Shown here: piece after piece, positions 1 through 64,000 of the stretch | Numbering within the stretch: position 1 is the stretch's first letter | Layout: every line of letters starts with the position of its first letter | Assembly: GCA_020055645.1 (NCBI GenBank) | Contig: CM034546.1 | Span: 10,664,001-10,728,000 of the forward strand | Direction of reading: 5' to 3' | DNA length: 64,000 nt | From: Tomocerus qinae | Lineage: Eukaryota > Arthropoda > Collembola > Entomobryomorpha > Tomoceridae | The notes under the pieces: generated by a model | What the model was told of the DNA's origin: nothing | The model's database searches: none | What the model saw: the letters and a program-made list of their open reading frames with translations, nothing else | Made by a program: the position numbers and the translations under genes

Positions 1-529
1 TTCGATAAAAAGATAAACCCTCACTTTCGGAATTATAGAGAATTGGAGTGTAAACTGAATAATTGTTCCCTCCTCTCACTGCAAATATAAAGAGAGGAAC
101 CATCAAATCTAGACTGAGAAATGATCCCCAATTTGGATTCATCCATTTCGAATCATCTTTGATGACAATTATAAATCTTGAATTCCGACGATGTATCTCC
201 TTTCCAAAATATCCAACCACATTTGTCAAAGTAGAGGGTGGCTTCATCAGAATGTTTAAATTGCACAAATTTCTTGACAGATCGCGGGGATAGGCCCAAT
301 GACGACCAAAAATAGTTATGTTATAGTCGTATGTTGCCAAGGTCCAGGGTTGGCCATTTTGGTTAGACAATATAAAATCCGTCTGCCATTCGGATTGGTT
401 AAACGTGACCATGTTAAAATCACAATTACTATAAAATGACAAACTTGGAAAACATTGGACATTGTTGATGACAATAAAAATTAATAAAAATAGGATAAAG
501 CGGCGCATAAAATATATTTTCATATGCAT
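1..529 (-). CDS. Ionotropic-receptor-like protein, copy 1 (N-terminal part, cut by window edge)
   Basis: The frame is open from an ATG at 529 to the window edge, about 176 codons. The first ~26 residues form a signal peptide ending in NNVQC. The rest aligns along its length with the three other copies of the family in this window; shared blocks include SFYSNCDFNM, EWQTDFILSNQNGQPWTL, PRDLSRNLC, SRFIIVIKD and YTPILYN. This part corresponds to the extracellular N-terminal domain; the membrane segments lie outside the window. An alternative ATG two codons downstream is equally possible. By analogy with the complete copy at 53162-55111 I infer a chemosensory-type divergent ionotropic receptor. 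I cannot tell whether the rest of this copy is intact. Confidence 0.75.
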   Translation of the reverse strand, partial: MHMKIYFMRRFILFLLIFIVINNVQCFPSLSFYSNCDFNMVTFNQSEWQTDFILSNQNGQPWTLATYDYNITIFGRHWAYPRDLSRNLCNLNILMKPPSTLTNVVGYFGKEIHRRNSRFIIVIKDDSKWMNPNWGSFLSLDLMVPLFIFAVRGGNNYSVYTPILYNSESEGLSFYR

Positions 530-2560
530 TTTGTTAAATATAATACTCGGCTTATCTGAAAAATTATTTTAATATTTAAAAATGTGTAATGCTAGTAAAC
601 ATTTTTGTCCTGGTATAAGCACAGGACGTTCCTAACCTCAGTAAATATTATACAGTATCGTTAATTCAATTCAGAATGATTGAACCATTTCAATTTGTCT
701 ACTAAATTGATAGTGGAGCTCAGGGTTACCAGATTTACTTCAACGAATTTAAGTATCCTAGCCAACGATAGCCATTTACCAACTCGCGCCCTTCGGGCGC
801 GTCTAGGTAGATGCTTACAAATGTCATACAGCCGTATTTGGCGCAATCATATGAGCGCAGCTAACAAATTTACGGTTTTTTGTTGAAAAAGAAGCAAAAA
901 TGAGTAAATTACGTATCATGAAATAAATATTCTTACATATTACTTCGTATATGAAGGAGGAAATCAAGAGAAAATACCGATTCGCGCGAAGCGCGAGAAA
1001 TTTTTGAAATTCAACTTCAAAACTGATCAATAAAGACTTAACGAAATTTGAATAATTTAGCTTTAACGGTTTAGTGACATAGTTGAGGAAGAGAGGTTTG
1101 TTATGTATACCCCATTGATAAGTTATTAATGGATTTCCTTCGAAATTGGAAGACTATTAAACTGGATTTAAAGAAAAAAATACTTAAATTCGCGCGAAGC
1201 GCGAGAAAATTTCAATTATTAAACGTATCTGAACGATAACAAAGTGTGTTCTATATTAAAGGACATTAAGTTATGTCACTGTTTTCGATTTTAACTGATT
1301 TAAGTATATTTAAGTATAATTTAAGTATTTTAAAATACTTGCAAGTATTTTAAGTATAGGGCCCAATTTAAGTATAATACTTGCCATTTAAGTATACCTG
1401 GTAACCCTGGTGGAGCTAGTGCTTACATAAAATTGAAATATTTGCACATAATAAACTATTTAGTTTGTAATAACAATTTTCGTCTGCTTCAGTTCTGTCG
1501 GCCTTGATGACTTGATAACAACGTTTAAATTATTTGAAAGCAATATTGAGGTCTGACTGAATCGGACTTTCTATCACAAAATATAACCTTTGTTCAGACC
1601 ACTTTAAAATGTATATAGTGTAATTACGTCGAAACAAAAAAAGTAGCTAATAATAAGTCTAATACACCTTCTCTGTAAAATTCGTGTATCGGCTAAGCGT
1701 TATAAAGCTGATGATGTCAAGATTCAAGTTAGCACAGGTTAACTTCTCAATTGTTTTGTAGCGGCACTTCGCAGCACAAATATCAAATAAACTAGTCGAC
1801 TGGAACATTTATGGATTTAGTTTATATTTAGTGAAAATCATAAATCAGAACGAAATCCAGATCTATAAAATGTTAAAATTAAACTCCCAATTTATAATAT
1901 TGAACCTGATTGAACACATCCAAAGTATTATGATAGAACTACTAACACAATATTCATAATAATGTCTCCCCTGAATAAACAGTCCGCTATCTCTTCACAC
2001 AAGTGTAAGCCTTCCTCATTATCCTCACCGCAGTAAGAATTTTTTGGGATGGTTTAGAGTTGTTTTATTTCTCTTATCTATAGGCCATAGTCATATCAAA
2101 TATTTAAGTCTGTTTTGGCTAAAGTCACTGAGAGACGAAAACTTTGCTCGCCTCAATTTGTTATTCTTGGCATACTATCTTCCAACATTGTAAGTAATAC
2201 AGTATAATAAAAAAATGACCACAGCCAAAAAATAATATATAACTGATATTTTATTATTGGAATCACGAATATTAGGTCTATTAAATGTGTTTTTCAGTAG
2301 GCAAAAGGTAGTAAGCATAGCTTACACAAGCACACTTGGTTGGACAAAACAGTTAACTACATACATAATTTAACGAAATTGGCATGAACAGCCTAAGTTC
2401 GTACCTCTGCAGACTTACCCCTTTCCGATTATTTTAGCCAATTAGCCATTATTTCTTTAGTATTTAGATGTATGAAAATATTCATAAGTTCTTGTCGCAA
2501 TTAGGAACCCTTTTAATCTTAAAATTAATCAAACAGCTTTTTTCCTTAGTAGGAATACTT
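530..2560. repeat. Duplicated 5' flank of receptor copy 1
   Basis: No gene is visible here. The stretch upstream of copy 1 is repeated, with divergence, upstream of the other receptor copies: around 10602-11970, 12880-14487 (inverted) and 55112-56640. Landmarks shared by all include the words 'ttcagaatgattg' just upstream of the genes and 'ttttggctaaagtcact' about 1.6 kb further out. Within it sits the hAT-type element at 721-1409. The outer part (2286-2560) recurs again at 28500-28770. The sharing shows that segmental copies of the gene carried their upstream DNA with them. Confidence 0.7.
721..1409. mobile_element. Non-autonomous hAT element (689 bp)
   Basis: The ends are perfect inverted repeats, cagggttaccag on the left and ctggtaaccctg on the right. 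The element is flanked by an exact 8-bp duplication, gtggagct, at 713-720 and 1410-1417. An 8-bp duplication and CAGGG ends are the hAT signature. Inside are AT-rich sequence with many 'ttaagtat' words near both ends and two copies of a GC-rich word, gcgcgaagcgcgag (about 970 and 1195). No coding capacity is seen. The related flank of the receptor at 14488 (minus-strand reading around 14230-14260) lacks the insert, so it preserves the empty site. Confidence 0.85.
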
Positions 2561-2801
2561 GGGAATTTTATGGTCTGACATATTCCTTTGTATTTAATCC
2601 TATATACCGAAATTTTTACTTTATTCTCACCTAGTAACTTACTGTAAGCTCAATCAAAGTATGAACTTTTGTGTGAGTAACTTCTCTAAAAGTAACAACC
2701 GATCCACGTTTATTGGGCGTCGGTCAATTTGGCAAAAAGCAGTGTGATAAGCCCTATGACCATGACCATTGGCTAATCAATGGGGACGGTTTGGCAAAAA
2801 A

Positions 2802-3722
2802 CAGGGCATGAAAAAGGCAACCTTTTTGCCTAGCAAAATCAGCAAAAAATGTAACCTTTTTGCTGTTAAATGGGGTAATTAGTAATTTCGACATGTTGAC
2901 AACCAAGGATGTGAACAAGAAATACGATTTTAAAATTCAACAATTCTTAATTTTCTTCAATAATTCGGTCATTCGTTAGACAATAAGACAATCGAAAATA
3001 AAACGAAACTAACATTGTAAACAGTTTTAAAAATCATACAAAGATTATTTTCCGCTATGAAAAATTCTAATAGAAAAACTGGAAGGCAAGAGCCTAGGGC
3101 TGTCAGCTCCAGCTGTGCTACCCAGTAACTATCAAATACTGGATATTTTGTGTGAGTTGATATCAGAGTTCAACTAGCCGGTGGGTAGTGGCTAGGGGGC
3201 AAAAGTGGCTAGTGGGCGGGTAAATTAATAGGTGGCTAGTGGGCAAAAGGGGCAAAAGTGGGCAAAAGTCAAAATGGGGCTAATAGATACACTAAAGTAT
3301 GTAAAAATTGGCGCAAAATTTTGAATATTAGGTACTTTTGCCCCTTTTGCCCACTACCCACTTTGCCCCTTTTACCCGGGTGGGTGGGCAAATGTAGTTT
3401 TAGCCGGCTAAAACTGAACTCTGGTTGATATATCTTATATATACTATTGTACACAATACGCAAATGTTTGACCTGACTCATTTTTTATTTTACGGTTTGT
3501 CGCAAATACATTATAGTTCATCTTAAATTGTGTAGTATTAGTTAGTAATAAATACTATGATAATCAAGAAAACTAACTAGCATCTGCAATTTATCTGAAT
3601 ATTTGAATGTGTGGGACGGGACAGTCCACAAAAGTTAGCTTCAATGAAGTATCACAGGTGTGGGCTACTCCAAAAAGGCAGAAAGTTTTTGCTAGCAGAA
3701 AGTCAACCTTTTTCATGCCTTG
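2802..3722. mobile_element. Probable non-autonomous hAT element with nested insertion
   Basis: The left end reads cagggcatgaaaaaggc; the right end, reverse-complemented, reads caaggcatgaaaaaggt. The flanking 8-mers are gcaaaaaa (2794-2801) and gcaaaaac (3723-3730), a duplication with one mismatch. The same terminus, cagggcatgaaaaa, bounds the clear element at 52396-52575. The interior holds short palindromic words based on 'caacctttttgc' and a second element at 3164-3423. No protein is encoded. The low-complexity flank makes the duplication less certain than for the other elements. Confidence 0.5.
3164..3423. mobile_element. Nested hAT-type MITE (260 bp)
   Basis: The ends are cagagttcaactagccgg and, reverse-complemented, cagagttcagttttagccgg. 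The flanking 8-bp duplication gttgatat is exact (3156-3163 and 3424-3431). The interior is rich in 'gggcaaaag' and 'ggctagtgggc' words. A diverged inverted copy lies at about 7480-7670. It is inserted within the probable element at 2802-3722, so it is the younger of the two. Confidence 0.85.
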
Positions 3723-4740
3723 GCAAAAACTTAAAAAAGGTACAGTGTTGTACTCGACTGATTTGTTGGGAATTCTTTGGAAATTTTTTGGAATAAATAT
3801 GATTTTATTTTTGTCAAAACCGATCTAATTAAACTTATAATTGTACAAACTGATGTACTCCCGTTGTAAAGAAAAAAGTACTAAAATTTGGTAACACCTA
3901 TTTACAGCCGGTAATAAAGCTCGCCCTAAAGTGAAAGGACCGTATAAAATTTTGTTATAGACGCAAGTTGGTTCCATTCTGGTCCAAACTCAACTTTAGT
4001 CAATATTTGTCGAAGTTATATAAAGTTACAGAGCTTAGAATCTGACGGACATATAGCCGTACTGTAAGCTTGCTTCCCCGAGCTAACAAAATCTCCTAAA
4101 GGCGCAGCTAGTGATAATTTGAAAACATACTCAATAAAATTAGATAATTTTCCATACTAAAATGAATGGTGAGAAGTAGTGAGAACTTTAGTTATAAAAA
4201 CTTATACTTTCTCCATAAGACCTTATCGTCTGCTTAATATTACAATGTAACAAACAATTTTATCGTGGCTGCTACAAAGTAACAAGCCAATTTATTATGG
4301 CTGCTACAATGTAACAAGCCACATCTCCTGATACAGTTTACGGTTTAATCCGTGCAATTTTTGTTATAGCTGTGTACTCAGTTGGTAAAAATTTTTCTTT
4401 CTTTTTCAGCTTAGTTTCTATAGCACTGTACACACTTTATCGCATTTCATCTGTGTATGTTATTTTTCTAGATCCTTTTGAATGATAGTTTTGTTTGCTT
4501 GAACGGAATAGCGTAACAATGCGTTGGACATAATCGTGTGCGGTTTTGATATGTAAACCCATCTCTATAATATGTGATAGGGAGAGAATCGTCATATACC
4601 TTTTTAGAAACTACACTATGCTATAAGCAAAAGTTGAAGCTACCAGTTGCACTTCGGTCTCATTCCACCAGTAACATTTACAAACGTTATAGTATTTAAA
4701 TCGTAAACTTTAAATTTTGCACTATTAACTTACACTTATA
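3723..4740. other. Intergenic, no gene seen
   Basis: AT-rich sequence. The only structure I see is a short imperfect duplication around 4240-4320 based on 'gtggctgctacaaagtaacaagcc' type words (two to three copies, about 45 bp apart). No coding frame here looks like a protein. Confidence 0.5.
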
Positions 4741-5160
4741 TTACAAAACATTTGCATTTAAATTGGGGAACAGCTTAATCGATTCCAAATCAACAGCAAT
4801 GACATGACATTTACCCAACCCAGTGTGCTTTTTGTCACTTATTTTTGCGTCTCTAGCTTCAGTTTTCTTTTTTTGATGAGCAATCCAGTTTTCCAAAGTG
4901 ACATTTCCAACTTTGTGGCCAACACAAATATTACACTGGTCTTTCTTTGGACGAAACAATGACAAATTCATAAGGTCAAATTGTCTCATACTAATAAGGG
5001 TACATAAGACAGTGGCCTCAATCGGCTTTCTTTGCAGTGCGCTACATGAACTCCATACAATCCCATTTTTGATTGTAAAATTAGTTCCAAATAAAGTTTG
5101 GTGGAATTTTGTCTACAGTGGAAAGGCATTTTAGGTAAACTTTTAAGAAAGTGGATCATA
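4741..5160 (-). pseudogene. Fragment of a repetitive transposon-associated protein
   Basis: Two pieces in different frames read, on the minus strand, like a protein family that I recall as highly multi-copy in arthropods and cnidarians. The upstream piece (about 5160-5000) contains HFLKSLPKMPFHC and KLYLELILQSKMGLYGVH. The downstream piece (4989-4741) contains LSLFRPKKDQCNICVGHKVG and, near its end, VIAVDLESIKLFPNLNA. The two are not in the same frame, and the downstream piece stops where the family usually continues. I read this as a decayed fragment of an element-borne gene. I know of no established function for the family. A sequence related to the region just upstream (5215-5290) recurs inverted near 58360-58450, as expected for a dispersed element. 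Confidence 0.5.
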
Positions 5161-5919
5161 AACTCTTTAGCTGATATGATAAAGTACTCATCACGAATTA
5201 TTTCATTTATCCTCCAAAGATTTTTGTGACATATATAACGGAAGATAATCTACTATATCACTCACTGCTCGATTACGATACTTTCCCATGCAAAATATTA
5301 ATTGTTGTATAACATTAGTTCTCACTACTTCTCACCTTTCAACCTGGTTTCAAAAATCACCTATTTATATGTGGATATTTGTTTTAAAAAAATGCAGATT
5401 GCTACTGGTTGCTACTTCGAAAGATATAAATGGCTCCAACAAGCACGGTTATAGAAATGCACAGTCTGTACGGGAGCCGATACCTCCCTAACAAATGGCT
5501 GGGTTTTAAACAAGCCTGTGAAAAACATAAATACACCATTGACTGACGATTGCATTGATATTTACTCCGATTTATTAGGCTATGCAAGTCAAAAATTACA
5601 TTTCTTAAAATGATTATGTGCAACACTCTTTACAAGTACACAAGTTTTCACAGTTAATGTGTACTTAGATTTTCGCATACTCAACAAGAAAGTTTTTGGA
5701 TAAATGATAAGGTGAGCAATTTTGAATCAAATCGGAAATTGTCATTCGGTATTGTAGTTAATAATAGACATTTCTTCAATGATATATTCCCGGCAGGAAG
5801 AGTGAAGCATCTCAGAGGGGAAATTCAGAACCTTCAATGGGTTATTCACTTTAAACAAAATATTCAACGACTGCCTTTTTAAAGAATTTCTTCCGTCTGC
5901 TATATATTCGTTTGTGATT

Positions 5920-7135
5920 ATCCAATGGATCTTTGTCTTTGGTCTTCAAGATCTGTCTGTGAAGTCAGGATCTTCAAATTATTCGTTATCTAAAGCGGAA
6001 ATACGTTGCTGGTGCACCTGACAATCGGTTATGATCCGATCCCCAAACATTTGCGACTCCGTCAATTTTTAAAAAGTGAAACATGAGTTTTTAAAAAGTA
6101 ATTATACTGCACCGTATTAATTTGGCGCAAAAGAAGGTTATATGTAGACAAGGAAACATATTACCATTTTACATAAATAAGTTGTTATTTGGAAAACACA
6201 AAAATAAAATGTTAATTGAAAAAACCAAAATTGAATTGTCATTTGAAAAAACTCCAAAATTGAATTGCCATTTGAAAAAAACCCAAAATTAAACATCAAA
6301 CTTGACTCTAGAATATTCATTACTTGAGGAAATTAGAGTTGATTCTTTTTGCTTTTTAAACCCACATTTACTTATCCTTTGCTTTGATGGACCATCTTCC
6401 TCTTCAGTGTCTAAAATTCATCAAATCAATATGTCGCTTTATTTTGTAACTTATGACGATTATCGAAATTGTGTACAAAATCATAATCAGTATGAACTAA
6501 AGCATATATAATTAATAATCATGATTAATGGTCACCATTTTGATTTGAACCTGGAACTGTTGATGTATCACATACTGTTAAAATATAGTCAATATAGGCA
6601 TGTAACAAAATAACTTACTTGTTTCTATCATTACTGTAACGTCCAATTCTGGCCAGCGGGATTTCGGGTCAGCCACATTTTCACTTAACGTTTTTTCTGT
6701 TATTGAAGGCGTTGATGAATATGTTGAAGGTTGGGGTGATGGTGATAGACTGTTCACCAACGATGATGCATCTGTACCCGCTGCATTGATTTTTGGAAAA
6801 TAAGACCCGGGTAAATCAGAAATTGAAGCCTCATCAGGTTTTGGTATACATGGATTCTGCATAAAAAGTATATCGACAGATGTCTGTTTATAGTAAATTA
6901 AAGGTGGCATTTAATTTTTTTCATAGATTTGATTATCAAGGTAAAATCGTCCAAATTGAAATTACCAATTTGGCTTGACCAAAGGTGGATTTTGAGAATG
7001 CAGTTTCTTCCCCAGAAAGTGAAGAAGAGCAAGTCTGGATTCTTCTTGTCCTACAACCAGTCTCACTAGAATTAGATATTTTCATTGCTGTCTCCGACGT
7101 CCGTCTGGCCATGTCCAAAGTGTCTTTAAACCAAA
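5920..7135 (-). pseudogene. Copy A of a multi-exon gene, possibly trihelix/MADF-like
   Basis: Exon-like pieces on the minus strand run from about 7118 to 5920. The first (7118 to ~6967) contains ETAMKISNSSETGCRTRRIQ and ends at a gtaatt donor. The second (6858 to ~6609) follows a tttatgcag acceptor, is Ser/Pro-rich, and ends SRWPELDVTVMIET before gtaagt. The third (about 6408-6302) is basic, with SKQRISKCGFKKQKEST. A block near 6060-5950 is shared with copy B. The WPELDVTVMIE word resembles the opening of a trihelix/Myb-SANT domain, but that is weak. Copies B (36380-37440 with 49727-49890) and C (18146 on) are its relatives. The last pieces lack a clean frame, so it is probably decayed or only partly visible. 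Confidence 0.4.
6565..6572. other. Paralogous empty site of the 12-kb hAT
   Basis: Here 'gatgtatcacatactg' is uninterrupted. The corresponding place in copy B reads 'gatgcatcacg', then the hAT at 37449-49718, then 'gcatcacgtactg'. Sequence on both sides aligns with copy B on both sides of the transposon, so this 8-mer (gtatcaca) is the counterpart of the duplicated target gcatcacg. Confidence 0.85.
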
Positions 7136-7479
7136 ATTAATATCAGCTTCATATACCAATAAAATAAAATTGGTAAATCACTCACATGAGAAACCTAAAT
7201 TGGACAAGACTGCTTTAAACCTTGTGTACTTTTTATAGACTGACAATCATTTAGCCTTTAAAAATTAAAAAACTTTAATTTTATTAACCAATGAGCGTTT
7301 TAACGAAATAAAATGTTAATAAAGTAGTGAACCGGTACTGAGGAAAGATTATTAGAAGTACAGGAATGTATAGGATAGGAGTGAACAAGCCAAGTTTAAT
7401 AATTGCTTCTTGTATTCAACAGCAGCAGGGTGTGTGTATGTCTCCGCACAGCGTCTACTATATAGTAGTAGAGCTATGC

Positions 7480-7670
7480 TACCGCTCAAGCCTGGGGTAA
7501 AGGGCAAAAGGGTCAAAAGTACATAAAATTTAAAAATGTGCGCCAATTTTTACATCCTTTACTGTATTATTTAGCCCCAATTTGACTTTTGCCACAAGCC
7601 ACCTAACAATTTACCCGCCCACTTGCCACTTTTGTCCCCTAGCCCTTACCCACGGGCTAGTTGAATTCTG
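7480..7670. mobile_element. Diverged inverted copy of the 3164-3423 MITE
   Basis: The right end, read on the minus strand, begins cagaattcaactagccc, like the start of the element at 3164. Shared interior words include 'gggcgggtaaatt' and 'gtaaaaattggcgca'. The other terminus and the target duplication are not recognisable, so this copy is older or truncated. Confidence 0.6.
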
Positions 7671-8640
7671 ACTATGACGACATTGCCCCCTCCGAAATTG
7701 ACTTCTAAATTCGGAACTGTTCAATTTTATTTATACAAATGTTTGTTAATTCATTTAATACTTCAAACGAAATGCACATATAAAGTATAATAATTTCATG
7801 CAGGGTAAAATGGGCACAGCTTAAAAATCTCTTTTTTCAATCAAAAAATTCAGGGATATGTTCAGGCCGGCAGGGAATTTTTTCGGGTTACCAGTGAGAA
7901 AAGTTTTTTCCACCAGCTCCACTTATACTAGTCGTCAGCCAGTAAATTTAAAATCATGAGGTTGTTTAACAATTCATAAAAACTGTGACCTCCCGTTACG
8001 TTATACAATCATTCAACATTCGTTTCCCGTTTTCTGTAACCAATTTTACTTCCTACACCAATCACTAGATTGTAAAGATTCATTTTAGAAATTGTACTAT
8101 TTCTTCAGTAAGCGGGCCTTTTGATTTTTATATTTTATTAGTAATAGATTATTCAGCATCCGATTATTACCTCAAAAATTGTTAACAGGAACTATTATTG
8201 CTGAATTTAGTTAAAAATTTTGGTATACTCACTCTATCAACATTCATACAGTCATCATATTTGCTGTTCACTCTTCCCACCTTTAGTAAAATGTCTGCGG
8301 TAACAAAAATGTTTCGGATCAAAAAAATTAAAAGAATATTTGTTACTGGAATTTTTCAATAAATGTTAAGAAATTTTCCATAAGAAGTTAACTATTTGAA
8401 ATAAATAAAACTAATAAAATGAATACATTTTGGAATAATTCAAATAAATGCGACGAGTATGTGTGTGTATTAGTAATAACATCCGAATGTCTTACATATT
8501 ATTATATTATATGAAATTTCTAATTCTTCAATTTTAATAATTTAAATGCTTATTTTTGCGAAGTATTTCAGACTCAATGTTGGACTGCGTGACCGTTTGT
8601 TATCCAATGCTCATTTTATTATTATTAAATGAATTATTTT
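7671..8640. other. Intergenic; 3' flank shared by receptor copies
   Basis: No gene is seen. From about 8440 to 8640 the sequence matches the 3' flank of the receptor at 53162 (52960-53161) and, inverted, the flank after 16452. It includes 'cattttattattattaa' right next to the stop codon. This shows that the duplicated unit covers the gene plus flanks on both sides. Confidence 0.6.
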
Positions 8641-10601
8641 TTAAAACTCCTTACGCAATTCTGAGACATCATCCATTGAAACAGGAAATACACGATTTAG
8701 AATATTCGTAGTGAGCATCTTTAGTTTTTTCAAAAACCCCAAGACATGTATTTCCAAAGTATAATGCCAAATTCTTTCTAGGAACAGTGTAAAGAAAGAC
8801 CCAATTAAGATGTATCCACAAACAAAGAAAATGGTGTGAATCTTCATTGAAAGACTTATTGGCACTGCCTGAGACTCTTCATGCTTCAGTTTTGAATGGG
8901 ATATTATAAACTTAATATCATTTTCAAAAACGCTTTGTTGCTGAAAAAATCTCAAGAAGCCACTTTCTTGCATGATCATAAAATATAGAAGAAATTTGTA
9001 ACGGTAGCAATTTCGGAATAAATAAGATATTGGACGAGTGAGATCTGTTTCTTTTACTGTCATGCAGACTCCATCTGAAGAAATTCTGGATGGTATTAAG
9101 GGCACAATGTATTTACTTCTCTCTTTGTCCATCGCGTAAAATGTTTTCAATAAAAAGTTGGTCAACATCTTACATTTAAATTTCCAAATACCAATTTTTC
9201 TGTCATTAAGTGATGCATCGGTTTGCCAATCGAATCTGTAGACACTTGAATTGTATCTATCCAGAATTTTATAATTCTCAAAGAAGTCGGTGAAACTATC
9301 GTCAATACTACGTTCTGTGTCTTTCTGCAACAACAACTTGTATCCATTTTCCACGAGATCTTTAAGATCCACAAATCGTCTTCTGTCTGGTGGTACGACA
9401 ATCTCGCTGGTTATCCACGTTTCATATTGAGTAGCAATTACAAATCCCATAGATACAATACCAAGTACAAAATGTTTCTCCCTTTATTGGAAACTTCCTG
9501 ATTTAAAAAAACGGCTATTGTGGATAGGAAAATTATTTGCATTCTGTTGTAGAAAGAAGTAATTCTGAAGCTCAAAACATAAAATGAAATCGGAATTAGC
9601 GAGATTAGCAGCCACCAGGAATAATCATCAAAAGTATTTTGAATCAGAACTGCCACAGAAGTGTCGAGGAAATGAGGATTCGCTTCACAGTAATATGGAA
9701 TGTACTCTTCAAAGTATTCAATGAAAAGAGTTTGATACCATTGTATATTATAAGTTTCCACTTTAATTGAAAGCATATTAATTTCTCCATAAAGTTTAAG
9801 TTTATGTTGTTTTAAATCTTCATAATTCCTTAAATATACTGCAGAGAAGTTTAATCTCTCACCCATCAACTCAACAGCTCTAACTGTATTTCGACATTTA
9901 TACCCCATTTTCATTGTTGAGTAGATTGTTTCTCGGCATGTTGGCATTTTCACGGGAAAACTGAACGCAATATGGCCATAATAACCACCAATGGAAATAC
10001 CATGAAGATTGCCATTTAAAGTAATCCAAATCTTTTCCCATTCTTCCTCGGATAATCTTTCTTTGATCCGATAAAGGGATAAACCCTCACTTTCTGAATT
10101 GTAGAGAATTGGAGTGTAAACTGAATATGAATTGTCTCCTCTCACTGCAAATATGAAAAGAGGAGCCACCAAATCTTCAATAAGTCTTGATTGCCAATTT
10201 GGATTCATCCATTTCAATTCATCTCTGATGACAATTATAAATCTTGAATCCCGGCGATTTATTTCTTTGCCAAAGTATGCAACCAGATCTGGCACAGATG
10301 AGTATGAATCCATTAGAATATTTACACTGCACAAATTTCTTGACAGGTCCCGTGGGTTATCCCAATGGAGAGCATAAGGAGCTAAGTCATAATTGGAATG
10401 GGATGTAGTCAAGGTCCAGGGTTGGCCATTTTGATTAAACAATATAAAATCCGTCTGCCATTCGGATTGGTCAAACGTGACCATATTAAAATCACAATTA
10501 CTATAAAATGACAAACTTTGGAAACATTGAACATTGTTGATGACAATAGCAGTCAATAAAATAGGAATAAAGCGGACGATAAAATATGTTTCCATTCGCA
10601 T
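8641..10601 (-). pseudogene. Ionotropic-receptor-like protein, copy 2, with one frame break
   Basis: Two frames together cover the whole family protein. The first runs from an ATG at 10601 (MRMETYFIVRF, signal peptide to VQC) to about 9438, with the first membrane segment SWWLLISLIPISFYVLSF and the pore-like hydrophobic stretch FLSTIAVFLNQ. The second runs from about 9450 to 8641, starting FVIATQYETWITSE, with the S2-like extracellular part and the last membrane segment FFVCGYILIGSFFTLFLERI. The break falls at the third hydrophobic segment near 9440-9450, where the sister copies read straight through; one missing base explains it. All other blocks are intact, so this is either a very recent pseudogene or a base-call error. 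It lies head-to-head with copy 3 at 14488. Confidence 0.8.
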
Positions 10602-13600
10602 TTGTCAAATTCAAAGCTCAGCCTATCTAAAATATTATTTTACTATATATTTACAAAGGTAAAAAGCGTAGCTGATTTTTAAAAAATGTGGAAGGGAAGT
10701 TCTGTTATTCTAAGCTTGTTAGTAGTGTTGTAAATACAGTATATCCTCTATAATAATACTGCTCAAATTATTTGTGAACAATATGGAGGTGATTGGCAAC
10801 ACTGAGTTCGTTTTTGAATCAGACTTTCTGACAAAAAGTAGACTCGATTCAATTCACCTTCAATGGTCGTGTAATTAAGTCGAAACCAAATAGGAATTAT
10901 TAGCGCTGTTAATAATTACGCCTTTGCACCCCTACAAACAATCGATTTAATTGTTTTTAAGTTCATTATAAAAAATTAGACTATTGGTTACGCCTTATAA
11001 AGTTCCATAAAGGTCATATGTCAAGATTCCAATAGTGGCAATGAGAAACTACTGAATTGTTTTGTAGTGGCGCTTTCCAGTAGGAATGTATTTAAACTAG
11101 TTGAATACAAACAACAAACGTTATTGGATTTAATTTATTATTTAAATGTTGACTGTAGTCTAGATATTTACTATTTGAACCGTCACTTACCAAAAAAAAT
11201 CAAAGAAATCAGGCCACTGAGCATCTATACATTTCAATTTCGTTCTCTCCTTTTTTGAAATAAAATCAAGCAGGTGTTTTATAATGTTTATTAAGATTTC
11301 CTAGGTGTCTGAGTTTTTGCTCCTAAATGATTATTGTTGATACCTCACTGCAATTAAAAACACTTGCATAACCATTAAAAATCAGAACAGAATCCAGATC
11401 TATAAAACGTTATAATTAAACTGTCAATTTATAATATTAAAAATGCTTTAACAGCTGATTGACACTATGATGTAGCTACGAAAGTAATATTCATAATTAT
11501 ATTTCGACACAATAATCTATTCGCTATCTCTTCACAGGTAAGATTTCTTCATTCTCTAATCTTCAGTAGGAATTTCTTGAATGTTTTGTGCGATCATGTT
11601 TCTCTTACCTAAAGCCATAGTCATATAAAACATTAAGGCGTGTTTTGGCTAAAGTCACTAAGAGACGATGAACTTTGCTGCCCTCAATTTGCTTTCCTAG
11701 GCATACTACCTTCCAACATTGTGATGAGGATTCTTAAGTTGAATACAGTATAACAAAGAAATACCACAACTATTATAATATATCACGATATTTTAGTATT
11801 TGTATCACGAATATTAGGACTTAGGGCTGTTAGCTGTTCAATGTGTTTCCAGCGCAGGTAAACGATATTAAGCTTAGCTTACATAAACACATTTCTTGGC
11901 TGGAAAATAAAGTTGACTATATAAATAATTTAACGAAATTATCATGAACAGCTTAGGTACTTTCAGACTATTCAGACTTACACCGATGGTATAAATGGTA
12001 ATAAATAATTTTAAGTGGAGAAATAAAGTTTATGATAATTTATTGGCAAAATAGGTATTAAAATTTTAAAATTTGTAATGAGTGAAGGTATGCCAATCTA
12101 AAATATGTTAAAAATGATAGAGAAATTGAAATTAAATATTAAACCATCCTAATCTTACCAAATCACTGGTGACTGTCAAATTATTATTTTTAAGTACAAA
12201 ATATACATAAGTTCTTTACGCAGCCAATAGGCTGTCTTAACAGACATACATAGATAGATTGGTAAATTTATTGCTTTAACTTTTCTGTGTTTATAATATA
12301 AGAGATACATTCACCTTGCAAGACTATCATTCCGCTGTTAAAGCGTTGTTGAGGGTTTCATATATTTGATGTCCGAGTCTTAAATTTAATATCTGATTTT
12401 AATAATAAAAACACGCAAAAATTGGGTTTTTGGGTAGGTGCCTGGGGGTTTTGGTGTCAAATAAGAAAACCCTAGGTGTTCCAAACCCTGAATTTCAGCG
12501 AATACTTTGTGTTGGAAGACATCCATATACAAATCATGGCAAAATATAGTAGTATATCAAGACAAACTAATAGCACGGCGTCAGAGACCCAATGTGTTGG
12601 ACCATAACACGCATAAATATTTGATTACCTTATAGCTAGGAGAAGTGTCTTAAATATATTTTTACTGATATGGTCAACTTTCGTGTCTTTCCGAGACTGC
12701 CTTCTTGTACTAATAAGTTACCTTACTTAGGCTTCTTCAACTGGCCCAGCAACAGCAATAAGCATTAATTGATACAACTACTGAGTTAAGTATGTATAAA
12801 GATACTTGAATGGCCTGAATTTTTGGGTAAGTAATGTTTATGGTTCAAACATCAAATATCGTTTACCTGCCGGGAAACACATTGAACAATCATAAGTCAT
12901 AATATTCGTGATACAAATACTAAAATATCCGTGTTAGAAGTTGTATTTTTCATTATACTGTATTCAACTTAAGAATTATCATTACAATGTTGGAAGGTAG
13001 TATGGTAGTATGTAAGAAAAACAAATTGAGACCAGCAAAGTTTATCGTCTCTCAGTGACTTTAGCCAAAACACGCATAAATATTTTATACGACTATGGCT
13101 TATAGGTAAGAGAAACATGACAGCTCTAAACCATCCAAAATATCCCCATTCCTACTGAAGATAAGGAAATGAAGAAGGCATACCTGTGAAAAGATAGCGC
13201 CGATAGCGGACAATTTATTGTCATTATTATAAACATTACTTTTGTAGCTCCATCATAATACTTTAGATATATCTTTGATCAGGAAGTTAATTGTAATCCT
13301 CTAATCTTAAAGACTCTCGCTATAATGTTAAAGCATTGTTAATATTATATATTGACCATTAACAGTTTAAATATAACATTTATAGATCTAGATTCCGATC
13401 TGATTTTTAATAGTGATACAAATATCGTTATTGCAGTGGACTATCATCATCAAGGACCAAAAACTCAGACACTTTCAAAATACTAATAAAAATAAAAGAA
13501 AACCTTGATTATACTTCAAAAAAGGAGAGAATGAAATTGAAATCTATAGATGCTTTTTGTGGCCTGATTTCTTTGAATTGTTTGGATAAAGTGAAAGTTC

Positions 13601-14487
13601 AAAAAGCAAATATCTAGGCTACAGTTAACATTTAAATAATAAACCAAATCAACGAATATTTCTAGTCGACTGGTTTATGGGAAAATTGTACAGCCAAGTG
13701 CTGCTATAAAAAACTTAGTTTATCATTTATGAATTAAGTTTATCTTTACAAACATTTTAATCTTGAAATCTGACAACCATTTGAACTTTTATGCAACTTT
13801 AGAGCCAATAAACGGCTTTGAACGATAAACTACATCAGTCTTTTTATCAATATATATCAAACACAGGTGTATCGTGTATCTCACCTATTTAGGAGTCTCA
13901 ATTAGTCTTTGGTGGTTACGACGTAATTACACGACATATTAAAGTGAATTGAAAATAGCCTACAATTTTTGTCGGAAATTTTGATTCATTAGAGAACTCA
14001 AAATTTCCATTTACCTTGATACTCCCAAAGAATTTAAACAGTGTGTATTATGTTCAGACCCGACAGAATAACAGAACCGAGCTCGAAGCGGAGAGAAGCT
14101 TTTTAAAAATTAATTATAAACAGTTATTAGAAGCAAATAATATTACGATTAATTTTGTGTGTTCGTCCATCTTTGGTTGAACTCTTAGGTTTTCGTTGAC
14201 CCTTAACTGAATTGTGCAAATATTTGAATTTTGCATAAGCATCCACTGTCAACTTATTGGTCCAACTGAGATTTGCAATTCAATCATTCTGAATTGAATT
14301 ATACGGTACAGAAATTATGGTATAATATTTACTTGAGATTGAGAATCCCTTCTTGTGCCTGTATCACGACAAAGACTATGGGTAACAAAGGTATACTCTT
14401 CCACATTTGATTAAATATTTCTAAATTTTCTAACTTCATAAATATTAAAATAATTTTTTGAAAAGGTTGAGCTTTGGATTTGAAAAA
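10602..14487. repeat. Inverted duplication between receptor copies 2 and 3
   Basis: No coding gene is seen between the divergent receptors. The left half (10602-11970) and the right half (12880-14487) are diverged inverted copies. Shared words include 'ttttggctaaagtcact', 'tctcttacctaaagccatag' / 'ctatggcttataggtaagaga', and 'catttaaataataaa' near 13630. The centre (about 11970-12880) is unshared and AT-rich. The arrangement is a ~8-kb palindromic duplication with the two genes as its arms. Promoters for both genes must lie in the duplicated arms, but I can name no TATA box or initiator with confidence. Confidence 0.7.
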
Positions 14488-16452
14488 ATGCACATGGAAA
14501 TATATTTTATGATCCGCCTTATCCCAATTTTATTAACTGCTATTATTATCAACAATGTCCAATGTTTCCAAAGTTTGTCATTTTATAGTAATTGTGATTT
14601 CAACATGATCAGTTTTTACTATCGTCCCAAATGGCAGACAGATTTTATATTGTCTAATCAAAATGGTCCATAATGGACCTTGGCATTATCTAATTATAAT
14701 ATAACTCTTTTCGGTCGTCATTGGGCCAATCCACGAGATCTATCCAAAAGTTTGTGCAGTGTTAATATTCTAATAAGGCCTCAATCAAATTTACCTGGTC
14801 TAGTTCAATATGTTGGAAAAGAAATAAATCGCCAGTCTTCAAGATTTATAATTGTCATCAAAGATGAATTTAAATGGATGAATCGAAAATGGCAATCAAG
14901 GCTTATTTATCGTTTGGTGGCTCCGCTCTTCATATTTGCAATGAGAGGAGGAAACGAATATTCAGTTTACACTCCAATTCTCTACAATTCAGAAAGTGAG
15001 GGTTTATCCCTTTATCAAATTGAAGATCGATTACCCGAGGAAGAATGGGAAAGGATTTGGATTACTTTAAATGGCAATCTTAATGGCATTCCAATTGGTG
15101 GTTACTTTGGCCATTTTTGGTTCAATGGTCCTATGCTAATGCCAACATGCCGGGAAACAATGTACTTGACAATGAAAATGGGATATCGTTGTCGAAATTC
15201 TGTTAGAGCTGTTGAGTTGATGGCTGAGAGATTTAACTTCACTGCAGTATATGGAAGGAGAAAAGAAGATTTAAAAGAATATAAACTATATGGACAAATT
15301 GGAACGCTTTCAAGAAGAGAGCGAACTTATAATATAGACTGGTATGAAACTCTTTTCATTGAGTACTTTGCAGAAATAATTCCGTACTACTGTGAAGCAA
15401 ATCCTCGTTTCCTCGACATTCCTTTGACAGCTCTGATTCAAAATACTTTTGATGATTATTGCTGGTGGCTGATATTCTCGCTATTTCCGATTTCATTTTA
15501 TGTTTTGAGCTTAAGAATTTCTTCTTTCTACAAAAGAATGCAAACAATTCTCGTATCCATAATAGCCGTTCTTATGAATCAACGTGTCCCTAATAAAGGA
15601 AGAAGCATTTTGTACTTGGTAATTGCGTCCATGGGATTTTTACTAGCTACTCAATATGAAACGTGGATAACAAGCGAGGTTTTTGTACAACCAGACAGAA
15701 AACAGTTTTTGGATTTTAAAGATCTCGTCGAAAACGGATACAAGTTGTTGTTGGGGAAAGACACTATTCGAAATATGAACGAAAAGCACATAATCTTTTT
15801 TGAGAAATATAAAATTCTGGATAGATATAATAAAAGTGTCTTCAGATTCGATTGGCAAACCGATGCATCACCTAATGACAGAAAAGTTGGATATATGCGA
15901 TTTACATGGAAGTTATTGACCAACTTTTTAGATAAGACATTTGCCGTTATTGTGAAAGTGAGAGGTGAATACCTCGTTCCCTTAATACCATCCATAATAT
16001 CTTCAGATGGTGTCTGCATGACAGTAAAAGAAACAGATTTGACTGATCCTATGTCTTATATATTCCATAATTGCTACCGTTACAAATTCCTTTCATATTT
16101 TCAGAACATGCAAGAAAGAGGCTTCTTAAGATTTTTTGAGCAACAATATGATTTTGAAAATGATATAGAGTATATCATTTCTCATTCAAAACTGAAGCAT
16201 CAAGAGTCTCAGGCAGTGCCCATAAGTCTTTCGATGAAGATCCGCAACATTTTCTTTTTTTGTGGATACATCTTAATTGGGTCTTTCTTTACACTGTTTC
16301 TAGAAAGGATTTGGCATAGTTTGCAAGTACATGTCTTGGGGGTTTTAAAAAAACTACGAAAATACTACGAAAAGTTGTTCACTACGAAAATTCCAAATCG
16401 TATATTTCCAGTTGCAATGGATGATGTCTTTGATTTGCGTAAGATGTTTTAA
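14488..16452 (+). CDS. Ionotropic-receptor-like protein, copy 3, with one in-frame stop
   Basis: The frame begins at the ATG at 14488 (MHMEIYFMIRLIP, signal peptide) and continues to the TAA at 16450-16452, interrupted only by a TAA at codon 62 (14671-14673). The sister copies read NQNGQPWTL there and this one reads NQNGP-stop-WTL. After it about 590 codons stay open with all family blocks: KEINRQSSRFIIVIKD, EEEWERIWITLNGNL, the membrane segments around DDYCWWLIFSLFPISFYVL, YLVIASMGFLLATQYETWIT, and FFFCGYILIGSFFTLFLERI near the C-terminus. No ATG restarts immediately after the stop. It may be a young pseudogene, or a gene needing stop read-through, as described for Drosophila sechellia Ir75a. 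Otherwise it shows no decay. Confidence 0.75.
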
Positions 16453-18120
16453 TAAATTCATTACTTAAATTATAATAAGATGACAGTCACAGTTAGATAA
16501 CGCACTAGAAATATTTCGCAAAAATAAACATTAATAATTTTAAAATTGAAAAAATTACATATTTATAACAATGGATAATCATAGGGTACGTGATATTCAT
16601 TACTAATACATAATATATGCTATATAGTTGTATTTATTTAAAACATTCTAAAATTTATATTATTATTTTCATTTGTTTCAAGTAATCCATTTTTGTATAG
16701 AAATTTTCAATTTTCTAAACTCTCAAATTTTTCTAGCAAAGATTATTATGAAGATGGGTAGAGAGAACCGCAGTTAGGTTGACTGATATTCCTTGTTTAA
16801 AATGTTTGAGTTAATTATCGGAATCCGAATAATCTACTATCTATAATATAATTCCAGACTTGGAAAAAATTACCTATCTATCGCAAAACGCACTCCTTGT
16901 GTAATTCAAACGTTGACTGCAACACATTTGAGTATCTCCTCCTCCCATCAACTTCACTTGTAATATATTATGCATGTTCCACATCATAATAATAATAGAA
17001 ATTCACATAAGAAGGTTGAATGGTATGGTGATTTGTGATTGAATGGAAATGATTAGCGAAAGGGGACATTTCGTAATGAACGTAATGTAAAATCCCAGAG
17101 AGAGTCTTATTTTTCTGATTTAAAAAGGGAGCTTAAAAGGATTTTTTTCAAAAATGGAGTCTTTCATTGTTCCCTGTATTCGATCTAGAGTTATTACTTT
17201 AGTTTAGGAAATTTTTTTTAGCAGGAAGTTGAGGCTGCCGCTAATTTTGCAACCAAAAGTATATTAATTTAAATAAACTTTGTATTTTTGTACTTTTAAG
17301 TTAACATAATAACGTCAGGGATCTTTTCGAAATTGCTTTTATTACTATGTGTTGGGTGGCCTGCTGAATTTCTCTTGAGTGCTAGATTTGTCGCTTAGCT
17401 GGGTTCACTATAATATTTAATACATTTTTTGTTTTAATATAATATACAAACATGTTATGATGTTCAGGTAGCAAAATGTCTCAGGGAGAGTTTAAAATAT
17501 ATTTGTCCAGTAAAAATATAAAAGTGCAAAATAGTCTATATCTTTCGTGTATATGTAAGTGATAAATATGTCAAACTTCAGTATTATTTATTATTTTCTA
17601 GCGATGCTGATTTTAACGCCGCGTGATATAAAATGCCCCTAAAAATTATAAGATTGAATTAGTAAAACTTAGGCGGAATGCGGGAAAAACAGTAACCGGC
17701 CATGAAGGCTAATTTTGGGAAGTCTTGAATGATTGTATTAATCACTTAATGCTAGTTCACTTTATATTTTGTCGTTCGCTCTTCAAGCAAGCTAAGGACA
17801 TTAAATTGACTTGGCTAACGACTAACGACTAGTCGAAGTTAAAATGACAATATGATGTAAGTGTGTCGTTAATAGTGTGTCCGCTTATACAATGAATATC
17901 ATTAAATATTCTTGTACACTCCGATCACCAGTTGCTGAAAAATTAATATAAGAAAGTGTAAAATCTGGATTGAAGCTTTAGGGATTTCATTTATTGCTAA
18001 TGAAATAATGGGAGGAAAGTAAATGGAATAAGTAGGAAAAATGTTTGAAAGCACTCTCGTTTCATTTGGTTTTCAAGTTTACCATTTCATTTTAGGACAT
18101 GGGCTATAAAACTAATTTTA
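16453..18120. other. Intergenic, no gene seen
   Basis: The first ~170 bp are the 3' flank shared with the other receptor copies. The rest is AT-rich with no convincing frame, RNA gene or repeat structure. Confidence 0.5.
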
Positions 18121-18139
18121 AATATTCTATAAATCTTCT

Positions 18140-18640
18140 TTAGATATGGACAGATCGACGTCGAGAACAGCAGAGAAATCATCTAATTCGATTGACAGTG
18201 GCTGCAAAAAAAGAGACATCCCGACATGCTTTGCTTCTGATGAAGAAATATCTTCACTTCGAGAAACCAAATCAAAAAAACTATTTTCAAAACCACCGTT
18301 TCCACAAACCAATTTGGTAAATAATGTCAATGTGAACAATTACCTGAATAGTTAAGTCTATGAAAGTTAAATCCTGGTTTTAAATTTTTATAAACATAGT
18401 CATCTGCCGAACACAATAATTCATGCTTGAGAATCTCTGATGGGGTGTCAAATTGTGATTTACTCGGGTCCTGTTCTGAAAGGAACCGTGCAGAGGAAGA
18501 AGATGACTCACCATCGGTTTACACTCTATCAAACCAACCTTAAACATTTTCATCATCTTTCAAAAACAGCGATAAACCCTGAACCTTTTAAACAAAGGAA
18601 TCGCGGTTCCGAATTCAAAGAGATGTCCAAAAATTGATTA
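18140..18640 (+). pseudogene. Copy C fragment of the trihelix/MADF-like gene
   Basis: The piece at 18146-18318 reads MDRSTSRTAEKSSNSIDSGC, continues in the same pattern to PPFPQTNL, and ends at a gtaaat donor. It aligns residue by residue with the first exon-like piece of copy A (MARRTSETAMKISNSSETGC ... FGQAKL) and has the same exon end. Further along, 18440-18535 holds an acidic stretch, RAEEEDDSPS, that may be a later exon. No other exons are clear. It lies on the opposite strand to copies A and B. Confidence 0.4.
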
Positions 18641-19494
18641 GTAAAACCATTGAAAATAATTACACACCAATAGTTTAATATTTCTTCTACAACGATTATA
18701 CGTATATGGTTTGCTATACAAGCTTTTCACTCTTTTCTTTCAGAAATACAGTTCTACATGTCACAAAAATATTTGAATAATTGAGAGTCCATTCCATTTA
18801 CCCATGTGTAACAAAGGTCAGACAGTAAAGGTTTTGGCATTGGCGTTTGAAATTTTACACCAAGTTGGTACTACAAGTAATGGAATAATATTTTCTGGGC
18901 AAAATTGTATAAAAATTAAAAGCTTTGCTACGCTTTTTCCAAGACATCTATTTGAATAAAAAGTATTTAAAATTTTTATCTGACGGGCACAATGATGATA
19001 AATTATGCAACACGCTGTCGCTATATTGTGATATTTAGTTTAAGAAATAGGATAACGCAAAATATGTTCCTAATTGTAAATGCCTTGCTTTCTAATAATT
19101 TAATAAACTTTATTGCAAGAAGAGATTTTTTGATAAAACAAGTATTGACATTTTAATATTTGTAATGCGTAAAGATCCATCCTACAAAATGTTAAAAAGG
19201 CTAGAGAATTTGAAAGTGAGGATTAAACAGGCCTAGCCTTACCAGATCACTGGCGACTGTCAAATTGTTATAAACAACCTCACTCATCCTTTAGCAATGG
19301 GAATTCATTGAATTGTTTTGGCCCAACATATTCATTTGTATTTAAACTCTATCAATAATTTACTGTTGTTTCGTTTCAGGTCATCTTGCCTCTCTGAGAA
19401 CTGATAAGCGAATGACTAAGTCGACATTAAACTAGTTTTCTTAATATAAGTTTGCACCTTCACTATCATTCGCGATGTCTAAGAAACGAGAATG

Positions 19495-19680
19495 TTACGC
19501 CAGACGACCGCTCTACCTGAGGAAAGGGTTGGGTCTTTTTCCTACGGTTGCACTAAGAATAGCCTTAATTTACTCGGTAGCTTATACAGCGTTGCCGTGT
19601 TTTATCTACGTACTTCAACTAAGTGCTAGCAACCACCACTAATAATATTTTGTGTGTATTACTTTAAGTCAGTATGGTAC
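19495..19680 (+). repeat. Dispersed repeat, possible SINE-like copy 1
   Basis: This stretch shares 'cagcgttgccgt', 'gtacttcaactaagt' and 'tacctgag' in the same order with the minus strand of 27940-28140. The ends are not sharp. I cannot confirm tRNA-type promoter boxes, so the family is unassigned. Confidence 0.35.
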
Positions 19681-20182
19681 AAAGTACAACTAATGTTACA
19701 CGCATTAAAAAGCCAATTTAGTGTCTATCACATACGTTTATTACATAGCAATGATTAATATCACTCTAAACATATATACATTTGCAAAATCAAAAGATCA
19801 ACTAGTTTTCGCTTAACTTGCAATATAAAGATATTCATTATAAACTTAATCAACAGCTAAATTAGTTAACTTTTAAAAGTAGATATATTTAATTTTTGCA
19901 CTACATCTAACTACTATGCTGAACTACAAAAACTACAATAAAACTAATATACTAATTATACTAATATAAAATCATTACTTGACCCAAATTAATTGGGAAT
20001 AGTCAATGGAATAGATAAAATTATTTTTCTAAACATTTTACATCTACATATAACACTATACCTCTCTAGCAAATACTACAATAAAAATATTCTTATTTCG
20101 AAATTAATAGTAATTAGTAACTAAATATTAGCTCAATGTTAATAAAAATGCCTTAACAAATTCCAGCTGGAGATAATCGACT

Positions 20183-20359
20183 AATTTTTTCCATGTATGT
20201 TTCCAAGTTTTACATTACTACATGACCAGATGCCACTAACCAATATTTTATCGTTTTGCTCGTTGTTGTGCAAAACAAATGATTCTCCATCAAAAGTTTC
20301 TCCCCATGTTCCATTCATGATTATGGACGAAGTAGAATTCGGAAGTTTTGGCAGAATGT
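20183..20359 (-). pseudogene. MULE-associated-protein-like exon, distal part (split by LTR element)
   Basis: On the minus strand this reads LPKLPNSTSSIIMNGTWGET, then a phenylalanine-containing GESFVLHNNEQNDKILVSG stretch, and ends at a TAG at about 20183. The pattern 'LPxLPxS ... W ... T xDG xxFxLxxN ... ILxxG' is what I recall just upstream of the catalytic domain in MULE-associated (FLYWCH-type) proteins. The catalytic region itself is missing. The other half of the gene lies beyond the LTR element, at 27116-27434. The reading frame on the two flanks is in register across the 4-bp target duplication, so the LTR element landed inside an already existing exon. Function is unlikely. Confidence 0.45.
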
Positions 20360-20891
20360 TGTGACGTAAGGGGAAGTCTACAATAACCTTTCGTAAGAAA
20401 GGGTGAAATGAAAGAAAGAGAGTATAAAAAGGTTCGATGTATTTTGTACAAAGTCAGTCTTTTATTTATATATGAACACGTAGTGGATTAGATCCAAGAG
20501 AAAATAGACTGCCAATCATATAATATGCCAATTCGGTTAATAAAAATATAGATACATAATAATTTAGAATTTAATTAGTACATTAGGTCTTCTGAAGTGA
20601 AGCGAAGTGAAGAAATGTGCCGTTCGGCAAAGAATGATCGAAGACAGCAGTGCTGCTGTTTGAAGAGAAGGCTAGCCAGCAGTGCTGCTGGGATCAGGAG
20701 AGGAAGGTAGAAGGACCGTTCGGTCCGAGAGGAGAGCAAGGTATCAGCTCAGGTGCTGATGAGTTTCCAGAGTAGATCTGGAGGTGAAGGTTTCTGGATT
20801 CGTGACTTGCTGAGCCAATGCAAGTCACAGGACTTTGGGCCGCTGAAGTGTAGCGTCTTTCAGACGCACAGTACGAGTGTCAGGGGTTACA
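20360..20891 (-). repeat. 3' LTR of the Ty3/gypsy element
   Basis: 532 bp, starting tgtgacgtaagg and ending gggttaca as read on the plus strand. It matches 26584-27115 throughout. It carries internal short palindromes such as cagcagtgctgctg (twice) and ggaccgttcggtcc. Confidence 0.93.
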
Positions 20892-21334
20892 CGGCCCCCC
20901 TCTAAACCTTTTCTGGATTTGAAAAGCCGTTTCTGCTCCTTGCACCATCTGTTGTTTCTTTTCTCTTTACACTCACTAGGACGGTGGTTTAGCCCACCAC
21001 ATTTCTTGCATCTCAATTGGTTAATGGCTGCAGTCCGTTGAGAAATAGTGATGGCAAGATCAGGTGCAGTGACAGGAGAGTCAAGCCATGTGTCGATTTG
21101 GCAAAACAATTCTTGGCGAGATTTTGGAGGAGGATTATCTTTTAGGGCTTCTTTCCAGAAAGGGTGAAGGCCTGTCAACACGTCGTCTAAATGCAGAGCG
21201 TTAAAATGAACGATTGGGAGTAGTAATCCAACTTTTGCATACATTTCCCGGTAGGCACGGTTAGCAAACTCACGAACAGATTCAGTATTAAGCTGAAGGG
21301 TGCCTTCAACTTTAGTGTCAATAACTTTAGCCAT
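20825..21334 (-). CDS. Third ORF of the LTR element, Gag-like with zinc knuckle
   Basis: A 169-codon ORF beginning MAKVIDTKVEG lies between pol and the 3' LTR and runs into the LTR. Its middle (REFANRAYREMYAKVGLLLP, LHPFWKEALKD) resembles the C-terminal part of a retroelement capsid. At residues ~109-122 it has a C-x2-C-x4-H-x4-C knuckle, CKKCGGLNHRPSEC. So it looks like a second, shortened Gag in the position where some elements carry env. How it is expressed is not visible; family members with a 3' ORF often use a spliced RNA. It differs clearly in sequence from the element's main gag. Confidence 0.7.
   Translation of the reverse strand: MAKVIDTKVEGTLQLNTESVREFANRAYREMYAKVGLLLPIVHFNALHLDDVLTGLHPFWKEALKDNPPPKSRQELFCQIDTWLDSPVTAPDLAITISQRTAAINQLRCKKCGGLNHRPSECKEKRNNRWCKEQKRLFKSRKGLEGGRVTPDTRTVRLKDATLQRPKVL
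20892..20905 (-). other. Polypurine tract of the LTR element
   Basis: The minus-strand sequence agaggggggccg directly abuts the 3' LTR, the expected place for plus-strand DNA priming. A similar run of six Gs followed by cc occurs again at about 21503-21512, between pol and the third ORF. Confidence 0.65.
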
Positions 21335-21558
21335 TATCTACAAACAGAAATGCCAAAAAGCAAAAAAGAAAATAGCAATTATGAGCAACTAAATGATTAA
21401 TAGCAACTAGCATACATTTACAGAATGTGGCAACAATGCGCAACTCAAAAATATACAAGAAATTAAATTGCTAAGGTATTAGCCAAAAACTAGTAACATA
21501 GGCCCCCCGCTGTGGGCATGAAAAAATTTGAAATAATGTAAATAATCATAAAATAATC

Positions 21559-24500
21559 CTAAGAATTTCTAGAACGAAGATTATAATTATGATGTACAAT
21601 ATCAACAGACTCGGCACTTTCAGGAATTAACATTGGTACCGTAGAAATTCCATCAGGCCGATCAAAGTAAGGTTTAAGGTTCATAATATTATGTACACCT
21701 AAACTAACATTATCTGGCACACCAGCCAACTCATAAGTAACATTAGAACATTTTCTTATAATTTTATGAGGACCTTGCCAGCGAAAAGCAAACTTCTTTA
21801 TAAACTTTTTGAGCTTGTTGGAGAGTGGATGAGTGCGTAGCAATACTAGATCTCCAACAGAAAAAGAAGTCAACTTATGATGTTTATTATAGTGTTTAGC
21901 CTGCCTACTGTGAGCAATTTCGATATTTTTCCGAGCCTGTGCATACACTTTCACAAATGTACTGAGTAACTCGGATTTATAATTACTTCTAGATTGCATT
22001 TCGTCATCAGACTCCTCGGAAATCCATCTGTCAAAAGGCAAAGAGATTTCACGTCCCAAATTCAACATTGCTGGACTAAATCCAGTCGTTTCACTAACCG
22101 CAGTACGTAATGCGAGGGCAACTTCTGGCAAAAATTCATCCCATTTGGAATGTTTTTGGGCTAAATATGAAGAAAGAATTGCTCTTATGTTGCGATTAAC
22201 TCGCTCAGCAATATTGCACTGAGGGTGATACGAAGTTGTGAATCTGTGCTTAATCTTCCAGATTTTGCACAAATTAGCCACGGTAGAAGAACGGAAATTG
22301 GAACCGTTGTCTGAAAGAAGAGCTGCTGGAGCTCCCCACCTACAAAATATCTCTTTATGTAGAATATTTGCAATCCTGTGAGCTTTCCCATCGCGCAAAG
22401 GGAAAAGTTCAACCCATTTCGTAAAATGGTCAACAATAACGAGAAGTTGAGTATTTCTACTCGCAGTAGTAGGTAAAACACCAATTAGGTCGACAGCCAA
22501 AAGATCCCATGGACCAGAAGTTTTTACACTTTGGAGTTGGCCCGAAGGTAGAGTATTGGGGGATTTTGTCGACTGACAAACGTGACAAGATTTCACGTAT
22601 GAATACACATCTTCATGCATATTGAACCAGAATACTCGACGTAACAGCCGAAGTATTGTTTTTCGGTAGCCCATGTGACCACTTTCAGAACGATCGTGAA
22701 AATATGACAAAATGTCATTTCGCAAAGATCTTGGGATGAAAGGATATCGGCCCCCGTATTTACCAAACTTGTACAGAACTCCATTCACAACATTAAAACC
22801 CGGAGGTAAATCTGTCAATAAAGCCTGAACTTCGGAGTCAAGAGCTTGCTGCTCTTTTATTGAAGTCAAAGTAATAGAATTGGTAATAGTGGTAAGGAGA
22901 ATATGAGATGGAAATTGGACTGGAGGAAACATTTCCTCATTAATAATTTCTTCCTCAGGCTTACCGACTGGGGCACGTGAAAGTGCATCGCTGACTACAT
23001 TAAGTTTTCCTTTAATGTGAGAAATTATGGGCTGAAAATCTTGGATTTTTAAAGCCCAGCGCGTTAATTTGCTGTTGGTATCGCGCATACTATGAAGCCA
23101 AAGGAGAGCCTTATTATCAGTTTGAAGCTGAAATTCTTGTCCATCAAGATAGTGTTCAAACTTTTTGAGAGCCCAGATGATAGCAAGGCATTCTTTCTCA
23201 CATGCATGGTAATTTGATTCAGTTTTAGACAAAGATCGACTCGCAAAAGCAATAGGTCGTTCACGACCAGAATGAGTGATCTGAGTCATAACTGAATTGA
23301 CACTTTGATCGGATGGCAAATCTGAAACTTGAGCCAAAACTCCAGCAATTCCAACATCAGATGCATCCGTACGAAGAATGAAGGGTTTAGAAAAATCAGG
23401 GACAGATAGAGTAACAGTATTACACAAAGCATGAATAAATTTGTCAAAAGCTTGTTGTTGTGCATCACCCCAGCGGAATTTTTCACTTTTCCGTAAAAGT
23501 TTATTTAAAGGGGCGGCTATATCACTAAAGTGATCAATAAAATGGCGGTACCACCCACAAAACCCGAGAAAGCGTTTAATGTCCTTGGGGGACTTTGGAA
23601 TAGGGTAATTTTTCACTGCTGAAATTTTATCCGGATCGGCTTTAACACCATCAGGTGAAATAATAAAGCCTAGATACTTAACAGTAGTTTTTCCAAAATT
23701 ACACTTGTCGAGATTTATGGTAAAGTTTGCTGAGCGGAGCTTTTCTAGCACGAACTTAACATGAAGGACGTGTTCCTCCCAAGAATTCGAATATATTATA
23801 ATATCGTCTAAGAACGCATCAGCAAATTTACCGCGACATTCAGCTAACAATTCATCCATAAATCTTTGGTAAATACTAGGAGCTGTTTTGAGGCCAAAAG
23901 GTAAACGATTAAAAGAAAATTTTCCTAATTCACAGACAAAAGCTGTGTAATCAACAGAATCTGGGTGCATAGGAAATTGCCAGTAACCTTTCCGTTTATC
24001 TAAAACTGAAATAAATTTAGCTCTTCCAGCTCGTTGGAGTAAGTCAGGAATATGACGGAAGACATACGGATCACTTTTCGTTCGCTGATTTACTTTGCGA
24101 CAGTCTAAAGTGAATCTGTATTTTTCACCTTCTTTATGCAGATGCACAGGAGAAGCCCACTCGGAAGTGGAAGGTGAAATTATGCCTAATCGTAGCATAT
24201 CCTTAATCATGGAATTTAAAATTTCATTTTTAGCTGGGGAAATACGGTATGGTTTCTGAGCAATAGGTGGTCCTGTTACATCAAGTTTGCACTGTATTAA
24301 GGGAGTACACCCAATTTTGTCACTAGCGACATCCGAAAAACTTTCCAACAAATCATTTATTTCCTTTTCCTGTTGGCTATTGAGACCTTGTAAAGCACAA
24401 AGATACTCTTTATTAGAACAAGCATGCTCAATTTTCGGTTCGGTAGAAAAGAAAAATCTACCACGTGGAGTATCAAGTTGAATATTTGCATGATTAATAA

Positions 24501-24816
24501 AATCAAGGCCAAGTACCAACGGAAAAGGAAGTGAACGCATTATTTTAAAATCAAAGTCAAAATATCTATTTGCTAAAGCAATATTTAATGACATTGAGCC
24601 AAGTGGATAGACATTTGAATTGTCAGCCAGAGTAACCGGTGACATTGACTTTTTATTAAATTGCAGTTTTAAGGATGTTACTGTGTCATAACTGATGTAG
24701 GTTTTATCAGAAGCAGGATCCAGAATAGCTGTGAAAATTCTATCAAATAATTTAACAGTAACTCTAGGGGCAATTTTAGTAAAATATTCGGGTGCAGAAG
24801 TAAAGCCCGAATTCAC
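21559..24816 (-). CDS. pol: pol polyprotein of the Ty3/gypsy element
   Basis: A 1085-codon frame. In order it holds an aspartic-protease-like region (residues ~20-110), reverse transcriptase (~180-410, with the catalytic box FADAFLDDIIIYS), RNase H (~440-610, TDASDVGIAGVLAQ), the integrase zinc finger (HDRSESGHMGYRKT ... CHVCQ), the integrase core (AVDLIGVLP ... LLSDNGSNFRSS) and a C-terminal GPY/F module (WQGPHKIIRKCSNVTYEL). It makes the enzymes that copy and integrate the element. It overlaps gag by 4 bases in another frame and has no obvious ATG of its own there, so it is probably expressed by the frameshifting or reinitiation known in this family. Confidence 0.93.
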   Translation of the reverse strand: MNSGFTSAPEYFTKIAPRVTVKLFDRIFTAILDPASDKTYISYDTVTSLKLQFNKKSMSPVTLADNSNVYPLGSMSLNIALANRYFDFDFKIMRSLPFPLVLGLDFINHANIQLDTPRGRFFFSTEPKIEHACSNKEYLCALQGLNSQQEKEINDLLESFSDVASDKIGCTPLIQCKLDVTGPPIAQKPYRISPAKNEILNSMIKDMLRLGIISPSTSEWASPVHLHKEGEKYRFTLDCRKVNQRTKSDPYVFRHIPDLLQRAGRAKFISVLDKRKGYWQFPMHPDSVDYTAFVCELGKFSFNRLPFGLKTAPSIYQRFMDELLAECRGKFADAFLDDIIIYSNSWEEHVLHVKFVLEKLRSANFTINLDKCNFGKTTVKYLGFIISPDGVKADPDKISAVKNYPIPKSPKDIKRFLGFCGWYRHFIDHFSDIAAPLNKLLRKSEKFRWGDAQQQAFDKFIHALCNTVTLSVPDFSKPFILRTDASDVGIAGVLAQVSDLPSDQSVNSVMTQITHSGRERPIAFASRSLSKTESNYHACEKECLAIIWALKKFEHYLDGQEFQLQTDNKALLWLHSMRDTNSKLTRWALKIQDFQPIISHIKGKLNVVSDALSRAPVGKPEEEIINEEMFPPVQFPSHILLTTITNSITLTSIKEQQALDSEVQALLTDLPPGFNVVNGVLYKFGKYGGRYPFIPRSLRNDILSYFHDRSESGHMGYRKTILRLLRRVFWFNMHEDVYSYVKSCHVCQSTKSPNTLPSGQLQSVKTSGPWDLLAVDLIGVLPTTASRNTQLLVIVDHFTKWVELFPLRDGKAHRIANILHKEIFCRWGAPAALLSDNGSNFRSSTVANLCKIWKIKHRFTTSYHPQCNIAERVNRNIRAILSSYLAQKHSKWDEFLPEVALALRTAVSETTGFSPAMLNLGREISLPFDRWISEESDDEMQSRSNYKSELLSTFVKVYAQARKNIEIAHSRQAKHYNKHHKLTSFSVGDLVLLRTHPLSNKLKKFIKKFAFRWQGPHKIIRKCSNVTYELAGVPDNVSLGVHNIMNLKPYFDRPDGISTVPMLIPESAESVDIVHHNYNLRSRNS

Positions 24817-25784
24817 TTCTTCCCGGAAGAGTTTCCCGAACCGGAAGTGGACGAAGTGGAAGTAGATGCTGTAGATTCAGCCAGTTTCTTTTTCTTTAGC
24901 TTTTCACATGTAGAAACATCATGACCGGTCTTTTTACAGTATTTGCAGAATAAAGACGTGTCAGTGGTAGAGGTAGAATGAGCAGAATCAGCATTTGTGT
25001 CAGATTTACTTGAAGATTGACCACTAGAATTATTGGTAGTAGTAGAGGCAGAAGGGTTAAAAGTAAACTTTTTGAAAGGTTGTTTTGGCTGAACTTTAAC
25101 CAAAGGGTCAGTTGAACGAGATCGAAACAACTGTTTACCCTGAGCTGCTCTAGTTTTATTTAAGTCAGCAATAATTTCCCGTGAAAGGATAATTAAGTTG
25201 ACAACTGTGGTTGTTTTTAATGTGCGAAAATGCACTGAGAGCTCAGGTAGGCAAGAGTTGACAATACGCTCAATGATATTAGCCTGTGTGACAGTAGTAC
25301 TTGCTTTAGTATACAAATTGGAGATTTTCCAGCAAAAAGTTTCGAAAGGATCATCTATATGCTGCTTTGTTTCAAAAAGTTTCTGAACTAACAGATCCTT
25401 TGAACTACCGCAGTGATGATATGCACAGAATTCCTTCCTAAAGCCTGTAAAATCTTTAATTGTGGATTTAACTCCACGAAACCAATTTGCACTGTCACTA
25501 TTAGTTGCAAGAAGTCGACCCGCCAAAAAGTGCCATTGCTTTCTATGTACACCTTTTTGAATAAAATATTCCTCAACTTCGTCGAGGAAAGCGTTTGGTG
25601 TCATCTGTGCCGGGTCATATTTCGGCGTCGGGATAGCAGGGGCGGCATCTATTACAATAGAATGCGGCAAGTCAGTTGCAGCTTTTTCCAAAACCTTAAT
25701 TGATTTTAAGGCATCAGCATGGGCAGTTTGCAAGTCTTTAAATTCTGCCTTTAAAGCATCCAGCTGGTCTTCAACAGAAGTCAT
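24813..25784 (-). CDS. gag: gag of the Ty3/gypsy element
   Basis: A 323-codon ORF starting MTSVEDQLDAL. It begins with a coiled-coil-like stretch, followed by a retrotransposon capsid region (FLDEVEEYFIQKGVHRKQW, FETKQHIDDPFETFCWKISN) of the kind that packs the RNA into particles. A Ser/Thr-rich linker leads to a zinc knuckle, CKYCKKTGHDVSTC (C-x2-C-x4-H-x4-C), close to the C-terminus, followed by lysines and a Ser/Thr/Gly-rich tail. The ~800-bp leader between its ATG and the 5' LTR has no supported gene. Confidence 0.9.
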   Translation of the reverse strand: MTSVEDQLDALKAEFKDLQTAHADALKSIKVLEKAATDLPHSIVIDAAPAIPTPKYDPAQMTPNAFLDEVEEYFIQKGVHRKQWHFLAGRLLATNSDSANWFRGVKSTIKDFTGFRKEFCAYHHCGSSKDLLVQKLFETKQHIDDPFETFCWKISNLYTKASTTVTQANIIERIVNSCLPELSVHFRTLKTTTVVNLIILSREIIADLNKTRAAQGKQLFRSRSTDPLVKVQPKQPFKKFTFNPSASTTTNNSSGQSSSKSDTNADSAHSTSTTDTSLFCKYCKKTGHDVSTCEKLKKKKLAESTASTSTSSTSGSGNSSGKK

Positions 25785-26569
25785 ACTGGAATAAGTTCAA
25801 GTTTACTAGAACACAACCTTGAAAGATGAATGTCAAGTTTAAAGATAAACTTGAAGATGACCTTGGACTGAAAGTAGGATTTTTAAATACTGACAAAATT
25901 GTCAGATGCAAATCCGAAGAAAATCAGAAGACGAAAGAAAATAAAATATGTAGTGAATACGGTAGAATCGCTATTGCTCACGCTAGACAGGCTACAGAAT
26001 GTCGACAAGCTAGACTTTGCTAATTTAAATTATGCAGGAGACAGATAGATAAAGATCTGTTAGCTTAAATTCAGTAGCACCAACCAACTAGTAAAAAGCT
26101 CAAGAAGTTTGCTCATGTGTGGTACACGGTCAAAATATAATTCAATACTTTATACATGTACTCGATTTAGAGTCATCAAAAAGACACAAAAATAATATTT
26201 CCAGAATTTATTTTACAATATATTACTACCTTTTAGAGCACAATAAATTACGCAGAATGCAATGAAGTCAATGATAATTGTGTAGAATACTTAATTACCA
26301 AGATGTAGCAAATTTACTCAATATAGCGTAAATGGTAAAAACCAAAAAAATTCAACTTTTTGTACGTGTAGCATAAATATAATATTTTTCAAAATAACCG
26401 AAAATATATGTTTGCAGCAAGCTATGCACCTCAATAAGCTTTAGAGCAACTCAAACTACCAGAGAAAATCAAAAATAAGTGTATAGGATATCAAATATCA
26501 GAAAAAACACATCAAAAAATGTTCGAAATTTTACGAAAAAAACTGAATTTGTACAATTCACAACGTTTA

Positions 26570-26580
26570 GTTGGGCGCCA
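26570..26580 (-). other. Primer-binding site of the LTR element (tRNA-Lys type)
   Basis: On the minus strand tggcgcccaac lies three bases after the 5' LTR. TGGCGCCCAAC is the word complementary to the 3' end of tRNA-Lys in many retroelements. This fixes the direction of the element and the exact inner edge of the 5' LTR. Confidence 0.75.
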
Positions 26581-26583
26581 TAT

Positions 26584-27115
26584 TGTGACGTAAGGGGAAG
26601 TCTACAATAACCTTTCGTAAGAAAGGGTGAAATGAAAGAAAGAGAGTATAAAAAGGTTCGATGTATTTTGTACAAAGTCAGTCTTTTATTTATATATGAA
26701 CACGTAGTGGATTAGATCCAAGAGAAAATAGACTGCCAATCATATAATATGCCAATTCGGTTAATAAAAATATAGATACATAATAATTTAGAATTTAATT
26801 AGTACATTAGGTCTTCTGAAGTGAAGCGAAGTGAAGAAATGTGCCGTTCGGCAAAGAATGATCGAAGACAGCAGTGCTGCTGTTTGAAGAGAAGGCTAGC
26901 CAGCAGTGCTGCTGGGATCAGGAGAGGAAGGTAGAAGGACCGTTCGGTCCGAGAGGAGAGCAAGGTATCAGCTCAGGTGCTGATGAGTTTCCAGAGTAGA
27001 TCTGGAGGTGAAGGTTTCTGGATTCGTGACTTGCTGAGCCAATGCAAGTCACAGGACTTTGGGCCGCTGAAGTGTAGCGTCTTTCAGACGCACAGTACGA
27101 GTGTCAGGGGTTACA
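26584..27115 (-). repeat. 5' LTR of the Ty3/gypsy element
   Basis: 532 bp, the same length and, by eye, the same sequence as 20360-20891. Promoter and start of the element transcript are expected here on the minus strand. Confidence 0.93.
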
Positions 27116-27434
27116 ATGTCTTTGCGGTAAACATAAAGGGTTGATCTCAATGAGACATATTGTGGCATGTTTATTTGATCTTGAAAATTCCACCTGGGTG
27201 GCTCCTTTCTTTGATTGACGATATTAGCTTTAGTTTACTTGCTTGATCAGTTGGTTAGAATATTATTAATAAATATATATTTAATTTACCTATATAATGC
27301 TTCCAGTAATGAGTTGGGGTTTTCATCCACAGCTACCCTTAAATTGTTTTTGAATGTTAATATTTTGATATCTTCAACTTCATCTTCATGTGTGTGTTGC
27401 GTAGAGTTAGTAATTGAACAAATGTAATCATCTT
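27116..27434 (-). pseudogene. MULE-associated-protein-like gene, proximal part
   Basis: Exon 27434-27290 follows a ttttag acceptor and ends at a gtaaat donor. It encodes an acidic segment and then ILTFKNNLRVAVDENPNSLL. A second exon-like piece (about 27211-27116) encodes PPRWNFQDQINMPQYVSLRS and STLYVYRKD and runs directly into the LTR element. 'PxYxSLRSxLYxxRK' before 'LPxLP' is typical of the segment preceding the DDE domain in MULE-associated proteins, as I recall them. The distal part is at 20359-20183. Upstream exons were not found. Confidence 0.45.
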
Positions 27435-28500
27435 CTAAAATCAAGGACACACTCTCCTACATCGCCAATGATAAGATTTTCCCCACTTGCTTGACTCTAC
27501 GATAAGTATAGTTTAAATGAACTAAAATCTTTCCCTTTAGACTTCCCCCTAAAAAATAAAAATCTGCTGACATTTTTTAAAATATTGACAATAGAAATGA
27601 AACTGAATGCAAAAGTCTTATCTGGGTAGTAGAATGTCTTTGTCCAAAATGCATCAAAGATTGCCATTGGAAATTCAGTTCGCTGATATGTTGATTTAAG
27701 TAATTTTACATAAATTAAGATACAGGAAATATGATACACATAATCACATAATATAATTATTGTTAAAATATTGCTGCATGTTAGAGCATTTGCATAAAAT
27801 AAGTTTTACAGTACATTTCGTTTCTTATTTGCCTAGTATGCAAATATCTTGATTATGAGCCAGTGTTCGAATTAATACAGTTGAATACAGAGAGAAGTTG
27901 CATACAGATACATATACATCATGAAATCACATACACATGCATACACATTAAGTAACATACACACAAATATCGCACATAAATGTAAGGTAGCATTGTATAA
28001 CTTAGTTGAAGTACCCATCCTCACACGACTTGGCTTAAACTACGGCAACGCTGTGATTGCCGAGCAACATTTTCTACCTATTTCTGTCCTCTGCTTGTAC
28101 CCGTCCTCAGAAGGAGCTCAACTCAGGTAGCTAGACTTTTCGTCGGCTACACAGACCCCTATCATTGATTGATACAAGCCATACAGGAGTTCTTGGAAAA
28201 CTGGAGAGAAATGAAGTTAAAATAAAATGATGCACCTTAATTGAACACATGGATAGAATACACATGCAGTAAATGCTATCATAAATGTTCAATAATTATA
28301 CATAGGAACTTTTATTTTAGGCTAACATCTAATGGTAGTTAAAATATTTGACAAAAATGGTAACTGTATTATTAAATTATAGTTAGATTTGTTGCGAGGG
28401 ATTGAAAAGGGTAATTTGTGTTAATTTGTCCATTCTCCTAGGACTATCTACCTGCTACATTTATTAATACAATTGAGCATTAAGAGCTGATGAGGCATGT
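27435..28500. other. Intergenic with SINE-like repeat copy 2
   Basis: No gene is supported. On the minus strand, 28140-27940 is the partner of the dispersed repeat at 19495-19680 (shared words 'cagcgttgccgt' and 'gtacttcaactaagt'). Around 27905-27970 is a short 'catacaca' simple-sequence stretch. Confidence 0.4.
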
Positions 28501-28770
28501 CAGTTTTGCATGCTAATAAATGTGTTTTTCAGTAGGCAAAAGGTTTTAAGCATAGTTTACACGGACAAACTTGGTTGGGCAAGAAAGTTGACTACATACA
28601 TAATTTAACGAAATTGGCATGAACAGCCTCAGTGCACCCCTCTGCACACTTATTTCTTTCCGACAAGCCATTATTTATTTAGTATTTTAGATGTATGAAA
28701 ATATTCATAAGTTCTTGACACAATTAGGAACCCATTTAATCTTAAAAGTAATCAAAGAGGTTTTTTAGGA
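28500..28770. repeat. Duplicate of the outer receptor flank
   Basis: This block matches 2286-2560 closely in the same orientation ('gtgtttttcagtaggcaaaa', 'aacgaaattggcatgaacag', 'gaaaatattcataagttctt'). It lies ~0.8 kb downstream of the stop codon of the receptor at 29536-32046, without a small receptor gene beside it, so it is an orphan remnant of the duplicated unit. Confidence 0.65.
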
Positions 28771-29535
28771 ATACTTTCTCCATAAGAGCATATAGTAACA
28801 TAGGTACTTGAATGTACATACATATCTTCTGCTATATGAATGGCAATTTTGTTTTGTTCACAGAAAATTTAGAAGGTGGTGTATACATGATATTCTAATT
28901 TCAAAATAATAATTTCACATTTTCACTTTAAGTTGAAGTTTAAGTAGTGTTCGGGCCCAGCTCAATGTGTCTCTGAGAAGCGATGGTCTTTAATTGGATA
29001 GCGCCATATTGTACATTTTACGTAAGTACATAATGGATTATAGCTTTATGTCTAAGCATCTAAATTAAGATAAACAAAGCACATATCAAAAGTAACCGCT
29101 ATTTGAACATTTAGCTAATTTTAGATTAATTTATTTAATGCTATTAAGATACAAAATAAAAACCGTCATGTTGTCGCCCTCCACTCTCCCACATAATAAA
29201 ATATTATTGGAGGTGTATCGTTACTGCTAGAATTGTTACCGCCACCGTCATGTTACCTAAGGGAAAGTATTCCAACTTTGCATAAATTTAACAAATTCAA
29301 ATATGAACTAACCGAGAGAAAGAGAAAACAGGTAACATAAGTACCACAATTAGAAACAATAATACAATTTTATTTGACAATAATATTAAAAGTTGGGGTT
29401 GGAAATCCACATTGATTTGGAAAATTTATGAACAGCCCCATCGCTATTGTCACAGATAATTTGCCAAACGGGTTTTGCCAAATTGATGACACCATTTTTT
29501 ATCCACCTGTATGCCATATACACTCAATAGTGTTT

Positions 29536-32046
29536 TTACTCAGGTCCTTCTGACGAGTTAACATTTATTTTCACAACCCTTTTAAATACATTTTTATTAT
29601 TGTGTGAAGCTGCTGAAACCCTATTAAAGGGAAAACTCGGTATTCTTCGTTTCAAATTAATAAATTTTGATTTAAAATAACGACATAATTTAGAAAACCA
29701 TTGACGAATTATACGAAGCACAACATATTTAACTTCCCAAAAAAATGTCAAAACAAACAAAATGATACAAACCAAATAAATTCCAAAAATGGTAAAAATA
29801 TTTGAATTGTAGAAATTCAAAGGGCGGGGTTGCTGTTTATCGAAACAATGTTTACATAGGGTGAAATTAAAGTGGTTAAAGACATACATCCATTTATCGT
29901 AGAGCCCAGATTCAGTCAAAATAATAAATTTTAGAGAAATAAATTCTCGAAGAAGAATTGAATTGCCTCTGACTTGCGTGCCAAAAGTAATAGTATTGTT
30001 GTCAGGAGTTCCAATATACAACTTTTGTTTCAGTTGGACGCCCGATTTAATGTCCCAAAAAGAATCGTTTAAGAATCGATGAATCTTGCTCTGTCTATCT
30101 ACAAAAACTGATTTATTACATTGAGATATCCAATGTTGAAAACTTGATAAAGGTGAAGCCAGTGGAAACTGAATCTTTTTCTTAGTTATATTCATATTTT
30201 CACCAAAAATAGGATTTATGGCGGAATCAAATAAAAGAAGGAAATATCTAGAGACAGAATTTGGAATTCGATTTGACAAATCCAATGCAGATCTTACAGT
30301 TTCAATTGGTACATCCTGAAATTGTAACTTCTTCGAGCTGAAAATGAATTTTCTGCATTTTTGAGTGTTTATGTCTAATGTTTTATTAAAATGTATATAA
30401 CAGTTGTAATTGGACAATATTGTATGCTGTGCAAAATTTGACATTGTCGATGGTTCGTATGGCGACTGTGCCCATGATTGTATGAATGAACCAACAACTG
30501 AAATATCATCCAAAGTTTTAATTTCGTCAAACGACTCGATTTGTTTTACAGGTCTGGGTTCAGTTAAATCGGTGACAACAATGCCTGCATAGCCATAGGT
30601 GAGAACAATAAACATCAGTAGATACAGACCCAGAACAATTTTAAACCAGAAATATTTCTCCAATATTTTCGGGTATCCGCAATTGTTACAGACAGCAAAA
30701 GCACAACAAGTGAAGATGAATTGGTAGATTTGGTTGTGCTTCAAATAGAAAGTGAATTGGAAAAATATTGTGACAAGGAATATTGTCAACAGAATCCCAA
30801 TCCATGCTGAAGTTTGAAATGGACGGATGTAGCCGTAGAACGAAAGACTCTCATCCTCCAGAATCACACAAGATATATAATTGTAACTCTCTGAGTGAGT
30901 TGGAATTGTGATTGCATATTTTGCGGCCGTTGCCTTTTCGTAACTTATATCCGCTTTTACAAGTTTTTTGTTCAGACGACATATAGGTGAATCAATACTC
31001 ATAGTTGTATTGGGAAATCTATTTAAGATGATCGAAGATAAAATGAAACTTACATCGATTTGGTTTCCCTCAAAAGAAGATCGAAATTTTTCGTTTGGCA
31101 ATATTAGCCCACAATAATGATCAAAAGCTACAGTTGTAGATGTAGCTATACGCTCAATTGTTAAATGCATTTGATTTTTCTTGTCATAAATTTTCAACGA
31201 CTTGTCTGCACGCATCTTTCTCAATACTTTTCGATCAAGAGTATTTTCTTCTGTTGCATTTTGCAAAAAGACCAAACTGTCCAACAAATATATTGATATT
31301 ATTCCGGTATTTTCGTTGTCTAGCCGACATTTCCCGCAGATGAAGAAAATTCTTTCATCTTCTTTCATCAGTGACTGCACAAAATAATTTCCTTCTAACC
31401 TATCAAAATGAGGTTCAATCGCAATCAAAAATTTGGTTTGAATTTCAAGGGTACTCAGAGTTTCTGTTTTAATGAGGAAATAAACATTTGTTTGATCTAG
31501 AATATTCCGCCTCTCAAACACATAACATATTTTCCTCAGTGACAGATAAGGTTTATTGAATGTAGTGATTTCATGGAACCTGAAATTATTTCCTATGTAT
31601 AGAATTATGTAATTTGTCAATGTTAGGTCAATAAAGTTGTCTAACTTCATATCAATAGAAATATGTACAACACATTTGAATCGATTATTTAAATAAGGTG
31701 AATATTCGTCAAAAGATGATGGCTTGTAAAAGCACATTTCATCCGAATTCGAAAACTGTAGAAACATTTGTAAATCCATGTTCCCTTTGTTGATCAGTTT
31801 ATGCTTTTGGGTGAAACTTCTTCTTATATAATCAACATTTGTGATTGAATATGGAGATTTTATTTCAAATAGCTCTTTCAGTATCTCTGCAATTGGTTCC
31901 GAATCCGTTTCGTAAATAATTATGTTGATGTAGCAATCCTTCTCAATCAAAAATAGATTTTCCAATTTTCCAGCATAAATAATATTTGGTAGATTAAAAA
32001 TAATAGTCACAAAAATTCCAACGAATGTAGGTTTTGATGAAATCAT
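29536..32046 (-). CDS. Divergent ionotropic receptor (IR-like)
   Basis: The frame is open for 879 codons from 32175, but I place the start at the ATG at 32046, where a signal peptide begins (MISSKPTFVGIFVTIIFNLP). This gives 836 residues. The topology fits an ionotropic receptor: a long extracellular N-terminus with an S1-like region; first membrane segment ~414-435 (AWIGILLTIFLVTIFFQF); pore-like hydrophobic stretch ~440-454 with CNNCGYP following; third segment ~469-494 (LLMFIVLTYGYAGIVVTDL); S2-like region ending LTESGLYDKW; last segment ~750-771 (FGIYLVCIILFVLTFFW); and a basic cytoplasmic tail. LxESGLxDKW is typical just before the last segment of IRs. It is intronless and intact. It is only distantly related to the four smaller receptors. 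A chemosensory role is inferred from the family. Confidence 0.8.
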   Translation of the reverse strand: MISSKPTFVGIFVTIIFNLPNIIYAGKLENLFLIEKDCYINIIIYETDSEPIAEILKELFEIKSPYSITNVDYIRRSFTQKHKLINKGNMDLQMFLQFSNSDEMCFYKPSSFDEYSPYLNNRFKCVVHISIDMKLDNFIDLTLTNYIILYIGNNFRFHEITTFNKPYLSLRKICYVFERRNILDQTNVYFLIKTETLSTLEIQTKFLIAIEPHFDRLEGNYFVQSLMKEDERIFFICGKCRLDNENTGIISIYLLDSLVFLQNATEENTLDRKVLRKMRADKSLKIYDKKNQMHLTIERIATSTTVAFDHYCGLILPNEKFRSSFEGNQIDVSFILSSIILNRFPNTTMSIDSPICRLNKKLVKADISYEKATAAKYAITIPTHSESYNYISCVILEDESLSFYGYIRPFQTSAWIGILLTIFLVTIFFQFTFYLKHNQIYQFIFTCCAFAVCNNCGYPKILEKYFWFKIVLGLYLLMFIVLTYGYAGIVVTDLTEPRPVKQIESFDEIKTLDDISVVGSFIQSWAQSPYEPSTMSNFAQHTILSNYNCYIHFNKTLDINTQKCRKFIFSSKKLQFQDVPIETVRSALDLSNRIPNSVSRYFLLLFDSAINPIFGENMNITKKKIQFPLASPLSSFQHWISQCNKSVFVDRQSKIHRFLNDSFWDIKSGVQLKQKLYIGTPDNNTITFGTQVRGNSILLREFISLKFIILTESGLYDKWMYVFNHFNFTLCKHCFDKQQPRPLNFYNSNIFTIFGIYLVCIILFVLTFFWEVKYVVLRIIRQWFSKLCRYFKSKFINLKRRIPSFPFNRVSAASHNNKNVFKRVVKINVNSSEGPE

Positions 32047-32199
32047 TTTGAATAAACTTTTGTTGTCCTCAGCTGTTTGAACTAATGGCTTATTGAAAAA
32101 AGACTTTTTGGTAAATTTAATGTGAACATCTGTTCTAAAAACTGTAAACGTTAATGGGCTGAGATAGGGTTTCAAATATCAGTGGAAAATATCAGCGTA

Positions 32200-35100
32200 T
32201 CAGGAGGCGATTGTTTGACATGGAAATTTTATTTGAATAATGTAATATGACGGTGCTCCAAATTGTATAATAAAGACAAATGTCCTGGACGAGGAGGAAT
32301 TTCAGTAATCTGCTCAGTTTTATCGGAAGATATATTGTTAAAATATATAGAATACGTCTTTTTCATTGAAAGTTCTTTTTTGCTTATTTTTTTACCAAAA
32401 GGATATACAGTTTCTTCCAATTAAGACTTTTATGAACTTTGACAGTCTATATTCTGTAAAAAAGAATAGGCATAAACCCAAAGGTCTCAAACAGGAAGAA
32501 AAAGAAATAATACAGTTATTTACTTTGACAAAGGTTTGATATACTTCACCCTTTTTTAATTGGTTTATTCAATTTTTAAACTGTGAAGTTTGAAAACCAT
32601 AATATTTATTCGTATTGTCGGTAGCGTGCGCTAGATTCATAATATTTAATTTGCTAAATGAACTTTACTGTAGTAAATCAAGTATTTTTTTAATTTTGTT
32701 AACGTTCAATAACTTTAAATATATCCTTTTTAACTAACTAAATCGATAGAAAATAAGTATTATTTCATTTTAAATATAAGGACAAGGTGTCGAGTTAATA
32801 ATTATATTAATATATTATAATATATATATTATATTATTATATTAATAAATGCCGTTAATTATTTTTGATGTCTTCAGCTGTTTATATACATAAATTGACG
32901 TGGGAACTGAGAAATAGCATACTAAAGGTGCTTGTATACACAACGATTGTGTAATAACATCATTATATGCCACTTTTACTGGTTTAAAAGCCTTGAAAAG
33001 TGAAAACTCATTTTATAACTTATAAGAGTTGTCATTTATTATAAAATGATTGACTTTATATTTTTTGAAATTTAATTAGTTGAATAATAACATTAAACTG
33101 TCTCTGCCTTGTATTATGTATTTTACAGCATTTACGGCATCTGAATATAATTTACGGCGTGCCAAATTTATACTCTGATAAAGGATAAAAATAATCCTTT
33201 TTATAAATATATACTTTTATAGTAACTATTCATTTTTCATAAAATTTTACTTTAATTAACTGCTGCAGTCCATTGGCATCAACTATTCCTAATAGCAATG
33301 GAAAATTACATATCGGGTGCTTTAAAAATTAAGTTCATGGTAAATTATTAACCAAAATTTCAAAATTCCTATCAATGATTTTTTTACTATGATTTGCTCT
33401 GAAATGTATGAATTTTTAAAAAATGTAACAACCCTAACGGCTAAGCACAGAAATTAAATGCAACGTTTAAAAGAGCTGTGAAAACTAACCGTGGATTTAC
33501 ATATATACAACAGAAGAAAGACAAATACATGAGACCTTCACTTCCAAGTTAAGGTCTAAATTATTCAAACATAACAGAAATCGATTGACCCCCATTTGAT
33601 TTGTACAAGTTTTATTGTTCGTTTAAAACTTCACAATGCTTTAGTAATACAAAAATTATCCTTATTGTTTCTGCACAGCTAGAATAGATAAATCAGAATG
33701 TCGATTTTTTCCTTATAATGTATTTTACACGCTAAATTTGTTCAGCAATTATTAAGCTTTTTTATTATACTTGATTATTTCTTGCATATGCATATCCGAT
33801 CATTCCGGTATTTAGCGGCATAAAACCTACAGCGGCACTTAAGCAACATAATTTAATACTTAATCTAAGCTTGTATTAGGATATTTAAGTACAAATTTAA
33901 TTTGCCAGTAAAAGATTTTTTCGTCATTTGATGTTATAAAATTTATTTTAATACTTTTAAAAACAATGGGCTTTAGCTTCCAGAATAATGACAGTAAAAA
34001 ATTCATTTTTTGGTAGCGTTCATCGCTTTGCGAGTACTGACACTTGTGTAGGATACTTTAAGCACCGCGCTGCCGCAGAATTAATTATTTCGTGGGATAA
34101 CTGAATCAGGAGTTTCAATCTTGGAAGGTTGTATTAACCATAGGATTTGGGAATTTGAAGGGAAAAATATAGTTTAACATGTAATGTAACATCTTTGTGA
34201 GATAAAATCAAATTCTGGAAAATCATTACTAAACATAGCTGAAAGCATATTACTATAACATACAAATGAGGGTTGAAGTTACAATTATCACTGTAAAAAC
34301 CATTAACAAGAAGTTATAAATGAAGTATTTTGGAGAAACTTTTATATTTCAGCACCGATTTATTTTATAATATTTACTTTTGGTATTTCTCTTTGAATGT
34401 TAAACTGATTATACTTTGTTATTTCGTATAAACTGAAGCTGTTAATGTTAATGACGCTACAACTCCTGCTGGAATTGCTATTTAATGTGATTACTGCTTG
34501 AAACTGAATTTTGCGATACATATAGTAATGAAGTTCAATGTGGAACTACATTAAATAACAAATAGATAAAAATTAAATTACATGGTGTAAAAATGATTTT
34601 GTAATATTAAATAACGAAAATTCCTTAATACGTCTTTTTGTATAATAATATAGTAACTGTAGTTACAGTTACGGTTGTTGTAAATCTAGGAGTAAACATC
34701 AACATTCATCATTTTGTAAATAAATAAATTAAAGACTCAAGAAGAAACATTTGAAAATTATTTTATTTTATTACATTATTTTTTATAAAAGATGGTCAAG
34801 CTTTTGACAACCACAGACTATATAGACAGCAGGAGAATTATTATGTCACATGGTTTACCTAATTGCATGACTTATGTACTTAACCAAAACTTAATCAAAA
34901 ATATCCTGAAACTATAGTAATAACATGGGACATAGATTATATAGATTTAAATATAAATTTAATAATAAATATAAAATACCGACAATTATATAATATTATA
35001 ATGTATCTAAAACAATAATTTGTTAACTGAGTATAAACATCCGCAGCGACCAGATACGTTTATCCAAACGTATCTGATTGTAACAAATTTGTGACGATTT

Positions 35101-35370
35101 AAATTTCATCTTTCTTCAAGCCCTCAATCAAGGATAAGATCAAATTCTGTTTGTCTTGCATATCAGCTAAACGCTGAAATTGTTGAAAATCTGTGAAAGT
35201 TATAATCACGTTAAGTAGATCTGTATCTGAGAAAGGTCAGGTGATTTTAAAGTGATATTATTATTATGTCTAAGCAGTCATATACTCTTCTTTACAATGT
35301 ACAACATCTAAAATTAAGCTAGGCATTGAAAACATCCAATTTTCCAGTGTAACGTGTAACATTCCCCACC
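32200..35370. other. Long AT-rich intergenic region
   Basis: I see no supported gene. Around 32805-32850 is a TA-rich stretch of 'tatattatat' words. A 55-bp block at 33529-33583 is nearly identical to 56655-56710. The rest is ordinary AT-rich sequence. Confidence 0.5.
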
Positions 35371-35375
35371 CACTT

Positions 35376-36115
35376 CTTAATTTTCCCAAAGCCAAGCTCC
35401 CGTCGAGGGCGTGGCGATTTATTGGCTGAGATCTTGGGGACTTTCTAGCATCTCTTACAGAATCACTAGCACTTGCCAGAAAGTCACCGGGGACTTCCTA
35501 GCATCCTTTTTATGTTTCCAAAAAGTTCCCGAAGGCAGATTTTATCATCAAAATTAATTCTTAATCATCATAAAGTAATCTTTAGTACCTCGTTTCCGGT
35601 GCTGCCAGTCACTATTTTTTCGCTTTTTTGACCTAATCTAACTAAAAATAGTTCATCTTTCATTAGATTAGGTCAGAAAGGACGCGAAAATAGTGATTTT
35701 TTAATAGGTTAGGCCAGAGACGCGAAAATAGTGATTTTTAATAGGTTAGGTGAGAAAGGACGCGAAAATAGTGATTTTTAATAGGTTAGGTGAGAAGAGA
35801 GAGGACGCGAAAATAGTGATTTTTAATAGGTTAGGTCAGAAAAGACACACAAATTGTGACTGGCAACGAGGGATCACTGCTTAAATTAAACCTTTAATTA
35901 AATGATATTCTCTGTTTTCGGGAACATTTTGGAAAAGTAAAAAGGGTGCTAGAAAGTCCCCGGTGGCTTTATAGCAAGGGCTTGGGATTCTGTAAGAGGT
36001 GATGGACAGTCCCAAGAGACCTTCTAGTTCTAGCACCTCGTGATGCTAGAAGCTCCCCAAGATATAAGGACCGCTAAGCTGCTCCCATTTTGACGAGGGT
36101 GATAGGGTGGGCAGG
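35376..36115. mobile_element. Inverted-repeat element with 40-bp tandem repeat core
   Basis: The left arm (about 35376-35540) and right arm (about 35930-36115) are imperfect inverted repeats of ~150 bp, sharing 'atcttggggactttctagca', 'ctcttacagaat' and 'caccggggactt'. Between them, at about 35650-35860, lie four to five copies of a 40-bp unit containing 'gacgcgaaaatagtgattt' and 'aataggttaggt'. These are flanked by smaller inverted words (ctgccagtcac / gtgactggca). The build is that of a foldback or MITE. No target duplication or coding capacity is seen. Confidence 0.55.
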
Positions 36116-36379
36116 GCCAAACCGATTTTCTCAACAACCAGGTAGAAACAGATTTTCAATGACTTCTACGCAATCCCCATTTTGCAATAAAGTGCAAAAG
36201 TTCCAAGTACGTAAAATATATATAGAAGCCTAACCACTTAAATTCTAAAATTTATTTGTTTTGGCTAACCCACATTGAAAGGACTAGAAAGGACAAGCAT
36301 TTAAAATGCTTTAATTTTGAATGCTTTTTTGATAAAAAAGTATTTTAAATAATACGAGGAGATGTTGTATTTCATTAAC

Positions 36380-37440
36380 AGCGTATAGGGAAATTGATTC
36401 TGTTATTTATGACAATAATGTGTTATGCTACAAAAAAAAATAATTGAAATACATTTATTGATTTGGTTGAAAAGCTTACTTATCTGCCGCTCTTCAATTT
36501 GTTTCAGATGGTCGTTCATCGCTTTTAAATGGCTATCATTATTAGTATTTGAAGATAGTTGAATTATACTTTGGTTTTCGGTTCTCGTCATAGGGACGAT
36601 AAATTGTCAGTGCTATGAAAGTTCCCTAAGGCACTGCTGTACTACTGTACCTTCATGGTCCGTATATAGATTGGTTAACCCAGGATCGTCAAACAATTCG
36701 CCATCTAAAGCGGAAATCAGCGTTACTGGTGCACCTGGCAACGGCTTATGGTCCGATCCTGAAACATTTGCGACTTCGCCAATTTCTACATTGACATAAT
36801 GGAACATAATGCTGTTAAAAATTAATTAAACAGCATCGTACTAAATTGGCCCTAAGTGGCTTATGTAGACATATAACCATTTTGCATAAATAAATAAATC
36901 ATTGGAAAACCCTGAAATAAATTGCTATTTTGAAAACCCAGAAATGAATTATAATTTGGAAAACCCAGAAATGAATTATAATTTGGAAAACCCAAAAATG
37001 AATTGTCATTTGAAAATACTCAAAAATGAAATGTCAATTGAAAAACCCAGAAATGAATTGTCATTTGGAAAACACAAAAATCAATTCTCATTTGAAAAAA
37101 CCCAAATTGAACTGTCGTTTTAAAAGCTCCAAAATTGAATTGCTATTTGAAAAAGAACTCAAAATTAAATATCAAACTTGACTCAAGAACAATCATTAGT
37201 TGAGGAAATTGGAGTTGATTCCTTTTGCTTTTTTAATCCACCTTTAGTTCTCCTTCGCTTTGATGGACTGTCTCCCTCGTCAATGGTGTCTACAATTCAT
37301 CAATATGTCGCTTTATTTTGTAACTTATGACGATTGTCGAAATTGTGTACAAAATCATAATCAGTATGAACTAAGGCATACATAATTATTAATCATGATT
37401 AATGGTCGCACCATTTTGATTTGAACCTGTAACTGCTGAT
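36380..37440 (-). pseudogene. Copy B of the trihelix/MADF-like gene, distal part
   Basis: Minus-strand pieces correspond to copy A. One at about 37290-37185 has a basic linker, SKRRRTKGGLKKQKEST, ending in a stop. One at 36807-36613 begins MFHYVNVEIGEVANVSGSDH and ends with a stop. A last one at 36591-36480 contains SHLKAMNDHLKQIEERQ, a helical, coiled-coil-like end. The proximal part of this copy continues at 49727-49890, on the far side of the 12-kb hAT. Stops between pieces and the missing N-terminal exons point to a pseudogene. Confidence 0.4.
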
Positions 37441-37448
37441 GCATCACG
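37441..37448. repeat. Left target-site duplication of the giant hAT
   Basis: gcatcacg here is repeated exactly at 49719-49726 immediately outside the other terminus. Eight base pairs is the hAT duplication length. Confidence 0.93.
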
Positions 37449-37544
37449 CAGTGATGGGCGGGAGCTCATCCCAAGTCAACTGAGACTAGTCTCGACTAAA
37501 GCCAGTCGACTTCTTTCGGGAAAAGACTAGTCTTATTCACGTGA

Positions 37545-37860
37545 CTCGTTAAAAAGTCATCCCTAAAGTCATTTCTAGGATACGGCTCTTAAAAAGTCAT
37601 CTCTTAAGTCATCCCAACCACATGATCTCTTAAAAAGTCATCCCTTAAGTCATTTCTAATATACGGTTCTTAAGAAGTCATCTCTTAAGTCATCTCAATC
37701 ACATGATATCTAATAAAGTCATCCTTTAAGTCATCTCATTCACGTGGTCTCTAAAAAAGTCACCCCTAAAGTCATCTCTGAAATCCAACTCTCATAAAGT
37801 CATCTCTTAAGTCATCTTAATCACATGGCTCGTTAAAAAGTCATCTTTAAAGATATCTCC
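37545..37860. repeat. Left subterminal AAGTCATC array
   Basis: About eight units of roughly 41 bp, each with a pair 'aagtcatctcttaagtcatc' followed by 'atcacatg'-like spacer. The array runs in the same direction and nearly the same unit order as the right array at 49285-49640. Arrays of short subterminal motifs are known transposase-binding sites in hAT elements; that role here is inference. Confidence 0.8.
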
Positions 37861-39034
37861 ACCAAGGTATCGAAAAACCCGGGTTTTTTAGGAAAAAACC
37901 CTCGACCCTGGGTTTTTTAGGGTTTTTTGGGTTTAAGGGTTTTTTATATAACTATAGGTATAAATACAAGCCTATACTGTACCATATATGAAAACTACAG
38001 CTGACAACAACAACCGTGTCAACTACTATTACTTACGTCAATGAAAAGAAAAATTAAAGCATAAAAGTTTAATTTTATTATGTTGTAACGTCAAACGTAG
38101 CAAATGCAGTATTTTTGTGAACACCTATATTATTATTACTGTTTGATAACAACTAGTGAAATATTAAGCATTATAATATTTTACTGATTATATTGACTTT
38201 ATGAAATTATTCCTTTGTTAATTTGAAGCTTTAATTGCAAAGCATTACAGTAATGAATATGTAATGATAAATTGAAGTTATGTGTACAACAATATTATAA
38301 ACATAATCTTCACAATGTAATGACTAAAGTATACATAAAACGAATATTATTATAGTCCTCACATTACGATACATTAATTACGCGTAGACGAGTAGAAGCT
38401 ATATTTGTTTCCACCTGATTATGCATTTGTTTACATTTTTGAATAGAAATTAGTATGTATTACGTATCTAGATGGAGCTACCCAACCCATAAAAAACCCG
38501 ACCCACAACCCTGTAAGTTTTACCAAGTAGTTTAGATGAATCCGACAAAAAATTCATACTGCAGATAAAACTGTGTAAATAAAATTAGTCTATACATAAC
38601 ATGTCTTTTGATTTTAAGAGAAATCGGTTTTAATTATGAGCATTATTCTGAGCAATAGATTTAAAATAAATGATGATGTGGATTAAAATTACTGCTAACA
38701 GAAAATACTATTTATTTCATCACATAAAATTCAATTAAATTATATGCGCTTTAATATATGATAAATACTAACTAAAATAAAATGTAAGACAATTTTACAT
38801 GCCCCAATAATTAATTGGACATAATTATTAAGGAACAAACTTTGAATTGGACAAAAACGTTTGTATAATTAAAGTGAGTTACAATTGATATTTGATTTCT
38901 AGCAACGTTTACTCACTATTGTTTCCTACTAAAGTATGTCATTTATTATTTGATTATTTTGCATAATATCAAAATAAAAGAAATCGGACCGTCCGACTTC
39001 TGATATACTTTTACACTATTAAAACTTTACACAT
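37861..39034. other. AT-rich 3' region of the hAT transposase gene
   Basis: No gene is seen. Around 37870-37960 are runs of 'gggttttttagg' words and their complement, with a matching 'ataaaaaacccgacccac' near 38485. The pair may mark a small nested element, but I find no target duplication. Confidence 0.4.
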
Positions 39035-41993
39035 TTATTCCATTTGCAGCTTATTTTCTAGTTGGGGCGAACGATAATCACTGTAGGTCAAAATGTCATT
39101 AAGAGTATTTATTTTTAGTCTATTTCTTCTGTGTCGCCTCATAGCCCCCGCTACCGAAAACAATCTTTCAACTGAACCAGAAGAAGCCGGTATTCCTAAA
39201 TATTTTCTGGCTAATGAACTAGCAATGGGATATTTGGTTTTTTTAGATTGCCAGAACTGTAAAGGATCAGAATTTGAATTGCATTTCTCTTCATGAAATA
39301 GATAAGACTCGCATTCCGTGTTCAAGTTAGACGATCTATCTTCTGAAATATTTTGAACAAAATTAAAAACTCCTGAACTGCTTGAGGGCATTGCTTTTGA
39401 TGTTAGTTTTCTCTTTTTTGAGGTTGTTGTGAGAGATGTAGTGCTAGTACAAGGAATTTCGGATATTTCTTTTGCTACGTATGTATCAAAAATGGTTTTA
39501 GCATAATTTTCGGAAGGCACATTTAGGCGAACAAGGAGCTTTCGTTCAGACGAATATTCAACCGTTTCAGAATGTCTTTCACATCCCACGAAAATAGATA
39601 ACTTCATCCGAGGATCTAAAATGGTAGCAATAACAAAATTATCATTATTTATTACACTATCTTCAAATCGTTGCTTGATGTTGCAAAGAAGATCTCGTTT
39701 AAAGGACTCATAATGCTGGCATAGAGTATTTTTCGTATCCTGAAACAACTTGATAATACACGGGATGGCTAAAGAAGACGTTATATAGTCTCCTTGAAGT
39801 TCGTCAGTTGTGGTTTGCCAATGTTTTAAGAGCCTTACAAGTTCTAAAAAGTTTTGTGCGATCAAGGTATTTTGGAGGTTCCAAATGAAAATTTTCTTTG
39901 GTCGTAGCGCTGTACTCCAAAATTAGTTGTTGCGCATGGACAAACATATTGGTCTACAAAGAAGCATTTATCAAAATGAAAAAAATGTCATATGAAATTG
40001 AAATGAAGTTTGAAATTGGACAGTCCAATTTCGTAAGTTAAGATAAATTGTACATTTATGAAAATACCTTTACGTCTGTCAGGCGTTCCAAAGTTAACAA
40101 AATTGCATTCCATCTTGTAATTCCAATGTTTGGCAATCCTAGTCCTTTGCATTTTTCGCGTAATTTACTCATGTAATTAGGGCGGCGATGGAAAAACTTT
40201 ACAATCTTTTGGGCATACAATACGATTTGGCTAACGTCACGATCTTTCTTTATGGCATCATTTATAGCGAGTTGCAAAAGGTGAGCCATGCACCCAATTC
40301 GTTTCCATGTCCCAACATATATTATAGAGCTGGCATCATTAGATTCAAAATTATTATCACTTGAATCGTCCTCCTCATTTTCCGTATCAAAATTATCATC
40401 ATCATCTCTATCCAGATCAAGCAAGGCACTGGATGGTCCATTGTCTTCTAAAAGGAATTGAAGTTTAAAAGCTTTTTGCATATTAGATGCATTGTCCGCA
40501 ACTATGAATCCAATTTGATTGGTTTTCAGACCCACCTTCTTTGCCACAGTCATTACTGTATTTTCAATGTTCGCGCCGGTATGGGACATATTGAACTCTT
40601 CAAATCCAATGGTTTTATTTACGTTTTCAAAAACACTGTTGATGTATTGAGCTTTTACTCCTAAAACTGAATAGCCATCCTTACTAGTCCATAGGTCAAC
40701 AATTAGATGAACGGATCCGGGTGGTTGACTTTTAATGTTAAGTTTCAAGTTGTCGTGAATAGCTGACATTTTATTATCTAAATGTCTCTTCACAGTTCTT
40801 CTACTACGTAAAGTTACTTGTGGCGACAGAACTTCAACTAATTTTTTAAAAGCCGATCCTTCCACTATTGAAAACGGCATGCCGTCTACAGCGACGACAT
40901 CTAAAATCGCCTGTTCAAATTGTTTCTGTCTAGAAGATTCTAATGGCAGCTTTAGTGTAGCGGTCCCAAATGCTTGAATTTTAGTTTGTCCACCATTACT
41001 GTCAATTGTTTCCGGCTCAATTTGGTGACTATTCTGTTTAATTTTTTTAAATATCATTAATTCTTTTGCTATGATATAATATCCTACCACAATTTGGACA
41101 AACCAAATTTATAGCTTGACATAATAACCGTTAAATCTTTTTTTGATCGTTTTTTTAATGTTGTTTTTTACCGAACTAATAATAAACGGGTTATGTGCTG
41201 ATTTTAGAATGCCCAAATTCATGGCAGGATAATACAATTTCTTACAATAATTTTTTTAACTTTTATTTCCGAAATGCCTACTCACCCTTAAATGCCGAAG
41301 GAAATTCCCTGTCTGTCTTTGGAACCGTGTGATTTTAGTTTGGCAATAAATACACTTATATTGCGGTTTACCTTCATCCCCCTCTTTAATTTCATTTGCT
41401 TCCAAAGGACGAAAATATTGAATTACTTGAGAAAATGACAAGGATTTAATATTTGTTCTTCTTCTGCGTGGAGTATGAACCTTTGATGAATAAGCTGTAA
41501 GAATTAGCATTATTATGATTAGTAATTAAATTACAATTAAGATATTTGTCTTTTAAAAATGATAACTAATATTAAGGCACTCCTAACATACCAATTCTTT
41601 CAACAGTAGAACTTAAATCGTTTTTAGGTTGCTCTCCTTCAACGAATGATGTCCTTATATTCGTAGCATCGTCTTCCTTAGAAGTGCTGGCATCATTCGA
41701 TTGCTCGATGCCATTATTGCGTATATCCTGTTCTTCATTTTCTACAGTTACCTCGTCATCTGGAGGGCTTGAATTTACAGTGTCATTATAGTCAGTAATT
41801 AGGTCATTAAGCGAATCTTCATTTACAACAATTATATCACAGCAGACATTATCCTCGTTTTCAATGTCCTGCGAAATTTTACAACAGCATAATTTAGTAT
41901 GTCAGTTAAGTTCTGTTCATAATATTATTTCTTTCCCTTGAGTTGAGAGCATTGCTTTGTGTCATTGTGAATGTATTGCAATTTACTTACCAT
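39035..41993 (-). CDS. hAT transposase with BED zinc finger (five exons)
   Basis: I read five exons: 41993-41991 (just ATG before gtaagt), 41868-41592, 41494-41286, 41033-40068 and 39953-39035. Splice phases agree at all four introns. The product is ~790 residues. An acidic N-terminus is followed by a BED finger created across an intron: CIYC in exon 3, then FLRHLR joined to NSH. The catalytic region has the hAT motifs LIVDLWTSKDGYS, FIVADNASNM, CMAHLLQLAI and TRWNAILLTLE. The C-terminal dimerisation end has the catalytic-Glu box SGSVERLFSVAGAMRRHRRN. Exon 5 changes frame once near 39850-39880 (its length does not fit one frame), so this copy is probably just inactivated or carries a base error. 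It moves the element by cut-and-paste. Confidence 0.85.
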
Positions 41994-42657
41994 TGTATGT
42001 TGCAATCCAACTCCAGATCCAATGAATCGAAATCGACCCAACTTTTGGACAGTGCGAAAGTACAGTATACTAAAATTAAGGTAAGTTGAAAACCGGGGAA
42101 TGGTACACAAATGACACAAAGATGTAATTATCTAGCTACTGTTTATCAATGTTTTGCTGCAAATTGGCTTGGAAATCTTTCTCTGCTATACACTATTAGA
42201 ATTTTTGAATTGTCGGGGAATGGTCGGTATTCAGTTCTTGGTAAAGGACAGAAACTCAAAGTATTCTGCTATGTACGCTACGCATGGTTGACAATACAAC
42301 ACTAAGATCAAAAACTGCGATGCGGTTTGAATCAAAATACGTATTGACTACACAAAGCAAAGCATGCGTTCAATTTCCATTATGTTTGCTTGTGCCGCGT
42401 GTTCTTATTTCTTATAGTGGTATTTGAGTTGGGGCTTGGTGCACATTAATTGAGGAACGAATTAATGACTGGATATATTGTCATCGATAACAATTCTACC
42501 ACATCAATTACATTCTTTTGATGTAGAAATTTGGACGGTCCAAATTCTAATTGTTCAATTAAAAGAAGTTGTCGGTGCTAAATTTTAGTATTTTAGCTTG
42601 CTATTTTGCATTACTGTTGCATTGTATCAGCCTGGAAAGGATCGCAGTGACGAAGGT
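41994..42657. promoter_or_regulatory. Shared 5' region of the two divergent hAT genes
   Basis: The transposase (minus, ATG at 41993) and the small gene (plus, ATG at 42658) are transcribed away from each other. This ~660-bp interval must contain both promoters and 5' UTRs. I see no TATA box that I would defend. The layout suggests coordinated expression, which is inference. Confidence 0.4.
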
Positions 42658-43437
42658 ATGGCTGAAGACACATCATTGGAATCAATCCGTATTGTTGTAC
42701 AGGAGGGGCAAGATATAAATGTTCTGTACGAAATGGTAATTTTAATTCCAATACTTACGAAGCAAACAATAAATACATATACTGTATAAAAATAAAAATT
42801 AAATAAGTTGCGGATACGCGTACGATTTAACACTTAATTTGCCGTATTTTAATATTGATTTTAAGGTTACATTGATTCCTAGACATGACCGACTTGTTCC
42901 TCGATGGATTGAAAATATATTTGAACACAATGAGATGACCGTTGATCAAGTAGTATCAATTTTAATGGGCTTCCTTTTAACTGAATTCGAAAAAGCTTAC
43001 ATCCGCAGGTAATATTGCCGCACATTCATATAAGCTGTATAATATAACCAAGCATATTGCCACAGCCTATATCCTGATCGGAAACCATTTGCACTATCCC
43101 CTTATTGTTATTGTTATACATGAAATAACCTAATAAATATATTTATAATTATACAAGGTTTGGAATCAAATTGTTAGAGATGGATATTGAGGATGCAGAA
43201 AAATTTGACTTTGTTAGCGACACTCTTTGTTTTATGAATTTTACGTTTTCACCTCGAGAATCATTTGCTGCCATCTGTAAGTATTTGAGAAAACAACAAA
43301 CTTGGAATGATACCGAACCGGAAAATACGTATATTTATCCGGAAGAGTATATGAATCATGAACCTTGGCCTTTATCACCAGCAGACTTTGAAGTTGTGAG
43401 ACCTGAGAGTAGCCAAGTTAACAATACTGAAGAATAA
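42658..43437 (+). CDS. Unrecognised 166-residue acidic protein (hAT accessory gene)
   Basis: Three exons fit exactly: 42658-42735, 42866-43008 and 43158-43437. They have gtaatt/gtaata donors and ttttaag/atacaag acceptors and phases that agree, 501 nt including the TAA. The protein starts MAEDTSLESIRIVVQEGQDI and has a helical, hydrophobic middle (QVVSILMGFLLTEFEKAYIR). It continues with MDIEDAEKFDFVSDTLCFMN and FSPRESFAAICKYLRKQ and ends in an acidic, Pro-rich tail. No signal peptide or membrane segment is visible. I do not recognise the family. It lies inside the giant hAT, divergent from the transposase and separated from it by ~660 bp, so it is probably an element-encoded partner or passenger. 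An upstream in-frame extension to about 42598 has no ATG. Confidence 0.65.
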
Positions 43438-44149
43438 ATAGAACACTAGATGGTCCAGTATTTCTAAATTTCCAGATGCATATTGTTGATGTAAAGCTCT
43501 TAATATAAATTGATATAATTAATTTATGGAACGATTATTTATATATTTAATTTCGCAATATTTGCCAATAAAATATAAAAAACGTTTAAATTGTGAGAGT
43601 AAATCAGTGAATGATACTAATACCTAAAAGTAATTTATATTGTATATGTAATCGGAATGATCACATTCATGTTGGCATAAATTTTAAGCTTTTATATTTA
43701 AATGTCTGTACAAAAATTTCGAGTTCGGCTATATTGAAGTGAAAAGTCTTGATGGATATTTAAAGTAAGATCTAAACCTCTTGCCAAGGCTCTTGCATTC
43801 TAAAAATGTGGCTCTATTTTAATGTATTAGCCTCGAAACTTATGCCAAACTTAAGCTGTGTGAGATCAGCAGCATGAAGTTGAGCGTCGGCTCGACAAAT
43901 CCCAGTCGGGATTTCTCGGTGGTGGTTGCTTGATTCTGAAAAGTGAAAAAATGGAAATAAAATGAAATGGTAAAATAAATAAAAGGGATTAATGGCATTC
44001 ATTTCACTATGGAAGTTAAATGACTTTAATTTACCTTGGACATGGCTTTTATAAAAAAACTGTAAGAATATAGTCAGAGAAAAATTTCAGAATAAAGTCT
44101 GAAATTGGAAACTCACAGATATCCCATTTGAACATCAACAGAAAACTAA
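43438..44149. other. Spacer inside the hAT, no gene seen
   Basis: AT-rich sequence after the small gene. A canonical 'aataaa' poly(A) signal occurs shortly after the stop (about 43566). No coding frame is supported. Confidence 0.4.
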
Positions 44150-45075
44150 TTTGGACATCCATATATGTTCAATTTGGACGTCCACAGATGACCAATTTGG
44201 ACGTCCACAGATGTCTAATATGGACGTCCACAGATGTCTAATATGGACGTCCACAGATGTCTAATATGGACGTCCACAGATGTCTAATATGGACTTCCCC
44301 AGATGTCTAATATGGACGTCCACAGATGTCTAATATGGACGTCCACAGATGTCTAATATGGACGTCCACAGATGTCTAATATGGACGTCCACAGATGTCT
44401 AATATGGACGTCCACAGATGTCTAATATGGACGTCCACAGATGTCTAATATGGACGTCCACAGATGTCTAATATGGACGTCCACAGATGTCTAATATGGA
44501 CGTCCACAGATGTCCAATTTGGACGTCCACAAATGTCTAATTCGATGTCCACAGATGTCCAATTTGGACGTCCACAAATGTCTAATTCGATGTCCACAGA
44601 TGTCCAATTTGGACGTCCACAAATGTCCGATTTGGACGTCCACAAATGTCTAACTTCGACGTCCACAAATGTCTAACTTCGACGTCCACAGATGTCTAAT
44701 ATGGACGTCCACAGATGTCCAATATAGACGTCCACAGATGTCCAATTTGGACGTCCACAAATGTCTAATTCGAAGTCCACAGATGTCCAATTTGGACGTC
44801 CACAAATGTCCGATTTGGACGTCCACAAATGTCTAACTTCGACGTCCACAGATGTTCAATTTGGACGTCCACAGATGTCTAATATGGACGTCCACAGATG
44901 TCCAATATAGACGTCCATAGATGTCCAATTTGGACGTCCACAAATGTCTAATTCGAAGTCCACAGATGTCCAATTTGGACGTCCACAAATGTACGATTTG
45001 GACGTCCACAAATGTCCGATTTGGACGTCCACAAATGTCCGATTTGGACGTCCACAAATGTCCGATTTGGACATC
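44150..45075. repeat. 23-bp tandem repeat array (about 40 units)
   Basis: The unit is 23 bp with the core ggacgtccacagatgtc. Variants have 'taatat', 'caattt' or 'taattcga' between cores. Each unit centres on the palindrome gacgtc. The left half is the most homogeneous; the right half alternates two variants in a higher-order pattern of several units. Because 23 is not a multiple of three, repetitive frames stay open on both strands; these are not genes. The array lies within the giant hAT between the small gene and the large inverted repeat. Confidence 0.9.
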
Positions 45076-45738
45076 CATAGATTGACACAAAGTGGCTAAC
45101 AGAGGTCACTTAGGGAATAACCCAAAGGATTCTTTCAAAGCCTATTTGAACCCTCCTGATAAAGCAAAAAGGGAAACCAAAGAAATAAAATGCTATTTAA
45201 AGTTCCGGGCTAACTTAAATCTAAAGTCGACTTGGAAGTGGGATAAGTCGAGATCTATAAACATTCTGGATTTTGAAAAACTAGCTTTTGGTTGGCTTAA
45301 TTAAGCTAAAATCTTTCTCCCAATTTTAAGGGGATTGGAGGAAATTCTTCCAGCAAAGCTCAAGTTGTGATGGCATGCAATTTTCATACCGTCGGCGGTG
45401 GCTAGTGATTTTTTCTAAAAACACGGCGGCGGCTGGCCGCCACGGGTGAGGGCTCTGGTCATAATCTGGTTTGTAAAATCAATCAGTCTACTCTTGAAAA
45501 TGTTGAAAGTTGATGTTGATATTGGAAACTTTGTTCTACTTTTCCTTGCATTTAATTTAAAAATCTTATTTTCACAATTGCAATACACTGTTACAATATT
45601 AGTGCTTCCGGTTCCACGCTTCTCATATTCTCTCTCAAATGACTAACGAATCTGCAGGAAGCCCAATATGCTAATTGATCTGTCTCCGACTCATCCAGAC
45701 ATCATTCTTGGTTAATAAATATTCAAATGCTAGAAAAA
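45076..45738. other. Spacer inside the hAT, no gene seen
   Basis: No supported gene. Around 45390-45445 is a small GC-rich stretch ('cggcggctggccgccacggg') that stands out from the AT-rich surroundings. Confidence 0.4.
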
Positions 45739-47646
45739 TGTGAGTGTGAAATAAACAACAGCCCAATCTTAGTCGTAGCCTCGAAGAATTATAAACGACT
45801 AAGAGTCGTGAACATTACCCAAACTCTGAGTACTACTATATCCGACAACTTGTAATAACTATCCAATTCCACAAAATTGGACATGCTGATTTCAAATATG
45901 GACCTCAAATTTATCACCGGACAACCGATATAGTGGACTGGGGTCCACCCACTATATCGGCATTTATATACTTTGCAATTAAATTCTGAAAACGCCAATT
46001 TAGAGGTTATTCAGCACGCTGATTTCAAATGTGGATCTCAAATTTATGTATTGACAACCGCTATAGTGGACTGGGGTCTACCCACTATATCGGCATCATG
46101 ACACTTTGCAATTAAATTCTGAAAACTCCAATTTAGAGGTTATTCAGCAAGCTGATTTCAAATGTGGATCTCAAATTTATGTATTGACAACCGCTATAGT
46201 GGACTGGGATCCACCCACTATATCGGCATCATGACACTTTGCAATTAAATTCTGAAAACGCCAATTTAGAGGTAATTCAGCACGCTGATTTCAAATATGG
46301 ATCCCAAATTTATGTATCGACGACCGCTATAGTGGACTAGGGTCCACCCAATATATCGGGATCATAATATTTTGCAATTAAATTCTTAAAACGCCAATTT
46401 AAAGGTAATTCAGCACGCTGATTTCAAATATGGATCTCAAATCTATGTGCTGACAACCGCTATAGTGGACTGGGGTCCACCCACTATATCGGCATCATGA
46501 TACTTTGCAATTAAATTCTGAAAACGCCAATTTTGAGGTAATTCAACACGCTGATTTCAAATAATTATAAAGTGCAAAGCTATAATTATATTATATTATA
46601 ATTATAATTAGAAAGCTGCAAAGTATAATGATGCCGATATAGTGGGTGGACCCCAAATAGCGGTTGTCGATACAACAATTTGGGATCCATATTTTAATTC
46701 AGCGTGGTGAATTACCTTTAAATTGGCGTTTCCAGAATTTAGTTGCAAAGTATCATGATACCGATATAGTCGGTGGACCCCAGTCCACTATAGCGGTTGT
46801 CAATACATACATTTGAGATCCATATTTGAAATCAGCGTGGTTAACAACCTCTAAATTGGCGTTTCCAGAATTTAGTTGCAAAGTATCATGATACCGATAT
46901 AGTCGGTGGACCCCAGTCCACTATAGCGGTTGTCAATACATACATTTGAGATCCATATTTGAAATCAGCGTGGTTAACAACCTCTAAATTGGCGTTTACA
47001 GAATTTAGCTGCAAAATATAATGATGCCGATATATTGGGTGGACCTCAGTCCACTATAGCGGTTGTCAATACATACTTTTGAGATCCATATTTGAAATCA
47101 GCGTGCTGAATAACCTCTAAATTGGCGTTTACAGAATTTAGCTGCAAAGTATATAAGTGCCGATATAGTGGGTGGACCCCAGTCCACTATAGCGAATGTC
47201 TATACATAAATTTGGGATCCATATTTGAAATCAGCATGCTCAGTAACCTCTAAATTGGCGATTTCAGAATTTAATTGCAAAGTATAATGATGCCGATATA
47301 GTGGGTGGACCCCAGTCCACAAAAACGGTTGTCGATACATAACTTTAGGATCCATATTTGAAATCAGCAAGCCTAATTACCTCTGAATGGGCGTTTACAG
47401 AATTTAAATACCAAATTTATGACGCCGATATAGTGGGTGGACCCCAGTCCACTATATCGGTTGTCCGGTGAGAAATTTAAGGTCCATATTTGAAATCAGC
47501 ATGTCCAATTTGGTGGAATTGAATAGTTATTACAAGTTGTCGGATGTAGTAGTAATCAGACTTTGGGTAATGTTCACGACTCTTAGTCGTTTATAATTCT
47601 TCGAGGCTACGACTAAGATTGGGCTGTTGTTTATTTCACACTCACA
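45739..47646. repeat. 1.9-kb inverted repeat made of ~133-bp units (foldback-like)
   Basis: The left end tgtgagtgtgaaataaacaa is matched in reverse complement by the right end at 47646. The arms stay complementary inward for most of 900 bp. Each arm is itself a series of ~133-bp units (five left, about seven right). Every unit contains a short palindrome, atagtggactggggtccac followed by ccactat, then 'ttgcaattaaattctgaaaa' and 'gctgatttcaaat'. The orientation flips near 46560-46615 at an AT-rich 'ataattata' centre. No target duplication is obvious. It may be a foldback element nested in the hAT or an expansion of its own sequence. Confidence 0.88.
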
Positions 47647-47959
47647 AATTATCATATCAATTACTATACAGAATAGAAGTAGTCTAGTGTACATAAATAT
47701 TAGATCTACTTATTATTCCAGAGAAAAATCCTAGTGTCTAGAAATTTTATCTTGAAATTTTCTCTGGAATTTTTACCTCTTTCTCCTTTTCACTTGCCTA
47801 TTCTGGGAAGGAGAAAGAAGATTGGGATTAGTTCAGATTAGTTCACAGTTGATTAATTGAATTAAATTTTTTAGATTTTGAACTACCTTTAAGCCAATCC
47901 CGTTAGGTATTTGCCCCTTTAATACCTTTAATTTTTGCTGATTTTGGATTGTCCAAAAT

Positions 47960-49255
47960 CAAATCAAGATGGCTATGCGGAAAATTAGTCAAAGGTATAG
48001 TACAAAAAATGGAAAAGTATGGAATAGCTGAAAACCCAAAGACACAACTCTCAACACAAAGAGCTGCGCCGTAGCGTCGAAAAAAGAAACAAAGTTCCTA
48101 AAAGGAAGTATACAATTCATCCATATAAAGAAAAAATATTACGATGGACTGTTCCCGATAATATTTTCAAGACGTTAAAATCAACCCATCAAATCGTCGA
48201 TGGGGTTTGAAATAAACATCATTGTATTGAGTCTAAGGCTGAATGCTATGCTCTGAAAGACTCAATCAAATCAATCTTTCATATTTTTGGATTTGGAAGG
48301 ACAGTCTCTGTATTCTTATACGGGGATTGTTTGCACAGTGCAAATTTCAACGCTCAAAAATATATTCGTTATAGACGCACTCAAGTTGCCACAGCAAATA
48401 AAAGATAATTTAAAATGTGTTTTGGAAAGTGAAGACATCACAAAAATAGTTCACGGGGTGCAAACGACGTCTATAACGGGATTTCGACATTTTTCTTTAC
48501 CCGTACATTGACACCCAAACAGTATATGCGGCTTATAAAGAACAAGAAAATGTCTTTACATATAATAAGACCATGGGATTCAAAGCTTTGGTGAAAGAAT
48601 TTTTGGAAATTGAAATTCCTTAACAGCAGTTGGTAGATTTTCATAGATTGCACGAGGGCCTTGTTAAGTACCGCGTACTTGATGTCAAGTTACTTCTTGG
48701 AGTGTGGTTGGAATTTTGTAAAAGATTAGATACCGGACGGTCCGGGATCTTCGTTAACGAGTTAATCTTAAAGTCGAGGAAGCTTATGCTAAATAATCTC
48801 TATGGTGATAAACAGTACCCCTCGTTTGATAAAGAATTTCTGTATCTTCAACAAGAGTTGATGTCAATACTGTTGCTAAAGAACTGTACAAGCTTCGCGA
48901 CTATACCGCTCGTAAGCAAGACATCCCACCAAAATGCGTACTGTCTACTGATTGTTTTAAAAGAATAGCAGAAACAGGAAGGGTGCCAGCCAATCTGGCT
49001 TCTGGTTTAAAAGCTGCAATTGTTAGGAAAAAAGAATTTTTTTCCTCCAACAAAGACTTTGAAAGGGATGTGTTATAGGTGTCGCTAGTTTGGTTAGGTG
49101 TTGATTGCATAGAAGAAAAACAACCCAAATCTGAAGCAGAAAAAGATTGGTACAATCAACATTCAAAAGAATGGGAAATAGAGAAAAAGTGTCTAAGGGA
49201 CAAACAGTGGGAGAAGCGTGAGCTAACAAAAACTGTACATTTTTATCGACAATAA
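47960..49255 (+). pseudogene. Decayed RNase D-like 3'-5' exonuclease gene
   Basis: Pieces in several frames follow the order of a DEDDy exonuclease. Motif I region is DLEGQSLYSYTGIVCTVQIS (48290 on), with FVIDALKLP and KIVHG next. Motif II is DFDIFLYPYIDTQTVYAAYK (about 48482-48540). Motif III is in the open stretch from 48630 (LVKYRVLDVKLLLGVW, a Y-x3-D motif). After that come LYKLRDYTARKQDIPPKCVL and AETGRVPANL, which resemble the HRDC-type tail of RNase D relatives. A lysine/glutamate-rich C-terminus ends near 49255. The frame breaks several times and an in-frame stop lies near 48621, so it is dead. It lies between the inverted repeat and the right subterminal array of the hAT and was probably captured by it. 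Confidence 0.65.
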
Positions 49256-49284
49256 TATTTGATAAGAATAAAATCCGTAGGATG

Positions 49285-49640
49285 CGGTTCTTAAAAAGTC
49301 ATCTCTTAAGTCGTCCCAATCACATGACCTTTTAAAAAATCATCCCTAAAGTCATCTCTAGTATACGGTTTTTATGAAGTCATCTCTAAAGTCATCCCGA
49401 TCACGTGTTCTCATAAGAAGTCATCCTTCAAGTCATCTTTGGTAAATGGTTCTTAAAAAGTCATCCCTTAAGTCATCCCGATCACGTGTTTTCTTAATAA
49501 GTCATCCATAAAGTCATCCCGATCACGTGTTTGCTTAATAAGTCATCGCTAAAGTCATCTCTAATATTCAACTCTTATAAAGTAATCTCTTAAGTCATCT
49601 TAATCACATGGTTAGTTAAAAAGTCATCTCAGATGACTTC
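49285..49640. repeat. Right subterminal AAGTCATC array
   Basis: About eight ~41-bp units with 'aagtcatccctaaagtcatc' pairs and 'cccgatcacgtgtt' spacers. The last units ('ttaatcacatgg', 'agttaaaaagtcatct') match the last units of the left array in order and orientation. The two arrays are therefore direct, not inverted, repeats, unlike the outermost termini. Confidence 0.8.
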
Positions 49641-49718
49641 CAACATTGAAAAGACGAGAATGAGACTAGTCCCACACAAGTCATCTCTGACTCAGACTAG
49701 TCTGGCTGCCCATCACTG

Positions 49719-49726
49719 GCATCACG
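49719..49726. repeat. Right target-site duplication of the giant hAT
   Basis: gcatcacg, identical to 37441-37448. Confidence 0.93.
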
Positions 49727-49890
49727 TACTGTTAAAATATAATCAATATAGGCATGTAACAAAAACTTACTCGTTTCTATCATTACTGTAACGTCCAATA
49801 ATGGCCAACTGGATTTTGGGTCAGCCACATTTTCAACTAAAGTTTTTGCGTTTTCCATAGGCCATTTGCAGTTGACACATTTTGTGGGTG
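49727..49890 (-). pseudogene. Copy B of the trihelix/MADF-like gene, proximal part
   Basis: Directly outside the hAT, the sequence 'tactgttaaaatataatc', then 'aggcatgtaacaaaa' and 'cattactgtaacgtccaa', continues the alignment to copy A at 6573-6710. It includes the donor region that follows the WPELDVTVMIE exon, although this copy has changes there. Similarity fades near 49850. The hAT sits in what was an intron or intron-exon edge of this copy. Confidence 0.45.
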
Positions 49891-51439
49891 CTAAGAAAAC
49901 AGAATTTGTCTTTTAAAAAGTTTATGACGGAAAACATTTAGTCAAATATTACGTAACACCAAACCAAAAATAAAACATTTAATTGATTAATCCTGTATAA
50001 AATACCGGAAACTGCGATGGAGCTTTCTGTATAAAACTTTACGACGCCACTGTGTTTACAGATGGGATGACTCGAAACCTACTGGTTTACAATTATGTAT
50101 TGTCCAAATTTTTATTAGGATAAACCGGGCATAAAATGGATCTATTTTATTTTGTCCCATTAGTGTGGCTATATATCCTAACAATGATAACCGTAATATT
50201 TAAGCACATAATGTAAATGATTTTTAATTGTTTTATAGGCATTTTCCAATACATATTCTCAAATATAAACCTTATAATAAATATACGGTTATTATACAAA
50301 CAATATTCAATTCTGCCCATCGTCTAACTTCCCTATCCTTTCCTACACATTCCGAAATGCTTGCACGGGATTCCCTAGCAACACCCTAGGTTTAATTTTC
50401 TAGGAAAGTAGTCCAACAATAAAAACTCGTTGTTAAAAGAGGTGTTAAAGTATCTCGTAATTATTAGTTTTTCAGTAAAATTGTAATTGAGTGGGTGGGA
50501 TGAAGAACTGCCGATTTCAAAAAACCCAATAATTACCATAGAGATTTTCGGTCAACTGCAGAACTGTGGGTATTTTCATAAACTATTTCCGCGCGCATTT
50601 GCTGTTTGAATAGATAATATTTTACATTTTCTTTCAAATTCAAACCACGTAGACCGTCATATTTGTAGTCTATATTACAGTCGTCACCATGAGTTCTTCT
50701 GACAGTGATTCAAAATTTGACCTCGGTCAATGAATGGGTTGCGAACGCAGGACGCTATGCCAAACTAGTACTACTAACTGGGGATTGAATATTATTAGCA
50801 CTTAAATGAATATGATTCACTAAGGCACTTCCAGACGGGTCGTAAATCCGGCTGGTTTGGTATGGTAAAAGAATGTCAATTAATGACGATGATAGGTGGT
50901 GGTTGTTGAGGTTGAGTGACTTTGATGTCACGAGGATGGCTGATTAGACTAGGCAGGCTTCGGTCAATTCCAGTTCGGCTGGTCAACTTTGCTAGCTGGC
51001 TAAAATGCGTGTACTTTATCGAAACTGTGTTTACTAAATAAAGCACTGATGAACTGTAGCTATTTACTAACTAATCTATTTATTTAATTATAAAAATGAG
51101 TGACAAGTGAAGTAGGAACTTGCACGTTGTCACGAGAGAGAATTACAAAGATGCTTTCTGGAAGCAAGAGTGAGAGTGAATGCTCATTGAGCGTCTAGTC
51201 CAGAATGGAATTGTAGTGTCAGGAATAGCTTAGAATATTGCTTAATATACAACTTGATTGAGTGGAATTAAAATAGAATAAAAATGCACTTCTGAATGCG
51301 TGGTCTGGAAAAAGGATAAAAGTTACCACGAGAGGGCTCGTACAGTCAAGCTCTTCTTTGATTAATCCAATTTTTTTGTCATTAGCCAATGAAATTGCAG
51401 ATTTCCATGAGCGAGTATTATCCACTCATGATAAAGACT

Positions 51440-51860
51440 CATGATAATGCCCGTGCCCGTAGAAAATGAGCCCATGCCCGCTCGTACCGCCTGTGAGCTT
51501 TCGAATTTGTCTTTGCCTCCCCGTTCCCGCCCGTGAGCATCTTTGATTGGCCCGTGTCCTGCCCGCCTGTACCTGTGAAATTTCTTTGCTGTGTGCTCGT
51601 GCCCGCCCGTGAGAAATTTGTAGTATGAGCACGGGCCGGGCACACAAAAAGCAAAATTTCTGGCTTTTTTTACTATATATATTTACGGGTAGTTACTGGC
51701 GCCCGCGAGCAGCATGAATTTTCCTGCCCGTGGCGAATGAGCCCATGCCTGCCCGTGAGCATCCCGATTTACCCGTGGCTTCCCGTGCCCACCCGTGGGT
51801 ATCCTTGATCTGCCTGTGCTCGCCCGTGAAAATTCTGTATCATGTGCCCGTGCAACTCTC
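51440..51860. repeat. GC-rich 'gcccgtgagc' repeat block
   Basis: Irregular repeats of gcccgtg, gcccgcccgtgag and gagcccatgcccg on both sides of a short AT-rich centre (about 51660-51690). The right half is partly the inverted counterpart of the left. Composition differs sharply from the surroundings. Long open frames here on both strands are by-products of the repeat. It lies inside the Tc1/mariner-like element. Confidence 0.6.
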
Positions 51861-52395
51861 TAGGATGAATGCTAAATTTAAATCTCATTGCAACCTCATT
51901 TGCATATGGACATAGTTGAGTTATTGGAAATTACTTAGAGATTAAACCTTTAAAATGAATCTTATTTGTTTTGGGTACATAAACTTATATTATTTACCTT
52001 TTATTCTTTTCGTTTCAAAATGGATATAAAGCTTTCAAAGTCAACTCAAGTGACACAAAATCTCTTTATCGTGAAAGTCTCTATCTTTATCGTTATCTTT
52101 ATCGTTTATCTCTTTTCAGTTTATTGAATATCTTCAATTTAATTTCCAGACTTTAGCTGTAGATATTACTAGATGTTTTAATTCATAAGTAATTTCCAAA
52201 ACCGAGATTTAGATTTGCATTTATCCCAACATTAATTTCTTTATTATGAGTGCATAATATTCGCAATTCACGGTACCTCTTAAAATGCATTTGCATTTAA
52301 GTCTTGGATACCTGGAATTTCATTGGGTAATGACAAAAAATTTGGACCAATGAGAGAGGGGCTTGACCTAGGTCAAATTTTGAATCACCTGTCAG

Positions 52396-52575
52396 CAGGG
52401 CATGAAAAACCCATGGGTTTTTCCTTTTGGTTAGGAAAAACCCAACCCAAAAACCCGGGTTTTTGGGTTTTGGGTTTTTGGGTTTTTGCCCAAAAACCCA
52501 GGGTTTTTGCTGTTTGCTACCCAAAAACCCACCCAAAAACCCAAAAACCCGGGTTTTTGGGTTTTTCATGCCCTG
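52396..52575. mobile_element. hAT-type MITE rich in GGGTTTTT (180 bp)
   Basis: The ends are cagggcatgaaaaaccca and, on the right, gggtttttcatgccctg. An exact 8-bp duplication, cctgtcag, flanks it (52388-52395 and 52576-52583). Almost the whole interior is made of 'gggtttttgggtttt' words and their complement, so it can fold into a near-perfect hairpin. The other inverted repeat of the host element, at 50700-50720, preserves the empty site ('tctgacagtgattc'). Confidence 0.88.
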
Positions 52576-52689
52576 CCTGTCAGAACTGGTGGATGACGAC
52601 AATAATCTCTGAATTTAATTTAAGTTTTGTTAATATCTGTGCGGATTTTTTGCGATCAATGGCAGAAAACATTTTTTCTAATTAGCCCA

Positions 52690-52790
52690 AAAAAGAGCCC
52701 AATCTGAATTAAACCAAAATAGCCCAATCTAAACCTGAAGCCTAAACCTGAAGCCCAAACCTGAAGCCCAACCTAAACCTGAATTTTTTA
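52690..52790. repeat. Short 'aacctgaagccc' repeat
   Basis: About seven irregular copies of a 9-13-bp word such as aacctgaagcccaa. Simple tandem repeat inside the Tc1/mariner-like element. Confidence 0.6.
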
Positions 52791-53161
52791 TCACATTTGG
52801 TATCCCAAAATTGTTGACTGACCCCTCAAATTATGTTTATTTTATCCCTACATATACAGATATTGAAATCGGCACTTCTTCATCCCACCCACTCAATTAT
52901 TACTTCAAGAAATATTCCAATAATCGTGAACTATTTGAAATATATAAAATAAATACATTTTTGGAATAATTCAAATAAATATAAATATGCGTATTAGTAA
53001 TGAATATCACATACGTACCCCGGATGTTTATCATTTATATGAAATTTGTAATTGTTCGATTTTAATAAATTAAATGTTTATTTTTGCAGAAGCTTCAAAT
53101 GCAATGTCAGACAGCCTGACTTATTTAAAGCTCATTTTATTATTATTAAGTGAATTATTTA

Positions 53162-55111
53162 TTAAATTATCTTACGCAATTCAGAGACATCATCCATTGC
53201 AACTGGAAATAAACGATTTGAAATTTTTGTAGCGATCAATTTTAGTTTTTTTAAAAACCCCAAGAAATGAACTTCCAAAGTATGATGCCAAATCCTTTCT
53301 AAGAACAGTGTAAAGAAAGACCCAATTAAGATGTATCCACAAGCAAAGAAAATGGTATGAATCTTCATTGAAAGACTTATCGGCATTGTCTGAGACTCTT
53401 GATGCTTCAGTATTGAATGGGAAATTATATACTTAATATTATTTTCGAAAGCGTCTTGCTGATAAAAATATTTTAAGAAGCCTCCTTCTTGCATAAATTG
53501 AAAATATGAATGGAATTTGTAACGGTAACAATTTTGGAATTTATAAGGCATCGGTTCAGCAAGATCTGTTTCCTTGACAGTCATGCAGACACCATCTGAA
53601 GATATTTGAGATGGTATTAGAAGCACATGGTATTTACTTTCCTCTTTGTTAATAACGTCAAATACTCTCAATAAAAAGTTGGTCAACAACTTGTATGTAA
53701 GTTCCCATATTCCCATTTTTCTACCATTTGGTGATGCATCGGTTTGCCAATCGAATTTGTAGACACTTTTATTATAACTCTTCACAATTTTATATTTTTC
53801 AAAGAATTTAACTTTCTGTTCGTTCATATTCCGAAACTTGTCTTTCTGCAAAAACAACTTGTATCCATTTTCCACGAGATCTTTGAAGTCCACAAATTGT
53901 TTTCTGTCTGGCGGAGCAATAATTTCGCTTGTTATCCACGTTTCATATTGAGTAACAATTACAAATCCCGTGGACACAATTGCCAAATACAAAATGTTTC
54001 TTCCTTTATTGGAAACATCCTGATTTAAAAGAACGGCTATTGTGGATACTAGAATTATTTGTACTTTCTTGTATAAAGAAGTAATTCTAAAGCTCAAAAC
54101 ATAAAATGAAATCGGTATTAGCGAGAATATCAGCAACCAGGAGTAGCTATCAAAAGTATTTTGAACTAGAACTGTCAAAGGAGTGTCGAAGAAACGAGGA
54201 TTGGCTTCACAGTAGTAGGGAATCATTTCTCGAAAGTATTCAATGAAAAGAGTTTGATACCACTTTATCTTATAAGTTTTCACTTTATTTGAAAGCATTC
54301 GAATTTGTCCATATAGTTTATGTTCTTTCACATCTTCATATTTCCTTCCATATACTACAGTAAAGTTTAATCTTTCAGCCATCAACTCAACAGCTCTAAC
54401 TGAATGTCGACAATAGAATCCCTCTTTCATTGTTGAGTAGATTGTTTTCCGACATTCGGGCATTTTTACAGGACCAATAAACGAAAATTGTCCAAAATAA
54501 CCAGCAATCTCAATGCAATAAAGATTGCCATTTAAAGTAATCCAAATCTTTTCCCATTCTTCCTCGGATAATCTGTCTTTGATTCGATAAAGGGATAAAC
54601 CCCCTCTTTTAGAATTGTAGAGAATTGGAGTGTAAACTGAATATTTGTTCCTTCTTCTCATTGCAAATATAAAGAGGGGAGGAAGCAAATGTTTAATAAG
54701 GCTTGATCGCCAATTTGAATTCATCCATTTCAATTCATCTTTGATGACAATTATAAATCTTGAATTCCGACGATTTATTTCTTTTCCAACGGATGCAACC
54801 AGGTTTGTCCTAGTAGGATGTGGTTCTATGAGAATATTTAAACTGCACAAATTTCTAGACAGATCCCGTGGCTTGGCCGAATGACGACCAAAAATAGTTA
54901 TGTTATAAGTGTATGTTGCCAAGGTCCAGGGTTGGCCATTTTGGTTAGACAATATAAAATCCGTCTGCCATTCGGACTGGTCAAACGTGACCATGTTAAA
55001 ATCACAATTTCTATAAAATGACAAACTTCGGAAACATTGGACATTGTTGATGACAAAAGCAGTAAATAAAATTGGGATAAAGCGGACCATAAAATGTATT
55101 TCCTTATGCAT
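53162..55111 (-). CDS. Ionotropic-receptor-like protein, copy 4 (intact)
   Basis: A single open frame of 649 residues from the ATG at 55111. Signal peptide 1-26 (ends NNVQC). The N-terminal extracellular part has FYRNCDFNMVTFDQSEWQTD, EEEWEKIWITLNGNL and several conserved cysteines. Membrane segments: ~322-344 (SWLLIFSLIPISFYVLSF), a pore-like stretch ~349-364 (IILVSTIAVLLNQ), ~372-390 (LYLAIVSTGFVIVTQYETW) and ~584-607 (FFACGYILIGSFFTLFLERI). An S2-like domain (391-583) lies between the third and fourth, with VDFKDLVENGYKLFL and SDGVCMTVKETDL. This is the segment order of ionotropic receptors, without the canonical glutamate-binding residues that I could point to. It is intronless and the reference copy for this cluster. 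A chemosensory role is inferred. Confidence 0.85.
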   Translation of the reverse strand: MHKEIHFMVRFIPILFTAFVINNVQCFRSLSFYRNCDFNMVTFDQSEWQTDFILSNQNGQPWTLATYTYNITIFGRHSAKPRDLSRNLCSLNILIEPHPTRTNLVASVGKEINRRNSRFIIVIKDELKWMNSNWRSSLIKHLLPPLFIFAMRRRNKYSVYTPILYNSKRGGLSLYRIKDRLSEEEWEKIWITLNGNLYCIEIAGYFGQFSFIGPVKMPECRKTIYSTMKEGFYCRHSVRAVELMAERLNFTVVYGRKYEDVKEHKLYGQIRMLSNKVKTYKIKWYQTLFIEYFREMIPYYCEANPRFFDTPLTVLVQNTFDSYSWLLIFSLIPISFYVLSFRITSLYKKVQIILVSTIAVLLNQDVSNKGRNILYLAIVSTGFVIVTQYETWITSEIIAPPDRKQFVDFKDLVENGYKLFLQKDKFRNMNEQKVKFFEKYKIVKSYNKSVYKFDWQTDASPNGRKMGIWELTYKLLTNFLLRVFDVINKEESKYHVLLIPSQISSDGVCMTVKETDLAEPMPYKFQNCYRYKFHSYFQFMQEGGFLKYFYQQDAFENNIKYIISHSILKHQESQTMPISLSMKIHTIFFACGYILIGSFFTLFLERIWHHTLEVHFLGFLKKLKLIATKISNRLFPVAMDDVSELRKII

Positions 55112-56720
55112 TTTGTCAAATTCAAACTCAGCCTATCTAAAATGTTATTTTACTATTTACAAAAAAGGTAAAAATGTGGCTCTATTGTAAAGAATGTGGA
55201 AGGGCAGTTCTGCTATTCTAAGCGTGTTTATTATGGTACATGAAATTCCCAACCTCAAGTGAATAGTATGCCGTACTGTATAATTAAATTCAGAATGATT
55301 GCAGAATCACAATTGGCGCCAGACATGGCACTTTAAATATTTCTCGGAAATAAATAAGCGAAATTTTTAAAATGTTTCGCGAAATATTTCCAATATCTTT
55401 GAAAAATTTGAAATAAATGAAATAATATTGTACATGGCATTTATTTCAAAAATTTCAATAAATTTCACGCGAAATAAATGAATTGCGCATGCGTGTACAC
55501 ATGAGGATTGTATTTCAAAAATTTCATCAGTTTCAAATATTTCATTTTTTAAGAAAAATTCCTTGAAATAAGAAATTAATGCCATGTCTGATTACATAAA
55601 AGAGTCAAAGATTACATAAAAACCAAATATTGGTACATTTCAGTTTAGTGTGAACTATAACTCGGAGTTTTTGTAGTGTCACTTCACATTACGAATGCGA
55701 ATAATGTTACTTAAAATAGTCGACTGGAAACATTATTGGATTTAGTTTATTATTTAAATGTGAAGTGTAGATTAGATTTCTGCTTTTTGAACTTTCACTT
55801 ACCCAAACAATTCAAAGAAATCAGGCCACAAAGCATCTATAGATTTCGATTTTATTCTATCCTTTTTTGGAGTAAACTCAAGAAGGTTTTCTTTAATTTT
55901 TATTAATATTTCGAAGGTGTCTGAGGTTCTGGTACTAAATGATAATAGTCCACTGCATTACAATACTTGTATTACTATTAAATATCAGAACGGAATCCAG
56001 ATCTATAAATGTTATATTTAAAACGTCAATGGTTAATTTATAATATTAACAATGCTTTAACAATATAGCGAGAGTCGTTTAAGATTAGAGGATTACACTT
56101 CCTGATCGAAGATATCTAAAGTATTGTGATGGAACTACGAAAGTAGTATTCATAATAATGACAATAAATTGTCGGCGCTATCTCTTCACATATATGCCTT
56201 CTTCGTTCCCTTATCGTCAGAATGAATGTGGATATTTTGGATGGCTTAGAACTGTCATGTTTCACTTGCCTATAAGCCATAGTCTTATAAAATATTTAAA
56301 CGTGTTTTGGCTAAAGTCACTGAGAGACGACAAACTTTGCTGGCCTCAAGTTATTTTTCTTCGCACACAACCTTCCGACATTGAAATGATGATTCGTCAG
56401 TGAATACAGTATAACAAAGAAATACCATTACTATTATAATACATCACGATATTTTAGTATTTGTATCACGAATATGAGGACTTAGGGCTGTTCAATGTGT
56501 TTCCAGCGAAGGTAAACGATATTAAGCTTAGCTTACATAAACACATTTCTTGGATGGACATTAAAGTTGACTGCATACATAATTTAATGAATTAGCATGA
56601 ACAGCTTAGGCACTTTCAGACTTACAACTATGACCAACAATAACGACAAGACTTACATGAGACCTTCACTTCCAAGTTAAGGTCTAAATTATTCAAACTT
56701 AACAGACATCAATAATTTTT
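55112..56720. repeat. Duplicated 5' flank of receptor copy 4
   Basis: No gene is seen. It aligns with the flanks of the other copies ('cattattggatttagtttat', 'ttttggctaaagtcactgag', 'acgatattttagtatttgta'). At 55320-55590 is an inserted AT-rich block of 'aaatatttc' / 'gaaatattt' words and their complements ('tttcaaaaatttca'), which the other flanks lack. A 55-bp block at 56655-56710 matches 33529-33583. Confidence 0.6.
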
Positions 56721-59700
56721 TGTGAGAAATGTGATGTTTTTGTGAGTTTGCAAAATTTATATTGCTGGTAGGTGCATTGCATTTAGCACTGCGTTTGCAT
56801 TGGCGTAAAGACAGTTATAAATAAACGTATATAAATTGTTATCTCAAACACTTACGTATAATTCAGCGAATACCTCGTGCAGTTGAATTATCACTTTTGG
56901 TACTTCACGCAGATGGATGATTTTGTTTAGAATGAGTAATTCATTGTATGACACAAAAGTATACAGGTGATCCATGCAGCAAAATTTTGTGTAAGTTGGT
57001 GATTGTGATGCTTTTTCTTATCTTACAGGTGTTGCAAATTATCTGTGTTCAATGTTTCAATGCTATTCAGTTTACATTAGTTGGAATATAACATGTTTTA
57101 TATAATTGGGACAGATATCTATATTATATTGTTGGTAGACATATAGGGCTATTGTGCCAATATTCCTATGCTATATTATGCCTCTTTATTCGTGATTATA
57201 AAAAGACTTAATATACGCAGACTCAAGCAGAACTATATGCACCTTTACTTTATAATGTTTTGTGTAGTACAATTGTACGTCATTGTTTTAATAATTCTTG
57301 AATGGTATCGTCAAAGATACAGGTTGAAAGTTGCCTCGATGGTATTTGGTAAAAACGCCTAAAACGAAAACCCGAATTTACCTACACTTAAACTTAAGTC
57401 TTATTCTTAGTGAACTCGAAATTTAAAAAAAATCCATTTATAAGGCCTTCTTTTTGCATGTAAAAAGCTAGCATGTGTGTAGCATCGAGTTCACTAGCAT
57501 TGAGACCTTACTGTATGTAGATTATGCAATTGTCGATGTACAACGGCTTTGAAGAAAGTGCAAAGACAACAACAATCCCTCGATGATACTGCTTAGCGAC
57601 AAGCAGAAATGAGTAATTTTTCTACGGGTGATTATGAAGAAACCCGGTAAGTAGAATAATATGTCTTAGTTATTAAAATGAGGCTCTTCGTCCCTGTGGT
57701 GTAACACCAGCAAGAAAAGGTAAACACAGAAAATTGATACCCACAATTTTATCAAACAGATATATGCAGCAGATTAAAAATAGGACACAAAATTCTGGAG
57801 AGCTTACTATATCTTTATTTCTTTTAATGTTTCATACAACAGATAAAAAGACGGGTTTCTCCAATTCCCATCCAATTCTTCCACTCCAAAAACTATTTAA
57901 TTTCAAAAATGCAGAGACCTTTTTAGGAAAAAAGGGCACACTGAGCCCTCATAAATACATATTTTTTAAAAATATAACAACTTTTTATTCTCCAAAGGGG
58001 AAGTGTTATTAATGTTCTGCACATCGACGAGATAGCCGTAAGTATAAACAAATCAGTATCATACTGCGTGAACAACCGCAACCGTACTTTATATATTACC
58101 CTAATTTAAGTGGTGAGAACTAAAGTTATCATCATCATCATCATTTTATTAATTGAATATGGCATACAGCGGATTCAGTAGACTGACATATTACATTTGC
58201 ATATAGAGATTGATGATGTTGGCAGATGAGATTCTATTCATGACGACACCGAATCCCACCATACCAACATCCCATATACATACACATAATAGCATTTAAC
58301 ATCCCATGAAGTGCAACATAGCATTCAATTAACTGAACTAAAGTTATAACCTTTTACATTTTGCATGGGAGAGAATAACAGTAATCGGCAATCGGGCAGT
58401 GAGTAATACATTAGATTATCTTCCGTTATATATGTCACAAACATCTTCAAATTAAATAATTCGTGTTGATTACATTATCATGCAGATTTAAAATGCTGAA
58501 AATTTGATTTAACTTTTAAGCTAAAAAAATAATTAATGCCGATCCATAGAACAGACACAATCTGCATGCACTGGTTCAAACTGTGGGAGTGTGATATGTA
58601 TGAGTCACGGTTAACATTGTGCAGTTTTTTAAACATTTTTATTCCAGCATGAATTGACGTATGCTTTATCAAAACTCGGACACTGCTCACGTTCGCATCG
58701 CTCACTTCAAAATACTTGCCTGATTAGGCGAAAAGTTCAAGGATACATACTTGGTATTACATTCATGGTTATTTAATTACACAAAACACAGATATAAAGT
58801 TTAGTGTATTGCTTTATCGGATATTCTAAATGTTCATATTCATAACTATTCACTGGAGGGATGCAGTTCAGCATACCCATAATGATTCATCTCTGAATGA
58901 AGTAGTTTATGTTTCATTGACCATTGGTTTGAATTGATTAAATAGTATCCTTTTATGCTGTACCCATATTACAATTATAGACAATGCTCTTGATAAGATA
59001 TTTAAAATTTAGTGTCAAGCTTTGCCTTTATTGCCCCATCATGTGGTTTGCTACAGTCTACTACAGATACCTATATTTTACTAGGCTCAACAACCTTGGT
59101 TGAAGTGTAGAGCAGACGATTCAGCCCCAAAAGCTCGCCTATTTAAGAACTAAACCATTTTTCCAATTGTAGGTGAATAAATTGTTTGGGTTAGTTATAT
59201 CACGGTACTTTAAAGAATGGTCATATAACTTGTATTCCAAAGCTTGTCGAAAAGTTGACGAAATCTGAAGCGATGGCTGCATGAACACATGATGCGTGCA
59301 GGATAAATGAAAGTGGGCCATCTCTTCAGATTTCGTCGACTGGGCTACAAAATATGGTTATGATGGAATAGAGAGTTATCTTACCATTCTTCTTGTATCG
59401 TATGTGTATATAATTCTCAATTCCAGAAACAGTCAAGTCAAAGTTACTAGTAATTGATTGAAGTAATTGAATGTATAATATGAGAATTGGATATCCCCTG
59501 AGTGCCGACCTTAAAGCCGCGGCCCTCTGACAATCGCCTTAAGACCAATAAAAGCTAGAATACAAACTATCATCTACAAACTACAGAATACAGACTATTT
59601 ACAACTTGATCAGTTGACGTGATGTTGACTAGGACTGTGACAACGGAAGTTGACGACTGGACATCGACAATGACACTTGTACTGTGACCGTTGACCCCTG

Positions 59701-60426
59701 GACAAAGCCTGATGACCCACTTGGCACAGTGTGATTTCGCTAGGACGAGTTAGGACAACTTGGACAGTTTTGTTAGGACTTTAGCTTGATCAGCCAATAT
59801 GATGCTACTTGATCAGTTAGCAGGGGAAAGGCAAGTGTCCAGAACAATGCATTTTGGATTTCTCTTATAGTTTCTTTCTTCTTATGTTATTTTAGTAGAT
59901 AACATCAAAATGCCTTAGACATGGTTCTTATGGTACCAAAATTAAACAAACTTACATCTTAGTGATCAAAGCAAATTATAGACGATTAACTACATCTATA
60001 TCATATAACAATAACTTTGCTATTAACAGTACAGCTACTAATAGCAAATATAATCAAATAAGGTTTCAGTGTAAATGAACCTTATAACTTCAACAAAACT
60101 CGAGTTGAGCAAAAGAACGTGGGAGGATTGTAATACTACAACATACATATGATACGGTGTATTTCTATACAGAATAGAACTTGTGAAGTTGAAACTATAA
60201 TAACTGGTGGTGACCACGAAAGAGAATTTTCTCTTATCTTTATCTAAATGATGAGTGGACGGGCGCCAACGAGTAGTGAGTAGTCTATTTTGTAATTACA
60301 CAAGACAAAGAGATATATCTGGGACAGAATACATATACGACTGCACAATGGTAGGTGACCGACTTCGGAAAGGTATTACCCTACTCAGATAACTTTTCCA
60401 GCTCATTTTTAATCCCATTAATATAT
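56721..60426. other. Intergenic region, no firm gene
   Basis: AT-rich. A possible first coding exon lies at 57609-57648 (MSNFSTGDYEETR before gtaagt), but no convincing second exon follows, so I do not call a gene. Around 58120-58300 is a repeat-like block opening with (atc)n and 'ttattaattgaata', resembling the 3' end of a non-LTR element or SINE. The block at 58360-58450 is an inverted relative of 5215-5290. At 59254-59340 two 17-bp words, gttgacgaaatctgaag and its near complement, form a hairpin. Confidence 0.4.
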
Positions 60427-60572
60427 CTTTTGGTTTTGGCTGGCGAAGCAGTGAGCTCTGAAGGAATCGTGACTGGAGAAGAATAGGCCACCCAATCAGC
60501 TTGGTGGGTGGTCTATTGATTCTCAATCACGATTTCTTCGCAGCTCACTGCTTCGCCAGCAAAGAACAAAAG
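60427..60572. mobile_element. Hairpin MITE (146 bp)
   Basis: The left arm tggctggcgaagcagtgagc and the right arm gctcactgcttcgccagc are complementary. Pairing continues outward through cttttg/caaaag and inward with interruptions (aatcgtga / tcacgattt; ccacccaatc / gtgggtggtc) to a short loop near 60500. The structure fits a small palindromic MITE. The target duplication is not resolved. Confidence 0.65.
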
Positions 60573-60873
60573 AGTCAAAATACCAATAAATAGGATTACA
60601 ATGAACAATGAATTACAAAAATGCATTGGATAATATATACATATTTTTAGTTGATTCCTGACGCACTAAATAACAGCAATAAATATCAACATATAACCAA
60701 AGTTTTTAGAGTAAGCATAGTACAACAGCCCAAAACTTGTGTATCTACATATACAAGATAAAGTTGAGTGCCAGTGCTACTTCAAATTCGAGTATATTAA
60801 ATAGGTTATCTTTGTAGATCACTTTGTTATTAACTTTCGTGCTTTCCAGTTCCAACGTTACAATATTGTAATA

Positions 60874-61540
60874 ATGAAATTGCCAGTTGTTTTATTGTTA
60901 GTTGCTTTTTTTGAAACTTGTTACGGTAAGTAGTAATTACGGCTTGATAAAAAAAGTACCTAAATACGGAAATTAATTAAAAGAATACAAAGCAAAAACA
61001 TGATTCTTTGACTTAATATTTTTCTGTTCCATATAGGTATACATTGCTACGAATGCACACATTTTTATCCACCAGAATGGGGAATGGAACAGGATGAATC
61101 GTGCAGATTCCCAGAAGAAAAATATCTTAAAGAATGCACGGAAGATTCGCTTATACCGGCTAGTAAGTATGCAATTCAATCGAATGTATTATTTCTCAAT
61201 TTGGGTATTTTCCTTATTGTTATCAATTTATTGCTTTTAAAAAGAACCAAAATGAATTTAAGGTATGTCTTTGCAAATTTCTGAAACTTTTTTTGTTGGT
61301 ACAGGCTTTGAAAACAAAATAAAAGGGTTGAACCTCACACGTTCTGCAAAAACTAAAGGAATCACGCAGTTTTCCTGTATAAATTTTGTGATTTGGAATA
61401 GTTGGCAAAATGGAGTACTTCGTTTGTGTGCACCATTTGAAGAAGATTATTATCTTGAAACTTCTAATGAGTGGGGTGGTACAGAGAAAGATAGAATTTG
61501 TAACACTGATGGTTGCAATAATGACATTCAAGGCCGATAA
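60874..61540 (+). CDS. Secreted Ly6/uPAR-domain protein (three exons)
   Basis: Exons 60874-60925, 61037-61162 and 61305-61540 have consensus gtaag/gtaagt donors and tatag/acag acceptors and matching phases. Exon 1 is the signal peptide (MKLPVVLLLVAFFETCYG). The mature protein of ~120 residues begins IHCYECTHF, the usual first cysteine pair of a Ly6/uPAR fold. It holds eight cysteines in all, ending ICNTDGCNND, where CN closes the domain as in insect Ly6 and quiver-like proteins. There is no C-terminal hydrophobic tail for GPI anchoring, so it is probably secreted. Family members modulate receptors, channels or cell junctions; the partner here is unknown. A TATA-like word is not evident. The gene looks intact and unrelated to the surrounding repeats. 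Confidence 0.85.
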
Positions 61541-63280
61541 AAATACATTTTGTATGGTTATATTGTGCTCAATATCTCATTTTTAAAATACATTTATTAA
61601 ACATGAAACTAATAATAAGACATCGTTGATTGGATTTACCTTTAGCTATTATTATCTTCTGCAACCTATTATACGTACCTACACATGATAAATAATCACA
61701 AATACTTTTTATCAGTTTATCACCATCATGGAACCATACATGTATAACTGCGGTGATAAGACATTAACCTGATATAATACCAACTGCATACAATCGTATA
61801 AATGAATTGAAATTTTATATTTAATCTTTATACAGTCATTTATATAAATATGTTATAAAACCAGCACAGTAAGCAGGGAAATTGAAATTAATCTCTAATT
61901 TTTAGGTTTTGTTTTAAGTTGACTAAATATGATTGGTATATTTACTAAGGTATATCTTATGATCATTTCCAATTCTTTCTAAATTCATTGTTGTCATACG
62001 CTTTTGTTCACCTGTTTGTCTATCTAATATAGATTTACTAGTATCAGAAACGGTGTTATATTAGAATAATCTTCTCTCGAACCTTCTAGAATAAATTATC
62101 AGTCATAAACGTTGTTGTAAAGTTTTTTCTTGTATTGTTTCAATGTGTTACAATTCCCCATATAGAAAACAAAATGTACAATGTAATATTCAATTACTCA
62201 GTATATAGCTATTAAACATTCAAATTGCCCTTTGAAAATCACTAAAGCGAAAACTCTGTCAAACTATTAATCAGTAACCTTTATCTTCCTTTACGCAAAC
62301 TAAATTCAAGATAACTAGAAATAACTCATGCCTTTATATTGTTCAATTTGTTCATTTGATTGTTGCTTTTAATTCTCATAACTCCCACTACCCACTACAC
62401 TGACTTAACACTTAATTATATTATTGTTTCGTGGGCACTCTTTCACCAATATCATGGCTATAGAGAAATAATGATGTTAACATTACCAAGCACACGGATG
62501 AAGCAATTTAAATAAAATAAACAATGTTTTGAATCTCCTGCCTGTTTCCAGTGTGTAACACCATTTGCACTTTGCGTTTCATAAATAAATTATAATGAAG
62601 ATATGCTAATTGCTAACCAGCTCGGACAAGTCATGGTATATTTTACAATTTTGACCCATAAAGGTCATAACACCGTTTAAAAATGGTTCTTTTTAATTTT
62701 TTGGTGGGTTGTCTTTAGATTAGGGATTTAGATTTAGATTAGATTAGGGAAATTGGGAGATATTATGGAAAACGCACTATTGCACGTTAACAAAAGTATT
62801 TCTGAGTGACCTTGCTAAGAATGACTTTTTGTAATGCCAATAGAAAACATTTTTCTACCACATTGTCTATCTTTGTAGCTAGTCAACTATAATGTCTATT
62901 GTATAGTTACCAGGAGTAATTTTTTTAAAGTCCTTTTGCATTTTAGCTCGCCTGAGGTAGCGAGATTATAGAACCGCACAGTCTGTCTGTACGCCCGTTC
63001 CCTTGATAATTGTCGAAAGCATTGACCAAAGTTGACCAAATCAGGCGTAAACAATACCTATGGATCACTGACTATCCCTATTGATTTTGGGGTTTGTCAG
63101 TCCATAAGTTGCTGAGATATCACGCGCTCACTCTGTCTTCATTTTAATATTCAAAATAGGAAATGGGCATTAAAAAGGGTTTCCTATCAATTGTTAGCGT
63201 GATAGCATAAAATATTTCACTCCTCTTCTACCAAATTTAATGTTTCAGAATATAGTAATTAAAACCGGAAAATAACTATC
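61541..63280. other. Intergenic, no gene seen
   Basis: AT-rich after the Ly6 gene, with a poly(A) signal-like 'ataaaatac' near the stop. The stretch at 62955-63130 ('gcgagattatagaaccgcac', 'tctgtctgtacgcccgttcc') has the look of a dispersed repeat common in invertebrate genomes, but I cannot assign the family. Confidence 0.4.
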
Positions 63281-63289
63281 AAGATTGTT

Positions 63290-63720
63290 TTGATTGATTT
63301 CTGTTGATTTTGATGGTCAACATTAGCAACTTTTGATTTTATATAGGTTTTGATAGTCAAAATTAATTTGAAAATTGCAATAAATATTGTTTTAAATCCC
63401 AACATTAGTCTAATTTTATTTTATGTTGATTTTAATACTCAACATTAATCTAATTTGATTTTCTGTTGATTATGATACTAAACATTAATCTATTTTGATA
63501 TTCTGTTGATTTTGATAGTCAACATTAATTTTATTTTATTTTATGTTGATTTTGATACTCAACGTTAATCTAATTTGATTTTCTGTTGATTTTGATAATC
63601 AATATTAATCTATTTTGATGTTTTGTTGATTTTGATAGTCAACATTAATTTATTCTGATGTTCTGTTGATTTTGATAGTCAACATTTATCTATTTTGGTT
63701 TCCTGTTTTTGATTGTCAAC
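63290..63720. repeat. Minisatellite of ~40-bp palindromic units
   Basis: About eight to ten copies of a ~40-bp unit with the core gttgattttgatagtcaac, an inverted repeat (gttga / tcaac), followed by 'attaatctattttgat'. Copies diverge at the edges. More diverged relatives of the core continue toward the window end. Confidence 0.75.
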
Positions 63721-64000
63721 ATTAGTCTATATCGGTTTCCTTTAGATTTTAATAGTTAATATAGTACCACACTTAAAATACTAATTGTTTTAATTATTTT
63801 TCCATTGTTGGTTTAAGTCGTTGTTAATATATTAATCTGCGCATTCCATTTTTGATTATTTTGATAGTTAAATATAACCTATTTTAAAATTTTTGAATTG
63901 ATAGTCAATTATGAACTAATTTGAATTACTGTACATTTTAGTAATCAAAATACATCTATTTCTAATATTATTCTCCCAAAAATGTGCACACGGCCCCCTT

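What the first reader, a model, noticed from the sequence alone, without database searches (positions are those of the whole stretch)
37449..49718. A 12.3-kb hAT transposon carrying extra genes and satellites
The boundary is unusually well defined: exact 8-bp duplications, 11-bp inverted termini, and an empty paralogous site. The cargo is unusual: a multi-exon BED transposase, a divergent gene of unknown family, a satellite array, a giant inverted repeat and a captured exonuclease gene. Known hAT elements of this kind are normally 2.5-5 kb. A large cargo-bearing hAT in an arthropod would be worth describing.
Basis: partly seen in the sequence, partly recalled or inferred. Interest (0 to 1): 0.88.

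Follow-up and report, generated by a model that had tools for sequence, protein, structure and literature searches.

The report
Large hAT transposon with companion genes
This is a 10-12 kb jumping gene of the hAT type that moves as one piece in what is probably an arthropod genome; besides its transposase it carries a second gene and a dead RNA-exonuclease-like gene, and relatives carry that exonuclease intact, so the extra genes look like old equipment and not accidental cargo.

Summary
The boundaries are real: exact 8-bp duplications, 11-bp inverted ends, empty paralogous site. The window's own genome holds eight full-length copies (9.8-12.3 kb), each with its own 8-bp duplication; two differ by 1 substitution in 9,774 bases. 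So the large unit moves as one, and recently. Four of eight copies keep an open transposase frame under my splice model; the window copy does not. A divergent three-exon gene is open in 7 of 8 and was found nowhere else in the genome. The inverted repeat is a nested insertion present in 2 of 8. The exonuclease is broken in 8 of 8, but is not a private capture: a sister hAT (9,193 bp, transposase 60-64% identical) and a distant hAT (8,486 bp, 30%), both bounded by 8-bp duplications, carry it with open frames. Eight exonuclease-transposase pairs within 6 kb, outside the close clade, compare with 0.11 expected under uniform placement (about five independent families). Relatives share a small divergent companion gene; the window family's second gene sits likewise but shows no detectable homology to it. 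Verdict: a true hAT, of an apparently undescribed multi-gene lineage.

The parts
37441..37448 (.). target-site duplication, left (GCATCACG)
37449..37459 (+). left terminal inverted repeat CAGTGATGGGC
37537..37859 (+). left subterminal array, 41-bp units; AAGTCATC all in one orientation (12:0 over 37449-37870)
39035..39953 (-). transposase exon 5 (hAT dimerisation domain); frameshifted in this copy
40068..41033 (-). transposase exon 4
41286..41494 (-). transposase exon 3 (BED zinc finger)
41592..41868 (-). transposase exon 2
   Evidence: GT-AG splice model, inferred
41991..41993 (-). inferred start codon / end of transposase exon 1
   Evidence: inferred
41994..42657 (.). 664-bp intergenic region between divergent genes
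42658..42735 (+). gene 2 exon 1
42866..43008 (+). gene 2 exon 2
43158..43437 (+). gene 2 exon 3 (total 166 aa, no known family)
44114..45082 (+). 23-bp satellite array; 39-53 units in the 8 copies
45739..47646 (.). nested inverted-repeat element made of 133-bp units, 223-bp outer arms, apparent 4-bp duplication AAAT; only in copies A and B
48028..49250 (+). Rrp6-like exonuclease pseudogene (exonuclease + HRDC), broken in 8 of 8 copies
49278..49629 (+). right subterminal array, same orientation as left (15:1 over 49261-49718)
49708..49718 (-). right terminal inverted repeat GCCCATCACTG
49719..49726 (.). target-site duplication, right (GCATCACG)
6172..6695 (+). empty paralogous target site (86.9% and 89.9% to the two flanks)

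Best explanation
This is one copy of a recently mobile, probably self-sufficient hAT cut-and-paste transposon family of 9.8-12.3 kb. The transposase, binding the subterminal arrays through its BED finger, excises and reinserts the whole unit with 8-bp duplications (structure and products shown; binding inferred from Hermes). The family belongs to a lineage of hATs that carry companion genes: an Rrp6-like DEDD 3'-5' exonuclease and a small gene transcribed away from the transposase. In the window family the exonuclease has decayed to a pseudogene, the small gene's place is held by a 166-aa gene with no detectable homology to the small gene of its relatives, a 23-bp satellite lies inside the unit in all eight copies, and in two copies a foldback-like element inserted later and now travels along. 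What the exonuclease does is inferred only: most likely it acts on RNA (as Rrp6 does), for example against silencing RNAs or on the element's own transcripts; DNA-end trimming is less likely.
For: Eight full-length copies with eight distinct 8-bp duplications; G and H differ by 1 substitution in 9,774; transposase dN/dS 0.20 between subfamilies (E-G), open in B, E, G, H. Gene 2 exons: 0 indels in 501 bp against 24 in 2,204 bp of nearby non-coding DNA (E-G; Poisson chance about 0.004, my arithmetic), open in 7 of 8, found only at the 8 copies. Sister element C4: 9,193 bp, TSD GTGTAGAC, same TIR, open exonuclease frame. Distant element L055: 8,486 bp, TSD TTGGGCAT, TIR CAGAGCTGGGCAC, open exonuclease frame and gene 2'. 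Other exonuclease loci near hAT transposases: 8 pairs within 6 kb, 0.11 expected.
Against: The exonuclease sits on different sides of the transposase in the window family, C4 and L055, so repeated acquisition is possible. 79 of 87 other exonuclease loci had no transposase hit within 6 kb (only relatives of exon 4 were sought). L047 and L048 (6.2 kb sister elements) lack it, and two distant hATs (L051, L052) showed no exonuclease and only weak, non-significant gene 2' matches (E 0.12 and 0.056) within about 3-5 kb. Gene 2 dN/dS is 0.52 (8.2 synonymous, 17.8 non-synonymous), which alone does not exclude neutrality, and one copy (H) is frameshifted. B-E transposase dN/dS is 0.67 on 7 changes. No expression or activity data. 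One genome only.
Confidence: 0.82

Rival explanations
1. Passive capture: the exonuclease is a host gene family that hAT elements picked up several times (Pack-TIR style), with no role in transposition.
For: Different position in each family; dead in 8 of 8 copies of the window family while those copies still moved; 79 of 87 other exonuclease loci without a detected transposase within 6 kb, many of them long open frames; Pack-hATs are known in animals (PMC8277862, passages).
Against: Open frames in two delimited hATs with 30-64% transposase identity; gene 2' lies with it in C4, L053, L054, L055 and L056; 8 pairs against 0.11 expected.
Confidence: 0.3
2. The 12-kb unit is an ordinary small hAT into which unrelated sequences inserted privately in this copy.
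For: True for the inverted repeat, absent from 6 of 8 copies.
Against: Gene 2, satellite and exonuclease remnant are in 8 of 8 copies of both subfamilies with distinct duplications.
Confidence: 0.02
3. The copies spread by segmental duplication, not transposition.
For: One orphan right end (C1:10767255) carries 1.3 kb or more of the window's own flank at 99.9% and is a segmental duplicate.
Against: The eight full-length copies have different flanks and different 8-bp duplications.
Confidence: 0.01

Closest known systems
hAT superfamily (Ac/Hobo/Hermes/Tip100/BuT2)
   Same: 8-bp duplications, short inverted ends, BED finger, hAT dimerisation domain; a five-exon transposase gene as in BuT2 (PMC3942097, abstract start, passages)
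   Different: 10-12 kb against 2.5-5 kb; second gene; exonuclease; internal satellite
Pack-TIR / Pack-hAT elements
   Same: hAT ends carrying gene-derived sequence (PMC8277862, passages)
   Different: there mostly single-copy (four multicopy cases, 1.4%); here full elements with their own transposase, in eight copies, and the exonuclease is shared by distant hATs
Two-gene DNA transposons with an accessory protein (MuDR, En/Spm, Harbinger; recalled, no call)
   Same: transposase plus a small second gene in one mobile unit
   Different: other superfamilies; gene 2 and gene 2' match no Pfam model
Rrp6 / exosome component 10 exonuclease
   Same: C4 exonuclease aligns to yeast RRP6 over residues 30-333, E 1e-28; HRDC stretch 22.7 bits, just under Pfam's cut-off of 23.8
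   Different: transposon-borne; possible zinc knuckle at the C terminus (Pfam E 0.05, below cut-off; second exon spliced by eye)

Membership tests
hAT superfamily | 8-bp target-site duplication | tested here: met
   8 of 8 full-length copies, all different
hAT superfamily | short terminal inverted repeats | tested here: met
   11 bp, exact in 7 of 8; one end base changed in copy E
hAT superfamily | transposase with BED finger and hAT C-terminal dimerisation domain | tested here: met
   PF02892 4e-5 and PF05699 1.8e-15 in window frames; 4.2e-4 (20.7 bits, cut-off 20.6) and 2.2e-14 in full-length copy E
hAT superfamily | DDE catalytic residues | tested here: inconclusive
   motifs that I recall for hATs are visible in the translation; no structural test
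hAT superfamily | size 2.5-5 kb (usual, not strictly defining; PMC3942097) | tested here: not met
   9,792-12,270 bp in 8 of 8 copies
hAT superfamily, Ac group | duplication consensus nTnnnnAn (recalled) | tested here: inconclusive
   T at position 2 in 6 of 8, A at position 7 in 4 of 8 (counted by eye)
Pack-TIR | non-autonomous element with a host gene fragment and an identifiable parent gene | tested here: not met
   four of eight copies keep an open transposase frame; gene 2 found only at the eight copies; no match to the C4 exonuclease above 39% identity outside the window family and C4 itself
Rrp6-like DEDD exonuclease | exonuclease domain with catalytic acidic residues | tested here: met
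   C4: PF01612 2.2e-30, RRP6 1e-28; catalytic motifs read by eye from recalled consensus; broken in the window copy
gene 2' family of the relatives | window gene 2 homologous to gene 2' | tested here: not met
   profile comparison P 0.55; 407 and 1133 of 2000 shuffles reach the score; five-row HMM: best match E 0.42, a minus-strand window frame; gene 2 is not among the seven rows printed

The most novel reading that the evidence does not exclude
A lineage of hAT transposons whose founding unit encodes three proteins - transposase, Rrp6-like 3'-5' exonuclease and a small divergently transcribed factor - so that a hAT element carries its own RNA- (or DNA-) processing enzyme, perhaps to resist host silencing; the window family is a derived branch that lost the enzyme yet stayed mobile.
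Probability: 0.5. Interest if true: 0.85.

Novelty: new variant of a known kind. Interest (0 to 1): 0.74.

Why it matters
hAT elements are described as 2.5-5 kb transposons and, as I recall, as single-gene ones. A hAT lineage with a conserved exonuclease and a companion gene would be the first I know of (recalled; the listings of ten literature searches, showed none) and makes a direct question testable: do DNA transposons carry enzymes against RNA silencing? It also warns that some 'host' Rrp6-like genes in such genomes may be transposon genes.

Tried and rejected
Rejected: private later insertion of all cargo (gene 2, satellite and exonuclease remnant are in 8 of 8 copies); segmental duplication as the source of the copies; homology of gene 2 with gene 2'. 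Led nowhere: viral-contig scan with exon 4 (17 stretches, no relative); protein-database search with gene 2 (none of 18 candidates at E 1) and with the C4 exonuclease (none of 1712 at E 1e-3); solved structures with gene 2 (best E 0.93); fold of gene 2 exon 3 alone (pLDDT 51, not used); Rfam (none); a first tandem-repeat script failed and was redone. Literature; no title or abstract start shown describes a hAT with an exonuclease or a conserved second gene. One search showed 20 of 83 papers, 20 of 35, none. The library lacks most subscription journals; I could not search Repbase.

Rows dropped before counts: low-identity end hits (L018-L028) were examined apart and are not among the 8 copies; the orphan right end I was left out of the copy count. 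For one search I reduced by hand the 108 exonuclease matches to 96 loci and the 73 transposase matches to 47 loci; the nine exonuclease loci of the window family and C4, and the 11 close transposase loci, were left out of the pair count (87 by 36 loci). Four of the eight pairs (C1:10850607, C5:11052798, C1:117660590, C2:38174649) look like copies of one family (L053 and L054 are 99.8% alike over 8.8 kb; L056 shares their frames; C1:117660590 was not fetched and is judged from equal scores), so independent cases are about five. The 0.11 expectation assumes uniform placement; transposons cluster, so the true expectation is higher. The end scan of L053, L054 and L056 gave only one internal 2.08-kb pair with the same 8 bases in all three, which I took as chance and not as ends.
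Full report
Observation. The boundaries are exact: CAGTGATGGGC...GCCCATCACTG at 37449-49718 flanked by GCATCACG on both sides, and the same flanks occur joined at about 6571 in the window, 87% and 90% alike. The contents are as described: transposase on the minus strand, divergent gene on the plus strand, 23-bp array, inverted repeat, exonuclease remnant.

Does the unit move as one? The window's own genome (334 Mb, 115 contigs, unnamed) was searched with the outer 400 bp of each end: eight complete left ends and nine right ends. Eight loci are full-length elements of 12,270, 12,136, 10,288, 10,338, 10,318, 9,792, 9,820 and 9,827 bp; 8 of 8 have a perfect 8-bp duplication and all eight duplications differ (copy E has one changed end base). 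They form two subfamilies, 99.5-99.99% within and about 93.6% between. Copies G and H differ by 1 substitution in 9,774 aligned bases. The ninth right end is a duplicate of the window's own right end with its flank. A probable short relative, diverged, is an 818-bp element with duplication CTTCAGAG in L024.

Which parts belong? Gene 2, the 23-bp array (39-53 units) and the exonuclease remnant are in 8 of 8 copies. The inverted repeat is in A and B only. C, D and E show the empty site, with an apparent 4-bp duplication AAAT; F, G and H lack the surrounding 1 kb as well, so they do not show the site. It is therefore a nested insertion that later travelled with the host element, since A and B have different duplications.

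Genes. With GT-AG splices the transposase is about 790 aa in five exons; the frame is open in B, E, G and H, broken in A (window), C, D and F. dN/dS between E and G is 0.20 (38 synonymous, 30 non-synonymous), B-G 0.22, B-E 0.67 on only 7 changes. Gene 2 is 166 aa in three exons, open in 7 of 8 (H is shifted), E-G dN/dS 0.52. Its exons have no indel in 501 bp between E and G, whereas introns, intergenic DNA and 3' flank have 24 in 2,204 bp. A six-frame search gave 24 matches to gene 2, all at these eight loci. It matches no Pfam model and no protein in the large database. The nearest named transposase is from the springtail Allacma fusca, 30% identical, so the host is probably an arthropod; I did not identify it.

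Exonuclease. The window remnant matches RRP6. Its matches contain stops in 8 of 8 copies (translations of A, D, F, G, H), including a stop shared by both subfamilies, so decay probably began before they split. A transposase search gave a sister clade at 66-68% in exon 4. Two members, L047 and L048, are 6,238 and 6,222 bp with duplications GTTCTGTA and TAAGCCAG and lack the exonuclease (no match there). The third, on contig C4, is 9,193 bp with duplication GTGTAGAC, the same inverted ends, 41/82-bp subterminal units, and an open 386-codon exonuclease frame (RRP6 E 1e-28; PF01612 2.2e-30, HRDC just below cut-off, zinc knuckle weak). Its transposase BED exon matches in two frames, so that copy's transposase may be damaged.

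All three sister elements have a small gene transcribed away from the transposase (gene 2'), 51% identical between my L047 and C4 models. Searching the genome with the C4 exonuclease gave 108 matches. I reduced these to 96 loci; of the 87 outside the window family and C4, eight lie within 6 kb of one of 36 more distant hAT transposase loci, 0.11 expected under uniform placement (about five independent families). Four such loci were fetched. L055 is bounded: 8,486 bp, duplication TTGGGCAT, ends CAGAGCTGGGCAC, with exonuclease (386-codon open frame), gene 2' (E 6e-7 within this locus) and transposase (30% identical). L053, L054 and L056 also hold matches to all three genes, but I could not delimit their ends; the exonuclease frame is open in L053 (381 codons), split over two frames in L054, and matched only from residue 141 on in L056. 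Against this, two other distant hATs, L051 and L052, showed no exonuclease and only non-significant gene 2' matches (E 0.12, 0.056), and 79 of the 87 exonuclease loci had no transposase hit within 6 kb.

Relation of gene 2 to gene 2'. Same direction away from the transposase, three exons in both (gene 2' modelled by eye in L047), but no detectable homology. Either gene 2 replaced gene 2' or it has diverged beyond recognition.

Mechanism. Shown: whole-unit insertion with 8-bp duplications, recent spread, constraint on the transposase and, more weakly, on gene 2. Inferred from established hAT biology (Hermes; recalled, and the abstract start of PMC10368747): BED fingers bind the subterminal arrays. 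An oddity is that the arrays run in one direction at both ends (AAGTCATC 12:0 left, 15:1 right). Exonuclease role is a guess: Rrp6 kin act on RNA, so action on silencing or own RNA is my first choice, about 0.3; passive passenger about 0.3; DNA-end processing lower. The window family spread with a broken copy, so an element-borne exonuclease in the same unit is not needed for transposition there; supply from other elements is not excluded.

Known and new. hATs are given as 2.5-5 kb (PMC3942097, passages). Pack-TIRs in animals are mostly single-copy, 208 of 370 with hATs, and none was found in the insect reference genomes of that survey, though the paper also treats a Drosophila FB4 case (PMC8277862, abstract start, passages). 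A review of giant transposons has no occurrence of the word hAT in its main text (PMC6431247, term search). PMC8903248 (Pack-TYPE in plants) was seen in a listing only. The listings of ten literature searches showed no hAT with an exonuclease. I rate it a new variant of a known kind: membership in hAT is firm, the gene content is not described as far as I could see.

Noticed in passing
window 45739-47646: Foldback-like element: 223-bp arms 97% alike and about 12 units of 133 bp in two opposed blocks, apparent 4-bp duplication AAAT; family unknown.
   Followed up: partly
window 38984, 40016, 42531, 47944: Palindromes like TTGGACNGTCCAA: 9 matches with up to 2 mismatches in the window against 2.1 expected; the two exact ones lie in transposase intron 4 and in the intergenic region; the 23-bp array holds 29 GGAC-n-GTCC.
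   Followed up: partly
G000 C1:10767255 (L046): Orphan copy of the window's right element end plus at least 1.3 kb of its flank, 99.9% identical, 54 kb downstream: segmental duplication or assembly duplicate.
   Followed up: partly
window 20356-20891 and 26580-27115: Direct repeats of 536 bp, 99.8% identical: probably a young LTR retrotransposon.
   Followed up: no
window 8368-10720, 14281-16684, 52907-55228: Three dispersed 2.4-kb repeats about 80% alike, one inverted.
   Followed up: no
G000, 96 loci reduced: A large family of Rrp6-like exonuclease frames, many open, 79 of 87 outside the close clade not near a detected hAT transposase; origin unknown.
   Followed up: partly
C4 locus, L050/L049 (script position 14259-16794): 845-codon reverse-transcriptase-like open frame close to the C4 hAT.
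   Followed up: no
window 63298-63762: 40-bp tandem repeats, about 8 units.
   Followed up: no
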